From: Mediterranea sp. (in: CFB group bacteria)
GTDB lineage: Bacteria; Bacteroidota; Bacteroidia; Bacteroidales; Bacteroidaceae
Direction of reading: 5' to 3'
NCBI GenBank assembly: GCA_031259755.1
Contig: JAIRKY010000007.1
Coordinates: forward strand, 1 to 41,181
DNA length: 41,181 bases
The notes under the pieces are model-generated. The model worked only from the letters and a program-made list of their open reading frames with translations. It was not told the origin of the DNA and did no database searches. Positions within the stretch are counted from its first letter, which is position 1, and each line of letters opens with the position of its first letter. Shown one piece after another: positions 1 through 41,181 of this stretch. The position numbers and the translations under genes were made by a program.

Positions 1-368
1 CAGCCGTCTCTTTTTGATTAGGGGGCTTGGATAACGAAAAAGAATACTCGACTACTGAATAACTGCTGTCGAGCTATACCTTTTTTGTCTTTACCATGTT
101 TTATCGGACAGCAATAAAACAGAATAAAATGAGAAAATCAAAACATTTTCTTTTATTGTTTTTGTTATCTATATCTGAATATATCGCATACAATGGAGAA
201 TACATTTAATTTTAGCGTTACATATTTTTATTGAATATAATTTCTTTCTTAATTAGCAAAACAGAACTCATTTACATCCCACTAATGAGCAATATAAATA
301 CATAAAAATAAGATTTCAGTTCTACAAACAGACGATTCGGGGAAAATGAGTTTGATGTAACAAGGACG

Positions 369-382
369 TGCAAACGATTGCA
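369..382. promoter_or_regulatory. Possible LacI-type operator upstream of susC
   Basis: The 14-mer TGCAAACGATTGCA has TGCAA/TTGCA arms around a central CG, with one mismatched pair. This is the general architecture of LacI-family operators, which control maltose genes in many bacteria. It lies about 56 bases upstream of the proposed -7 box. No regulator gene is visible in the window, so the assignment is inference. Confidence 0.3.
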
Positions 383-437
383 TAGTTGGATATGCAGATT
401 TACCAAAAGAGTCGTTAAACGCATTATAAGGATAATA

Positions 438-445
438 TATATTTG
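438..445 (+). promoter_or_regulatory. Bacteroidota -7 promoter element for the sus-like operon
   Basis: TATATTTG fits the Bacteroidota -7 consensus TAnnTTTG. No good TTTG is seen 19-21 bases upstream, so an activator may be needed. It would give a 5' leader of roughly 80 bases before susC. Confidence 0.45.
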
Positions 446-530
446 CTAATAAAAGGAACCGGCATTAGATCGTGTTTCAATTATAAAGAGATAGAAACAA
501 TCATATTGTTAACTTTAATTTTTTAGATGC

Positions 531-3500
531 ATGAAACAAATTAATTTTAGAATCTGTCGAATGATTCTACCCTTTTTAACAGGGATGTTCTTGTCGTTAG
601 GCGTTTACGCCCAACAGATCACTGTAAAAGGGCATGTAAAGGACTCAACAGGGGAACCTGTGATCGGGGCCAATGTTCTACTGAAAGGTACCAGTACGGG
701 TACTATTACTGACTTTGACGGTAATTTTACACTCAATGTAAACAAAGGGGAGACACTCCTGATTTCTTTTATTGGTTACACAGAATTGTCAGTTGTTGTG
801 AATGATCCTACAATTAACGCAACGTTAGTGGAAGATTCCGAATTGTTGGATGATATTGTAGTTATTGGTTATGCTGTAGGTAGTAAAAGAACAGTTTCCG
901 GCGCTATTCAACGTGTAGGCCGGGAAGAAATGAATGCAGGGGTAGTTGTAAACCCTTTGCAAGCTATTAAAGGTAAGGTAGCAGGTGTGAATATCCAGAA
1001 GACGGGTGGCGACCCAACAGCTTCACCCGCTATTCGTGTACGTGGTACGACTTCTCTTACCGGCGGGAATGATCCTTTGGTAATTATCGACGGCGTCTTT
1101 GGTGATCTGGCTATGTTAAATGCTATTTCTCCATCTGATATTGAGAGTTTTACGGTATTAAAAGATGCTTCGGAAACTGCTCAGTATGGTTCTCGCGGCG
1201 CATCCGGCGTGCTTGTAGTAACTACTATCAAAGGTAAAATGGGGATAAAAAGCTTAAGCTACGATGGTAGTTTTGGCGTTGAGACTATTTACAAGAATCT
1301 CGATATGCTGAATGCTGCACAGTATAAAGCGGTAGCAGCGGAAAGAGGCCTTACGATCTTGGATAAAGGATATGATACAAGTTTTATCGAAGAAATGCAA
1401 CGTATTGGCTACACTCAAAATCATCGCGTGTCACTCTCCAGTGGTAATGAAGATTCTAACTACCGTGCTTCTATTGGTATGATTGACCAACAAGGTATTA
1501 TTAAAAATAATAATATGAAGAACTTTACGGCAAAGTTGGATGCGGTTCAAACCATGTTCAATAATAAAGTAAAGGTAGAGTTTGGTATGTTTGGGTCAAT
1601 GAAGAAGAGCAGATATATAAATGACTATCAAAAAACATTCTATTCTGCAGCTTCATACAATCCAACTTTCCCAAACTTCATAAATCCGGATACCGGCGAA
1701 TGGGATGAGAACGCCGATGCAAATGAGGTGCAAAATCCGTTAGGCCGACTGGATATTGACGACCGTGAAGTTAATTCATTTATAAATACGAATGCACGTA
1801 TCACATGGACCATTATTGACGGACTGAAATTGAGCGCTTTTGGTTCCTATACTTATAATGTAAAGGAAAACAAAAAGTACACTCCAATGACTATTAAGGC
1901 AGGACAGAGTAATCGTGGCGAAGCTGTAAGAAACGATAATAAATCTGAGGCTATCATGGGTAATATGATGCTGAATTATAACAAAGCAATAGACAAACAT
2001 TATTTTGATTTGCTGGCTTTAGCAGAAGTTCAGAAGAATATCTATACAGGCTTCGGCTCTACTGTACGTGGATTCTCCACAGATGCTTTTGGCTATAACA
2101 ACTTGAAAGCCGGCGCTGTATGGAAATGGGGAGATAGTACTTCGTATGCAAATGACAATAAACTGTCATCGTTCATGGGACGTTTCAACTATGTATATGA
2201 TGATAAATATATTGCTACTGTGAATTTGCGTACTGATGGTTCTTCTAAAGTAGGAGCCAACAATAAATGGGCATTCTTTCCTTCCGCCTCCTTAGCGTGG
2301 GTAGTAAGTAATGAAGCTTTTATGAAAGACATTGAGCCGATCAGCCAATTGAAGTTAAGAGCAGGATACGGACTTTCCGGTAATCAGGATGCTATTAGTT
2401 CATATAACTCTCTTTCCCTGATGGGGCCTAATGGTATTACTACCGTCGATGGAGTTCCTTATGTGACTATGGGTATTGAACGCAACTATAATCCGGACCT
2501 GAAATGGGAAGTAAAGAAAACTTTTGATATTGGTTTTGATTTGGGTTTGTTTGACGATCGTTTGACGGTGGTGTTTGACTACTATAACTCTAAAACAACC
2601 GATTTGCTCTACAACTATGACGTAAAAGTTCCTCCTTTTACATATCCTACACTGTTGGCTAACATGGGGGCAATGAGAAATACCGGCGTGGAATTAGCTA
2701 TAGGCGTTACTCCATTGAAGACCAGGGATATGGAACTGAATATCAATGTAAATGGCGCTTATCAGAAGAATAAACTCCTTTCGTTGAATGGAACATATAT
2801 GGGGCAAGAAATGACAGCTAAGGAATATATGAATCTTGGCGGTATGAATGGCGCCGGTTTCATTGGCGGATATAATCAAGTGATCTATCAAATGGTCGGG
2901 CAACCGGTTGGTGTATTCTATTTGCCTAAATCAAATGGTTTGATTGATAACGGCTTCGGTGACTATACCTATAATATTCTGGATATTGACGACATAGCAG
3001 GTGTTGACCTGGCTGATGGAAAAGACAGGTATATTGCCGGACAAGCTATGCCAAAAGTTCTTTTAGGAGCTAATATAGGTTTCCGTTACAAGCGATTTGA
3101 TCTTCAGGTTCAGATGAATGGCGCTTTTGGACATAAGATATATAATGGAACATCACTCTCATACATGAATATGAACCAGTTCCCAACATATAATGTAATG
3201 GCGGATGCACCGGCTAAAAACATTAAAGATCAAACCGTAACTGATTATTGGTTGGAAAATGGTGATTATTTACATTTTGACTATGTCACATTAGGTTGGA
3301 ATATAAATATGGATAGAATGAAGTATATCAATACTATGCGTTTAACATTCTCGGTTAATAATATTGCGACCATAACCAACTATTCCGGTTTATCGCCTAT
3401 GATTAACAGCACAACTGTAGGAGGTGACTTGGGTGTGGACGACAAACGTTTCTATCCATTATCACGTACATTCTCATTAGGACTTAGTGTTAACTTTTAA
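531..3500 (+). CDS. SusC/RagA-family TonB-dependent outer-membrane transporter
   Basis: Imports oligosaccharides across the outer membrane using TonB energy, in complex with the SusD lipoprotein encoded next. Residues 1-27 form a signal peptide ending VYA before QQ. Residues about 30-95 are the carboxypeptidase-regulatory-like domain typical of SusC (GEPVIGANV, GTITDFDGNF). The plug follows from about residue 110 (DIVVIGYAVGSKR, then IRVRGTTSL and PLVIIDGVFG), then a beta-barrel ending in an aromatic-rich strand (SLGLSVNF). At 989 residues the length is normal for the family. The SusD gene starts within 15 bases, so the two are surely co-transcribed. With the downstream GH13 amylase the substrate is probably starch or malto-oligosaccharides; that is inferred from context, not from the transporter sequence. 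Confidence 0.95.
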   Translation: MKQINFRICRMILPFLTGMFLSLGVYAQQITVKGHVKDSTGEPVIGANVLLKGTSTGTITDFDGNFTLNVNKGETLLISFIGYTELSVVVNDPTINATLVEDSELLDDIVVIGYAVGSKRTVSGAIQRVGREEMNAGVVVNPLQAIKGKVAGVNIQKTGGDPTASPAIRVRGTTSLTGGNDPLVIIDGVFGDLAMLNAISPSDIESFTVLKDASETAQYGSRGASGVLVVTTIKGKMGIKSLSYDGSFGVETIYKNLDMLNAAQYKAVAAERGLTILDKGYDTSFIEEMQRIGYTQNHRVSLSSGNEDSNYRASIGMIDQQGIIKNNNMKNFTAKLDAVQTMFNNKVKVEFGMFGSMKKSRYINDYQKTFYSAASYNPTFPNFINPDTGEWDENADANEVQNPLGRLDIDDREVNSFINTNARITWTIIDGLKLSAFGSYTYNVKENKKYTPMTIKAGQSNRGEAVRNDNKSEAIMGNMMLNYNKAIDKHYFDLLALAEVQKNIYTGFGSTVRGFSTDAFGYNNLKAGAVWKWGDSTSYANDNKLSSFMGRFNYVYDDKYIATVNLRTDGSSKVGANNKWAFFPSASLAWVVSNEAFMKDIEPISQLKLRAGYGLSGNQDAISSYNSLSLMGPNGITTVDGVPYVTMGIERNYNPDLKWEVKKTFDIGFDLGLFDDRLTVVFDYYNSKTTDLLYNYDVKVPPFTYPTLLANMGAMRNTGVELAIGVTPLKTRDMELNINVNGAYQKNKLLSLNGTYMGQEMTAKEYMNLGGMNGAGFIGGYNQVIYQMVGQPVGVFYLPKSNGLIDNGFGDYTYNILDIDDIAGVDLADGKDRYIAGQAMPKVLLGANIGFRYKRFDLQVQMNGAFGHKIYNGTSLSYMNMNQFPTYNVMADAPAKNIKDQTVTDYWLENGDYLHFDYVTLGWNINMDRMKYINTMRLTFSVNNIATITNYSGLSPMINSTTVGGDLGVDDKRFYPLSRTFSLGLSVNF

Positions 3501-3512
3501 TTGATTATTATT

Positions 3513-5150
3513 ATGAATAAGAATATCATATATGGATTGCTGATTGCAGCAGTTTCATTACTGACGTTTTCTTCCTGTAATTCTTTCCTGGAAGAACATC
3601 CCAGAGATCAGATCTCTGAAGAAGAGGCAGGTAAAAGCCCTATGTTGGTTTATCTGACTTATGTGGCTTCCTTATATACTCAAGTCGGCGCTAACGGTGG
3701 CGGCAATGGCTTGCAAGGTACGGACCGCGGACTTTACGACCTCAATACATTTACTACAGATGAGGCTATGCTTCCTACCCGCGGCGGTGACTGGGATGAC
3801 GGTGGCTTGTGGAGAGGAATATTCAAACATGAGTGGGGAACAAAGAACGATCTGGTAAAAAGTTCTTGGGATTATTTATACAGGGTGATTGCCTTAGCCA
3901 ATCAGTCATTAGATAAATTAAACGAATTGTATGAAGGTGATCCGGAAAGCGCTGTATATCCTGGCTATATTGCAGAGGTAAGATCATTCCGCGCCATGTA
4001 TTATTATTATTTACTGGATATGTTTGCCCGTGTTCCGTTGGTAACATCATCGAGTATGGCTATGGAAGATGTGGTGCAGTCGGAGCGCAGTGCGGTTTTT
4101 AACTTTGTACGGACAGAGTTGGAAGAATCTGTAGGGTCTTTAAATGACGCACATAGTAATTTGCCCGGACCATATTACGGTCGTATAACAAAGCCTGTCG
4201 GATATTTTCTACTTGCTAAACTGGCTCTGAATTCGGAAGTTTATACGGATGACAATTGGACGGATGTCAATCGTCCCGATGGAAAGGATATCAAATTCAC
4301 AGTAGATGACACAGAGATGAATGCATGGCGGGCAACTGTGGCATATTGTGAAAAGATTACTGCGTTGGGATATACACTCGCTTCGGATTTCGCTTCAAAC
4401 TTTTCTTTGAAGAATGAAAGTTCTGTAGAGAATATCTTTACTATTCCGATGGATGCTACGGCCTATACCAATGAGTTTTATAATCTGATCCGTTCACGCC
4501 ACTACAATCATGGTAATGCTTACGGACAAGGAGGATGGAATGGTGCGTCGGCAACAAAAGAAGCGTTGGATGCATTTGGCTATGGAATGGCTTCTGTAGA
4601 TCCTCGTTTCGATATTACTTATTACGCAGGTAAGGTAGAAGGCCCTAATGGATATATCAAAATGGATGATGGTTTGGATTTGGAGTACCTGCCTTCGGAA
4701 ATCGCATTAGACCTGAGTGGTAAGCCCGCAGAGAAAACCGCTGGAGCTCGTATGAAGAAATATGAGTTGGATGCATCTGCAACGAACGATGGTAAGCTGC
4801 AAAGCAATGATATCGTTCTGTTCCGTTATGCTGACGCGCTTTTAATGATGAGTGAAGCCAAAGTTAGAAATGGCGAGAACGGTGATGCTGAACTACAGGC
4901 AGTACGTGGCCGCGTTGGATTGAATGACAGTATGACTGCTACATTGGACAACTTATTGGAAGAACGTCTGCGTGAATTTGCATGGGAAGGGCTTCGTCGA
5001 CAGGATTTGGTTCGTTTTGGTAAGTTCACCAGAACCTATACCGATCGTCCTCAACTAACAAATGAAGATAAGGGTTATACTACAGTATTCCCTATTCACG
5101 AAGACGTGCTGAGTTTGAATACGAAGTTGAGTCAGAATCATGGATATTAA
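3513..5150 (+). CDS. SusD/RagB-family nutrient-binding outer-membrane lipoprotein
   Basis: Surface lipoprotein that closes over the extracellular face of its SusC partner and delivers glycan. I start it at the ATG at 3513 because this gives a clean lipoprotein signal (LLTFSSC, lipidated Cys22) followed by NSFLEEHPRDQ, a usual SusD opening; the upstream in-frame TTG at 3501 would add four residues and touch the susC stop. The remainder shows SusD-type TPR helices (YYYYLLDMFARVPLV, RSFRAMYYYY) and the C-terminal family signature around ALLMMSEAKVR and ERLREFAWEGLRRQDLVRFG. About 545 residues is ordinary for the family. It is the second gene of the sus-like operon. Confidence 0.94.
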   Translation: MNKNIIYGLLIAAVSLLTFSSCNSFLEEHPRDQISEEEAGKSPMLVYLTYVASLYTQVGANGGGNGLQGTDRGLYDLNTFTTDEAMLPTRGGDWDDGGLWRGIFKHEWGTKNDLVKSSWDYLYRVIALANQSLDKLNELYEGDPESAVYPGYIAEVRSFRAMYYYYLLDMFARVPLVTSSSMAMEDVVQSERSAVFNFVRTELEESVGSLNDAHSNLPGPYYGRITKPVGYFLLAKLALNSEVYTDDNWTDVNRPDGKDIKFTVDDTEMNAWRATVAYCEKITALGYTLASDFASNFSLKNESSVENIFTIPMDATAYTNEFYNLIRSRHYNHGNAYGQGGWNGASATKEALDAFGYGMASVDPRFDITYYAGKVEGPNGYIKMDDGLDLEYLPSEIALDLSGKPAEKTAGARMKKYELDASATNDGKLQSNDIVLFRYADALLMMSEAKVRNGENGDAELQAVRGRVGLNDSMTATLDNLLEERLREFAWEGLRRQDLVRFGKFTRTYTDRPQLTNEDKGYTTVFPIHEDVLSLNTKLSQNHGY

Positions 5151-5182
5151 TATATTAATCCTTTAATCAGATGACTAAAAAT

Positions 5183-6616
5183 ATGAAAAAGATATTTCAA
5201 TATATGACTGCTTTCCTTTTGATTTTAACTGTTGGAAGTGGTTGTGAAGAGAATGATAATTGGAAGATCGTTACTGATACCCAACCAGGTGTTTACGTAA
5301 CAGGAGACGCTTTGATTTATAGCGCGGCGGCAACTTCCTCCGCTCTGAAAGCGGTAACTCAGGATATGGAAGATAGTGCGGTTGAGGCGTCAAGTGTAAC
5401 CGGTATTTATACTTGGATTAAATCCGAAGGTAGCTTTACCGTCCTTAAGGTAGATGCGGAAGGTAATGAAGTATCTTACGGCAAGGGGACTGCTGTTGCT
5501 TCTTCTCCATTCGAGACCGTAACCCTACAAGCTGATGGCCCGGCATTTACAGTAACAAGCGATGGCCTTTATTATGTAGTAACAAACAATACTGATAATC
5601 AGGTTACCATTATACCGGCGCAATTCGGTATTATTGGTGATGCAACTAAAGATGGATGGAATTCGGAAACGGTAATGTCTCAATCGTTTGATGAAAATCA
5701 AGCCATTGTAGAAATGAAACTGACTAACACGGAGTTGGATAAGAAATCCATGAAGTTCCGTTACCATGATTGGGGAATTGAAATTCCTTATGGAAGTGGA
5801 ACAGTTAAATTTCACTCCAATGTTGGAGGATTAGAAGCGATCAGTCTGGGCGCTACTTTCACAGAATGTAAAGCTGGTGGTGAAAACTTTGCTATTGACC
5901 AAAGGGGTATGTATGAAATTACGCTGCAATTAGACCTGCGTACCGGAATATTTAAAGCTAAAACAGTTCGTACAGGAGACAGTCAAGCGCCTGTAATGCC
6001 GGAAAATATGTATATGATTAGTTCTCCTACATGGAACTGGAGTGATGTAGGCGAAGGACTGGTTAAAACCCATGTTGATGGTAAGTTCTGGTCTGTACAA
6101 TATTTGCCGGCTGACGCTGAGATTAAGTTCTGCCCGGTGAAAGAGTGGGGTGGTGATTTTGGCTATACTGCCGCTAACTTGCCGCAAACCTCTATTGAAT
6201 TAGCCGGATTAACCGATAACGGAGGTAATATTAAGATCGGAACAGCCGATTGGTATCTTATTGTGGTAACTACTTCGCCATCTGACGGAAGTTATACGGT
6301 TGAATTCCTTGAACCGGAAATCTGGTTAGTGGGTGATATCGCTTCAGGCGGGTGGAGCCCGGGAAATAATCCGGTAGACAAATTCACAGTTCCTACCGAT
6401 GCTACCGGGGAATTTGTTTCTCCGGCTTTCATCAGTGATGGTAAGCTTCGTATGTCAGTCGTTATTCCGGGTGCGGAATGGTGGCAAACAGAGTTTAATA
6501 TCATTGACGGTAATATTGTTTATCGGGGAAATGGCGGTGATCAAGACGCTCCACAAGTTACTGCCGGACAAAAGGCTTATCTTAAGTTCAGTGATGGCGC
6601 AGGACGGATTCAATAA
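5183..6616 (+). CDS. SusE/SusF-like starch-binding outer-membrane lipoprotein
   Basis: Accessory surface glycan-binding lipoprotein. From the ATG at 5183 the signal peptide ends in a lipobox (TVGSGC, Cys21); an in-frame ATG at 5171 would add four residues. The C-terminal two thirds contain repeated SusE/F-like carbohydrate-binding modules. One opens with FGIIGDATKDGWN near residue 150, one with MYMISSPTWNWSDVG near 275, and one with IWLVGDIASGGWSPGN near 380. The GDA/GDI..GW opening motif with aromatic residues is characteristic of these modules. The position, directly after SusC/SusD and before the amylase, matches the susCDE order. Overall sequence similarity to SusE was judged by eye and is modest, so I give no gene symbol. 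Confidence 0.82.
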   Translation: MKKIFQYMTAFLLILTVGSGCEENDNWKIVTDTQPGVYVTGDALIYSAAATSSALKAVTQDMEDSAVEASSVTGIYTWIKSEGSFTVLKVDAEGNEVSYGKGTAVASSPFETVTLQADGPAFTVTSDGLYYVVTNNTDNQVTIIPAQFGIIGDATKDGWNSETVMSQSFDENQAIVEMKLTNTELDKKSMKFRYHDWGIEIPYGSGTVKFHSNVGGLEAISLGATFTECKAGGENFAIDQRGMYEITLQLDLRTGIFKAKTVRTGDSQAPVMPENMYMISSPTWNWSDVGEGLVKTHVDGKFWSVQYLPADAEIKFCPVKEWGGDFGYTAANLPQTSIELAGLTDNGGNIKIGTADWYLIVVTTSPSDGSYTVEFLEPEIWLVGDIASGGWSPGNNPVDKFTVPTDATGEFVSPAFISDGKLRMSVVIPGAEWWQTEFNIIDGNIVYRGNGGDQDAPQVTAGQKAYLKFSDGAGRIQ

Positions 6617-6633
6617 ATTAGTTTGATTATACT

Positions 6634-6661
6634 AAAAGGTCGTCTTTAAAGACGACCTTTT
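6634..6661 (+). terminator. Perfect 28-bp palindrome between SusE-like gene and amylase
   Basis: AAAAGGTCGTC runs into its exact complement GACGACCTTTT through a central TTTAAA, so the stem is perfect and T-rich at its 3' end. It lies 17 bases after the SusE-like stop and 20 before the amylase start. It could end the susCDE transcript or let only part of it run into the amylase. Confidence 0.7.
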
Positions 6662-6681
6662 ATCCTTTTATAGACTTAGTC

Positions 6682-8961
6682 ATGAAGAAAAAGAATCTCT
6701 TTATTTTGGCTTTATTGTTGATATTTGCCGCTTGCTCGGACAATAAAGACCCTATAACTCCCGACCCTATTCCCGATGGAATAACCCTTTCCCCTGAATC
6801 CCTTGAAGATACAGGTGAGGCTACCATTACGTTTAAAGCCGCCAAAACTTCTGTACTTTACGGATATACAGGCGATGTGTACGCGCATATCGGAATTGTA
6901 GAAGGAAACGATTGGTTATTCGTTCCCGCAGGTTGGAATGAAAATATCAGTAAGTGTAAGATGACCAAAGAAGAAGATGATGTTTGGAGCCTTTCCTTTT
7001 CTTCATCCATTCGTTCTTGGTTTGGCGTGACCAATGGTATGCCGATACGGAAAATCGGTATTGTATTCCGTAGTTCTGACGGCGCAAAGCAGGAATCCGA
7101 TGCGTTTATTCCCGTGACCGACAATACTTTTCGGCCGGCTACTGTTGTGTCCGAAGCTCAGCCTGCCAATACTAAAGAGGGTATTAATGTAATAAATGAT
7201 GCTACCGTAACCTTTGTGCTTTATGATAAAGATACGAACGGTAATCACAAAGAATACGCTTATGTTATTGGTGAATTTAATGACTGGAAGATAGATAATA
7301 ACTATCAAATGAAGCGTGATGAGGCTACCGGTTGTTGGTGGTACACTTTAACGGAACTGGATCCACAGAAAGAATACGCTTTCCAATATTATGCAGGTAC
7401 AAAGACCGATGGTAATGTCCGTTTGGCCGATGCTTACACCGAGAAGGTGATTGATCCGGAGGATACAGGAATTTCTGCTTCAACCTATCCGGATTTACAT
7501 CCTTATCCTTTGAGTAAGACCGCTGGTATCATTTCGACCTTTAAAATAGAACAGGATACGTATAATTGGCAAGTCTCGGACTATAAGATCGCGGATAAGA
7601 ATAATCTGGTTATTTACGAAATGTTGTTCCGCGATTTTACTTCTACAAGTGATATCAATGGAGCAATGGATAAGCTCGACTATTTGCAGGCGTTGGGCGT
7701 GAACGCTATTGAATTGATGCCTATACAAGAGTTCGACGGCAATGATAGCTGGGGATACAACCCATGCTTCTACTTCGCGATGGATAAGGCTTATGGTACC
7801 AAGGATATGTATAAGACCTTCATCGATGAATGTCACAGACGTGATATGGTTGTAATCTTAGATGTGGTTTATAATCATGCTACCGGAGCGAATCCGTTTG
7901 CCAAACTTTACTGGAATTCAACGGCAAATAAAACAGCCAGTAATAATCCTTGGTTTAATGTCGATGCTCCGCACCCGTATAGTGTGTTCCATGACTTTAA
8001 TCATGAGTCGCCTTTGGTACGCGCTTTTGTAAAACGTAACCTCAAATTCCTGCTTGACGAATATAACATAGACGGCTTCCGTTTCGACTTGACAAAAGGT
8101 TTCACACAGAAGAAGAGTACCGAATCAACGGCAGGTAATTATGATCAAAGCCGCATTGATATTCTGAAAGACTATAACGCAACAATTAAAGCCGCTAATC
8201 CGGATGCAATCGTTATCCTTGAACATTTTGCCGAAGAGAAGGAAGAGAAAGAACTTGCCGGGGACGGTATGCAACTTTGGAGAAACCTGAATAATGCGTA
8301 TTGCCAAACCGGTATGGGATATAAGGAAAGCAGTGCATTTACAGGTCTTACTACTCAAGGTACAACCATGCCTTCCGGTGGTTGGGTAGGCTATATGGAA
8401 AGTCATGATGAAGAGCGTGTTTCGTATAAACAAATCACATGGGGTATAGATGCCGTGAAGAATAATCCGGCTATCCGTATGAAACAATTGGAAGCCAATG
8501 CTTCATTGTTCTTTACAGTTCCAGGCCCGAAAATGATTTGGCAATTTGGTGAGTTAGGGTATGATGTTTCTATAGAAGAGAACGGACGTACCGGTAAGAA
8601 GCCGGTGCGATGGGAATATTATGATAATCCACATCGTAAAGGCTTGTATGACACATACCGTAAACTCATTGAATTGCGTACTTCTGTTCCTCGACTATTT
8701 GATACGGAATCCGCCTTTATTTGGAAGGTGGGGGAAGGCAATTGGGATAACGGCCGGACATTATCATTGAAAACACATGATGGTAAAGGGTTGGTAGTTG
8801 CGGCTAATTTTAAAGATGTCGAAATAACTTGTACGCTGACTTTCCCGTCGATCGGTACATGGTATAACTATATAGACAGGAGTACGCTTGATATTGAAAC
8901 AACAGAGCAAACGATCGGGGTTCCGGCAAATAGTTACTTGATATACACAAGTTTCCCATAA
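6682..8961 (+). CDS. GH13 alpha-amylase lipoprotein
   Basis: Probable surface- or periplasm-anchored glycoside hydrolase cutting alpha-1,4-glucan for the adjacent Sus transporter. The signal peptide ends in a lipobox (IFAAC, Cys18). A CBM48-like beta domain (YVIGEFNDW near residue 195, then KEYAFQYYAG) precedes the catalytic barrel. All four GH13 regions are present: DVVYNH from 394, DGFRFD from 464 with the nucleophile Asp469, the acid Glu514 in ILEHF, and SHDEER from 574 with Asp576. A short beta domain closes the protein (ANSYLIYTSF). At 759 residues it is a little longer than Bacteroides SusG and lacks an obvious inserted CBM58, so it is SusG-like in role rather than a clear orthologue. 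The palindrome before its start suggests separate or reduced expression. Confidence 0.92.
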   Translation: MKKKNLFILALLLIFAACSDNKDPITPDPIPDGITLSPESLEDTGEATITFKAAKTSVLYGYTGDVYAHIGIVEGNDWLFVPAGWNENISKCKMTKEEDDVWSLSFSSSIRSWFGVTNGMPIRKIGIVFRSSDGAKQESDAFIPVTDNTFRPATVVSEAQPANTKEGINVINDATVTFVLYDKDTNGNHKEYAYVIGEFNDWKIDNNYQMKRDEATGCWWYTLTELDPQKEYAFQYYAGTKTDGNVRLADAYTEKVIDPEDTGISASTYPDLHPYPLSKTAGIISTFKIEQDTYNWQVSDYKIADKNNLVIYEMLFRDFTSTSDINGAMDKLDYLQALGVNAIELMPIQEFDGNDSWGYNPCFYFAMDKAYGTKDMYKTFIDECHRRDMVVILDVVYNHATGANPFAKLYWNSTANKTASNNPWFNVDAPHPYSVFHDFNHESPLVRAFVKRNLKFLLDEYNIDGFRFDLTKGFTQKKSTESTAGNYDQSRIDILKDYNATIKAANPDAIVILEHFAEEKEEKELAGDGMQLWRNLNNAYCQTGMGYKESSAFTGLTTQGTTMPSGGWVGYMESHDEERVSYKQITWGIDAVKNNPAIRMKQLEANASLFFTVPGPKMIWQFGELGYDVSIEENGRTGKKPVRWEYYDNPHRKGLYDTYRKLIELRTSVPRLFDTESAFIWKVGEGNWDNGRTLSLKTHDGKGLVVAANFKDVEITCTLTFPSIGTWYNYIDRSTLDIETTEQTIGVPANSYLIYTSFP

Positions 8962-9001
8962 AATTAGGATATGTGGTAATCATTCTATCAAGAATATCAT
9001 G

Positions 9002-9009
9002 TATCTTTG
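9002..9009 (+). promoter_or_regulatory. -7 promoter element immediately before ruvA
   Basis: TATCTTTG matches TAnnTTTG and ends only four bases before the ruvA ATG at 9014, so transcription would start at or next to the start codon. No clear -33 TTTG is seen. Confidence 0.45.
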
Positions 9010-9013
9010 AATC

Positions 9014-9604
9014 ATGATTGAATATGTTAGAGGCGAATTGGCCGAACTGACTCCGGCCGTCGCAGTGGTAGATTGTAACGGGGTAGGCTATGCGGTGAAT
9101 ATATCTTTAAATACCTACTCAGCCATACAAGGAAAATCCGTTTGTAAGTTATATATCCATGAGGCTATCCGTGAAGATGCCCATGTACTTTATGGCTTTG
9201 TTGATAAACAAGAGCGCGAACTTTTCCTTTTACTGATCAGCGTGTCGGGAATCGGTGGAAATACGGCACGGACCATACTTTCAGCGTTAAGCCCGACAGA
9301 GCTTTGTCATGTGATAAGCGCTGGAAACGTAACCCTGCTGAAGGCCGTAAAAGGTATCGGGCAAAAGACAGCGGAGCGTGTTATTGTGGAACTGAAAGAT
9401 AAGATACGCATAGGCGCTTCATCCATAGATAGCGGAATTTCTACATCCGGCGGAAATGGCGCAGTGCTGGAGGAAGCTGTCGCCGCATTGACCATGTTAG
9501 GCTTTGCCCCAGCCCTTTCACAGAAAGCGGTGATAGCTATTTTGAAGGAAGATCCGCAGGCGCCGGTGGAAAGTGTTATCAAACAAGCCTTTAAGCGGTT
9601 GTAA
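9014..9604 (+). CDS. ruvA: Holliday junction branch migration protein RuvA
   Basis: DNA-binding subunit of the RuvAB branch-migration motor, which holds the Holliday junction for RuvB and RuvC. The N-terminal OB fold ([22 protein letters not shown]) is followed by the tandem helix-hairpin-helix region near residues 70-125 ([17 protein letters not shown] and [20 protein letters not shown]). A flexible Ser/Gly linker and the RuvB-binding C-terminal domain (LTMLGFAP, then [13 protein letters not shown] end) complete it. At 196 residues it is full length. It follows the amylase by about 50 bases but has its own -7 box, so it is probably not part of the sus operon. Confidence 0.97.
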
Positions 9605-9630
9605 TAGCTTCATGTACAGTAATTGTAAAG

Positions 9631-10131
9631 CTACGGGTTTAATCTTTTCTGATAGATCTTCAAGTCCAGCTTGCGATTGAACTTCTCTGCGGCTTCTTTG
9701 ATGTGCGCGCAACAAGTGTATCCGCACTTTTCGAATAGACGGATACTGGCTTCGTTCTCACTCCCAATCAACGCCACTATGTTGTGAAAGCCGCCAGCCC
9801 TGATGATCTCTTCCAATTGTTTCATCGCATCACTTCCATATCCTTTACCGGTAAATTCCTGTTTGAAGTAAATGGTTAATTCGACAGAAATACGATAGGC
9901 CTCACGTGGCTTGAACTTGTTGAAATAGCAAAGCCCGATCGTTTCACCTTCGGGAGATTGAATGATATAAGAACGATAAACCGGGTCATGAACAGGGAGA
10001 AACGACCGGATATCCTCAATACTCACAGGTTCAATGGAATAAACGGCAGTTGTATGAAGCGTATAGTAGTCGTATATCTCTTTTACGAAAGGTAGATCGC
10101 TTTCCTGCAATTCTTCTAATCTTACTTTCAT
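9631..10131 (-). CDS. GNAT-family N-acetyltransferase
   Basis: Acetyl-CoA-dependent N-acetyltransferase of 166 residues, most like the phosphinothricin-acetyltransferase branch: an N-terminal LPFVKEIYDYYTLHTTA segment, a VYSIEP-type stretch, and the acetyl-CoA loop FTGKGYGSDAM near residue 97. ALIGSENEASIRLFEKCGY follows, as is usual for that branch. The substrate cannot be read from sequence. Its ATG overlaps the stop of the upstream lipoprotein gene by four bases (ATGA), so the two are translationally coupled. Confidence 0.88.
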   Translation of the reverse strand: MKVRLEELQESDLPFVKEIYDYYTLHTTAVYSIEPVSIEDIRSFLPVHDPVYRSYIIQSPEGETIGLCYFNKFKPREAYRISVELTIYFKQEFTGKGYGSDAMKQLEEIIRAGGFHNIVALIGSENEASIRLFEKCGYTCCAHIKEAAEKFNRKLDLKIYQKRLNP

Positions 10132-10964
10132 TTGGATGAATCCTTTTTCCGGTCTTCTTCTATTTTCCGGGTGATAAATCCGATCTTTAGATTAGCCTCT
10201 TCTTTTTCCTTTTTGATTTGTTCGATTGCCGATAGGATTTGCGAAAGTTCATACGTTTCCTTCAATGCCTGACGGTCTGTAGCCGGCATTGTAGCGGTGT
10301 ACTTTCTACTTCCCAGATATTCTACCCGCAGGTTCCTGTCATGATTCAGGTAGATAAATCCCATGACACTTCCATCTTGTCCCAGCAGATAGTCTGCTTT
10401 TTCGATCTTCTCATCCGGATACGTTGTCTCGTAGCTATCGTTAGATGCCGGAGTTTCTGCGAAAGTTCCGTCAGGAGCAATGATCTTTACCGCTACATGA
10501 TGAATATTAGACGGCCCGCAGTAAATAGAGGTCATGGACATCACCCCTCTTTCGTTTACCTGAAAACGCAGATAAGAACGGTGCAGGTTCTTTTCGACCA
10601 CCTGTGTGGGCCAGAAGTAATTGCCTGTCTCCTGGTATGCCGTGTCTTTTTCCAGAATAAACTTTCCCTTGATCGCTTCAAAGGCAGCCTGTTTTTCTGT
10701 AACTACACTGTCCAGATAGGCGAGAGTCATCTGTTGTTCTTTCAGTTCTACCTGTTGCATCAGCCTGATGCCCTCTTTCCGTGCATCGAATGCTTTGGGA
10801 TAACGTATTTTAATGCTGTCTATTTCAGTTTTCGCCCTGTTAAAGTCACCGGATTCAAAAGCCTGGCGGGCCGATTGAAGCCTTTCAGCCGCTTTCTTCT
10901 CCGTTTCGTTTCCGCAAGAAGCCAGCAACAAAGAAATAAATGAGAGGATAACCAGTTTTTTCAT
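10128..10964 (-). CDS. Conserved lipoprotein of unknown function
   Basis: The signal peptide ends in the lipobox LLASC with Cys17. Residues about 22-75 look like a tetratricopeptide-type helical pair (AAERLQSARQAFESGDFNRAKTEI split over two helices, then IRYPKAFDARKEG), a pattern of small Bacteroidales lipoproteins. The centre is a beta-rich domain with SYLRFQVNERG and AVKIIAPDG. The C-terminus from about residue 235 is a charged, probably coiled-coil helix (IEQIKKEKEEANLKIG) ending in lysines. I do not recognise an enzyme. The membrane anchor, TPR-like start and coiled coil suggest an envelope scaffold, which is a guess. It is first in a two-gene operon with the GNAT enzyme. Confidence 0.8.
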   Translation of the reverse strand: MKKLVILSFISLLLASCGNETEKKAAERLQSARQAFESGDFNRAKTEIDSIKIRYPKAFDARKEGIRLMQQVELKEQQMTLAYLDSVVTEKQAAFEAIKGKFILEKDTAYQETGNYFWPTQVVEKNLHRSYLRFQVNERGVMSMTSIYCGPSNIHHVAVKIIAPDGTFAETPASNDSYETTYPDEKIEKADYLLGQDGSVMGFIYLNHDRNLRVEYLGSRKYTATMPATDRQALKETYELSQILSAIEQIKKEKEEANLKIGFITRKIEEDRKKDSSK

Positions 10965-10988
10965 ATTCGATTCTTTTTAAATTATAGG

Positions 10989-10996
10989 CAAAAGTA
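10989..10996 (-). promoter_or_regulatory. -7 element for the lipoprotein/GNAT operon
   Basis: Read on the minus strand this is TACTTTTG, matching TAnnTTTG, 25 bases before the lipoprotein start. It is back to back with the -7 box of the next gene on the other strand. Confidence 0.5.
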
Positions 10997-11017
10997 CAAT
11001 TTTAGAGACTAAAACCT

Positions 11018-11025
11018 TATTTTTG
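11018..11025 (+). promoter_or_regulatory. -7 element for the CCA-type nucleotidyltransferase
   Basis: TATTTTTG matches TAnnTTTG and would give a leader of about 20 bases before the ATG at 11050. It forms a divergent pair with the minus-strand element 22 bases to the left. Confidence 0.5.
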
Positions 11026-11049
11026 CATCCTGAAAAATAAAAGAAAAGA

Positions 11050-12483
11050 ATGATTGACCTCACACCTGAAGAGCTGAAGCAGAGTTTTAACCATAGCATA
11101 TTCCACACGTTATCGGAAACAGCCGATCGTCTTGGACTTGAATGTTATGTCGTAGGCGGATATGTACGGGATCTATTCCTGGAACGTCCTTCCAAAGACA
11201 TTGATGTGGTTGTGACAGGAAGTGGAATTGAAATGGCTGAAGCCTTTGGCGCAAAGATAGGAAAGCTGGCTAAAGTGACTGTTTTCAAGAGCTTCGGTAC
11301 GGCACAAGTTAAATACAAGGGTGTGGAAGTTGAATTTGTCGGCGCACGCAAAGAGTCCTACCAACGGGATTCGCGTAAGCCAATAGTGGAAAACGGCACG
11401 TTGCAGGACGACCAACGCCGCCGGGACTTTACCATTAACGCTATGGCTGTGTGCTTGAATAAAGAACGTTTTGGTGAGTTGGTCGATCCGTTCAATGGTA
11501 TATCCGATCTGAAAGAAAAGACGATCCGTACGCCGCTTGATCCTGATGTAACGTTCAGTGACGACCCTTTGCGAATGATGCGTTGCATCCGCTTTGCCAC
11601 TCAGCTCAATTTTTATATTGAGGAAGCGATATTCGAATCATTATCCCGTAATTGTGAGCGGATAAAGATCATATCCAAAGAACGTATCGCTGATGAATTA
11701 AACAAGATCATTCTTTCTCCCGTACCATCCAAGGGGTTTATCGATCTTGAACGTTCGGGGCTGCTCGCGGTGATTTTTCCGGAACTGCACGCGCTTCAGG
11801 GCGTTGAAGTAAAGAATGGTTGCGGACATAAAGATAACTTTTATCATACCCTTGAGGTCTTGGATAACATCGGTAAGCAGACCGGTAACCTCTGGTTGCG
11901 TTGGGCGGCATTGTTACATGACATCGCCAAACCGGCGACCAAGCGTTGGGAGCCTCGTATCGGCTGGACATTCCATAGCCATAACTTCGTCGGCGAAAAG
12001 ATGATACCGGATATCTTCCGGAAAATGAAACTTCCCATGAATGAGAAGATGAAGTACGTTCAGAAACTGGTGAGTTTGCACATGCGTCCCATTGCCATAG
12101 CCGATGAAGAAGTGACGGACTCTGCCGTACGCCGTTTACTATTTGATGCCGGTGATGACATTGACGATCTGATGACGCTTTGCGAGGCGGATATCACCTC
12201 TAAGAACAGCGAGCGTAAAGAACGTTTTCTGAACAACTTCCGTTTGGTACGCCAAAAACTAAAAGATATTGAGGAGAAAGACCGGATTCGTAACTTCCAA
12301 CCCCCCATCAGTGGTGAGGAGATCATGGAATTGTTTGGCCTGAAGCCATGCCGTGAAGTCGGAGCCTTGAAAAGCTCAATTAAAGATGCTATTCTGGATG
12401 GGGTGATTCCTAATGACTACGAAGCCGCATATCAATATATGCTGGAGAAAGCCGGGAAAATGGGATTGAATGTCCGGCGCTGA
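11050..12483 (+). CDS. CCA tRNA nucleotidyltransferase / poly(A) polymerase family protein with HD domain
   Basis: Class II nucleotidyltransferase that adds or repairs the 3' CCA end of tRNAs. None of the five tRNA genes in this window encodes CCA, so such an enzyme is required. The head domain carries VVGGYVRDLFL from residue 34 and the metal-binding pair Asp50 and Asp52 in KDIDVVV. RRRDFTINAMA near residue 130 and DPLRMMRCIRFA near 175 are the nucleotide-recognition motifs. A metal-dependent HD domain follows, with LLHDIAKP at His290-Asp291. At 477 residues it resembles the long Bacteroidota form. Whether it adds full CCA or only part cannot be judged from sequence alone. Confidence 0.93.
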   Translation: MIDLTPEELKQSFNHSIFHTLSETADRLGLECYVVGGYVRDLFLERPSKDIDVVVTGSGIEMAEAFGAKIGKLAKVTVFKSFGTAQVKYKGVEVEFVGARKESYQRDSRKPIVENGTLQDDQRRRDFTINAMAVCLNKERFGELVDPFNGISDLKEKTIRTPLDPDVTFSDDPLRMMRCIRFATQLNFYIEEAIFESLSRNCERIKIISKERIADELNKIILSPVPSKGFIDLERSGLLAVIFPELHALQGVEVKNGCGHKDNFYHTLEVLDNIGKQTGNLWLRWAALLHDIAKPATKRWEPRIGWTFHSHNFVGEKMIPDIFRKMKLPMNEKMKYVQKLVSLHMRPIAIADEEVTDSAVRRLLFDAGDDIDDLMTLCEADITSKNSERKERFLNNFRLVRQKLKDIEEKDRIRNFQPPISGEEIMELFGLKPCREVGALKSSIKDAILDGVIPNDYEAAYQYMLEKAGKMGLNVRR

Positions 12484-12494
12484 TTTGGGAAGGA

Positions 12495-13661
12495 TCATCC
12501 CAGCAAGTCTACGATCTCTTCCTTGCAAAGCGTTAGCTTTTCAACCCCTTCTGTTGTCACCACCCAGGAGTTTTCAATACCTACCGCTCCGATTTCCGGC
12601 AGTACGATCTTGGGTTCCAATGCAAATACCATTCCGGCTTCCAACTCCATTTTTACACGTGGGGCGAGTACCGGGACTTCATTAATTTCCAATCCGATGC
12701 CATGGCCAATAAACTTGGCCTTTTGACCGATTCCCATGAAGTAATCGGCAAGGCCGGCTTTTGTTACCACATTCATGGCTGCGTCGTATAAATCCTCGCA
12801 GATGGCTCCCGGTTTAGCCATGGAAGCAACCGTTTCCTGAACATCCAGACAGACCTGATGCGCTCTGTATGCTTCTTCGGGTAATCCGCCCACGGAGAAT
12901 ACACGGGTCATATCGCATATATAGCTATTAAAGTTACCGCCATAATCTACCATAACGGCATTGCCTCTTTGAATCCGAACGCCGCTGGCGCCAACAGGCA
13001 TAGAGGGATCAACACCTTTACCGCCCAGCGCGAAATCAAAAGGTGATGGTTCGGCTGCATTGTTGCCAACGAGCAGGCTACCCATAAAGATTTCCATACT
13101 CTGGCCAAATATACGGAAGATACCCAGATTACCTTCCAAACGCATCAGTCTTTCTATTTCGATAGAGAGTTCAACGTCCGTCATACCTTCACGGTAAACA
13201 GAAGGGATCTTTTCGTATGCCTGGGCATGTGCTGTTCCCGCATGACGGAACATCTCCACTTCCATTTCTGTCTTTACACTACGTGCCTGACGGATAATGG
13301 GCGTACCATTTACCACTTTAGATTCAGGGAACATCGCGGCCAAACGATTGTATTCATTGAAAGGGAGCTCATCTCCTTCGAGCATGATCGTTTCAGGAGT
13401 AGGAAGGCCTTGTTCCTTAAGTATTTCAATGATTTGTTCGGGTTTACGGATAGGGTGGATATGTTCGCCGGTAATGTTATTGGGACGTTTTACAAATATG
13501 CAGGCGGGAGATTCTAAAGGTAAGTAGAGATATCCGCTTATGATTTGTCCGCATGTATAGAGCAAATTAACGTTACAAGCGATTAAAGCGGCATCGATAT
13601 GCTGTTGAGCCATCAGCAAACGGATCTTATCGCGTCGCCGTTTTAGTTCCGGTAGTACCAT
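12495..13661 (-). CDS. M24-family Xaa-Pro aminopeptidase-like metalloprotease
   Basis: Cytoplasmic pita-bread-fold peptidase, probably releasing N-terminal residues before proline. An N-terminal creatinase-like domain spans about residues 1-130 and the M24 domain the rest. All five metal ligands are visible: Asp239 (VDYGG), Asp250 (CDMTRVF), His320 (IGHGIGL), Glu349 (ALEPKI) and Glu363 (GIENSW). At 388 residues the length is normal for short bacterial Xaa-Pro peptidases. There is no signal peptide. It is convergent with the nucleotidyltransferase gene, separated by only 11 bases, and has its own -7 box. Confidence 0.9.
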   Translation of the reverse strand: MVLPELKRRRDKIRLLMAQQHIDAALIACNVNLLYTCGQIISGYLYLPLESPACIFVKRPNNITGEHIHPIRKPEQIIEILKEQGLPTPETIMLEGDELPFNEYNRLAAMFPESKVVNGTPIIRQARSVKTEMEVEMFRHAGTAHAQAYEKIPSVYREGMTDVELSIEIERLMRLEGNLGIFRIFGQSMEIFMGSLLVGNNAAEPSPFDFALGGKGVDPSMPVGASGVRIQRGNAVMVDYGGNFNSYICDMTRVFSVGGLPEEAYRAHQVCLDVQETVASMAKPGAICEDLYDAAMNVVTKAGLADYFMGIGQKAKFIGHGIGLEINEVPVLAPRVKMELEAGMVFALEPKIVLPEIGAVGIENSWVVTTEGVEKLTLCKEEIVDLLG

Positions 13662-13693
13662 TTGAGTCCTTACGTTTTAGGTTTTTAAAGGTG

Positions 13694-13701
13694 CAAAGTT
13701 A
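13694..13701 (-). promoter_or_regulatory. -7 element for the M24 peptidase gene
   Basis: On the minus strand this reads TAACTTTG (TAnnTTTG), 33 bases before the start codon. No matching -33 TTTG is obvious. Confidence 0.45.
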
Positions 13702-13735
13702 GTTAAGTTTTCATTCTGATAGTCATAAAAGTTCT

Positions 13736-13776
13736 ATAAAAGAGAGGGTGATGAACCGGCCGGTTCATCACCCTCT
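13736..13776 (-). terminator. Terminator of the second SusC/SusD operon (34-bp perfect palindrome)
   Basis: 13743-13776 is an exact palindrome centred on CCGGCCGG with arms AGAGGGTGATGAACCGG and its complement. On the minus strand it is followed by TCTTTTAT, so it is a strong intrinsic terminator about 25 bases past the SusD stop. It also insulates the M24 peptidase promoter. Confidence 0.85.
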
Positions 13777-13800
13777 TACTGTAATCGCTTGATCGCGTAG

Positions 13801-15351
13801 TTATTCTTTGTAAGAAAGAATATCCGCGTTGTAATCCACTTCCTTGGCCGGGTAAATCCAAGTCCATTGGTTATTGTCCGATGGATTGATAGTAACAGCA
13901 AATGAGGTATGGAAACTGCCTCCATCCGCATGAGCGTGACGGACTATCGGTTGGTTCCAGCGTTTGTAGTCGAACCAGTCGAATCCTTCTCCCCACAGGT
14001 CGATACGACGGTAAAGTTTCACTTCGGTCAGCAGTTCCGCTCCGGTTTTCGTGCACGTATACTCAGAATTGCGGCCCGACGTTTTGTTGAGAGCTACGAG
14101 CAGTTGCTGCACTTCCGTGTCCCTGCCGCCAATGTGGCACAAGGCTTCGGCTTCGGTGAGATACATCTCGGCGGAACGGAAGTTGTTGACATGCCCCACG
14201 CCCGGCTGGTCGAGCACCAGGAACTTGAATTGCATGTAGGCAAAGATGTAACTGGTTTCGAAAATCTTGTTTGCGTAGTCTTTTCTTGCACGGTCGTACA
14301 AGGCGCCTGAGCTTGCGCGACCGTTAGAAGTTGTGTATGATTCACCCTTGGGATCAAGATACATGTTCCTGCGCACATCGGTTTCAGGTATCTGGTTGTA
14401 CAGTTCTTTGCTGATGCCGCAAGGATAGGTGCGGCAAACGCTGGCGCTGGAGTTGGCTCCCTGATAGGCATGGAAAGAGTAATAATGCAACGTCTGGTCG
14501 CTGGCGCCGTAGCAACTCCAGATCCATTCCTGGTTGGGGGAATTGAAACCGCCGTCCATATATTCACTGTTTGTCATCAACGGATAACCGTCGCGCGCAA
14601 GTTTTGCATACTGGGCGGCGGCAGTCCAGTCCTCCCGTGTCAGTGCGGCGCGGGCGTAAACCGCATAAGCCACGTTCAGGTTGGGGCTATAGTTGTCGTT
14701 GCTCGGACGGTCCAAGCCGGACGATTTGTACAGTCCGATCGCTTCGTCCAGGTCATCGTATACCTGTTTGTACGTCTCCGCCAACGTAGAAGCCGGCAGG
14801 TCGCCATGGCTTTCGTCAAGGCGCAACGGTAAACCGCGGCTTGCCCCGCTGTTACTGTCCACCCAACGTTTGCAGTAAAGCTGGCTCATCATAAAGTAGC
14901 TGTAAGCGCGGAAAGTCAGCGCCTGCGCCTTGATGAAGTCCTTCTCTTCGTTAAGCCCCGTCGCATTCTCTATGTTGCAGATGATGGCGTTGGCATTGCC
15001 GATCAGTTTGTAATAGTAATACCAGGGATAATAGAGATAAACAGATGTGTTCCGCTCATTGTATGTTGAATTGGTAATGGGCGCCCAACCGGTAAGATTG
15101 CATTTCTGGAAGTCGTTGCCGGTATAGTTGCCGTACCACGTTTTGATGGTGCCTTCGCCGTTGAATCCCTGTGTAGTCAGGTATTGGCGCGCCATCATGT
15201 AACAAATGCCATTGAGGGCCAGTTTGGCGTTATCGGTCGTTTCAAGAATAATTCCGGTGCTGACCGAGGATTGAGGTGTGGTGTCCAGATAGTCGTCGGC
15301 ACAAGACGAGAGCGCCATTACCACGCCTAATGTATAGATAATCTTTTTCAT
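13801..15351 (-). CDS. SusD/RagB-family outer-membrane lipoprotein (second locus)
   Basis: Nutrient-capturing lid of the SusC encoded just upstream. The signal peptide ends in MALSSC with Cys17, followed by ADDYLDTTPQS, a classic SusD opening. TPR-type helices are visible (AQALTFRAYSYFMMSQLY near residue 145, YDDLDEAIGLYKSSGL near 200), and the C-terminal signature is present (SAEMYLTEAEALCHIGG, then YRRIDLWGEGFDWFDYKRW). At 516 residues it is complete. It follows its SusC by 24 bases and is the last gene before the terminator; no glycoside hydrolase, sigma or anti-sigma gene accompanies the pair. The DNA is visibly richer in G+C than the first sus locus. The substrate is unknown and need not be a sugar. 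Confidence 0.94.
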   Translation of the reverse strand: MKKIIYTLGVVMALSSCADDYLDTTPQSSVSTGIILETTDNAKLALNGICYMMARQYLTTQGFNGEGTIKTWYGNYTGNDFQKCNLTGWAPITNSTYNERNTSVYLYYPWYYYYKLIGNANAIICNIENATGLNEEKDFIKAQALTFRAYSYFMMSQLYCKRWVDSNSGASRGLPLRLDESHGDLPASTLAETYKQVYDDLDEAIGLYKSSGLDRPSNDNYSPNLNVAYAVYARAALTREDWTAAAQYAKLARDGYPLMTNSEYMDGGFNSPNQEWIWSCYGASDQTLHYYSFHAYQGANSSASVCRTYPCGISKELYNQIPETDVRRNMYLDPKGESYTTSNGRASSGALYDRARKDYANKIFETSYIFAYMQFKFLVLDQPGVGHVNNFRSAEMYLTEAEALCHIGGRDTEVQQLLVALNKTSGRNSEYTCTKTGAELLTEVKLYRRIDLWGEGFDWFDYKRWNQPIVRHAHADGGSFHTSFAVTINPSDNNQWTWIYPAKEVDYNADILSYKE

Positions 15352-15375
15352 TCTATTGCTTTTTTAAGATGTTGA

Positions 15376-18300
15376 CTATAATTTGATATTGACGCCGATG
15401 GAGAATACCCTCGGAGTTACCAGGTAGTTGTACTGCGATCCGTCAAACGCTTGCTGCGGGTTCATACCCTGGCGGGCGGTAAGCGTAAACAGGTTCTCGC
15501 AATTTGCACTGATCCCGATTTCTTGCAGGTCGAGGATCTTGACCCAACGTTTCGGCAGTTGATAGCTCAACGTAATATTTTTCAGTACGAGATAGTCCGC
15601 GCTGGTGAGCCAGCGTGAAGACGTGGCGTTGTTGTCTGCACTGAGCGTATTGTTTATCATGGGTATGCCATTGGGGTCGATGCGGTTTTCCGATGTTTCG
15701 GTCATTCCTTCGGGAACAGCTTTCCATGAGTTTATAATGTCTGCATGGTAACTGCTCGGTGTACCGCCGGTGCCCATTAAAGAGGCATAAACGCCATCGT
15801 AGGTCTTTCCGCCTAAAGCGTAAGTAAAGAGGGCGGACAGAGAGATTGACTTGTAGGCGACGGAACCCGTGAAGCTGCCATAAACCTTAGGCAGTGAAGA
15901 ACCGTGAAATTCTTTCAGCGCATACGTGGTATTGTTTACGTAGTATTCATCGCCCACTTTGATGGCATTGGCGGTGATATCCGTTCCCTCGTCATTGCCG
16001 ATAACCGTGTCGTCGACTTTGACGTAGTTTTTCTCCAAGTCGGCCTTATACAGGGATTTCCCCGTCCATTGGTCAACCCCGGCGAACGTCGGCAGGAAAA
16101 ATTCGTACCGGCTTCTGCCTTCCACAATCTTATAGTTGCCCGATATGATTCCGTCTTTGTTCTCTTCGGGCAGTTTGATGATTTTGTTCTTGATGAACGA
16201 CATGTTTGTGGCTAAATTCACCCTCCAACCATTTGAACGGTAAACGTCTGCATCCGTATTGATTTCAATACCGCGGTTGGAGATGGTGCCGATGTTCTTG
16301 GTAATGGTAGCGCTGGCCGAACCCGAATCGTTGGCGCCGGCAGACAGCGGTAGATATACATCGAACAGCAGGTCTTTGTTTCGTTTGTCGAAATATTCCA
16401 CACTGATGTTCCAGCGGTTGAACAGGCGGCTTTCTATGCCTGCGCCCCAAGCTTCTCCGGTTTCCCATTTCAACTCTTTGTTTTCGTACTGCGTAATGTA
16501 GTACGCTCCCTTGTTAGCGTTTTGTTCCGCGGTATAGAGCGCCATGTATCCATAGTAACCGGCGCCAGCGTCATTACCTACCTGTCCCCAGTTGGCGCGC
16601 AGTTTCAGACTGTTGACCCAGGAGATGGATTTCATGAACTCCTCTTCGGAAATAATCCAGTTGGCGCCAATGCTGCCGAAATTCCCCCAGCGGTTGTCCT
16701 TGTAGAAACGGGAGGAGCCGTCGCGGCGGAATGAAACTTCCAGGTTATACTTGTCGGCATAGTTGTAACGGATGCGTCCCAGATAGCTCTCGGTACGGTA
16801 GTTACCGTCGTATCCGTCCAGTGATGTGATGTTGGTGAAGTTGGAGAGATGCGTCTTGCCCGCAAACACTTCGGAGGTCTTGTAACCATATTCGTAACTG
16901 TAGTTGTAATAATAGTTTTCGTGGGCGACCAATGCATCGACATAATGCTTGCCGTATAAGTGGTTCCAGTTTAATTGCTCCTGAACCGTATAGTTTTTGT
17001 ACCGGTATCGGATACGGCTGGCGCGTCCCAGGTTTCCCTTACCGTCGCCGATGGAGGCGTTGTTGTAGCTCTGGTTCTCCGAGGTACGCACATTCAGGTC
17101 GCCTTTTACCGTAAAGGTAAAGTCTTTCAGGAACTTGACGTCCAGGAATGCGATCCCTTGCAGCGTGTTACGAAAAGTCTTGTCCATGTTCAGTTCGTTT
17201 TCCCAAATGACGTGCCTGTCGACATACTGGTTACGGGTAGACACATTCACACTTTCGTCGTTTATATAGTATCCCGGGTCGTATTGCGGCTTACCGTCTT
17301 GGTCCAGCCGGTATGAACCGTCGGCGTTATGTATATGTACGGGATATATGGGCGCAATCTGACGTGCATACATGAATACGTTGGTATAACTGCTACTGCT
17401 GTCGCCGTTCGTGAAGTTCGACAACTGATGGGTTCCCGACAGGTTCAACCCGCCTTTCAGCCATTTCTTCGGCGTGAAGGTCAACGAAGTGCGCGCCGAC
17501 AAGCGGTTGAAGTCCGAATTGGTGGCATAGCCGTTTTCATCCAGGTAGCCTAAGGAGAAGTAGAGACTGCTCTTTTCATTCGCCACGTTTCCGCTAAGTG
17601 TATATTCCTGGCGGAAACCGTCGCGGATAGCGCCGTCGTACCAGTTTAAGTCATCGGTGTAGCCCGACAGGATTTGCGCGTCGGCTACCAGGTTTCCGTT
17701 GGAATCGAACAGCGCATTGTTCGCCTTGTTGAATATATTGAGATAAAGGTCATCCGAAATAAGGTTATTCGAGGCGTAAGCGGCTGCGGTGGCTTCATCG
17801 TCGCCTGCCGAGATACGCCTGTTCTTCACGTTCTGCCAGGATACTTCCATGAACTGGTAGGGATTGACACGTTCGTACTCCTTGATTCCCCGGCTGTAAG
17901 TGCCCTGGTGTACTCTCAGGTCGATATTCAGTTTCTCCGATGTACCGCGCTTTGTCGTAATAAGGATAACGCCGTTTGATGCGCGGTTGCCGTAAAGCGC
18001 GCACGAAGCGGCGTCTTTCAGCACGGACATGCTTTCAATGTCGCTCGGGTTGATGTCCGAGATATTACCGCCGAAAGGTACGCCGTCGATAACGTAAAGC
18101 GGATCGCTACTACCGTTTACGGTGCCGAAACCACGTATGCGGATGCTGGGTTCATCGCCCGGTTGTCCGTAAGTGCTGTTTACCTGTACGCCTGAAGTAG
18201 TGCCTTCCAAGGCTGAGGTTATGCTCGACACCGGACGCTTTTCAATTTCTTTCACATTTACGCTGGAAATAGCGCCTGTAAGGGATGTCTTCTTGGCGGT

Positions 18301-18642
18301 GCCATAAGCCACCTGGATCACCACTTCCTCCAACATTTCGGCATCCGGCCCCAATTCTACTTTGAGAATACCGGGCTTTATGGCCACTTCCTGCGTCTGC
18401 ATACCTATGAATGATACCTGCAAAGTCTTGGCTGTGGCAGGTACATTCGAGATTAGGAACTTGCCGTCGATATCCGTAACGGCGCCAACAGTGGCGCCTT
18501 TCACCAATACCGAGGCTCCGACAACCGGCTCTCCATCTTCTGTGGAAATCACAACACCCTGCACTGTGGAGGATGTCTGAGCCGTTACTAAACCGATGCT
18601 CAGAAATAAGCATGACAGTAATGCGAATACTCTTTTTATCAT
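15376..18642 (-). CDS. SusC/RagA-family TonB-dependent outer-membrane transporter (second locus)
   Basis: Outer-membrane import barrel paired with the following SusD. It has a signal peptide of about 21 residues ending VTAQ, and a carboxypeptidase-regulatory-like domain at about 28-95 (GEPVVGASVLVKG, GAVTDIDGKF). The plug follows from about residue 110 (VVIQVAYGTAKKTSLTGAIS, then IRIRGFGTVNG and PLYVIDGVPFGG), and the long barrel ends VFSIGVNIKL. At 1088 residues it is about 100 longer than the first SusC and lies in the usual 1000-1100 range. No STN domain precedes the carboxypeptidase-like domain, so direct anti-sigma signalling is unlikely. I see no canonical TAnnTTTG box close upstream; an activator may be required. 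Confidence 0.95.
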   Translation of the reverse strand: MIKRVFALLSCLFLSIGLVTAQTSSTVQGVVISTEDGEPVVGASVLVKGATVGAVTDIDGKFLISNVPATAKTLQVSFIGMQTQEVAIKPGILKVELGPDAEMLEEVVIQVAYGTAKKTSLTGAISSVNVKEIEKRPVSSITSALEGTTSGVQVNSTYGQPGDEPSIRIRGFGTVNGSSDPLYVIDGVPFGGNISDINPSDIESMSVLKDAASCALYGNRASNGVILITTKRGTSEKLNIDLRVHQGTYSRGIKEYERVNPYQFMEVSWQNVKNRRISAGDDEATAAAYASNNLISDDLYLNIFNKANNALFDSNGNLVADAQILSGYTDDLNWYDGAIRDGFRQEYTLSGNVANEKSSLYFSLGYLDENGYATNSDFNRLSARTSLTFTPKKWLKGGLNLSGTHQLSNFTNGDSSSSYTNVFMYARQIAPIYPVHIHNADGSYRLDQDGKPQYDPGYYINDESVNVSTRNQYVDRHVIWENELNMDKTFRNTLQGIAFLDVKFLKDFTFTVKGDLNVRTSENQSYNNASIGDGKGNLGRASRIRYRYKNYTVQEQLNWNHLYGKHYVDALVAHENYYYNYSYEYGYKTSEVFAGKTHLSNFTNITSLDGYDGNYRTESYLGRIRYNYADKYNLEVSFRRDGSSRFYKDNRWGNFGSIGANWIISEEEFMKSISWVNSLKLRANWGQVGNDAGAGYYGYMALYTAEQNANKGAYYITQYENKELKWETGEAWGAGIESRLFNRWNISVEYFDKRNKDLLFDVYLPLSAGANDSGSASATITKNIGTISNRGIEINTDADVYRSNGWRVNLATNMSFIKNKIIKLPEENKDGIISGNYKIVEGRSRYEFFLPTFAGVDQWTGKSLYKADLEKNYVKVDDTVIGNDEGTDITANAIKVGDEYYVNNTTYALKEFHGSSLPKVYGSFTGSVAYKSISLSALFTYALGGKTYDGVYASLMGTGGTPSSYHADIINSWKAVPEGMTETSENRIDPNGIPMINNTLSADNNATSSRWLTSADYLVLKNITLSYQLPKRWVKILDLQEIGISANCENLFTLTARQGMNPQQAFDGSQYNYLVTPRVFSIGVNIKL

Positions 18643-18728
18643 AAGATTAGTTTTAAATAAGAATTAATTGAAAACTACTAACTATATATTTATCCTCAAG
18701 GAATAATTACACTTGAAACTCCACTATA

Positions 18729-18753
18729 TACAGGTGTATCAAAGGCACCTGTA
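18729..18753. repeat. 8-bp inverted repeat upstream of the second SusC gene
   Basis: TACAGGTG and CACCTGTA are separated by nine bases, about 85 bases upstream of the SusC start. The size fits a dimeric regulator site for this operon, but no regulator is encoded nearby. Confidence 0.4.
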
Positions 18754-18764
18754 ACCACAAAAAT

Positions 18765-18792
18765 TGCTCATTAAACGAACGTTTAATGAGCA
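18765..18792. promoter_or_regulatory. 28-bp palindromic operator-like site, copy 1
   Basis: Thirteen-base arms TGCTCATTAAACG and their complement flank a central AA. The inner part, TTAAACGAACGTTTAA, resembles the operators of many TetR-family repressors. It is the exact reverse complement of copy 2 (18942-18969), 177 bases away. Confidence 0.55.
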
Positions 18793-18909
18793 GCCTTTTC
18801 AGGGTAGATCAGACTCTCTGCTTAAAGCCTTTTTCTATAATAAATAATTTATCGGGAACGCCCGCTGGCAGGGAGATACAGGCGATATTGAAAATTAGTT
18901 ACCGTAAAG

Positions 18910-18933
18910 TTTGCTTTATTCGAATAAAGCAAA
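18910..18933. repeat. Perfect 24-bp palindrome overlapping the promoter
   Basis: TTTGCTTTATTC is followed directly by its complement GAATAAAGCAAA. It covers the -33 box and most of the spacer, so a bound protein would block or recruit RNA polymerase. Confidence 0.6.
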
Positions 18934-18941
18934 TATATTTG
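18910..18941 (+). promoter_or_regulatory. Canonical Bacteroidota promoter with no gene downstream
   Basis: TTTG at 18910-18913 and TATATTTG at 18934-18941 are separated by 20 bases, the textbook arrangement. The -33 box lies in a perfect 24-bp palindrome (18910-18933), and the predicted start falls in the 28-bp operator-like site that begins at 18942. No intact plus-strand gene follows for over 1 kb. Confidence 0.65.
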
Positions 18942-18969
18942 TGCTCATTAAACGTTCGTTTAATGAGCA
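18942..18969. promoter_or_regulatory. 28-bp palindromic operator-like site, copy 2, at the predicted transcription start
   Basis: Same 13-base arms as copy 1 but with central TT instead of AA. It starts one base after the -7 box, an ideal place for a repressor. Both copies are followed by AGCCTT. Confidence 0.6.
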
Positions 18970-19230
18970 GCCTTGTTTTTAATAATCTTCTCTTACAACT
19001 AACTTTCGTTTTACATATTGAAACATGCGTATGTACGGGCAATTCAGTACAATTGGTTTATTTTGTTTTTCAGACACGAATCGCATGGCGAAACACGGAT
19101 TTTTTCCGTATCAAGTGGAAAGGCGAAACTTGCCGGGCGCCGGCATTTACGTTCACGAACGACAACATATACAATAAGATAAAGTATATGGCGATAGAGT
19201 TTGCTAACGCGCTATTAACGCGCCCGAAAA

Positions 19231-19352
19231 GCCCAACGCATTTCGATTTTTGCGTTGGGCATTTGGGTGAAAAGCCCAACGCAAAAATCAAAAAGCCCAA
19301 CGCAAAAATCAAAATGCCCAACGCAAAAATCGGAGAGACCAACGCAAAAATC
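19231..19352. repeat. 21-bp tandem repeat with an inverted first copy
   Basis: The core GCCCAACGCAAAAATC occurs at 19274, 19295, 19316 and (slightly changed) 19337, exactly 21 bases apart. An inverted copy lies at 19245-19260, and a half copy, GCCCAACGCA, at 19231. Half copy and inverted copy can form a 10-bp hairpin. One frame reads as a seven-residue repeat (KPNAKIK), but no start site or protein context supports translation. Confidence 0.8.
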
Positions 19353-19394
19353 GAAAAGCCACCTACAAAATTTATGCTTCGTTTTATTCTCATC

Positions 19395-19474
19395 ATAACT
19401 CAACGTAATATTCAAATAAGTCGTTGACTTATTGAATTATTACGTTGAATTATGCAACGATTACGTTGAGTTAT
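19395..19474. repeat. Nested inverted repeats built on CAACGTAAT
   Basis: ATAACTCAACGTAAT (19395-19409) is exactly inverted at 19460-19474. Inside, AATAAGTC and GACTTATT (19415-19433) form a smaller hairpin, and a further TTACGTTGA copy lies near 19440. The RNA could fold into a long branched stem. I cannot assign it to a known element. Confidence 0.6.
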
Positions 19475-19580
19475 ATTTTGTTGGAAAAATCCCGCCTGTT
19501 ATCTACCCCTTAATTGGGGTGATCCGGCGTATATTATTAATACAGAAAGATTTAACAAATATGATCCCCTCGAAAGTCAA

Positions 19581-19604
19581 TGAGACTTTACACAAAAAGT
19601 CTCA
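19581..19604. repeat. 9-bp inverted repeat beside the transposase fragment
   Basis: TGAGACTTT and AAAGTCTCA are separated by six bases, about 12 bases from the end of the transposase fragment. It may be a relic of the insertion boundary or a weak terminator. Confidence 0.4.
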
Positions 19605-19616
19605 CTTGCCAAGTTA

Positions 19617-19838
19617 TTAGTAATAAGTTTGTCCGGTACATTGCGGATGGAACTTTCCATTGAAGTGAAAAGCTATCAATATGGCCATCACTTCGCTATT
19701 GGACAAATGATTAGGCTTATTCCTGCGCCTTTTACCCGTATCATCGATCAAAAGGTGTTTTTTGAAAGTCATATCAAATTCCTTTGAAAATTCATCACTT
19801 AAATAGAAAATTCCCGTAACTTCGTTAACCGTTAGCAT
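19617..19838 (-). pseudogene. Truncated IS982-family transposase
   Basis: 73 codons matching, from memory of the family, the N-terminus of Bacteroidales IS982 transposases: FYLSDEFSKEFD, KKHLLIDDTGKRRRNKP and LSNSEVMAILIAFHFNG. After residue 60 the expected FRNLKHYY-type continuation is replaced by KFHPQCTGQTYY and a stop, so the whole DDE catalytic domain is missing. It cannot be active. It marks an old insertion followed by an internal deletion. Confidence 0.75.
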
Positions 19839-19909
19839 AAGAGTTGTTTGTAGTTAATCATTTGTAAATAAGCACTATAAATAGAGCTACTTATTTGCTC
19901 TTATGCTAA
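19832..19909. repeat. 12-bp perfect inverted repeat between transposase fragment and fimbrillin
   Basis: TTAGCATAAGAG (19832-19843) is exactly inverted at 19898-19909, with a shorter AAATAAG/CTTATTT pair inside. It straddles the start of the transposase fragment. It may be part of the insertion's end or the transcript end of the fimbrillin gene. Confidence 0.5.
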
Positions 19910-19966
19910 TTCTTATTGAAGTTTCTTATATCAAACTCACGTTAATTTAGAAATTGAAAATAAGAG

Positions 19967-21874
19967 TTAGTTTCGAACGTATCTGATAGCCAAGGCCATA
20001 TCTGCAACTGTGGCATCACCAATGGTTATATTATTCTTGCCTGCATAAAGTGTAACCATTTTGTCTACTTTGTATGGTTCTCCATTGTTTGCACACCAGT
20101 AGGCGACGACGTTAGCGGCGTTAGTGTGTTTCTTATTGAAATATCCAATGCCGGTTCCATTGAATCCTGTTAAGTTGGTAATAGGACAGCTACTCTCTCC
20201 CCAAGTCAGTTCGTTGTTTTTCAGAACAGCGGCATTGTCTTGTACGTATGTTTTAAGGAGGTCGTAGTCCGTTTCATTACCCACTCTCCAACCGTCAGGT
20301 ATTAAGTTGCCTGTTGCTACACTGGCTGCATTATAATACAAATACGTTGAGAGATTGTAGTATTGTGGTGCGTTATTGTTCACCGCTACACCTTCACCTG
20401 TAAGGTCTGTTCCTCCTCCGTACGCAATACCGGTACCGTCCGTATATATGGTTGTTTTACAATTCATGCGTGTCCAATACTGCGTACCGATTTTAACGAT
20501 AGGGTATTCTATGATACTTTCTCTCCGGTTATCCACCAGTAAGTCCGGTTTTAATTGTAATTGTAAGGCATTTACCGGACGGATAGTTTTGATTTCTCCA
20601 TTCTCAGTGATATAAATATATGGAATAATAGCAGATGCCCCTTCCGTATATGTCAAATTATTTGTTGAATTCCAGAGTACACTTCCTCCATGTTTATCAT
20701 TGGCTTCCCCTTTCAGTTCGATTACCAGGCCTTTGGTCAAGTCTGTTTTTCCATCGTTCATAGGATATATCACAACGGCTTGTTTATCTATTTCGTCAGT
20801 ACGTAAATACTCTAAGCAAATTTCAGCAATCTGTTTTTCCTTATTCATCACTTTGAAGACGTTTGAAGCAGTAAAGTCTAATTGAGAAGTCTGGAGCACA
20901 GTACTTGTTTCATTAGCTGTCCATTGCGTGTCTATATCGTTCACGTTCCAGTCGCTAATATTGGTACAGATTGTATTTTTAATGGGATCGTCTGAAGATT
21001 GAAGAACGATCGTGTTATTCTCGGCAACGCCACTGCCCAAAATATATTCACATTCCATTTTACATTCAAACAATCTGCCATTGACGTATAATTCGAAGAT
21101 AACATGTGATTGAGGCAGGGTTTGAGGTATGATGATTGCGCTTTTTCCATATAACATACCATCCTCTTCTTTCCAGCTACCATAAGGTATGATATCTGCC
21201 TTTGTATGGTGGCCGGTAAACTTATCGGTCTTAAAATCGTAGATAGCCTGAGTATATACATTTTTGATCCTTACAATGGGATTTGACTCCATAAGCGTTT
21301 CGACAGTATATCCGCTAACCGATTTAAGACGAATGTTCAGTAAGGAGAGTTTGTGATGAAAATCTAATGCGACAGGATCTTTCGATGTGGTGACTTCAGT
21401 GGTCGTAGCTATCATAAAATCTGATGCCGTCAGTGCGGTTTTATCGCTTTGATCTGTTTGAACTTCTACTTTAATGCTACTTTCACCCTTATTTATCGCA
21501 TCTTCCTTATAGGGATAATAACCGGTGAAATCACATAAACTATTTCCTTCGGGAAAGAAAATAGTTTCTTCCGGCGAAAAACAGTCATTTGAGGGATCAT
21601 AACTGAATTTCATGTTGTCGACATAGCGAGTCTTGTCAATCGTACTTGGCTGAATGGTGATATATAGGCCTATCGCTCCATCAAAATCACTTGTTGCTAC
21701 TCTGCTCATATCTTTAAATGAAGCGCGCAGGAAAATAGGAGCATTTCCGGCTTTCGGCATTTCTTCAGGAATACTGTTGATACAAGAAGAAAGTAGTTGA
21801 TTACATAGAGTAGCAGACACAAATAATGTCTTGAGGAGGTATAGGTTTATACCGTTTCTTTTTATTGATTTCAT
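19967..21874 (-). CDS. Fimbrillin-family lipoprotein with FISUMP-like C-terminal domain
   Basis: Probable cell-surface or pilus-associated lipoprotein. The signal ends in QLLSSC (Cys31). Residues about 45-300 have the fimbrillin layout: FLRASFKDMSRVATSDFDG, then IGLYITI, YPYKEDAINK, DFMIATTTEV, and the LDFHHKLSLLNIRLKS motif near residue 170, which is the strongest family mark. Residues about 455-635 look like a FISUMP (Fibrobacter succinogenes major paralogous) domain, with VKIGTQYWTRMNCKTT, GYFNKK and the closing ALAIRYVRN. It stands alone: no major pilin, anchor or usher genes lie beside it, so it may be a tip/adhesin subunit or a solitary surface protein. It sits directly after rpoC. Confidence 0.8.
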   Translation of the reverse strand: MKSIKRNGINLYLLKTLFVSATLCNQLLSSCINSIPEEMPKAGNAPIFLRASFKDMSRVATSDFDGAIGLYITIQPSTIDKTRYVDNMKFSYDPSNDCFSPEETIFFPEGNSLCDFTGYYPYKEDAINKGESSIKVEVQTDQSDKTALTASDFMIATTTEVTTSKDPVALDFHHKLSLLNIRLKSVSGYTVETLMESNPIVRIKNVYTQAIYDFKTDKFTGHHTKADIIPYGSWKEEDGMLYGKSAIIIPQTLPQSHVIFELYVNGRLFECKMECEYILGSGVAENNTIVLQSSDDPIKNTICTNISDWNVNDIDTQWTANETSTVLQTSQLDFTASNVFKVMNKEKQIAEICLEYLRTDEIDKQAVVIYPMNDGKTDLTKGLVIELKGEANDKHGGSVLWNSTNNLTYTEGASAIIPYIYITENGEIKTIRPVNALQLQLKPDLLVDNRRESIIEYPIVKIGTQYWTRMNCKTTIYTDGTGIAYGGGTDLTGEGVAVNNNAPQYYNLSTYLYYNAASVATGNLIPDGWRVGNETDYDLLKTYVQDNAAVLKNNELTWGESSCPITNLTGFNGTGIGYFNKKHTNAANVVAYWCANNGEPYKVDKMVTLYAGKNNITIGDATVADMALAIRYVRN

Positions 21875-21909
21875 TTAATTATAATAGTATATGTTATTTT
21901 GTTGTGCGG

Positions 21910-21917
21910 CAAAGGTA
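21910..21917 (-). promoter_or_regulatory. -7 element for the fimbrillin gene
   Basis: On the minus strand TACCTTTG matches TAnnTTTG, 35 bases before the start codon. No clear -33 partner. Confidence 0.45.
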
Positions 21918-22112
21918 AACAAATAAAGTTTAATAGTAACATCGGGGTGGAAAAATTGTTCTATTTTTCGGATTAATTGGTTTTTTGAGTGCATTATACC
22001 GTTCGATATATTGGAAACATACCTGTAATCATAGAAAACAATCAGAACAAAACCATTGATGGCCTCACCTATAAATTGACGAAGTTGGCAGCAAACAAAA
22101 TACTAAATAGAC

Positions 22113-22150
22113 AAAAGGCCATCTCAATTCTATTTTGAGACAGCCTTTTT
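22113..22150 (-). terminator. Terminator after rpoC
   Basis: AAAAGGC..TCTCAA and TTGAGA..GCCTTTT pair with a two-base internal mismatch around a short loop, about 30 bases past the rpoC stop. T-runs on both ends make it usable in either direction. Confidence 0.65.
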
Positions 22151-22179
22151 ATATGGTCGGATAATGTCAGACAAATAAA

Positions 22180-25100
22180 TTATACTTCGTTATAGTCCAA
22201 CACCGTTTTTTTATTTGCTTGAGCACGCTCATATTCTTCTTTAGAACCAACGATGATCTTATCAAATTCACGTTGCCCGGTACCGGCAGGGATCAAATGT
22301 CCACAGATCACATTTTCCTTCATGCCTTCGAGTCTGTCTACTTTACCATTAATCGCTGCTTCATTAAGCACCTTCGTAGTTTCTTGGAATGACGCGGCAG
22401 ACATAAAACTTGAAGTCTGCAATGCGGCACGTGTAATACCTTGAAGGATCTGGGTAGAAGTTGCAGGAACCGCATCACGTACTTCAACAGGTTTCATATC
22501 GCGACGCTTCAGCATACTGTTTTCATCTCTTAGTTTACGGGCTGTCACAATCTGACCGGGTTGCATAGTTTGCGAATCACCTCCATCAAGTACAACCTTC
22601 TTACTCCAGATACGATCATTCTCTTCCATGAACTCGAGTTTGTCTACAATCTGTTGTTCCAGGAAGCGGGTATCTCCCGGTTCATCAATTTCTACTTTAC
22701 GCATCATCTGACGAACAATGATCTCGAAGTGCTTGTCATTGATCTTCACACCCTGCAGACGGTATACATCCTGAACTTCGTTTACGATATATTCCTGTAC
22801 GGCAGTAGGCCCTTTGATAGCCAATATATCCGCAGGAGTAGTTGCACCATCAGACAATGGGGTACCGGCACGTACATAGTCGTTTTCCTGAACAAGAATC
22901 TGTTTAGAAAGCGCAACCAGGTATTTCTTCACTTCACCTGTCTTGGATGTTACAATGATCTCACGGTTACCACGTTTGATTTTACCCATGGTGATTTCAC
23001 CATCGATTTCCGATACAACAGCGGGATTAGATGGGTTACGTGCTTCGAATAACTCAGTTACACGTGGAAGACCACCGGTAATGTCACCAGCCTTACCTAC
23101 GGCACGAGGAATTTTCACGATAACCTCACCAGCTTTCACTTTCTGGCCATTCTCAACCACAACGTGTCCACCTACCGGGAGGTTGTATGTACGGATCAAT
23201 TCGCCGCTTGCATCAAAGATATGAGCTGAAGGAACTTTCGTTTTATCTTTAGACTCAATAATAATGATTTCACGCAAACCAGTAGCTTCGTCCGATTCTA
23301 CTTTATATGTAATATTTTCAATTACACCTTCAAATTCAATCTTACCTGTTGCTTCAGTGATGATAACTGCGTTGAACGGGTCCCATTTTGCGATGAGTTT
23401 ACCTTTCTTAACTACGTCATTATTAACCGCATACAATTTAGATCCGTAAGGTATATTATGTGTAGACAAAGTAATACCGGTGTTTACATCAATGAAGCGA
23501 ACTTCAGCCAAACGACCTACTACTACTTTTACAGCTTCGCCTAATTCGTCTACTGTATCTACTGTACGTAATTCGTCAAACTCTACGCGAGAATCATTCT
23601 TAGCCATGATAGTTGCATTTGCTGCAATGTTCGAGGCAGTACCTCCAGCGTGGAAAGTACGAAGAGTCAACTGTGTACCCGGTTCACCAATAGACTGGGC
23701 TGCAATAACACCGACCGCTTCTCCTCTTTGAACCATGTGATTTGTTGCAAGGTTACGTCCATAACATTTTGCACATACCCCTTTCTTCGATTCACAAGTC
23801 AATACCGAACGTATTTCGACACTTTCTATTGGTGACTGTGCGATTGCTTTGGCAATATCTTCTGTTATTTCTTCACCGCCATTAACAATGATCTCACCTG
23901 TTGTAGGATGAATAATATCATGTACGGAAACACGTCCCAAAATACGTTCATACAGCGTCGCTACAATTTCATCGTTGTTCTTCAAGTCTGTACAAACTAG
24001 TCCGCGCAATGTACCACAATCTTCTTCATTAATGATCACATCATGTGAAACGTCAACCAAACGACGGGTCAGATAACCTGCATCGGCTGTTTTTAACGCC
24101 GTATCCGCCAAACCTTTACGAGCGCCGTGGGTAGAGATAAAGTATTCTAACACCGAAAGTCCTTCTTTAAAGTTCGAAAGAATTGGGTTTTCGATAATCT
24201 GAGCGCCTTCGGCTCCCGCTTTCTGCGGTTTAGCCATCAAACCACGCATGCCTGACAACTGACGGATCTGTTCTCTAGAACCACGAGCGCCGGAATCAAG
24301 CATCATAAATACAGCATTGAATCCTTGATCGTCGTTTGTAATGGTCTTCATCAAAATATCTGATAATTCAGAGTTGATGTGTGTCCAAATATCAATAACC
24401 TGATTATAACGTTCGTTGTTGGTGATGAAACCCATATTATAATTATTTATCACCTGCTCTACTTCGTCATAACCGCGTTGAACAAGTTTCTCTTTTTCTT
24501 CCGGTATGATAATATCACCCAAGTTGAATGACAAACCACCCTGGAATGCCATACGGTAACCCAAATCTTTGATTCCATCAAGGAAGTCTGCAGCACGAGC
24601 CACTCCACATGATTTAATCACGTCACTAATAATATCACGAAGTGATTTCTTAGAGATGATGGTATTTACATAACCTACTTCCGGCGGAACAATCTCATTA
24701 ACGATTACACGTCCAACTGATGTTTCACGCATAACGTCAACGACGTTTCCGTTTTCGTCAAGGTCTTTAACGATTACTTTAACCGACGCATGAATATCTA
24801 CTTTACCTTCATTATAAGCAATCAATGCTTCTTCCGGGCCATAGAAAGTCAAACCTTCGCCCTTAGCGCCTATTCTCAATTTTGTAATGTAATACAACCC
24901 CAGCACCATATCCTGAGAAGGCACAGTAATAGGAGCGCCATTAGCAGGATTCAAAATATTGTGAGAAGCCAGCATTAACATCTGTGCTTCAAGAATTGCT
25001 TCATTACTCAACGGTAAGTGAACAGCCATCTGGTCACCATCAAAGTCGGCGTTGAACGCAGTACATGATAGTGGATGTAACTGAATTGCTTTACCTTCGA

Positions 25101-26460
25101 TCATCTTGGGCTGGAATGCCTGAATACCTAAACGGTGAAGCGTCGGCGCACGATTAAGTAGTATCGGATGCCCTTTCATCACGTGTTCCAGGATATCCCA
25201 GATAATTGCGTCTTTGCGATCAACAATCTTTTTCGCTGATTTCACGGTCTTAACGACACCACGCTCAATCAGTTTACGGATGATAAATGGTTTATATAGC
25301 TCAGCAGCCATCAGTTTAGGAATACCACACTCGTGCATTTTCAATTCTGGGCCTACAACAATTACCGAACGAGCAGAATAGTCTACGCGTTTACCTAACA
25401 GATTCTGACGGAAGCGTCCTTGTTTACCCTTCAAACTGTCAGACAGTGATTTCAACGGACGGTTAGCGTCTGTCTTTACTGCGCTTGACTTACGTGAGTT
25501 GTCGAACAAGGAGTCTACGGATTCTTGAAGCATACGTTTTTCATTACGTAAGATCACTTCAGGAGCTTTGATCTCGATCAATCTCTTCAGACGGTTATTA
25601 CGGATAATTACACGTCTATACAAGTCATTTAAGTCAGAAGTTGCAAAACGTCCGCCATCCAATGGCACCAACGGACGAAGCTCAGGTGGAATAACCGGAA
25701 CAATTCTCACGATCATCCATTCCGATTTATTACGCCCTCTTGAAGCGCGGAATGATTCTACAACTTGTAGTCGTTTCAAGGCTTCATTCTTACGTTGTTG
25801 TGAAGCATCATTGCTGGCACGGTGTCTTAATTCATAAGACAATGCATCCAAGTCTATACGGGCAAGTAAGTCATAGATGGCTTCTGCGCCCATCTTAGCA
25901 ACAAACTTATTCGGGTCGTTATCTTCCAGATATTGGTTCTCTCTTGGAAGAGTATCTAGAATGTCCAAATATTCTTCTTCGGAAAGAAGATCGAAAGTTG
26001 CGATTCCATCCTCGGCTTTAATTCCTGGCTGGATCACAACATAACGTTCATAATATATAATTGAATCGAGTTTCTTCGTTGGCAAGCCTAACAAATAACC
26101 AATTTTATTAGGAAGTGAACGGAAATACCAAATGTGTGCAACCGGCACTACCAACTGGATGTGTCCCGTACGTTCACGGCGTACTTTCTTTTCAGTAACT
26201 TCGACCCCACAACGGTCACATATAATACCTTTATAACGGATACGTTTGTATTTTCCACAATGACATTCATAGTCTTTGATCGGACCAAAAATGCGTTCGC
26301 AGAACAAACCTTCGCGTTCTGGTTTATACGTACGGTAGTTAATGGTTTCAGGCTTCAGCACTTCACCACTTGACTCCTCCAGAATTTCTTCAGGAGACGC
26401 CAAGCCGATTGAAATTCTTGAGAAATTACTCTTTGCTTTACTTTCTTTTCTAAAAGCCAT
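22180..26460 (-). CDS. rpoC: DNA-directed RNA polymerase subunit beta-prime
   Basis: Largest catalytic subunit of RNA polymerase. At the N-terminus lies the first zinc site ([20 protein letters not shown] near residue 66). The catalytic magnesium loop NADFDGDQM is near residue 470, and the bridge/trigger-loop region follows, with [16 protein letters not shown]. The second zinc site is [13 protein letters not shown]. At 1426 residues it is the normal Bacteroidota length. It follows rpoB by about 30 bases and is the last gene of the core operon before the terminator. Confidence 0.99.
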
Positions 26461-26489
26461 AATATATAATGTACTAATATTTATATAAG

Positions 26490-29400
26490 TTATTCTAAGT
26501 TGACGCTTAAGCCCAATCCTCTAAGTTCATGCAACAATACGTTCAAAGACTCAGGAATACCAGCTTGCGGCATAGGTTCGCCTTTCACAATCGCTTCATA
26601 AGCTTTAGAACGTCCTACAACGTCGTCAGACTTAATAGTTAGAATTTCCTGCAAGATGTGTGATGCACCGAATGCTTCAAGCGCCCAAACCTCCATCTCT
26701 CCAAAACGCTGTCCACCGAATTGTGCTTTACCACCAAGTGGCTGCTGAGTAATCAGCGAATATGGTCCAATAGAGCGTGCGTGCATCTTATCTTCAACCA
26801 TGTGGCCAAGTTTCAGCATATACGTCACACCCACCGTTGCCGGTTGGTCAAACTGTTCACCTGTTCCACCATCGTACAGATATGTTTTCCCATAACGTGG
26901 CAAACCAGCCTTATCAGTCCATACAGACAGATCATCTAATGATGCACCATCAAAAATTGGAGTAGCAAACTTCACCCCCAATTTCTTACCAGCAGAACCA
27001 AGAACAGCTTCAAATATCTGACCAATGTTCATACGTGAAGGTACCCCTAACGGATTCAATACAATATCAACCGGCGTTCCATCAGCGAGGAATGGCATAT
27101 CTTCTTGCCGCACAATACGAGAAACAATACCTTTGTTACCGTGGCGACCGGCCATCTTATCTCCTACACCAATCTTACGCTTCTTGGCAATATAAACTTT
27201 TGCCATCTGAATGATACCGGCAGGAAGTTCATCACCTATTGTCAGGCTGAATTTCTTGCGTTTCAATTCAGCATCCAGTTCTTTATATTTCTTCAAGAAG
27301 TTCAGGATTATATCCCGAACCATTCCATCAGTGTGCTCATCACCTGTCCAATTGCTCAGTTGAACTGAGTTGAAGTCCAAATCATCAAAGTCAGAAACAC
27401 TGAATTTGGCATCCTTAGCAATCACTTCCGCTCCTAAATAATCTTTCACTCCTTGTGATATCTTGCCATCTGTCAGTGTAACCAGTTTCTGTATCAGAAT
27501 ACCATGCAACTTGGATACTTTATGCTCGAATTCATCATCATATTTAGGAAGCAAAGTTTTGTCTGCAAGCTTAGCGCTACGATTCTTAATTACACGAGAG
27601 AATAATTTCTTGTCAATAACTACACCTTGCAAAGAAGGAGAAGCTTTCAAAGAAGCATCTTTTACATCACCGGCTTTATCACCAAAGATAGCGCGAAGCA
27701 ACTTTTCTTCCGGCGACGGATCTGATTCTCCTTTTGGAGTAATCTTACCGATTAATATATCTCCCGGTTGGACGCGTGCGCCAATTCTTACGATACCGTT
27801 CTCATCCAGATCTTTTGTAGCTTCTTCACTTACGTTAGGTATATCAGAAGTTAACTCTTCCATACCACGTTTTGTTTCGCGTACTTCAAGTGAATATTCC
27901 TCTACGTGTACAGAAGTCAATAAATCTTCACGAACAACACGTTCGTTCAATACGATAGCATCCTCATAGTTATATCCCTTCCATGGCATGTATGCAACCA
28001 GCAGGTTCTTACCCAAAGCCAACTCGCCTTTTTCAGTAGAGTAACCTTCAGTAAGGATTTGTCCTTTCGTTACACGATCGCCTTTTTCACAGATCGGACG
28101 AAGGTCGATTGTCATATTTTGGTTTGTTTTACGGAACTTAGGAATAGAATATTCTTTCAATGCAGATTCAAAACTTACAAACTCTTCATCTTCTGTTCTA
28201 TCATAAAGAACACGGATCGTTGTTGCATCTACAAATTCAATAACGCCATCTTCTTCCGCAGTGATTTGAGAACGAGAATCTTTTACCAGTTGTCCTTCGA
28301 TGCCTGTGCCTACGATCGGCGCTTCACTTTTCAGCAACGGAACCGCCTGACGCATCATGTTCGATCCCATCAATGCACGGTTCGCATCATCATGTTCAAG
28401 GAATGGGATCAAAGAAGCAGCAATAGAAGCGATTTGCTGTGGGGCTACGTCCATCAAATTGATACGTTTCGGTTCAACCACCGGATAATCAGCATCCTGA
28501 CGAGCTTTTACACGATTACGAATGAACTTGCCGTTATCGTTCAATGGCGCATTACCCTGAGCGATAATCTTATCTTCTTCTTCTTCGGCAGTAAGGTATA
28601 CAATACCGTTTTCTGAGATATCTACTTTACCGTTTTCTACTTTACGGTAAGGAGTTTCGATAAATCCAAGATCATTGATCTTAGCGTATACGCACAATGA
28701 CGAAATCAAACCGATATTCGGACCTTCAGGAGTTTCAATCGGACAAAGGCGACCGTAATGTGTATAGTGAACGTCACGAACCTCAAATCCGGCGCGTTCA
28801 CGAGAAAGACCACCGGGTCCAAGGGCAGACATACGTCTCTTGTGTGTAATCTCAGCCAACGGATTGGTTTGATCCATAAACTGAGACAAAGCATTTGTTC
28901 CAAAGAATGTGTTGATCACAGAAGAAATCGTCTTCGCATTGATCAAATCAATAGGAGTGAAAACTTCATTGTCTCTTACATTCATACGTTCACGAATGGT
29001 ACGTGACATACGAGCCAAACCTACGGCAAACTGATTCGACAATTGTTCTCCAACTGTACGAACACGTCTGTTACTCAAGTGATCGATATCATCTACATCT
29101 GCTTTTGAGTTAATCAACTCGATCAAATATTTGATGATCTCAATGATATCTTCTTTGGTCAGCACCTTCACATCCATGTCGGTAGTCAGACTCAATTTTT
29201 TATTGATTCTGTAACGGCCAACATCACCCAGATCATATCTTTTCTCAGAGAAGAACAGGTTATTGATAACTTCACGAGCGCTAGCATCATCTGCAGGATC
29301 AGCATTACGCAGCTGTCTATAGATATATAGCACGGCTTCTTTTTCCGAGTTACTCGGATCTTTCTGAAGTGTATTATAGATAATAGAGAAATCTGATTGA

Positions 29401-30302
29401 TTTGGCTCATCTTTATGGATCAAGATGTTTCCGACACCTGAATCAATAATTTCATCAATATGTTCCTTTTCAAGGATAGTCTCACGGTCAATGATAACCT
29501 CGTTACGTTCGATAGATACGACCTCACCGGTATCTTCATCTACAAAGTCTTCAATCCATGTCTTCAATACGCGTGCTGCAAGTTTACGACCGATAATTTT
29601 CTGAAGATTTTGCTTTGTTATTTTCACATCTTCAGCTAAGTTAAAGATTTCGAGAATGTCTTTGTCATTCTCAAAACCAATAGCTCTTAACAATGTAGTA
29701 ACAGGCAATTTCTTCTTACGGTCAATATATGCATACATTACATTATTAATGTCTGTAGCGAACTCGATCCATGAACCTTTAAATGGAATGATACGAGCTG
29801 AATATAACTTCGTTCCGTTAGCATGTACACTTTGTCCGAAGAATACGCCCGGAGAACGATGAAGTTGTGATACTACAACACGTTCCGCACCATTGATGAC
29901 AAAAGTTGCCTTATCAGTCATATATGGTATAGGGCCAAGGAACACATCCTGAATTACCGTATCGAAATCTTCGTGATCGGGATCTGTGCAATACAGTTTC
30001 AGTTTTGCCTTCAATGGAACACTATAAGTGAGCCCACGCTCTATACAATCTTTAATGGTATAGCGCGGCGGATCAATATAATAATCCAGGAACTCAAGAA
30101 CAAAATTGTTTCTTGTGTCGGCAATAGGGAAGTTTTCAGCAAATACTTTATACAATCCCTCATTTTTACGTTTTTCAGGTGGGGTGTCCAGTTGTAGAAA
30201 GTCTTGGAATGACTTCAATTGTACTTCCAAGAAGTCCGGATATTCAAGCGGATTCTTTGTTGAAGCAAAATTAACTCTTTGATTTACAGTATTTGAAGAC
30301 AT
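26490..30302 (-). CDS. rpoB: DNA-directed RNA polymerase subunit beta
   Basis: Second large subunit of RNA polymerase. The rifampicin-binding region reads [19 protein letters not shown] then [20 protein letters not shown], the unaltered susceptible form at the usual resistance positions as far as I can align by eye. Other landmarks are [15 protein letters not shown] near the C-terminal third and the closing [17 protein letters not shown]. At 1270 residues it is normal. It is separated from rplL by a 107-base gap holding a strong hairpin, so its level can be set apart from that of the ribosomal proteins. Confidence 0.99.
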
Positions 30303-30341
30303 CTGTCAATGAATTTAGAACTTAATTTTAAATATATACAC

Positions 30342-30381
30342 AAAAAGGTTAAGAATCCTCTGACAAAGAGGATTCTTAACC
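30342..30381 (-). terminator. Attenuator-like hairpin between rplL and rpoB
   Basis: GGTTAAGAATCCTC (30347-30360) pairs perfectly with 30368-30381 over a 7-base loop, and on the minus strand the stem is followed by TTTTTG. It has all the parts of an intrinsic terminator, inside what must be a through-transcribed operon. Partial termination at this junction is known in Escherichia coli, where it lowers rpoBC relative to rplJL. Confidence 0.8.
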
Positions 30382-30408
30382 GAATTACCTGATCACCAGG
30401 CTAATGTT

Positions 30409-30786
30409 TTATTTAAGTTCAACTTCAGCTCCAGCTTCTTCCAATGTTTTTTTCAATGATTCTGCTTCGTCTTTAGCCAAACCTTCTTTTACTACGCTAG
30501 GTACACCGTCAACCAGGTCTTTGGCTTCTTTCAAGCCAAGGCCACATGCTTCTTTAACGGCTTTCACAACTTGCAATTTAGCTGTACCAGCATTCTTCAA
30601 CACTACGTCGAATGAAGTTTTTTCTTCTTCAGCAGCAGCGCCGCCTACAGCAGGGCCAGCAGCAACAGCTACAGCTGCAGCAGCAGGTTCAATACCATAT
30701 TCTTCTTTAAGGATAGTTGCAAGTTCATTAACTTCTTTTACTGTCAAGTTAACTAATTGTTCTGCAAAAGCTTTCAAATCTGCCAT
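30409..30786 (-). CDS. rplL: 50S ribosomal protein L7/L12
   Basis: Stalk protein that recruits translation factors. The N-terminal dimerisation helices ([19 protein letters not shown]) are followed by an Ala/Gly hinge near residues 37-55 and the globular domain ([23 protein letters not shown] to the end). At 125 residues it is the normal size. It follows rplJ by 46 bases. Confidence 0.98.
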
Positions 30787-30832
30787 TTTTGTATGTTTTT
30801 TAATTGTTCAATTTACTAAAATAATTATTGAA

Positions 30833-31345
30833 TTATCTTTCACTAAGTGTTTGAAGCACTCCGTGAATGGTGTTACCACCTGATTGAAGAGCTGAGATAA
30901 CATTTTTCGCGGGTGATTGCAGCAATGCAATAATATCGGCGATAACTTCGTTCTTGCTCTTAATGCTAACAAGAGCATCTAATTGCTGAGCTCCAATGTA
31001 GAAACTTTCTTCTGCATAAGCAGCTTTCAGTCCCGGAATACCATCCTTAGCGACATTTTTGATCAACTTAGCCGGTGCGTTCGCTGTATTACAGAACATA
31101 ACAGCTGTTGAGCCTTTCAATGTTTTATAAAGAGGAGTAAAATCTTCTTCGAGGGTATCAAATGCTTTTTGTAAAAGCGTATTTTTCACAACCATCAATT
31201 TGATGTCTGCTTTAAAACAGGCTCTTCTCAATGCATTTGTAGCTTCTGCATTCATTGCAGTAAGATCCACCAAATAGAAATGGCCGTATTCTTTAACTGT
31301 AGTAGCAATTAGCTCTATAATCGTATTTTTATCTTCCTTTCTCAT
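30833..31345 (-). CDS. rplJ: 50S ribosomal protein L10
   Basis: Base of the ribosomal stalk, binding 23S rRNA and L7/L12 dimers. It shows NTIIELIATTVKEYGHFYLVD at the start, RRACFKADIKLMVVKNTLLQKA near residue 40, and a C-terminal helix for L7/L12 binding. At 170 residues it is normal. Only 11 bases separate it from rplA, too few for the L10-binding leader found before rplJ in other bacteria. Confidence 0.97.
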   Translation of the reverse strand: MRKEDKNTIIELIATTVKEYGHFYLVDLTAMNAEATNALRRACFKADIKLMVVKNTLLQKAFDTLEEDFTPLYKTLKGSTAVMFCNTANAPAKLIKNVAKDGIPGLKAAYAEESFYIGAQQLDALVSIKSKNEVIADIIALLQSPAKNVISALQSGGNTIHGVLQTLSER

Positions 31346-31356
31346 TATTCGTTTTA

Positions 31357-32055
31357 TTAGATTTCTTCAATTGTTTTCGGGTCAATTTTAATACCCGGAC
31401 TCATTGTACTCGAAAGATAAATACTCTTTATATATGTACCTTTAGCCGTGCTTGGTTTTAATTTATTCAATGTAGCGATGAATTCTTTTGCGTTACCGCG
31501 AATCTTTTCCACATCAAATGAAACTTTACCGATAGAAGTATGAACGATACCGGCTTTGTCAACTTTAAAGTCGATTTTACCTTGTTTTACTTCTTTCACA
31601 GCTTTAGCAACATCCATAGTTACAGTGCCACTCTTAGGATTAGGCATCAGGCCACGGGGCCCTAACACACGTCCTAAAGCTCCAATCTTACCCATGATAG
31701 ATGGCATCGTAATGATTACATCAATATCGGTCCATCCACCTTTGATCTTATCTATGTATTCGTCAAGACCAACATAGTCAGCGCCAGCTTCTTTTGCAGC
31801 AGCTTCAACATCAGGAGTACAAAGTACCAATACACGTACATCTTTACCTGTTCCATGAGGAAGTGAAACAACACCTCTCACCATTTGGTTAGCTTTACGC
31901 GGGTCAACTCCTAAGCGTACATCAATATCTAATGAAGCATCGAATTTAGTGAAAGTGATCTCTTTCACCAAAGATGCGGCTTCTTTCAGTGAGTATGCTT
32001 TCCCTGCTTCAATTTTTTCTGCAGCTAACTTTTGATTTTTTGTCAGTTTACCCAT
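31357..32055 (-). CDS. rplA: 50S ribosomal protein L1
   Basis: rRNA-binding protein of the mobile L1 stalk and, in many bacteria, a translational repressor of its own rplK-rplA message. Family landmarks are [25 protein letters not shown] split across residues 34-60, [18 protein letters not shown] near residue 130, and the closing [14 protein letters not shown]. At 232 residues it is complete. It lies 17 bases after rplK. Confidence 0.98.
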
Positions 32056-32072
32056 TATAAATTGAAGTTTAA

Positions 32073-32516
32073 TTAATTGTTAACCGGGAACTCCCCTTTT
32101 ACAGTGATACCCATACTTCTTGCTGTACCTGCAACCATTCTCATAGCAGACTCAATGGTAAAACAATTTAAGTCAACCATTTTATCTTGAGCAATCGTTT
32201 GTACTTGTCCCCAAGTGATCTCGGCAACTTTCTTACGATTAGGCTCAGCAGAGCCACTCTTTTGCTTAGTCAGTTCAAGTAACTGAATAGCAACGGGTGG
32301 AGTCTTGATTACGAAATCAAAAGACTTATCCGAGTAGTAAGTGATAATTACGGGTAATATTTTACCTGCTTTGTCCTGGGTTCTGGCGTTGAATTGCTTG
32401 CAAAACTCCATGATGTTGATCCCTTTCGAACCCAATGCAGGTCCTACTGGGGGCGATGGATTTGCCGCGCCTCCTTTAATTTGTAATTTGATTTGTCCAG
32501 CAACTTCTTTAGCCAT
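32073..32516 (-). CDS. rplK: 50S ribosomal protein L11
   Basis: Binds the GTPase-associated region of 23S rRNA. The N-terminal domain reads [21 protein letters not shown] with the conserved prolines, then [15 protein letters not shown]; the C-terminal rRNA-binding domain has VKTPPVA-like and ARSMGITV segments. At 147 residues it is normal. It follows nusG by 53 bases. Confidence 0.98.
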
Positions 32517-32569
32517 TTTTATTAATTTATATGTGAATTAATGAAGAATACCACAGCGTAACACCTGCA

Positions 32570-33112
32570 CTATTCTTTTTCAACTTGCATAAAGCCCAAT
32601 TCGAGCGGAGTCTTCCGTCCGAATATCTTTACCATGACCTTCAGTTTTTTCTTTTCCGTATTCACTTCTTCAACGACTCCACTGAATCCGTTAAACGGTC
32701 CAAAAGCTACTTTTACGGTTTCGCCAACAATATACGGGATATTCAAGTCTTCACCTAATTCCTGTAATTCGTCCACTGTACCTAATATTCGATTCACTTC
32801 CGATTGTCTTAATGGCACCGGTTTTTCGGAACCGCCTAAAAACCCAATCACATTAGGCGTGTTTCTCAAATGATGAGCAACTTCGCCAACCAGAGCTGCC
32901 TCTACCAAAACGTATCCCGGAAGATAACTTCTTTCTTTCACAATTTTTTTACCATTGCGAACCTGATATACTTTTTCGGTAGGAATCAAAACCTGAGAGA
33001 CATATTCACCAAGATTGCTGTTTTTTATGTCAGCTTCGAGATATTCTTTAACCTTAGTTTCTTTTCCGCTAATAGCACGCAAAACGTACCATTTCTTTTC
33101 AATCTCAGACAT
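32570..33112 (-). CDS. nusG: Transcription termination/antitermination protein NusG
   Basis: Binds the RNA polymerase clamp and links it to Rho or the ribosome. The NGN domain is visible (KKWYVLRAISGKETKVKEYL at the start, LPGYVLVEA near residue 65, TPNVIGFLGG near 85), followed by a C-terminal KOW domain near 125-160 (VKVAFGPFNGFSGVVEEV). At 180 residues it is normal. It follows secE by 13 bases. Confidence 0.98.
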   Translation of the reverse strand: MSEIEKKWYVLRAISGKETKVKEYLEADIKNSNLGEYVSQVLIPTEKVYQVRNGKKIVKERSYLPGYVLVEAALVGEVAHHLRNTPNVIGFLGGSEKPVPLRQSEVNRILGTVDELQELGEDLNIPYIVGETVKVAFGPFNGFSGVVEEVNTEKKKLKVMVKIFGRKTPLELGFMQVEKE

Positions 33113-33125
33113 CTTAACTCTTCGT

Positions 33126-33317
33126 TTAATGTGGATAGATTATTTTTTCCATGAATGTCTGGAAACAGAAGTCCATCGCGAACACCACCAATGCAATAAG
33201 TAGGGAAGCATATAAAACAACTACTGCACTACTAGTTAGTTCGGAATACGTTGGCCACGACACTTTATGAACAAGTTCGTTGTAAGATTCTTTAATGTAG
33301 TTTGTTATCTTTTTCAT
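33126..33317 (-). CDS. secE: Preprotein translocase subunit SecE
   Basis: Essential small membrane subunit of the SecYEG channel. From the ATG at 33317 it has 63 residues: the amphipathic conserved helix (ESYNELVHKVSWPTYSEL) followed by one membrane span (VVVLYASLLIALVVFAMDF). An open frame continues upstream to 33389, but that part is the tRNA-Trp gene read in frame, so the longer start is wrong. It precedes nusG, as in most bacteria. Confidence 0.96.
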   Translation of the reverse strand: MKKITNYIKESYNELVHKVSWPTYSELTSSAVVVLYASLLIALVVFAMDFCFQTFMEKIIYPH

Positions 33318-33331
33318 TTCGATAATATTAG

Positions 33332-33404
33332 CACGGGAGGAGAGGCTCGAACTCCCGACACCTGGTTTTGGAGACCAGTGCTCTACCAACTGAGCTACTC
33401 CCGT
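33332..33404 (-). tRNA. tRNA-Trp (CCA anticodon)
   Basis: The minus strand gives a full cloverleaf: acceptor ACGGGAG/CTCCCGT, D arm AGCTCAGTTGGTAGAGC, anticodon loop CTCCAAA with anticodon CCA, and T arm GGGAGTTCGAGCCTCTC. The 3' CCA is not encoded. It lies between tuf and secE, a usual Bacteroidota position. Confidence 0.97.
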
Positions 33405-33452
33405 ATAAATCCAGTTTCCATTTACTTCATGGGAACCGGAAATATTTAATAA

Positions 33453-34637
33453 TTAAAGGATTTCAGTAATCTGACCAGCACCTACTGTACGTCCACCTTC
33501 GCGGATAGCGAAACGAAGACCCACATTCAATGCAACCGGATAAATCAAATCTACAGTAATAGTTACGTTATCACCTGGCATTACCATTTCTGTTCCTTCA
33601 GGAAGAGTAATTTCACCGGTTACGTCCAATGTACGGATATAGAATTGAGGACGATATTTGTTGTGGAATGGAGTGTGACGTCCACCTTCTTCTTTTTTCA
33701 GGATGTACACCTCAGCTTTGAATTTAGCATGAGGAGTGATCTGTCCCGGGTGACAGATAACCATACCACGTTTGATTTCGTTCTTGTCGATGCCACGAAG
33801 TAGTAAACCTACGTTATCACCAGCTTCACCTACATCAAGAAGTTTACGAAACATTTCAACACCGGTTACAACTGACTTTTTAGCTTCCGATCCAAGACCG
33901 ATGATTTGAATTTCATCACCAACCTTAACGACACCAGCTTCAATACGACCTGTTGCTACAGTACCGCGACCAGTGATTGAGAATACGTCTTCAACAGGCA
34001 TCAAGAATGGTTTATCAATATCACGTGGAGGCAATGGAATCCAAGTATCAACTGCATCCATCAATTCCATGATTTTCTCTTCCCATTGAGCAACACCATT
34101 CAATCCACCAAGAGCGGAACCTTGGATAACCGGAGTGTTGTCGCCGTCAAAGTCATAAAATGAAAGAAGTTCTCTCATTTCCATTTCTACAAGTTCCAAC
34201 ATCTCAGCATCATCGACCATATCGCATTTGTTCATGAAAACAACCAGCTTAGGTACGTTCACCTGACGAGCCAAAAGGATGTGCTCACGTGTTTGAGGCA
34301 TAGGACCATCAGTAGCGGCAACTACAATGATAGCGCCGTCCATCTGAGCCGCACCGGTTACCATGTTCTTTACATAGTCAGCGTGACCCGGACAGTCAAC
34401 GTGAGCATAGTGACGATTAACGGTTTCATATTCAACGTGAGCAGTGTTGATTGTGATACCTCTTTCTTTTTCTTCCGGAGCGTTGTCGATAGAATCGAAA
34501 GAGCGCAACTCTGAAAGGCCTTTTTTGGCCAACACTGTAGTGATAGCAGCAGTTAACGTGGTTTTACCGTGGTCGACGTGACCAATTGTACCAATATTAA
34601 CGTGCGGCTTGGTACGATTAAATTTCTCTTTAGCCAT
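33453..34637 (-). CDS. tuf: Translation elongation factor Tu
   Basis: GTPase that brings aminoacyl-tRNA to the ribosome. G-domain motifs are [10 protein letters not shown] from residue 19, the switch region with [25 protein letters not shown] near 81, NKCDMVDD near 136 and the SALGGLNG stretch near 175. Domains 2 and 3 follow ([37 protein letters not shown]). At 394 residues it is full length. It is preceded by four tRNA genes and followed by tRNA-Trp, all on one transcript. Confidence 0.99.
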
Positions 34638-34693
34638 AGCTTTACTTGTTATTTAATTTATGATTAATAATCAGCTTATCTGTATTCAATGAG

Positions 34694-34765
<72 letters not shown>

Positions 34766-34774
34766 AAACAAAAG

Positions 34775-34847
34775 AGCGGAAGACGGGGCTCAAACCCGCG
34801 ACCCTCAGCTTGGAAGGCTAATGCTCTATCAACTGAGCTACTTCCGC
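34775..34847 (-). tRNA. tRNA-Gly (TCC anticodon)
   Basis: Acceptor GCGGAAG/CTTCCGC, D arm AGCTCAGTTGATAGAGC, anticodon loop with TCC between TAGCC-type and AGCT-type stems, and T arm GCGGGTTTGAGCCCCGT. CCA is not encoded. It lies 9 bases from the preceding tRNA-Thr gene. Confidence 0.95.
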
Positions 34848-34860
34848 TTATGCTCACTCG

Positions 34861-34943
34861 TGGGTAGTGATGGATTCGAACCACCGAAGTCGAAAGACAG
34901 CAGATTTACAGTCTGCCCCATTTGGCCACTCTGGTAACTACCC
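34861..34943 (-). tRNA. tRNA-Tyr (GTA anticodon)
   Basis: Class II tRNA with a long variable arm (83 bases). Acceptor GGGTAGT/ACTACCC, anticodon stem-loop GCAGACTGTAAATCTGC with GTA, variable arm, then T arm GGTGGTTCGAATCCATC. CCA is not encoded. Confidence 0.96.
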
Positions 34944-34974
34944 TTTTTCAATCTTACGAACACTGTTTGCCTTG

Positions 34975-35048
34975 AGCCTCTTGTCGGATTCGAACCAACG
35001 ACCCCGAGATTACAAATCACGTGCTCTGGCCAACTGAGCTAAAGAGGC
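34975..35048 (-). tRNA. tRNA-Thr (TGT anticodon)
   Basis: First gene of the tRNA-tuf transcript. Acceptor GCCTCTT/AAGAGGC, D arm AGCTCAGTTGGCCAGAGC, anticodon loop ATTTGTAAT with TGT, T arm GTTGGTTCGAATCCGAC. CCA is not encoded. Confidence 0.95.
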
Positions 35049-35095
35049 AAAGCCAAAAAACTACCGCTACGTCTTAATTGTAAGCGAAACGGCTG

Positions 35096-35126
35096 CAAAT
35101 TTAGTCATTTATTTCTTTCCTGCAAA
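35096..35126 (-). promoter_or_regulatory. Promoter of the tRNA-tuf-secE-nusG-rpl-rpo cluster
   Basis: On the minus strand TTTG (35126-35123) and TAAATTTG (35103-35096) are 19 bases apart, an excellent Bacteroidota promoter. It lies about 48 bases before the first tRNA, with its -33 box only about 17 bases past the hpf stop. Confidence 0.75.
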
Positions 35127-35142
35127 ATATTTGCTTTTATTT

Positions 35143-35442
35143 TTATTTCTTTCTCATCTTTTCTTTATGCTTCATCAATTGCTTTTCCAGCGCCTCAATA
35201 CAGAGAGTCACAGCTTCTTCAAAAGAGTCACAGATTTTATTGGCATAAAAATCGTAATTCGGAACATAGACTTTAATTCCTGCTTCCTTATTTGTTGCGG
35301 TTTCAGGCTTCACTATCTTTAATACGACTTCTACTGAATTTATCTCGTCATAAAACTTTTCCAGTTTAGATACTTTTTTCTGAATAAAAGTCTGCAGATG
35401 TTCTGCCGCATCAAAATGAATGGATTGAATTCTAATTTCCAT
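35143..35442 (-). CDS. hpf: Ribosome hibernation-promoting factor (HPF/YfiA family)
   Basis: Small protein that binds the 30S decoding centre and silences ribosomes in stationary phase. The S30AE fold is clear: MEIRIQSIHFDAAEHLQTFI, then VSKLEKFYDEINSVEVVLKI, and a basic KDYFYAN-like YDFYANKICDSFEEAV segment near residue 65. At 99 residues it is the short form, without the C-terminal dimerisation domain of long HPF, so it should inactivate single 70S ribosomes or need a partner for dimers. It follows the recombinase by 16 bases and shares the rpsU operon. Confidence 0.93.
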   Translation of the reverse strand: MEIRIQSIHFDAAEHLQTFIQKKVSKLEKFYDEINSVEVVLKIVKPETATNKEAGIKVYVPNYDFYANKICDSFEEAVTLCIEALEKQLMKHKEKMRKK

Positions 35443-35458
35443 ACTAACCTCCTTTTTT

Positions 35459-36361
35459 TTAAGCTCTTGGATGAGCCTGTTTATACACTTTTTTTAGTTC
35501 TTCAAAAGTGGTATGCGTATAAATTTCCGTAGTTGCCAAACTACTATGTCCAAGAAGTTCTTTTATCGTCCCCAGCTCAGCTTCATTATTGAGCATTGTT
35601 GTTGCGAAAGTATGTCTCAGTACATGGGGACTTCTCTTCTTTTGCGTTACCACTTTCGAAAGGTTCCGTTTCACGATACTATAGACCAACCCCCTATAAA
35701 GCCGTTCGCCATTCTCTTTTACAAAGAACGCGTCGGTCATTCTGGGCGTCTGCTCGTTTCTTATATTAATATATTCAAGCATTGTTTGTTTCAGCTCATC
35801 GCCAAAAGGAATCAATCTCTGCTTATTCCTTTTCCCGATCACTTTAAGTTGGGAATAGGAGAAATCAACATCACTGTCATTCAAGCCAATCAATTCCGAC
35901 AATCGCATGCCTGTAACATAAAATGTCCCGACAATCAACCGATCCCGGCATCCCACAAAACCATCTCCAAAATCAGTCTCATCCAAGAGCCTGTCCATAT
36001 CGCTCTCCTTTATAAATACAGGCAGAGGTTTTTTCTTTTTCGGACCGGTTATTTTTCGTAATGGGTCCTTAGTTACCTCACCTTGTTTCAGAAGATACTT
36101 ATAGAAAGACCGGAGAGAACTCAATTTCCGGTTAACGGAACTGGGACTGGAACCTCCATCCATCAGTGAAACAATCCATCCACGGATATCGTCGGCCTCA
36201 ACAACGGAAAGTTCAAAATCTTCACTACCCCCTTCTCGAAGAAAATTCCAGAACTGAATGATATCCCTGCCATATTCATCTATGGTCTTATCAGAATAGT
36301 TCCGCTCGAATCGGAGATAATCAAGAAAAGATTCTGTTAACATAATACCGCTACATCTCAT
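35459..36361 (-). CDS. Tyrosine recombinase of the XerC/XerD family
   Basis: Probable chromosome-dimer resolution recombinase acting at dif. The N-terminal SAM-like core-binding domain (FLDYLRFERNYSDKTIDEYGRD) is followed by the catalytic domain. Catalytic residues, counted from the first ATG, are Arg153 (TGMRLSEL), the GKRNKQR lysine near 177, His246-x-x-Arg249 (HVLRHTF), His272 (GHSS) and nucleophile Tyr281 (IYTH). An ATG six codons inside (36343) gives MLTESFLDYL, the more usual start; either is possible. Housekeeping context between rpsU and hpf argues for a Xer protein rather than a mobile integrase. I cannot decide XerC versus XerD. Confidence 0.9.
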   Translation of the reverse strand: MRCSGIMLTESFLDYLRFERNYSDKTIDEYGRDIIQFWNFLREGGSEDFELSVVEADDIRGWIVSLMDGGSSPSSVNRKLSSLRSFYKYLLKQGEVTKDPLRKITGPKKKKPLPVFIKESDMDRLLDETDFGDGFVGCRDRLIVGTFYVTGMRLSELIGLNDSDVDFSYSQLKVIGKRNKQRLIPFGDELKQTMLEYINIRNEQTPRMTDAFFVKENGERLYRGLVYSIVKRNLSKVVTQKKRSPHVLRHTFATTMLNNEAELGTIKELLGHSSLATTEIYTHTTFEELKKVYKQAHPRA

Positions 36362-36425
36362 TTATTATATACTGTGCAACGAATATATGAAAAAGAATCT
36401 AATAAATCAAAGTATTTTAGATTTA

Positions 36426-36617
36426 TTAATCCTCTATCTGCTGCAGTTTTTGTATGTAAATAGCACGTTCTTTTTTTAGTCTGTTAATCACAGATGGCTT
36501 GTCAAACTGTTGTCTGCGTCTTAGTTCTTTAATGGTGCCTGTCTTTTCGAATTTTCTTTTAAATTTCTTCAAGGCTTTTTCAATGTTCTCGCCCTCTTTT
36601 ACCGGTACTATGATCAT
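36426..36617 (-). CDS. rpsU: 30S ribosomal protein S21
   Basis: Small basic ribosomal protein of 63 residues, with MIIVPVKEGENIEKALKKFK at the start and the TGTIKELRRRQQFDKPS core. This matches the Bacteroidota form. It is first in the rpsU-xer-hpf operon, 64 bases or more before the recombinase start, under a canonical promoter. Confidence 0.96.
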   Translation of the reverse strand: MIIVPVKEGENIEKALKKFKRKFEKTGTIKELRRRQQFDKPSVINRLKKERAIYIQKLQQIED

Positions 36618-36673
36618 TTTAGTTTTTAGATTAAATTATTTATATTTTTTAATTTCGTTTACTTTTAGCGGGG

Positions 36674-36705
36674 CAAAATTACACATACTTTCTTTATCTT
36701 CCAAA
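36674..36705 (-). promoter_or_regulatory. Promoter of the rpsU-xer-hpf operon
   Basis: Minus-strand TTTG (36705-36702) and TAATTTTG (36681-36674) are 20 bases apart. The predicted transcript would carry a leader of about 50 bases before rpsU. Confidence 0.75.
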
Positions 36706-36932
36706 TTTAGGTGGTTTTTTATAGCATTGTAGATTCAACATCTCAATGCAACTTTGTTCTGCAAATTTAGGAAAAAGATTTCTTTGGATGGATACAACTT
36801 TAATTTTTCTCCAGATATTCTTTGGATGGCGAGCTGCGGAATACTGCTTCGAGGACTCAAGAAATGGAGATATACCGATTTTTTATGACAACGCAAAAGA
36901 CAGCCCTGTGAAGTGTCCGAAAGAGCCGCAAG

Positions 36933-36971
36933 CCTTTCATCCGTTTTTGTGCACAAAAAACGGATGAAAGG
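36933..36971. repeat. 39-base near-perfect palindrome
   Basis: CCTTTCATCCG at one end and CGGATGAAAGG at the other enclose TTTTTGTGCACAAAAAA; the only asymmetry is five T against six A. The stem is about 18 base pairs with almost no loop. No T-run follows on either strand, so it is not an ordinary terminator. Confidence 0.7.
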
Positions 36972-37092
36972 AATTCAAGAGATTCAATCCCCTTCAGAAG
37001 GGTTGTGTTGTGGGGTCGTCCATTTGCAAAAATCATATTGAAAGATGGCAGATTCCGATGGAATAGAGATGGAAAAAGTTGTTTTTTAGGGG

Positions 37093-37119
37093 TTTGTAAG
37101 AAAATTTTTCGTATTTTTG
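37093..37119 (+). promoter_or_regulatory. Probable promoter of the S41 peptidase gene
   Basis: TATTTTTG at 37112-37119 fits the -7 consensus. TTTG at 37093-37096 is 15 bases away, shorter than ideal. It would give a leader of about 23 bases. Confidence 0.5.
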
Positions 37120-37146
37120 TATCCATGCATAATAAACAACTAAAAG

Positions 37147-38559
37147 ATGAAGCATATTACATATTTATTGTTTCTTTTTCTCTACTTATTCCTAAACGCA
37201 TGTGATGATGATAAGAATGAACCCAAAGAAAACAATGACCGTCCGGAAACAATTGCATGGATAGAAGATACGATGCGAGAACATTATTTTTGGCGGGAAG
37301 AAATCAAAAAAGCCGATGCATTAAACTATAACGCTACCCCTAATGCTTTTTTTACAAGTTTGCTTTCATCAAAGGATGGTAAGAACGGCAATCCTTATTC
37401 GTATATTGAGAATATCTCCAGTACCACCCGGGGAGCTATCCGGAGTAATTATACGTATGGTTTTGAGTTTTGTATAGTAACCTTTTCTCCAAGTATGGAG
37501 ATTGGCGCCTGCGTTTTATATGTACTCCCTGACTCACCGGCATCAGGCAAGTTAAAAAGAGGCGATTGGATTTTTGGAATTAACGACAAAAGTCTGACAG
37601 AGGAGAGTGTAAAGACTTTGTTTGGAGGTGAAGCAGCTAAATTTACCGTAGCAAATTGGGACCCGATTGTTAAGATATTCTACGAATCTGAAGATATTGA
37701 TATTGATGCCGCCCGTGCAGTAGAAGATAATCCGATATTCCACCGTGATATTTTCGAGCGGCCAAACAAAAAGATCGGTTACCTTGTATATAACCACTTT
37801 ACAGCCGGAAAAGAAGATGTAGTTGGCGACACAACTTATGATGATGAATTGCGCAAGCTCTCTAATAGTATTTTTAGCGAAGTCGATGAATTCATTTTAG
37901 ATTTACGATACAACAATGGCGGTTTACTAACATCGGCTCAATTATTGTGCGCAATCTTCACACCTTTTGATAAACTGAGTGTAGATTTCTTGTGGCTCCA
38001 ATACAAATATAATGATCCCAGTACCCGGGTTCCTTTCAAAGTAAACGAAACCCTAAGAAACGGAGCCCTAACAGGGGAAAACCTTAATCTGAAAAGATTA
38101 TATGTATTAGTTAGTTCCATGAGCGCATCGTCATCCGAGGCGGTTATCAATCTATTAGACCCATTTATGGATGTGATCATTATTGGTGAAACGACTGTAG
38201 GTAAAAATGTCGGGGCGTCAGAATATGAAAGCGATGACAAAACTTGGAAAATGCACCCGATTATATGTCAGATATTGAACGCCGATAAATTCGCTGATTA
38301 TACCGATGGTTTTCAGCCACATTATCCTAAAGGAGAAGCTTTTGACTATGACAAAGATGGATATATAGTAGATATTCCTGTACTTTATGAGCTGGGTAAT
38401 GAAAACGAGCGCCTATTGAAGATTGCATTAGAACTTATTGATAACTCATATACAGGAGATCAGGGAACCCGTTCTTTGCGTACACCAATATCCAAAGAGA
38501 AAGTGGCCAGTTCGTTAGACAGGAAAGCGACGAATGGAGTGGTTATTGATATTGAATAA
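37147..38559 (+). CDS. S41-family (C-terminal processing type) peptidase lipoprotein
   Basis: Envelope serine protease of the tail-specific/CtpA kind. The signal ends in FLNAC with Cys19, followed by an acidic DDDKNEPKE linker. An N-terminal helical domain (IEDTMREHYFWREE) is followed by a PDZ-like segment near residues 105-165 (YVLPDSPASGKLKRGDWIFGIN split by a loop). The S41 core has FILDLRYNNGG near 243, the nucleophile Ser326 in SMSASSSEA, and the candidate base Lys353 in ETTVGKNVG, giving the Ser-Lys dyad spacing of the family. At 470 residues it matches the Bacteroidales lipoprotein S41 group. The substrate is unknown; neighbours give no clue. Confidence 0.9.
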   Translation: MKHITYLLFLFLYLFLNACDDDKNEPKENNDRPETIAWIEDTMREHYFWREEIKKADALNYNATPNAFFTSLLSSKDGKNGNPYSYIENISSTTRGAIRSNYTYGFEFCIVTFSPSMEIGACVLYVLPDSPASGKLKRGDWIFGINDKSLTEESVKTLFGGEAAKFTVANWDPIVKIFYESEDIDIDAARAVEDNPIFHRDIFERPNKKIGYLVYNHFTAGKEDVVGDTTYDDELRKLSNSIFSEVDEFILDLRYNNGGLLTSAQLLCAIFTPFDKLSVDFLWLQYKYNDPSTRVPFKVNETLRNGALTGENLNLKRLYVLVSSMSASSSEAVINLLDPFMDVIIIGETTVGKNVGASEYESDDKTWKMHPIICQILNADKFADYTDGFQPHYPKGEAFDYDKDGYIVDIPVLYELGNENERLLKIALELIDNSYTGDQGTRSLRTPISKEKVASSLDRKATNGVVIDIE

Positions 38560-38658
38560 TAATGAGATCGCTTCTTTGTTACCTTTGATGGCATTGGAAA
38601 GCTTTTCTTTTCCCTTTCATAAATGCTTTTAGTTTAGCAACTATTCCGACTTGTTAAG

Positions 38659-39187
38659 CTGAAAAAGATTATCCTTTACATTGCAGCATCACTTGACCAA
38701 CGCATTGCGGAATCAGATGGTAGCTTGGAATGGCTTACCGGAGTTCCTAATCCCCAAAAGACAAATAGCGAATACAATGATTTATTGGCTTCGGTCGATA
38801 CGGTACTTATTGGTGGACGAGCCTATCGTGAACTTTTAAACATGGAAGTTATTTGGCCTTATCAGGAGTAAATGACGTATGTAGTATCACATCATAATTG
38901 GGGGTGCAAAAGAAAAAATACGCTATATTACGGACAATATCATTGAAACCATATCTGCGCTACGCAATGAAAAGGGGAAAGATATTTTGCTGGCTGGTGG
39001 TGGTGAATTAACTTCAATGCTTCTTACTGCGGATTTGATAGATGAAATGCAGATAACCTACATTCCTGTGATTTTAGGTAAAGGTATTCCGTTATTTCCA
39101 GAACAATCTAAAGAATCGAAATGGAAATTGACAGAAATCCAATCTTACAAATCAGGTAGTTTAATGATAGAATACCGGAAAATTTAG
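38659..39187 (+). pseudogene. Decayed dihydrofolate reductase-like (RibD C-terminal domain) gene
   Basis: Two out-of-phase pieces read as one protein. The first starts at a CTG (38659) where an ATG would be expected and gives KKIILYIAASLDQRIA, DGSLEWLTG and DTVLIGGRAY, then hits TAA after WPYQE at about 38871. TYVVSHHNW continues in that frame, then the phase shifts near 38900. The rest reads AKEKIRYITDNI, KDILLAGGGEL, PVILGKGIPLFP and MIEYRKI, ending at 39187. Those are the conserved blocks of the small RibD_C/DHFR-like reductases of about 175 residues. A lost start, a stop and a frameshift make it non-functional unless the sequence has errors. Confidence 0.82.
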
Positions 39188-39239
39188 TTCTTGTATCAAT
39201 CAGATCAATATATAATCATAGGATAGGCTTCACACATAT

Positions 39240-39575
39240 CTATTTCGTAACTTCCTCGAAATGTTGCTGTGCCCAATCAATCATCTGTTGGATTGTTGAC
39301 ATCAGGCTTTTCCCCGTTGCTGTTAATGAGTATTCTACTCGTGGCGGTATTTCTGCATATGCTTTCCGTGTAACAAGATGAGCTTCTTCTAAATGCTTCA
39401 ATGTATTTGTCAGCATTTTGTGCGAAATATCAGGAATAGTAGCCATTAGCTCTTTATAGCGCATATTATCTTTTACTCCCAAAGAGCATAATACCAACAA
39501 AGACCATTTATCACTAATGCGATTCAATACGTTTCTGATTGGACAAGTCGGGTATTGCAAATCTAATTCTCTCAT
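39240..39575 (-). CDS. HxlR-family winged-helix transcriptional regulator
   Basis: DNA-binding regulator of 111 residues. Family marks are the N-terminal Cys motif (YPTCPIRNVLNRISDKWSLLV), RYKELMATIPDISHKMLTNTLKHLEE in the recognition region, and the wing PPRVEYSLTATGKSL. The N-terminal Cys11 position is redox- or electrophile-sensing in some relatives. It is divergent from the Cys-rich peptide gene, which begins 240 bases away, and convergent with the decayed reductase, whose intact relatives often sit beside HxlR genes. It may therefore control either or neither. Confidence 0.92.
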   Translation of the reverse strand: MRELDLQYPTCPIRNVLNRISDKWSLLVLCSLGVKDNMRYKELMATIPDISHKMLTNTLKHLEEAHLVTRKAYAEIPPRVEYSLTATGKSLMSTIQQMIDWAQQHFEEVTK

Positions 39576-39594
39576 GATTTTACTTATTTAATTC

Positions 39595-39608
39595 TATTTG
39601 CAAATATA
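39595..39608 (-). promoter_or_regulatory. -7 element and 12-bp palindrome before the HxlR gene
   Basis: TATATTTG on the minus strand (39608-39601) overlaps the palindrome TATTTGCAAATA (39595-39606). A regulator bound here would block its own promoter, suggesting autoregulation. Confidence 0.45.
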
Positions 39609-39731
39609 TGCATAATAACCAAAAGAGAATAATGCTCTTTTCGGCTTATTGTGTCCTGTTGAAATTCATTTCATAAAAAAACTCAAATCCATTTTTGTAA
39701 TTCGTTGAAATTCAATAATGCTAACCTCTAT

Positions 39732-39746
39732 GGTGAGTAAGTCACC
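39732..39746. promoter_or_regulatory. Inverted repeat beside the peptide promoter
   Basis: GGTGA and TCACC flank GTAAG, ending three bases before the -33 TTTG. The position suits an activator or repressor of the peptide operon; HxlR is a nearby candidate. Inference only. Confidence 0.35.
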
Positions 39747-39748
39747 TG

Positions 39749-39780
39749 TTTGCACGGGCTTTTAAACACATCTACTTTTG
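39749..39780 (+). promoter_or_regulatory. Canonical promoter of the Cys-rich peptide operon
   Basis: TTTG at 39749-39752 and TACTTTTG at 39773-39780 are 20 bases apart, matching the Bacteroidota consensus at every fixed position. The predicted leader is about 27 bases. Confidence 0.8.
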
Positions 39781-39814
39781 CCCTGTATTAATAACTCAAT
39801 AAATCATAAAAGCT

Positions 39815-40081
39815 ATGAGCAAATTAAGTTTTCTAAACGGTTGGGGAAAAGTAGGAAGTTACTTTACCCGTCGTAGTGCCCAAAGTGTTATGGGTGCAAA
39901 CCCAATAGCATTTGCTGCATCGGGCTGTAGCTCATCTTGTGGTTCAGGCGATGATGCAAAACCGGTATCGGCATGTGGTACAAGCGACGATGACCAAAAA
40001 CCTGCATCGGCATGTGGGGCTGGCGATGATGAAAAATCCGCTGCATGTGGTTCAAGTTGCGGTGCAAGCGACGACAAGTAA
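39815..40081 (+). CDS. ACGX-type repeat peptide, predicted radical-SAM-modified RiPP precursor
   Basis: An 88-residue peptide with no membrane helix or signal-peptidase signal. Residues 1-36 form a leader-like part with aromatic and basic residues (FLNGWGKVGSYFTRR, then MGANPIAFAAS). Residues 37-88 are almost only Gly, Ser, Ala, Lys, Asp and Cys. Six cysteines lie at 38, 42, 54, 67, 78 and 82. Four of them open a Cys-Gly-x-x-Asp-Asp module (C42, C54, C67, C82), three with Ala-Cys-Gly or Ser-Cys-Gly context, and C38/C42 and C78/C82 form CxxxC pairs at both ends. A radical SAM/SPASM gene follows. From memory, databases name such peptides 'ACGX-repeat' and pair them with a dedicated maturase; I could not check this. 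The product, modification and role are unknown. Confidence 0.85.
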   Translation: MSKLSFLNGWGKVGSYFTRRSAQSVMGANPIAFAASGCSSSCGSGDDAKPVSACGTSDDDQKPASACGAGDDEKSAACGSSCGASDDK

Positions 40082-40090
40082 ATGCAAAGC

Positions 40091-40134
40091 GTCCCGACCT
40101 GTATAACGAAATTATGTGGTCGGGACTTCTTTTA
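40091..40134 (+). terminator. Attenuator-like hairpin between precursor and maturase
   Basis: GTCCCGACC (40091-40099) pairs perfectly with GGTCGGGAC (40118-40126), followed by TTCTTTT. It sits 10 bases past the peptide stop and 28 before the maturase ATG. Partial termination would make far more precursor than enzyme, a common RiPP arrangement. Confidence 0.75.
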
Positions 40135-40161
40135 AGGCTACAATTATTAAATATTTGAACA

Positions 40162-41181
40162 ATGGAATACTTCGCTTTTCAATGGCATATAACCGATAGC
40201 TGCGACCAACGTTGCAAGCACTGCTACATTTTTTCGGAAGACATTCATTTCAAAGTGAAAGAAATGTCTTGGTCTGAAATGGAATCGGTTTTTAAAAACT
40301 GTTTTGATATGTGTGAAAAGGCAGGGCGTATTCCATATTTCTATATAACCGGGGGCGATCCTATCCTGCATAGTCGGTTTTGGAATTTAACAGAGCTTTT
40401 CAAAGCAAACAATATCGCTTTTTCTATACTCGGCAATCCTTTTCATTTGACCGATGAAGTTTGCCGCAGGTTAAAAGATGCCGGCTGTGAAAGGTACCAA
40501 TTATCGATTGACGGACTACGCGAAACGCACGATGCGATGCGTAAACCCGGTTCTTTTGATATTACCCTTGAAAAAATTGAAGTCCTCCGCAATGCAGGAA
40601 TACGCTGTGCCGTTATGACTACTGTTTCGGGAACGAATGCCCACGAAATAGCAGAAATCATAGATACGGTTGTGGAACATAAGGTGAACATTTTTGCTTT
40701 TGGACGTTATTGTCCGACAAGTAGCGAGAAAAGTACGCACCTCACTCCCGAACAGTATAAAAATGTGCTTGAAGTCTGTTGGCAAAGATTCGAGCAATAC
40801 AAAGATAGTGGAACCAGTTTCAACCTGAAAGATCACCTTTGGACGCTATTTCTTTATGAAAAAGGGTTATTCCAAATTCCCGTAGGGTTGAAAGACAATA
40901 TAATTTATGAGGGTTGTAATTGTGCGAACTGCCACCTCACGATATTACCCAAAGGAAAGGTATATGCGTGTCGCCGCATGGAAAGTAATGTAGGGAATGT
41001 ATTCGACGAAAAACTGTTTGATATTTTCACAGGCGAAAAAATGGATTATTACCGTGATTACGACAAGTTTGAAAAATGTTCTAAATGCGAACTCAAACGA
41101 TTTTGTCGCGGATGCCCTGCGGTAGCATTTGGCTATACTGGAAATTTTTATGCTCCCGACCCTCAATGCTGGAAACAAGTA
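40162..41181 (+). CDS. Radical SAM/SPASM peptide maturase, ACGX-type system (3' end beyond window)
   Basis: Predicted enzyme that modifies the Cys-rich peptide using S-adenosylmethionine. The radical SAM cluster motif is C14-x3-C18-x2-C21 (TDSCDQRCKHCYIF). The GGDP motif follows near residue 61, as does the LSIDGLRETHDAMRKPGSF strand typical of SPASM maturases. The C-terminal SPASM domain has C252, C254, C257, then C270 in a CX7GX4C pattern, C306-x2-C309-x5-C315-x2-C318, and C336. This is enough for two auxiliary iron-sulphur clusters. 340 codons are present and the frame is open at the window edge; the protein is probably within a few residues of its end. I chose the ATG at 40162 because the first strand (EYFAFQWHITDSC) starts there. 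Confidence 0.9.
   Translation, partial: MEYFAFQWHITDSCDQRCKHCYIFSEDIHFKVKEMSWSEMESVFKNCFDMCEKAGRIPYFYITGGDPILHSRFWNLTELFKANNIAFSILGNPFHLTDEVCRRLKDAGCERYQLSIDGLRETHDAMRKPGSFDITLEKIEVLRNAGIRCAVMTTVSGTNAHEIAEIIDTVVEHKVNIFAFGRYCPTSSEKSTHLTPEQYKNVLEVCWQRFEQYKDSGTSFNLKDHLWTLFLYEKGLFQIPVGLKDNIIYEGCNCANCHLTILPKGKVYACRRMESNVGNVFDEKLFDIFTGEKMDYYRDYDKFEKCSKCELKRFCRGCPAVAFGYTGNFYAPDPQCWKQV

Follow-up and report, generated by a model that had tools for sequence, protein, structure and literature searches.

The window analysed here, a 41,181 nt stretch of Mediterranea sp. DNA that makes up contig JAIRKY010000007.1, carries two closely spaced, co-directional genes at its right end. The first, acgA (39815..40081, + strand), codes for an 88 aa ACGX-repeat precursor peptide, and 81 bp downstream of it is acgM (40162..41181, + strand), specifying a radical SAM/SPASM maturase (PF04055, PF13186). 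The end of the window is also the end of the contig, which cuts acgM before a stop codon and leaves the window without any gene downstream of it. Since AcgM has 340 residues here and its relatives among the matches listed mostly have 340–345, the sequence suggests that only a few residues are missing. When the proteins were scanned against NCBIfam, AcgM scored far above the cut-off of TIGR04340 (592.8 bits versus 400) and AcgA marginally above that of TIGR04341 (29.0 bits versus 28), but in a six-frame scan the peptide reached 20.8 bits, which is under the cut-off. Judged by these profiles, the two genes belong to the named ACGX family (acgA, TIGR04341; acgM, TIGR04340); the gene order is the same, no difference from that system was found, and the record of a Roseburia plasmid uses the gene names acgA and acgM. 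A first-pass annotation had proposed ACGX membership, which the profile matches bear out (strongly for the maturase, marginally for the peptide), and what it described in the sequence is present: an 88-residue peptide with four CGxxDD modules (at Cys42, 54, 67 and 82), CxxxC pairs at both ends of the core (Cys38/42 and Cys78/82), and a downstream enzyme (40162-41181) with a CX3CX2C motif and a full set of SPASM cysteines.

Divergent from acgA is the gene for an HxlR-family regulator of 111 aa (39240..39575, - strand; PF01638, 102.4 bits versus 20.8), with an N-terminal CPIRN motif at residues 11–15 (Cys11). Neither this regulator nor the redox context described below was mentioned in the first-pass annotation. 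A candidate promoter, TTTG-N20-TACTTTTG (39749..39780, + strand), lies upstream of acgA and fits what we take to be the Bacteroidales -33/-7 consensus. The pattern TTTG..TAnnTTTG recurs in four (L002, L006, L009 and L010) of 42 other intergenic regions. Beside it, and absent from those 42 regions, is an inverted repeat, GGTGA-GTAAG-TCACC (39732..39746), a weak candidate for an operator. The palindrome GGTGAGTAAGTCACC was considered as a conserved operator and rejected, being present in the window and absent from the 42 other intergenic regions. A different GTGA/TCAC repeat occurs in the intergenic region of L036.

For comparison, 83 further loci were assembled, the best 80 of 115 from a scan of species-level genomes and three from plasmid records; the window's own copy (L001) is excluded from the counts of loci, and the 83 include near relatives. 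By record title the hosts are Bacteroidales, Lachnospiraceae, Oscillospiraceae and other Clostridia, with one archaeal plasmid (Methanosphaera, sheep rumen), and the nearest named relatives of the window locus among the 80 of 115 are Bacteroidales. L002 provides a full-length acgM relative, 85% identical, and L011 comes from Labilibaculum manganireducens, of which a cultured strain has the operon. TIGR04340 is rare in the window's order, exceeding its cut-off in 2/295 genomes, and of the two further genomes sampled from the window's genus neither was over it. As a genome-wide detector TIGR04341 was rejected as too weak, with matches in 2/295 genomes at E 1e-3, neither over the cut-off, and the peptides were therefore located by position. 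In 78 of the 83 relatives acgM is preceded, within 1.5 kb, by a CG-repeat ORF, an arrangement that upholds the precursor and maturase pairing of the first-pass annotation and its co-occurrence in other genomes; the number of repeats also proved variable, at 2–10 CG units per peptide. The gap between peptide and acgM exceeds 400 bp in six of the 78, including L003, where a cupin gene intervenes, and L083, where acgM is split and the distance given runs to its second piece. Three of the five loci lacking a peptide (L043, L050 and L080) start near a contig end, and the other two (L060 and L073) have room for one. As a control, the same loci (900,750 bases) contain elsewhere 32 ORFs with at least two [ASGP]CG motifs, three of which have at least three. 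The occurrence on plasmids, in scattered hosts and in two domains of life suggests that acg has spread horizontally. A link to phages or viruses was rejected: no match was found in phages at 1e-20, and three stretches of viral contigs matched a pattern, none of which encodes a relative.

The window peptide can be divided, from its sequence, into a leader part (residues 1–36; 39815..39922, + strand), which contains RSAQ and is without a hydrophobic, signal-like stretch, and a core (39923..40078, + strand) with five Cys-Gly units (Cys42, 54, 67, 78 and 82) plus Cys38, which is followed by Ser. What the family keeps was determined from 77 distinct peptides, those of the 78 relatives plus the window. 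In each peptide the count of cysteines began at its first CG, which set aside 56 earlier ones (including Cys38 of the window), several of which fall in over-long ORF starts. Gly follows 415 of the 416 core cysteines, partly so by construction, and the residue before the Cys is Ala in 355, Ser in 44 and Gly in 11 (410/416 together), while Ala, Ser or Thr occupies +2 for 404 of them. This conservation defines A-C-G as the repeat unit, which is frequently doubled (ACG-x-ACG), and no side chain fit to serve as a distant acceptor is fixed across the 77 peptides.

Position +4 is far less uniform, being D/E in 202 of the 415 CG units, Cys in 168, and another residue or nothing in 45. The window peptide has an acidic residue there for 4/5 CG cysteines, and the Methanosphaera peptide (L083) has none. 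Since D/E residues are fewer than CG cysteines in 19/77 peptides (for example, four CG and a single D/E in L068), a rule of one Asp for each Cys cannot hold. CGxxDD was accordingly rejected as the repeat unit, Asp not being general, and the first-pass proposal of a CGxxDD module with Asp as the crosslink partner is not supported by these counts. PapB chemistry follows CX3D, and a thioether of the PapB ranthipeptide type would join the Cys sulphur to the beta-carbon of the D/E four residues on (CX3D/E), closing one ring per module. The four CGxxDD modules of the window fit this, as do the other units with D/E at +4, but the units with Cys or neither residue there and the peptides short of D/E make such a rule unlikely, and the enzyme comparisons below point the same way. 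D/E and Cys together occupy +4 in 370/415 CG units and could be used in a crosslink model, an observation that stands against the thiooxazole reading set out further on.

AcgM has the CX3CX2C motif for a SAM-binding 4Fe-4S cluster (Cys14, 18 and 21; 40201..40224, + strand) and, towards its C-terminus, a set of SPASM cysteines (252 to 336; 40915..41169, + strand) that includes CX2CX5CX2C, spaced exactly as in SbtM; both features occur in 26/26 AcgM and 19/19 SbtM rows of the alignment. The individual cysteines (252, 270, 306, 309, 315, 318 and 336) are present in all 26 AcgM rows, and CX2CX5CX2C occurs in 0/5 of the nearest unnamed SPASM rows and 1/25 of the other SPASM rows. AcgM and SbtM (the thio(seleno)oxazole maturase, TIGR04082) have this motif, G91, P93 and C51 in common, all absent from the five nearest other proteins, and are further alike in a QWH motif and in GNP. 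No repeat-peptide precursor stood out beside those five nearest unnamed proteins (L087 and L089-L092). SbtM is also the next-best family of AcgM at 174.2 bits, followed by one at 130.1 bits, and the relation is mutual: an SbtM from the window's phylum (L116) scores 487.5 bits with its own model, then 157.4 with TIGR04340 and 84.4 with the next. The AcgM score is under the TIGR04082 cut-off (174.2 versus 350) and the alignment covers only profile positions 198-504 of 516, AcgM having no counterpart of the first 197.

Relatives for phylogenetic analysis came from two protein searches, one providing AcgM relatives (best 120 of 2972) and a second (best 120 of 1765). The first maximum-likelihood tree of 75 rows, comprising 13 of 120 AcgM proteins and 13 loci, 18 of 120 SbtM proteins and L116, and 30 others, places AcgM as sister to SbtM and not inside the SbtM clade, with support of 97/91; by the filter used L095 gave no full ORF, and the L120 row is an ORF adjoining the match and not the match itself. 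A second maximum-likelihood tree of 60 rows omitted 15 of the others and nine AcgM/SbtM rows and added seven PapB-like proteins, one MftC and one TIGR04053 (the PapB-like L134 yielded no ORF). It again recovered AcgM and SbtM as sisters, at 92/89, which is just under the mark set by the tool, and several of its outgroup branches are long. The seven PapB-like rows, none of which reaches the PapB cut-off, branch outside the clade of AcgM and SbtM; none of 119 genomes had a protein over that cut-off, and PapB itself is thus not placed in the tree.

The PapB maturase (NF047865) resembles AcgM in being a radical SAM/SPASM enzyme with a short, Cys-rich precursor, and CX3D is possible at some AcgA units. 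Its model does match AcgM, at 63.1 bits, but the cut-off is 340, the SbtM score is far higher, and Asp is not general in AcgA. In a sactipeptide-type linkage the Cys would be bonded to the alpha-carbon of a nearby small residue, either a Gly, Ala or Ser at +2 or +3 or one lying upstream. Such a linkage finds some encouragement in positions +2 and +3, which are mostly small, and in SkfB, the best sequence match of AcgM among solved structures (40.7 bits). Sactionine acceptors vary. The sactisynthase models score low (StsB 57.1 bits, SkfB 54.4) and, by reading, no immunity or export gene recurs beside acg in the 40 largest neighbour clusters, and we regard this linkage as quite improbable. The kinship with SbtM points elsewhere, as SbtM converts a Cys peptide to a thiooxazole with removal of four hydrogens, according to an excerpt of a review (PMC11002830). 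Sister families can differ in chemistry, which is a caveat on any transfer from SbtM to AcgM. The peptides linked to them are not the same: an ORF upstream of the L116 sbtM contains two KKCAGM units and also a signal-like leader, whereas AcgA has A-C-G units, with Ala in place of Lys before Cys, and no such leader.

Leaders in the family were sorted by pattern into a SAQ-type (44/77) and a MALxN-type (25/77). None of the 66 that were long enough passed a simple hydropathy threshold for a signal-like sequence, which the L116 peptide does pass. Neither an exporter nor a peptidase was seen at a fixed place beside acg in the 40 largest neighbour clusters, as judged by reading. An ABC-ATPase cluster is present in nine loci, in scattered positions. 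Ten neighbour proteins were given Pfam domains, and the remaining clusters were assessed by reading.

What does recur is an oxidoreductase. In 64 of the 76 loci whose sequence extends 1500 bp or more beyond acgM, the first gene belongs to one of three types, a nitroreductase (27), a zinc-type dehydrogenase (25; labelled by us quinone-oxidoreductase-like) or a pyridoxamine-oxidase-like (flavin)/ferredoxin protein (12), with other genes in the remaining 12; types were assigned from the Pfam domains of representatives. Among close co-directional pairs, a redox gene comes right after acgM in 65/71, compared with 10/380 for other genes, a control that excluded any pair beginning with one of the three oxidoreductase genes; the Fisher value of 3e-60 is overstated by near relatives among the loci. 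The three families are unrelated and alternate after acgM, none being obligatory.

Two further explanations were weighed. AcgA could be the source of a peptide-derived redox cofactor, as in the case of PQQ or mycofactocin, being trimmed to units used by the adjacent oxidoreductases, and their regular position after acgM would suit this. Such trimming is nonetheless very unlikely, given that no recurring peptidase or further maturation gene was seen in the 40 clusters (by reading) and that no one oxidoreductase family is obligatory. The Cys-Gly repeats of AcgA also recall peptides that buffer copper, and AcgA might then be an anaerobe's counterpart of the bufferins and captophorins, the redox genes having a secondary part; thiooxazole peptides do bind copper, according to portions of PMC12538549 and PMC12668002. 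Against this, neither a metal transporter nor a metal regulator was seen among the 40 largest neighbour clusters (by reading), HxlR and oxidoreductases are what recur, and AcgA, unlike the bufferins, is without a signal-like leader. We consider metal buffering an unlikely primary role.

The regulator is a frequent companion of the gene pair. HxlR genes are present somewhere in 53/83 loci, and none was found in the fetched flanks of the other 30, including the Bacteroidales loci L014-L017. They face acg in 38 of 53 divergent pairs, compared with 10/103 for others (Fisher 3e-15, overstated by near relatives). A CP motif near the N-terminus is found in 42 of the 43 HxlR ORFs listed (36 by pattern, six by eye), the exception being an extra ORF in L041. 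HxlR is the first upstream gene, in divergent orientation, in only 39 of the 77 relatives whose flank extends to 900 bp or more, a proportion that counts against control by HxlR. Presumably, the family of HxlR is the same as the DUF24 family. HypR, YodB and CatR of the DUF24 family sense HOCl, quinones and diamide via an N-terminal Cys, and their targets include an azoreductase and a nitroreductase, as stated in an excerpt of PMC6943732.

Taking the gene neighbourhoods and the enzyme relationships into account, our preferred reading, held tentatively at a probability of about 0.45, is that AcgA is an HxlR-controlled, cytosolic redox or electrophile-stress peptide, in which the Ala-Cys-Gly cysteines are modified singly, most likely to thiooxazoles. 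In many relatives the same gene pair lies among genes for dealing with oxidants and reactive chemicals, which suggests a peptide with a protective role inside the cell and not an antibiotic for secretion. HxlR would control the acgA-acgM promoter and, in relatives, NAD(P)H- or flavin-dependent oxidoreductases. It probably senses oxidants or electrophiles via its N-terminal Cys, and may silence the divergent promoter until such a compound alters it. AcgM would then recognise the repeated Ala-Cys-Gly and oxidise each Cys by itself, abstracting a hydrogen from the beta-carbon and closing a ring with the carbonyl of the preceding residue. The predicted product, as in the sister family SbtM, is a 5-thiooxazole with four hydrogens fewer per Cys. 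From the leaders, and from the 40 clusters in which no fixed exporter or peptidase was seen, the mature peptide would be expected to remain in the cytosol. Its many thiols or thiooxazoles may scavenge electrophiles, cycle between thiol and disulfide with the oxidoreductases of the operon, or bind soft metals; as a thiol store it would probably work with those oxidoreductases.

That each Cys is changed by itself is the most economical reading of these sequences, because of the sister relation to SbtM and the precedent of MNIO enzymes acting at Cys repeats with small residues. In the available part of PMC12668002, MNIO enzymes are described as forming thiooxazoles at Lys-Cys-Gly repeats, and FonBC, an MNIO enzyme that forms thiooxazoles, depended on the residue following Cys being small and tolerated a test substrate with its cysteines in ACG. 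As far as the excerpts available describe them, captophorins, bufferins and bulbicupramide resemble AcgA in that Cys recurs and is followed by a small residue (in the EGKCG type) and in links to stress, and the bulbicupramide cluster, comparable in this to the acg loci, has no proteases nearby. They differ in that an MNIO enzyme and a partner take the place of the radical SAM enzyme, and in that the EGKCG type has Lys before Cys where AcgA has Ala. Most MNIO precursors, in the same partial accounts, carry Sec signal peptides, in contrast to the AcgA leaders.

In a subset of loci the neighbourhood is more elaborate. By cluster similarity a Sir2-like or macrodomain gene is present in 27/83 loci, both being present in 17, and neither occurs in the fetched flank of the other 56. 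In L006, the locus to which the structure-based identification applies, the pair matches a class-M sirtuin (5a3a-c, 209.9 bits) and zinc-macrodomains (for example 8rsi, 252.2 bits). Some match to the L006 sirtuin is found in 28/198 genomes of the window's order, exceeding 200 bits in six, and no match to it was found in the window's own genome (60% complete). Portions of PMC4518038 and PMC11490716 describe SirTM/Zn-Macro pairs of Streptococcus and Staphylococcus that act on lipoylated GcvH-L, are encoded beside oxidoreductases and are linked to the oxidative-stress response, the targets of other pairs being given there as unknown. The extended operon of those pairs (GcvH-L, LplA2, OYE and LLM) is like the acg subset in combining a thiol carrier, a modifying enzyme, oxidoreductases and a SirTM/macrodomain pair, and differs in that AcgA and AcgM occupy the places of GcvH-L and LplA2. 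Going by gene order alone, AcgA could take the role of the carrier and AcgM that of the enzyme which modifies it. An extension of the preferred reading would see AcgA as the radical-SAM equivalent of the MNIO peptides, a polythiooxazole redox carrier of the cytosol. Where the operon bears SirTM, this enzyme would reversibly ADP-ribosylate the Asp/Glu beside each Cys unit of AcgA, and the Zn-macrodomain would clear the modification; we put this extension forward as a rather unlikely but specific possibility.

The first-pass statement that the class is named in databases with its chemistry undescribed agrees with the open-licence literature in PubMed Central, where the papers found give no account of the chemistry or function of the ACGX system. 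Papers there that use ACGX as a word do not, by their titles, concern this system, and among the matches listed for radical SAM and SPASM none contains it. Among those listed for radical SAM and thiooxazole, none was on ACGX by title or start of abstract, and among the further matches listed none combined HxlR with RiPP, or a sirtuin or macrodomain with radical SAM and an oxidoreductase. By term search, TIGR04340 and TIGR04341 are not mentioned in PMC9062424, nor TIGR04340 or ACGX in PMC10352776. The ACGX family was already known by name, and it draws interest through its place beside SbtM in the trees, its A-C-G unit and its redox neighbourhood.

If the preferred reading is true, AcgM would represent a second thiooxazole-forming radical SAM family, with a repeat substrate, and an oxygen-free route to a kind of peptide known from MNIO enzymes. 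AcgA would be a RiPP that the cell retains and that belongs to a redox-stress regulon, and the targets of some SirTM/macrodomain pairs would become testable. Were its extension to the SirTM-bearing operons also true, AcgA would be the target for some lone SirTM/Zn-Macro pairs, and would play the role that lipoylated GcvH-L has in Staphylococcus and Streptococcus.

The acg operon, comprising genes for the CG-repeat precursor peptide (acgA) and the radical SAM/SPASM maturase AcgM (acgM), is preceded in the window by a partial ORF (38987-39187) matching RibD_C (PF01872; dihydrofolate-reductase-like). The match is restricted to the end of the domain (positions 136-194 of 197), and the gene looks incomplete or broken. 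On a Roseburia plasmid, a protein named as dihydrofolate reductase family is also found upstream of acg. Elsewhere in the window, translations judged by eye indicated a SusC/SusD-like outer-membrane pair followed by an amylase-like gene (531-8961), and a second such pair at 13801-18642.

At two of the loci compared (L060 and L073), no CG-repeat peptide was found upstream of acgM despite sufficient room. A genome from the window's own family carries a short TIGR04340 match (G258 C3:112459-112740; 65.9 bits) interrupted by two stops, perhaps a decayed acgM.

Several short SPASM proteins without a family name (L087, L089, L090, L091 and L092), in which a QWH motif is present, form a clade adjoining AcgM and its sister clade, the thiooxazole maturase SbtM; no clear precursor gene was found in their neighbourhoods. 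The SbtM of locus L116 belongs to the window's phylum and, among the matches listed, is 95% identical to an SbtM named Chlorobiaceae. Upstream of it lies a peptide (1121-1402) with a signal-like N-terminus and two KKCAGM units, which had no match in NCBIfam.

On the Methanosphaera rumen plasmid (L083), acgM (7995-9019) is annotated as two ORFs, and the peptide has Glu at +3 from the Cys of the CG unit, without D/E at +4. BREX genes lie close to this acgM. A fusion protein that joins a pyridoxamine-oxidase-like domain to two 4Fe-4S stretches recurs next to acg, on this plasmid (6434-7045) and at L071 (5852-6529) and L082 (9723-10310), and is possibly an electron donor for AcgM.
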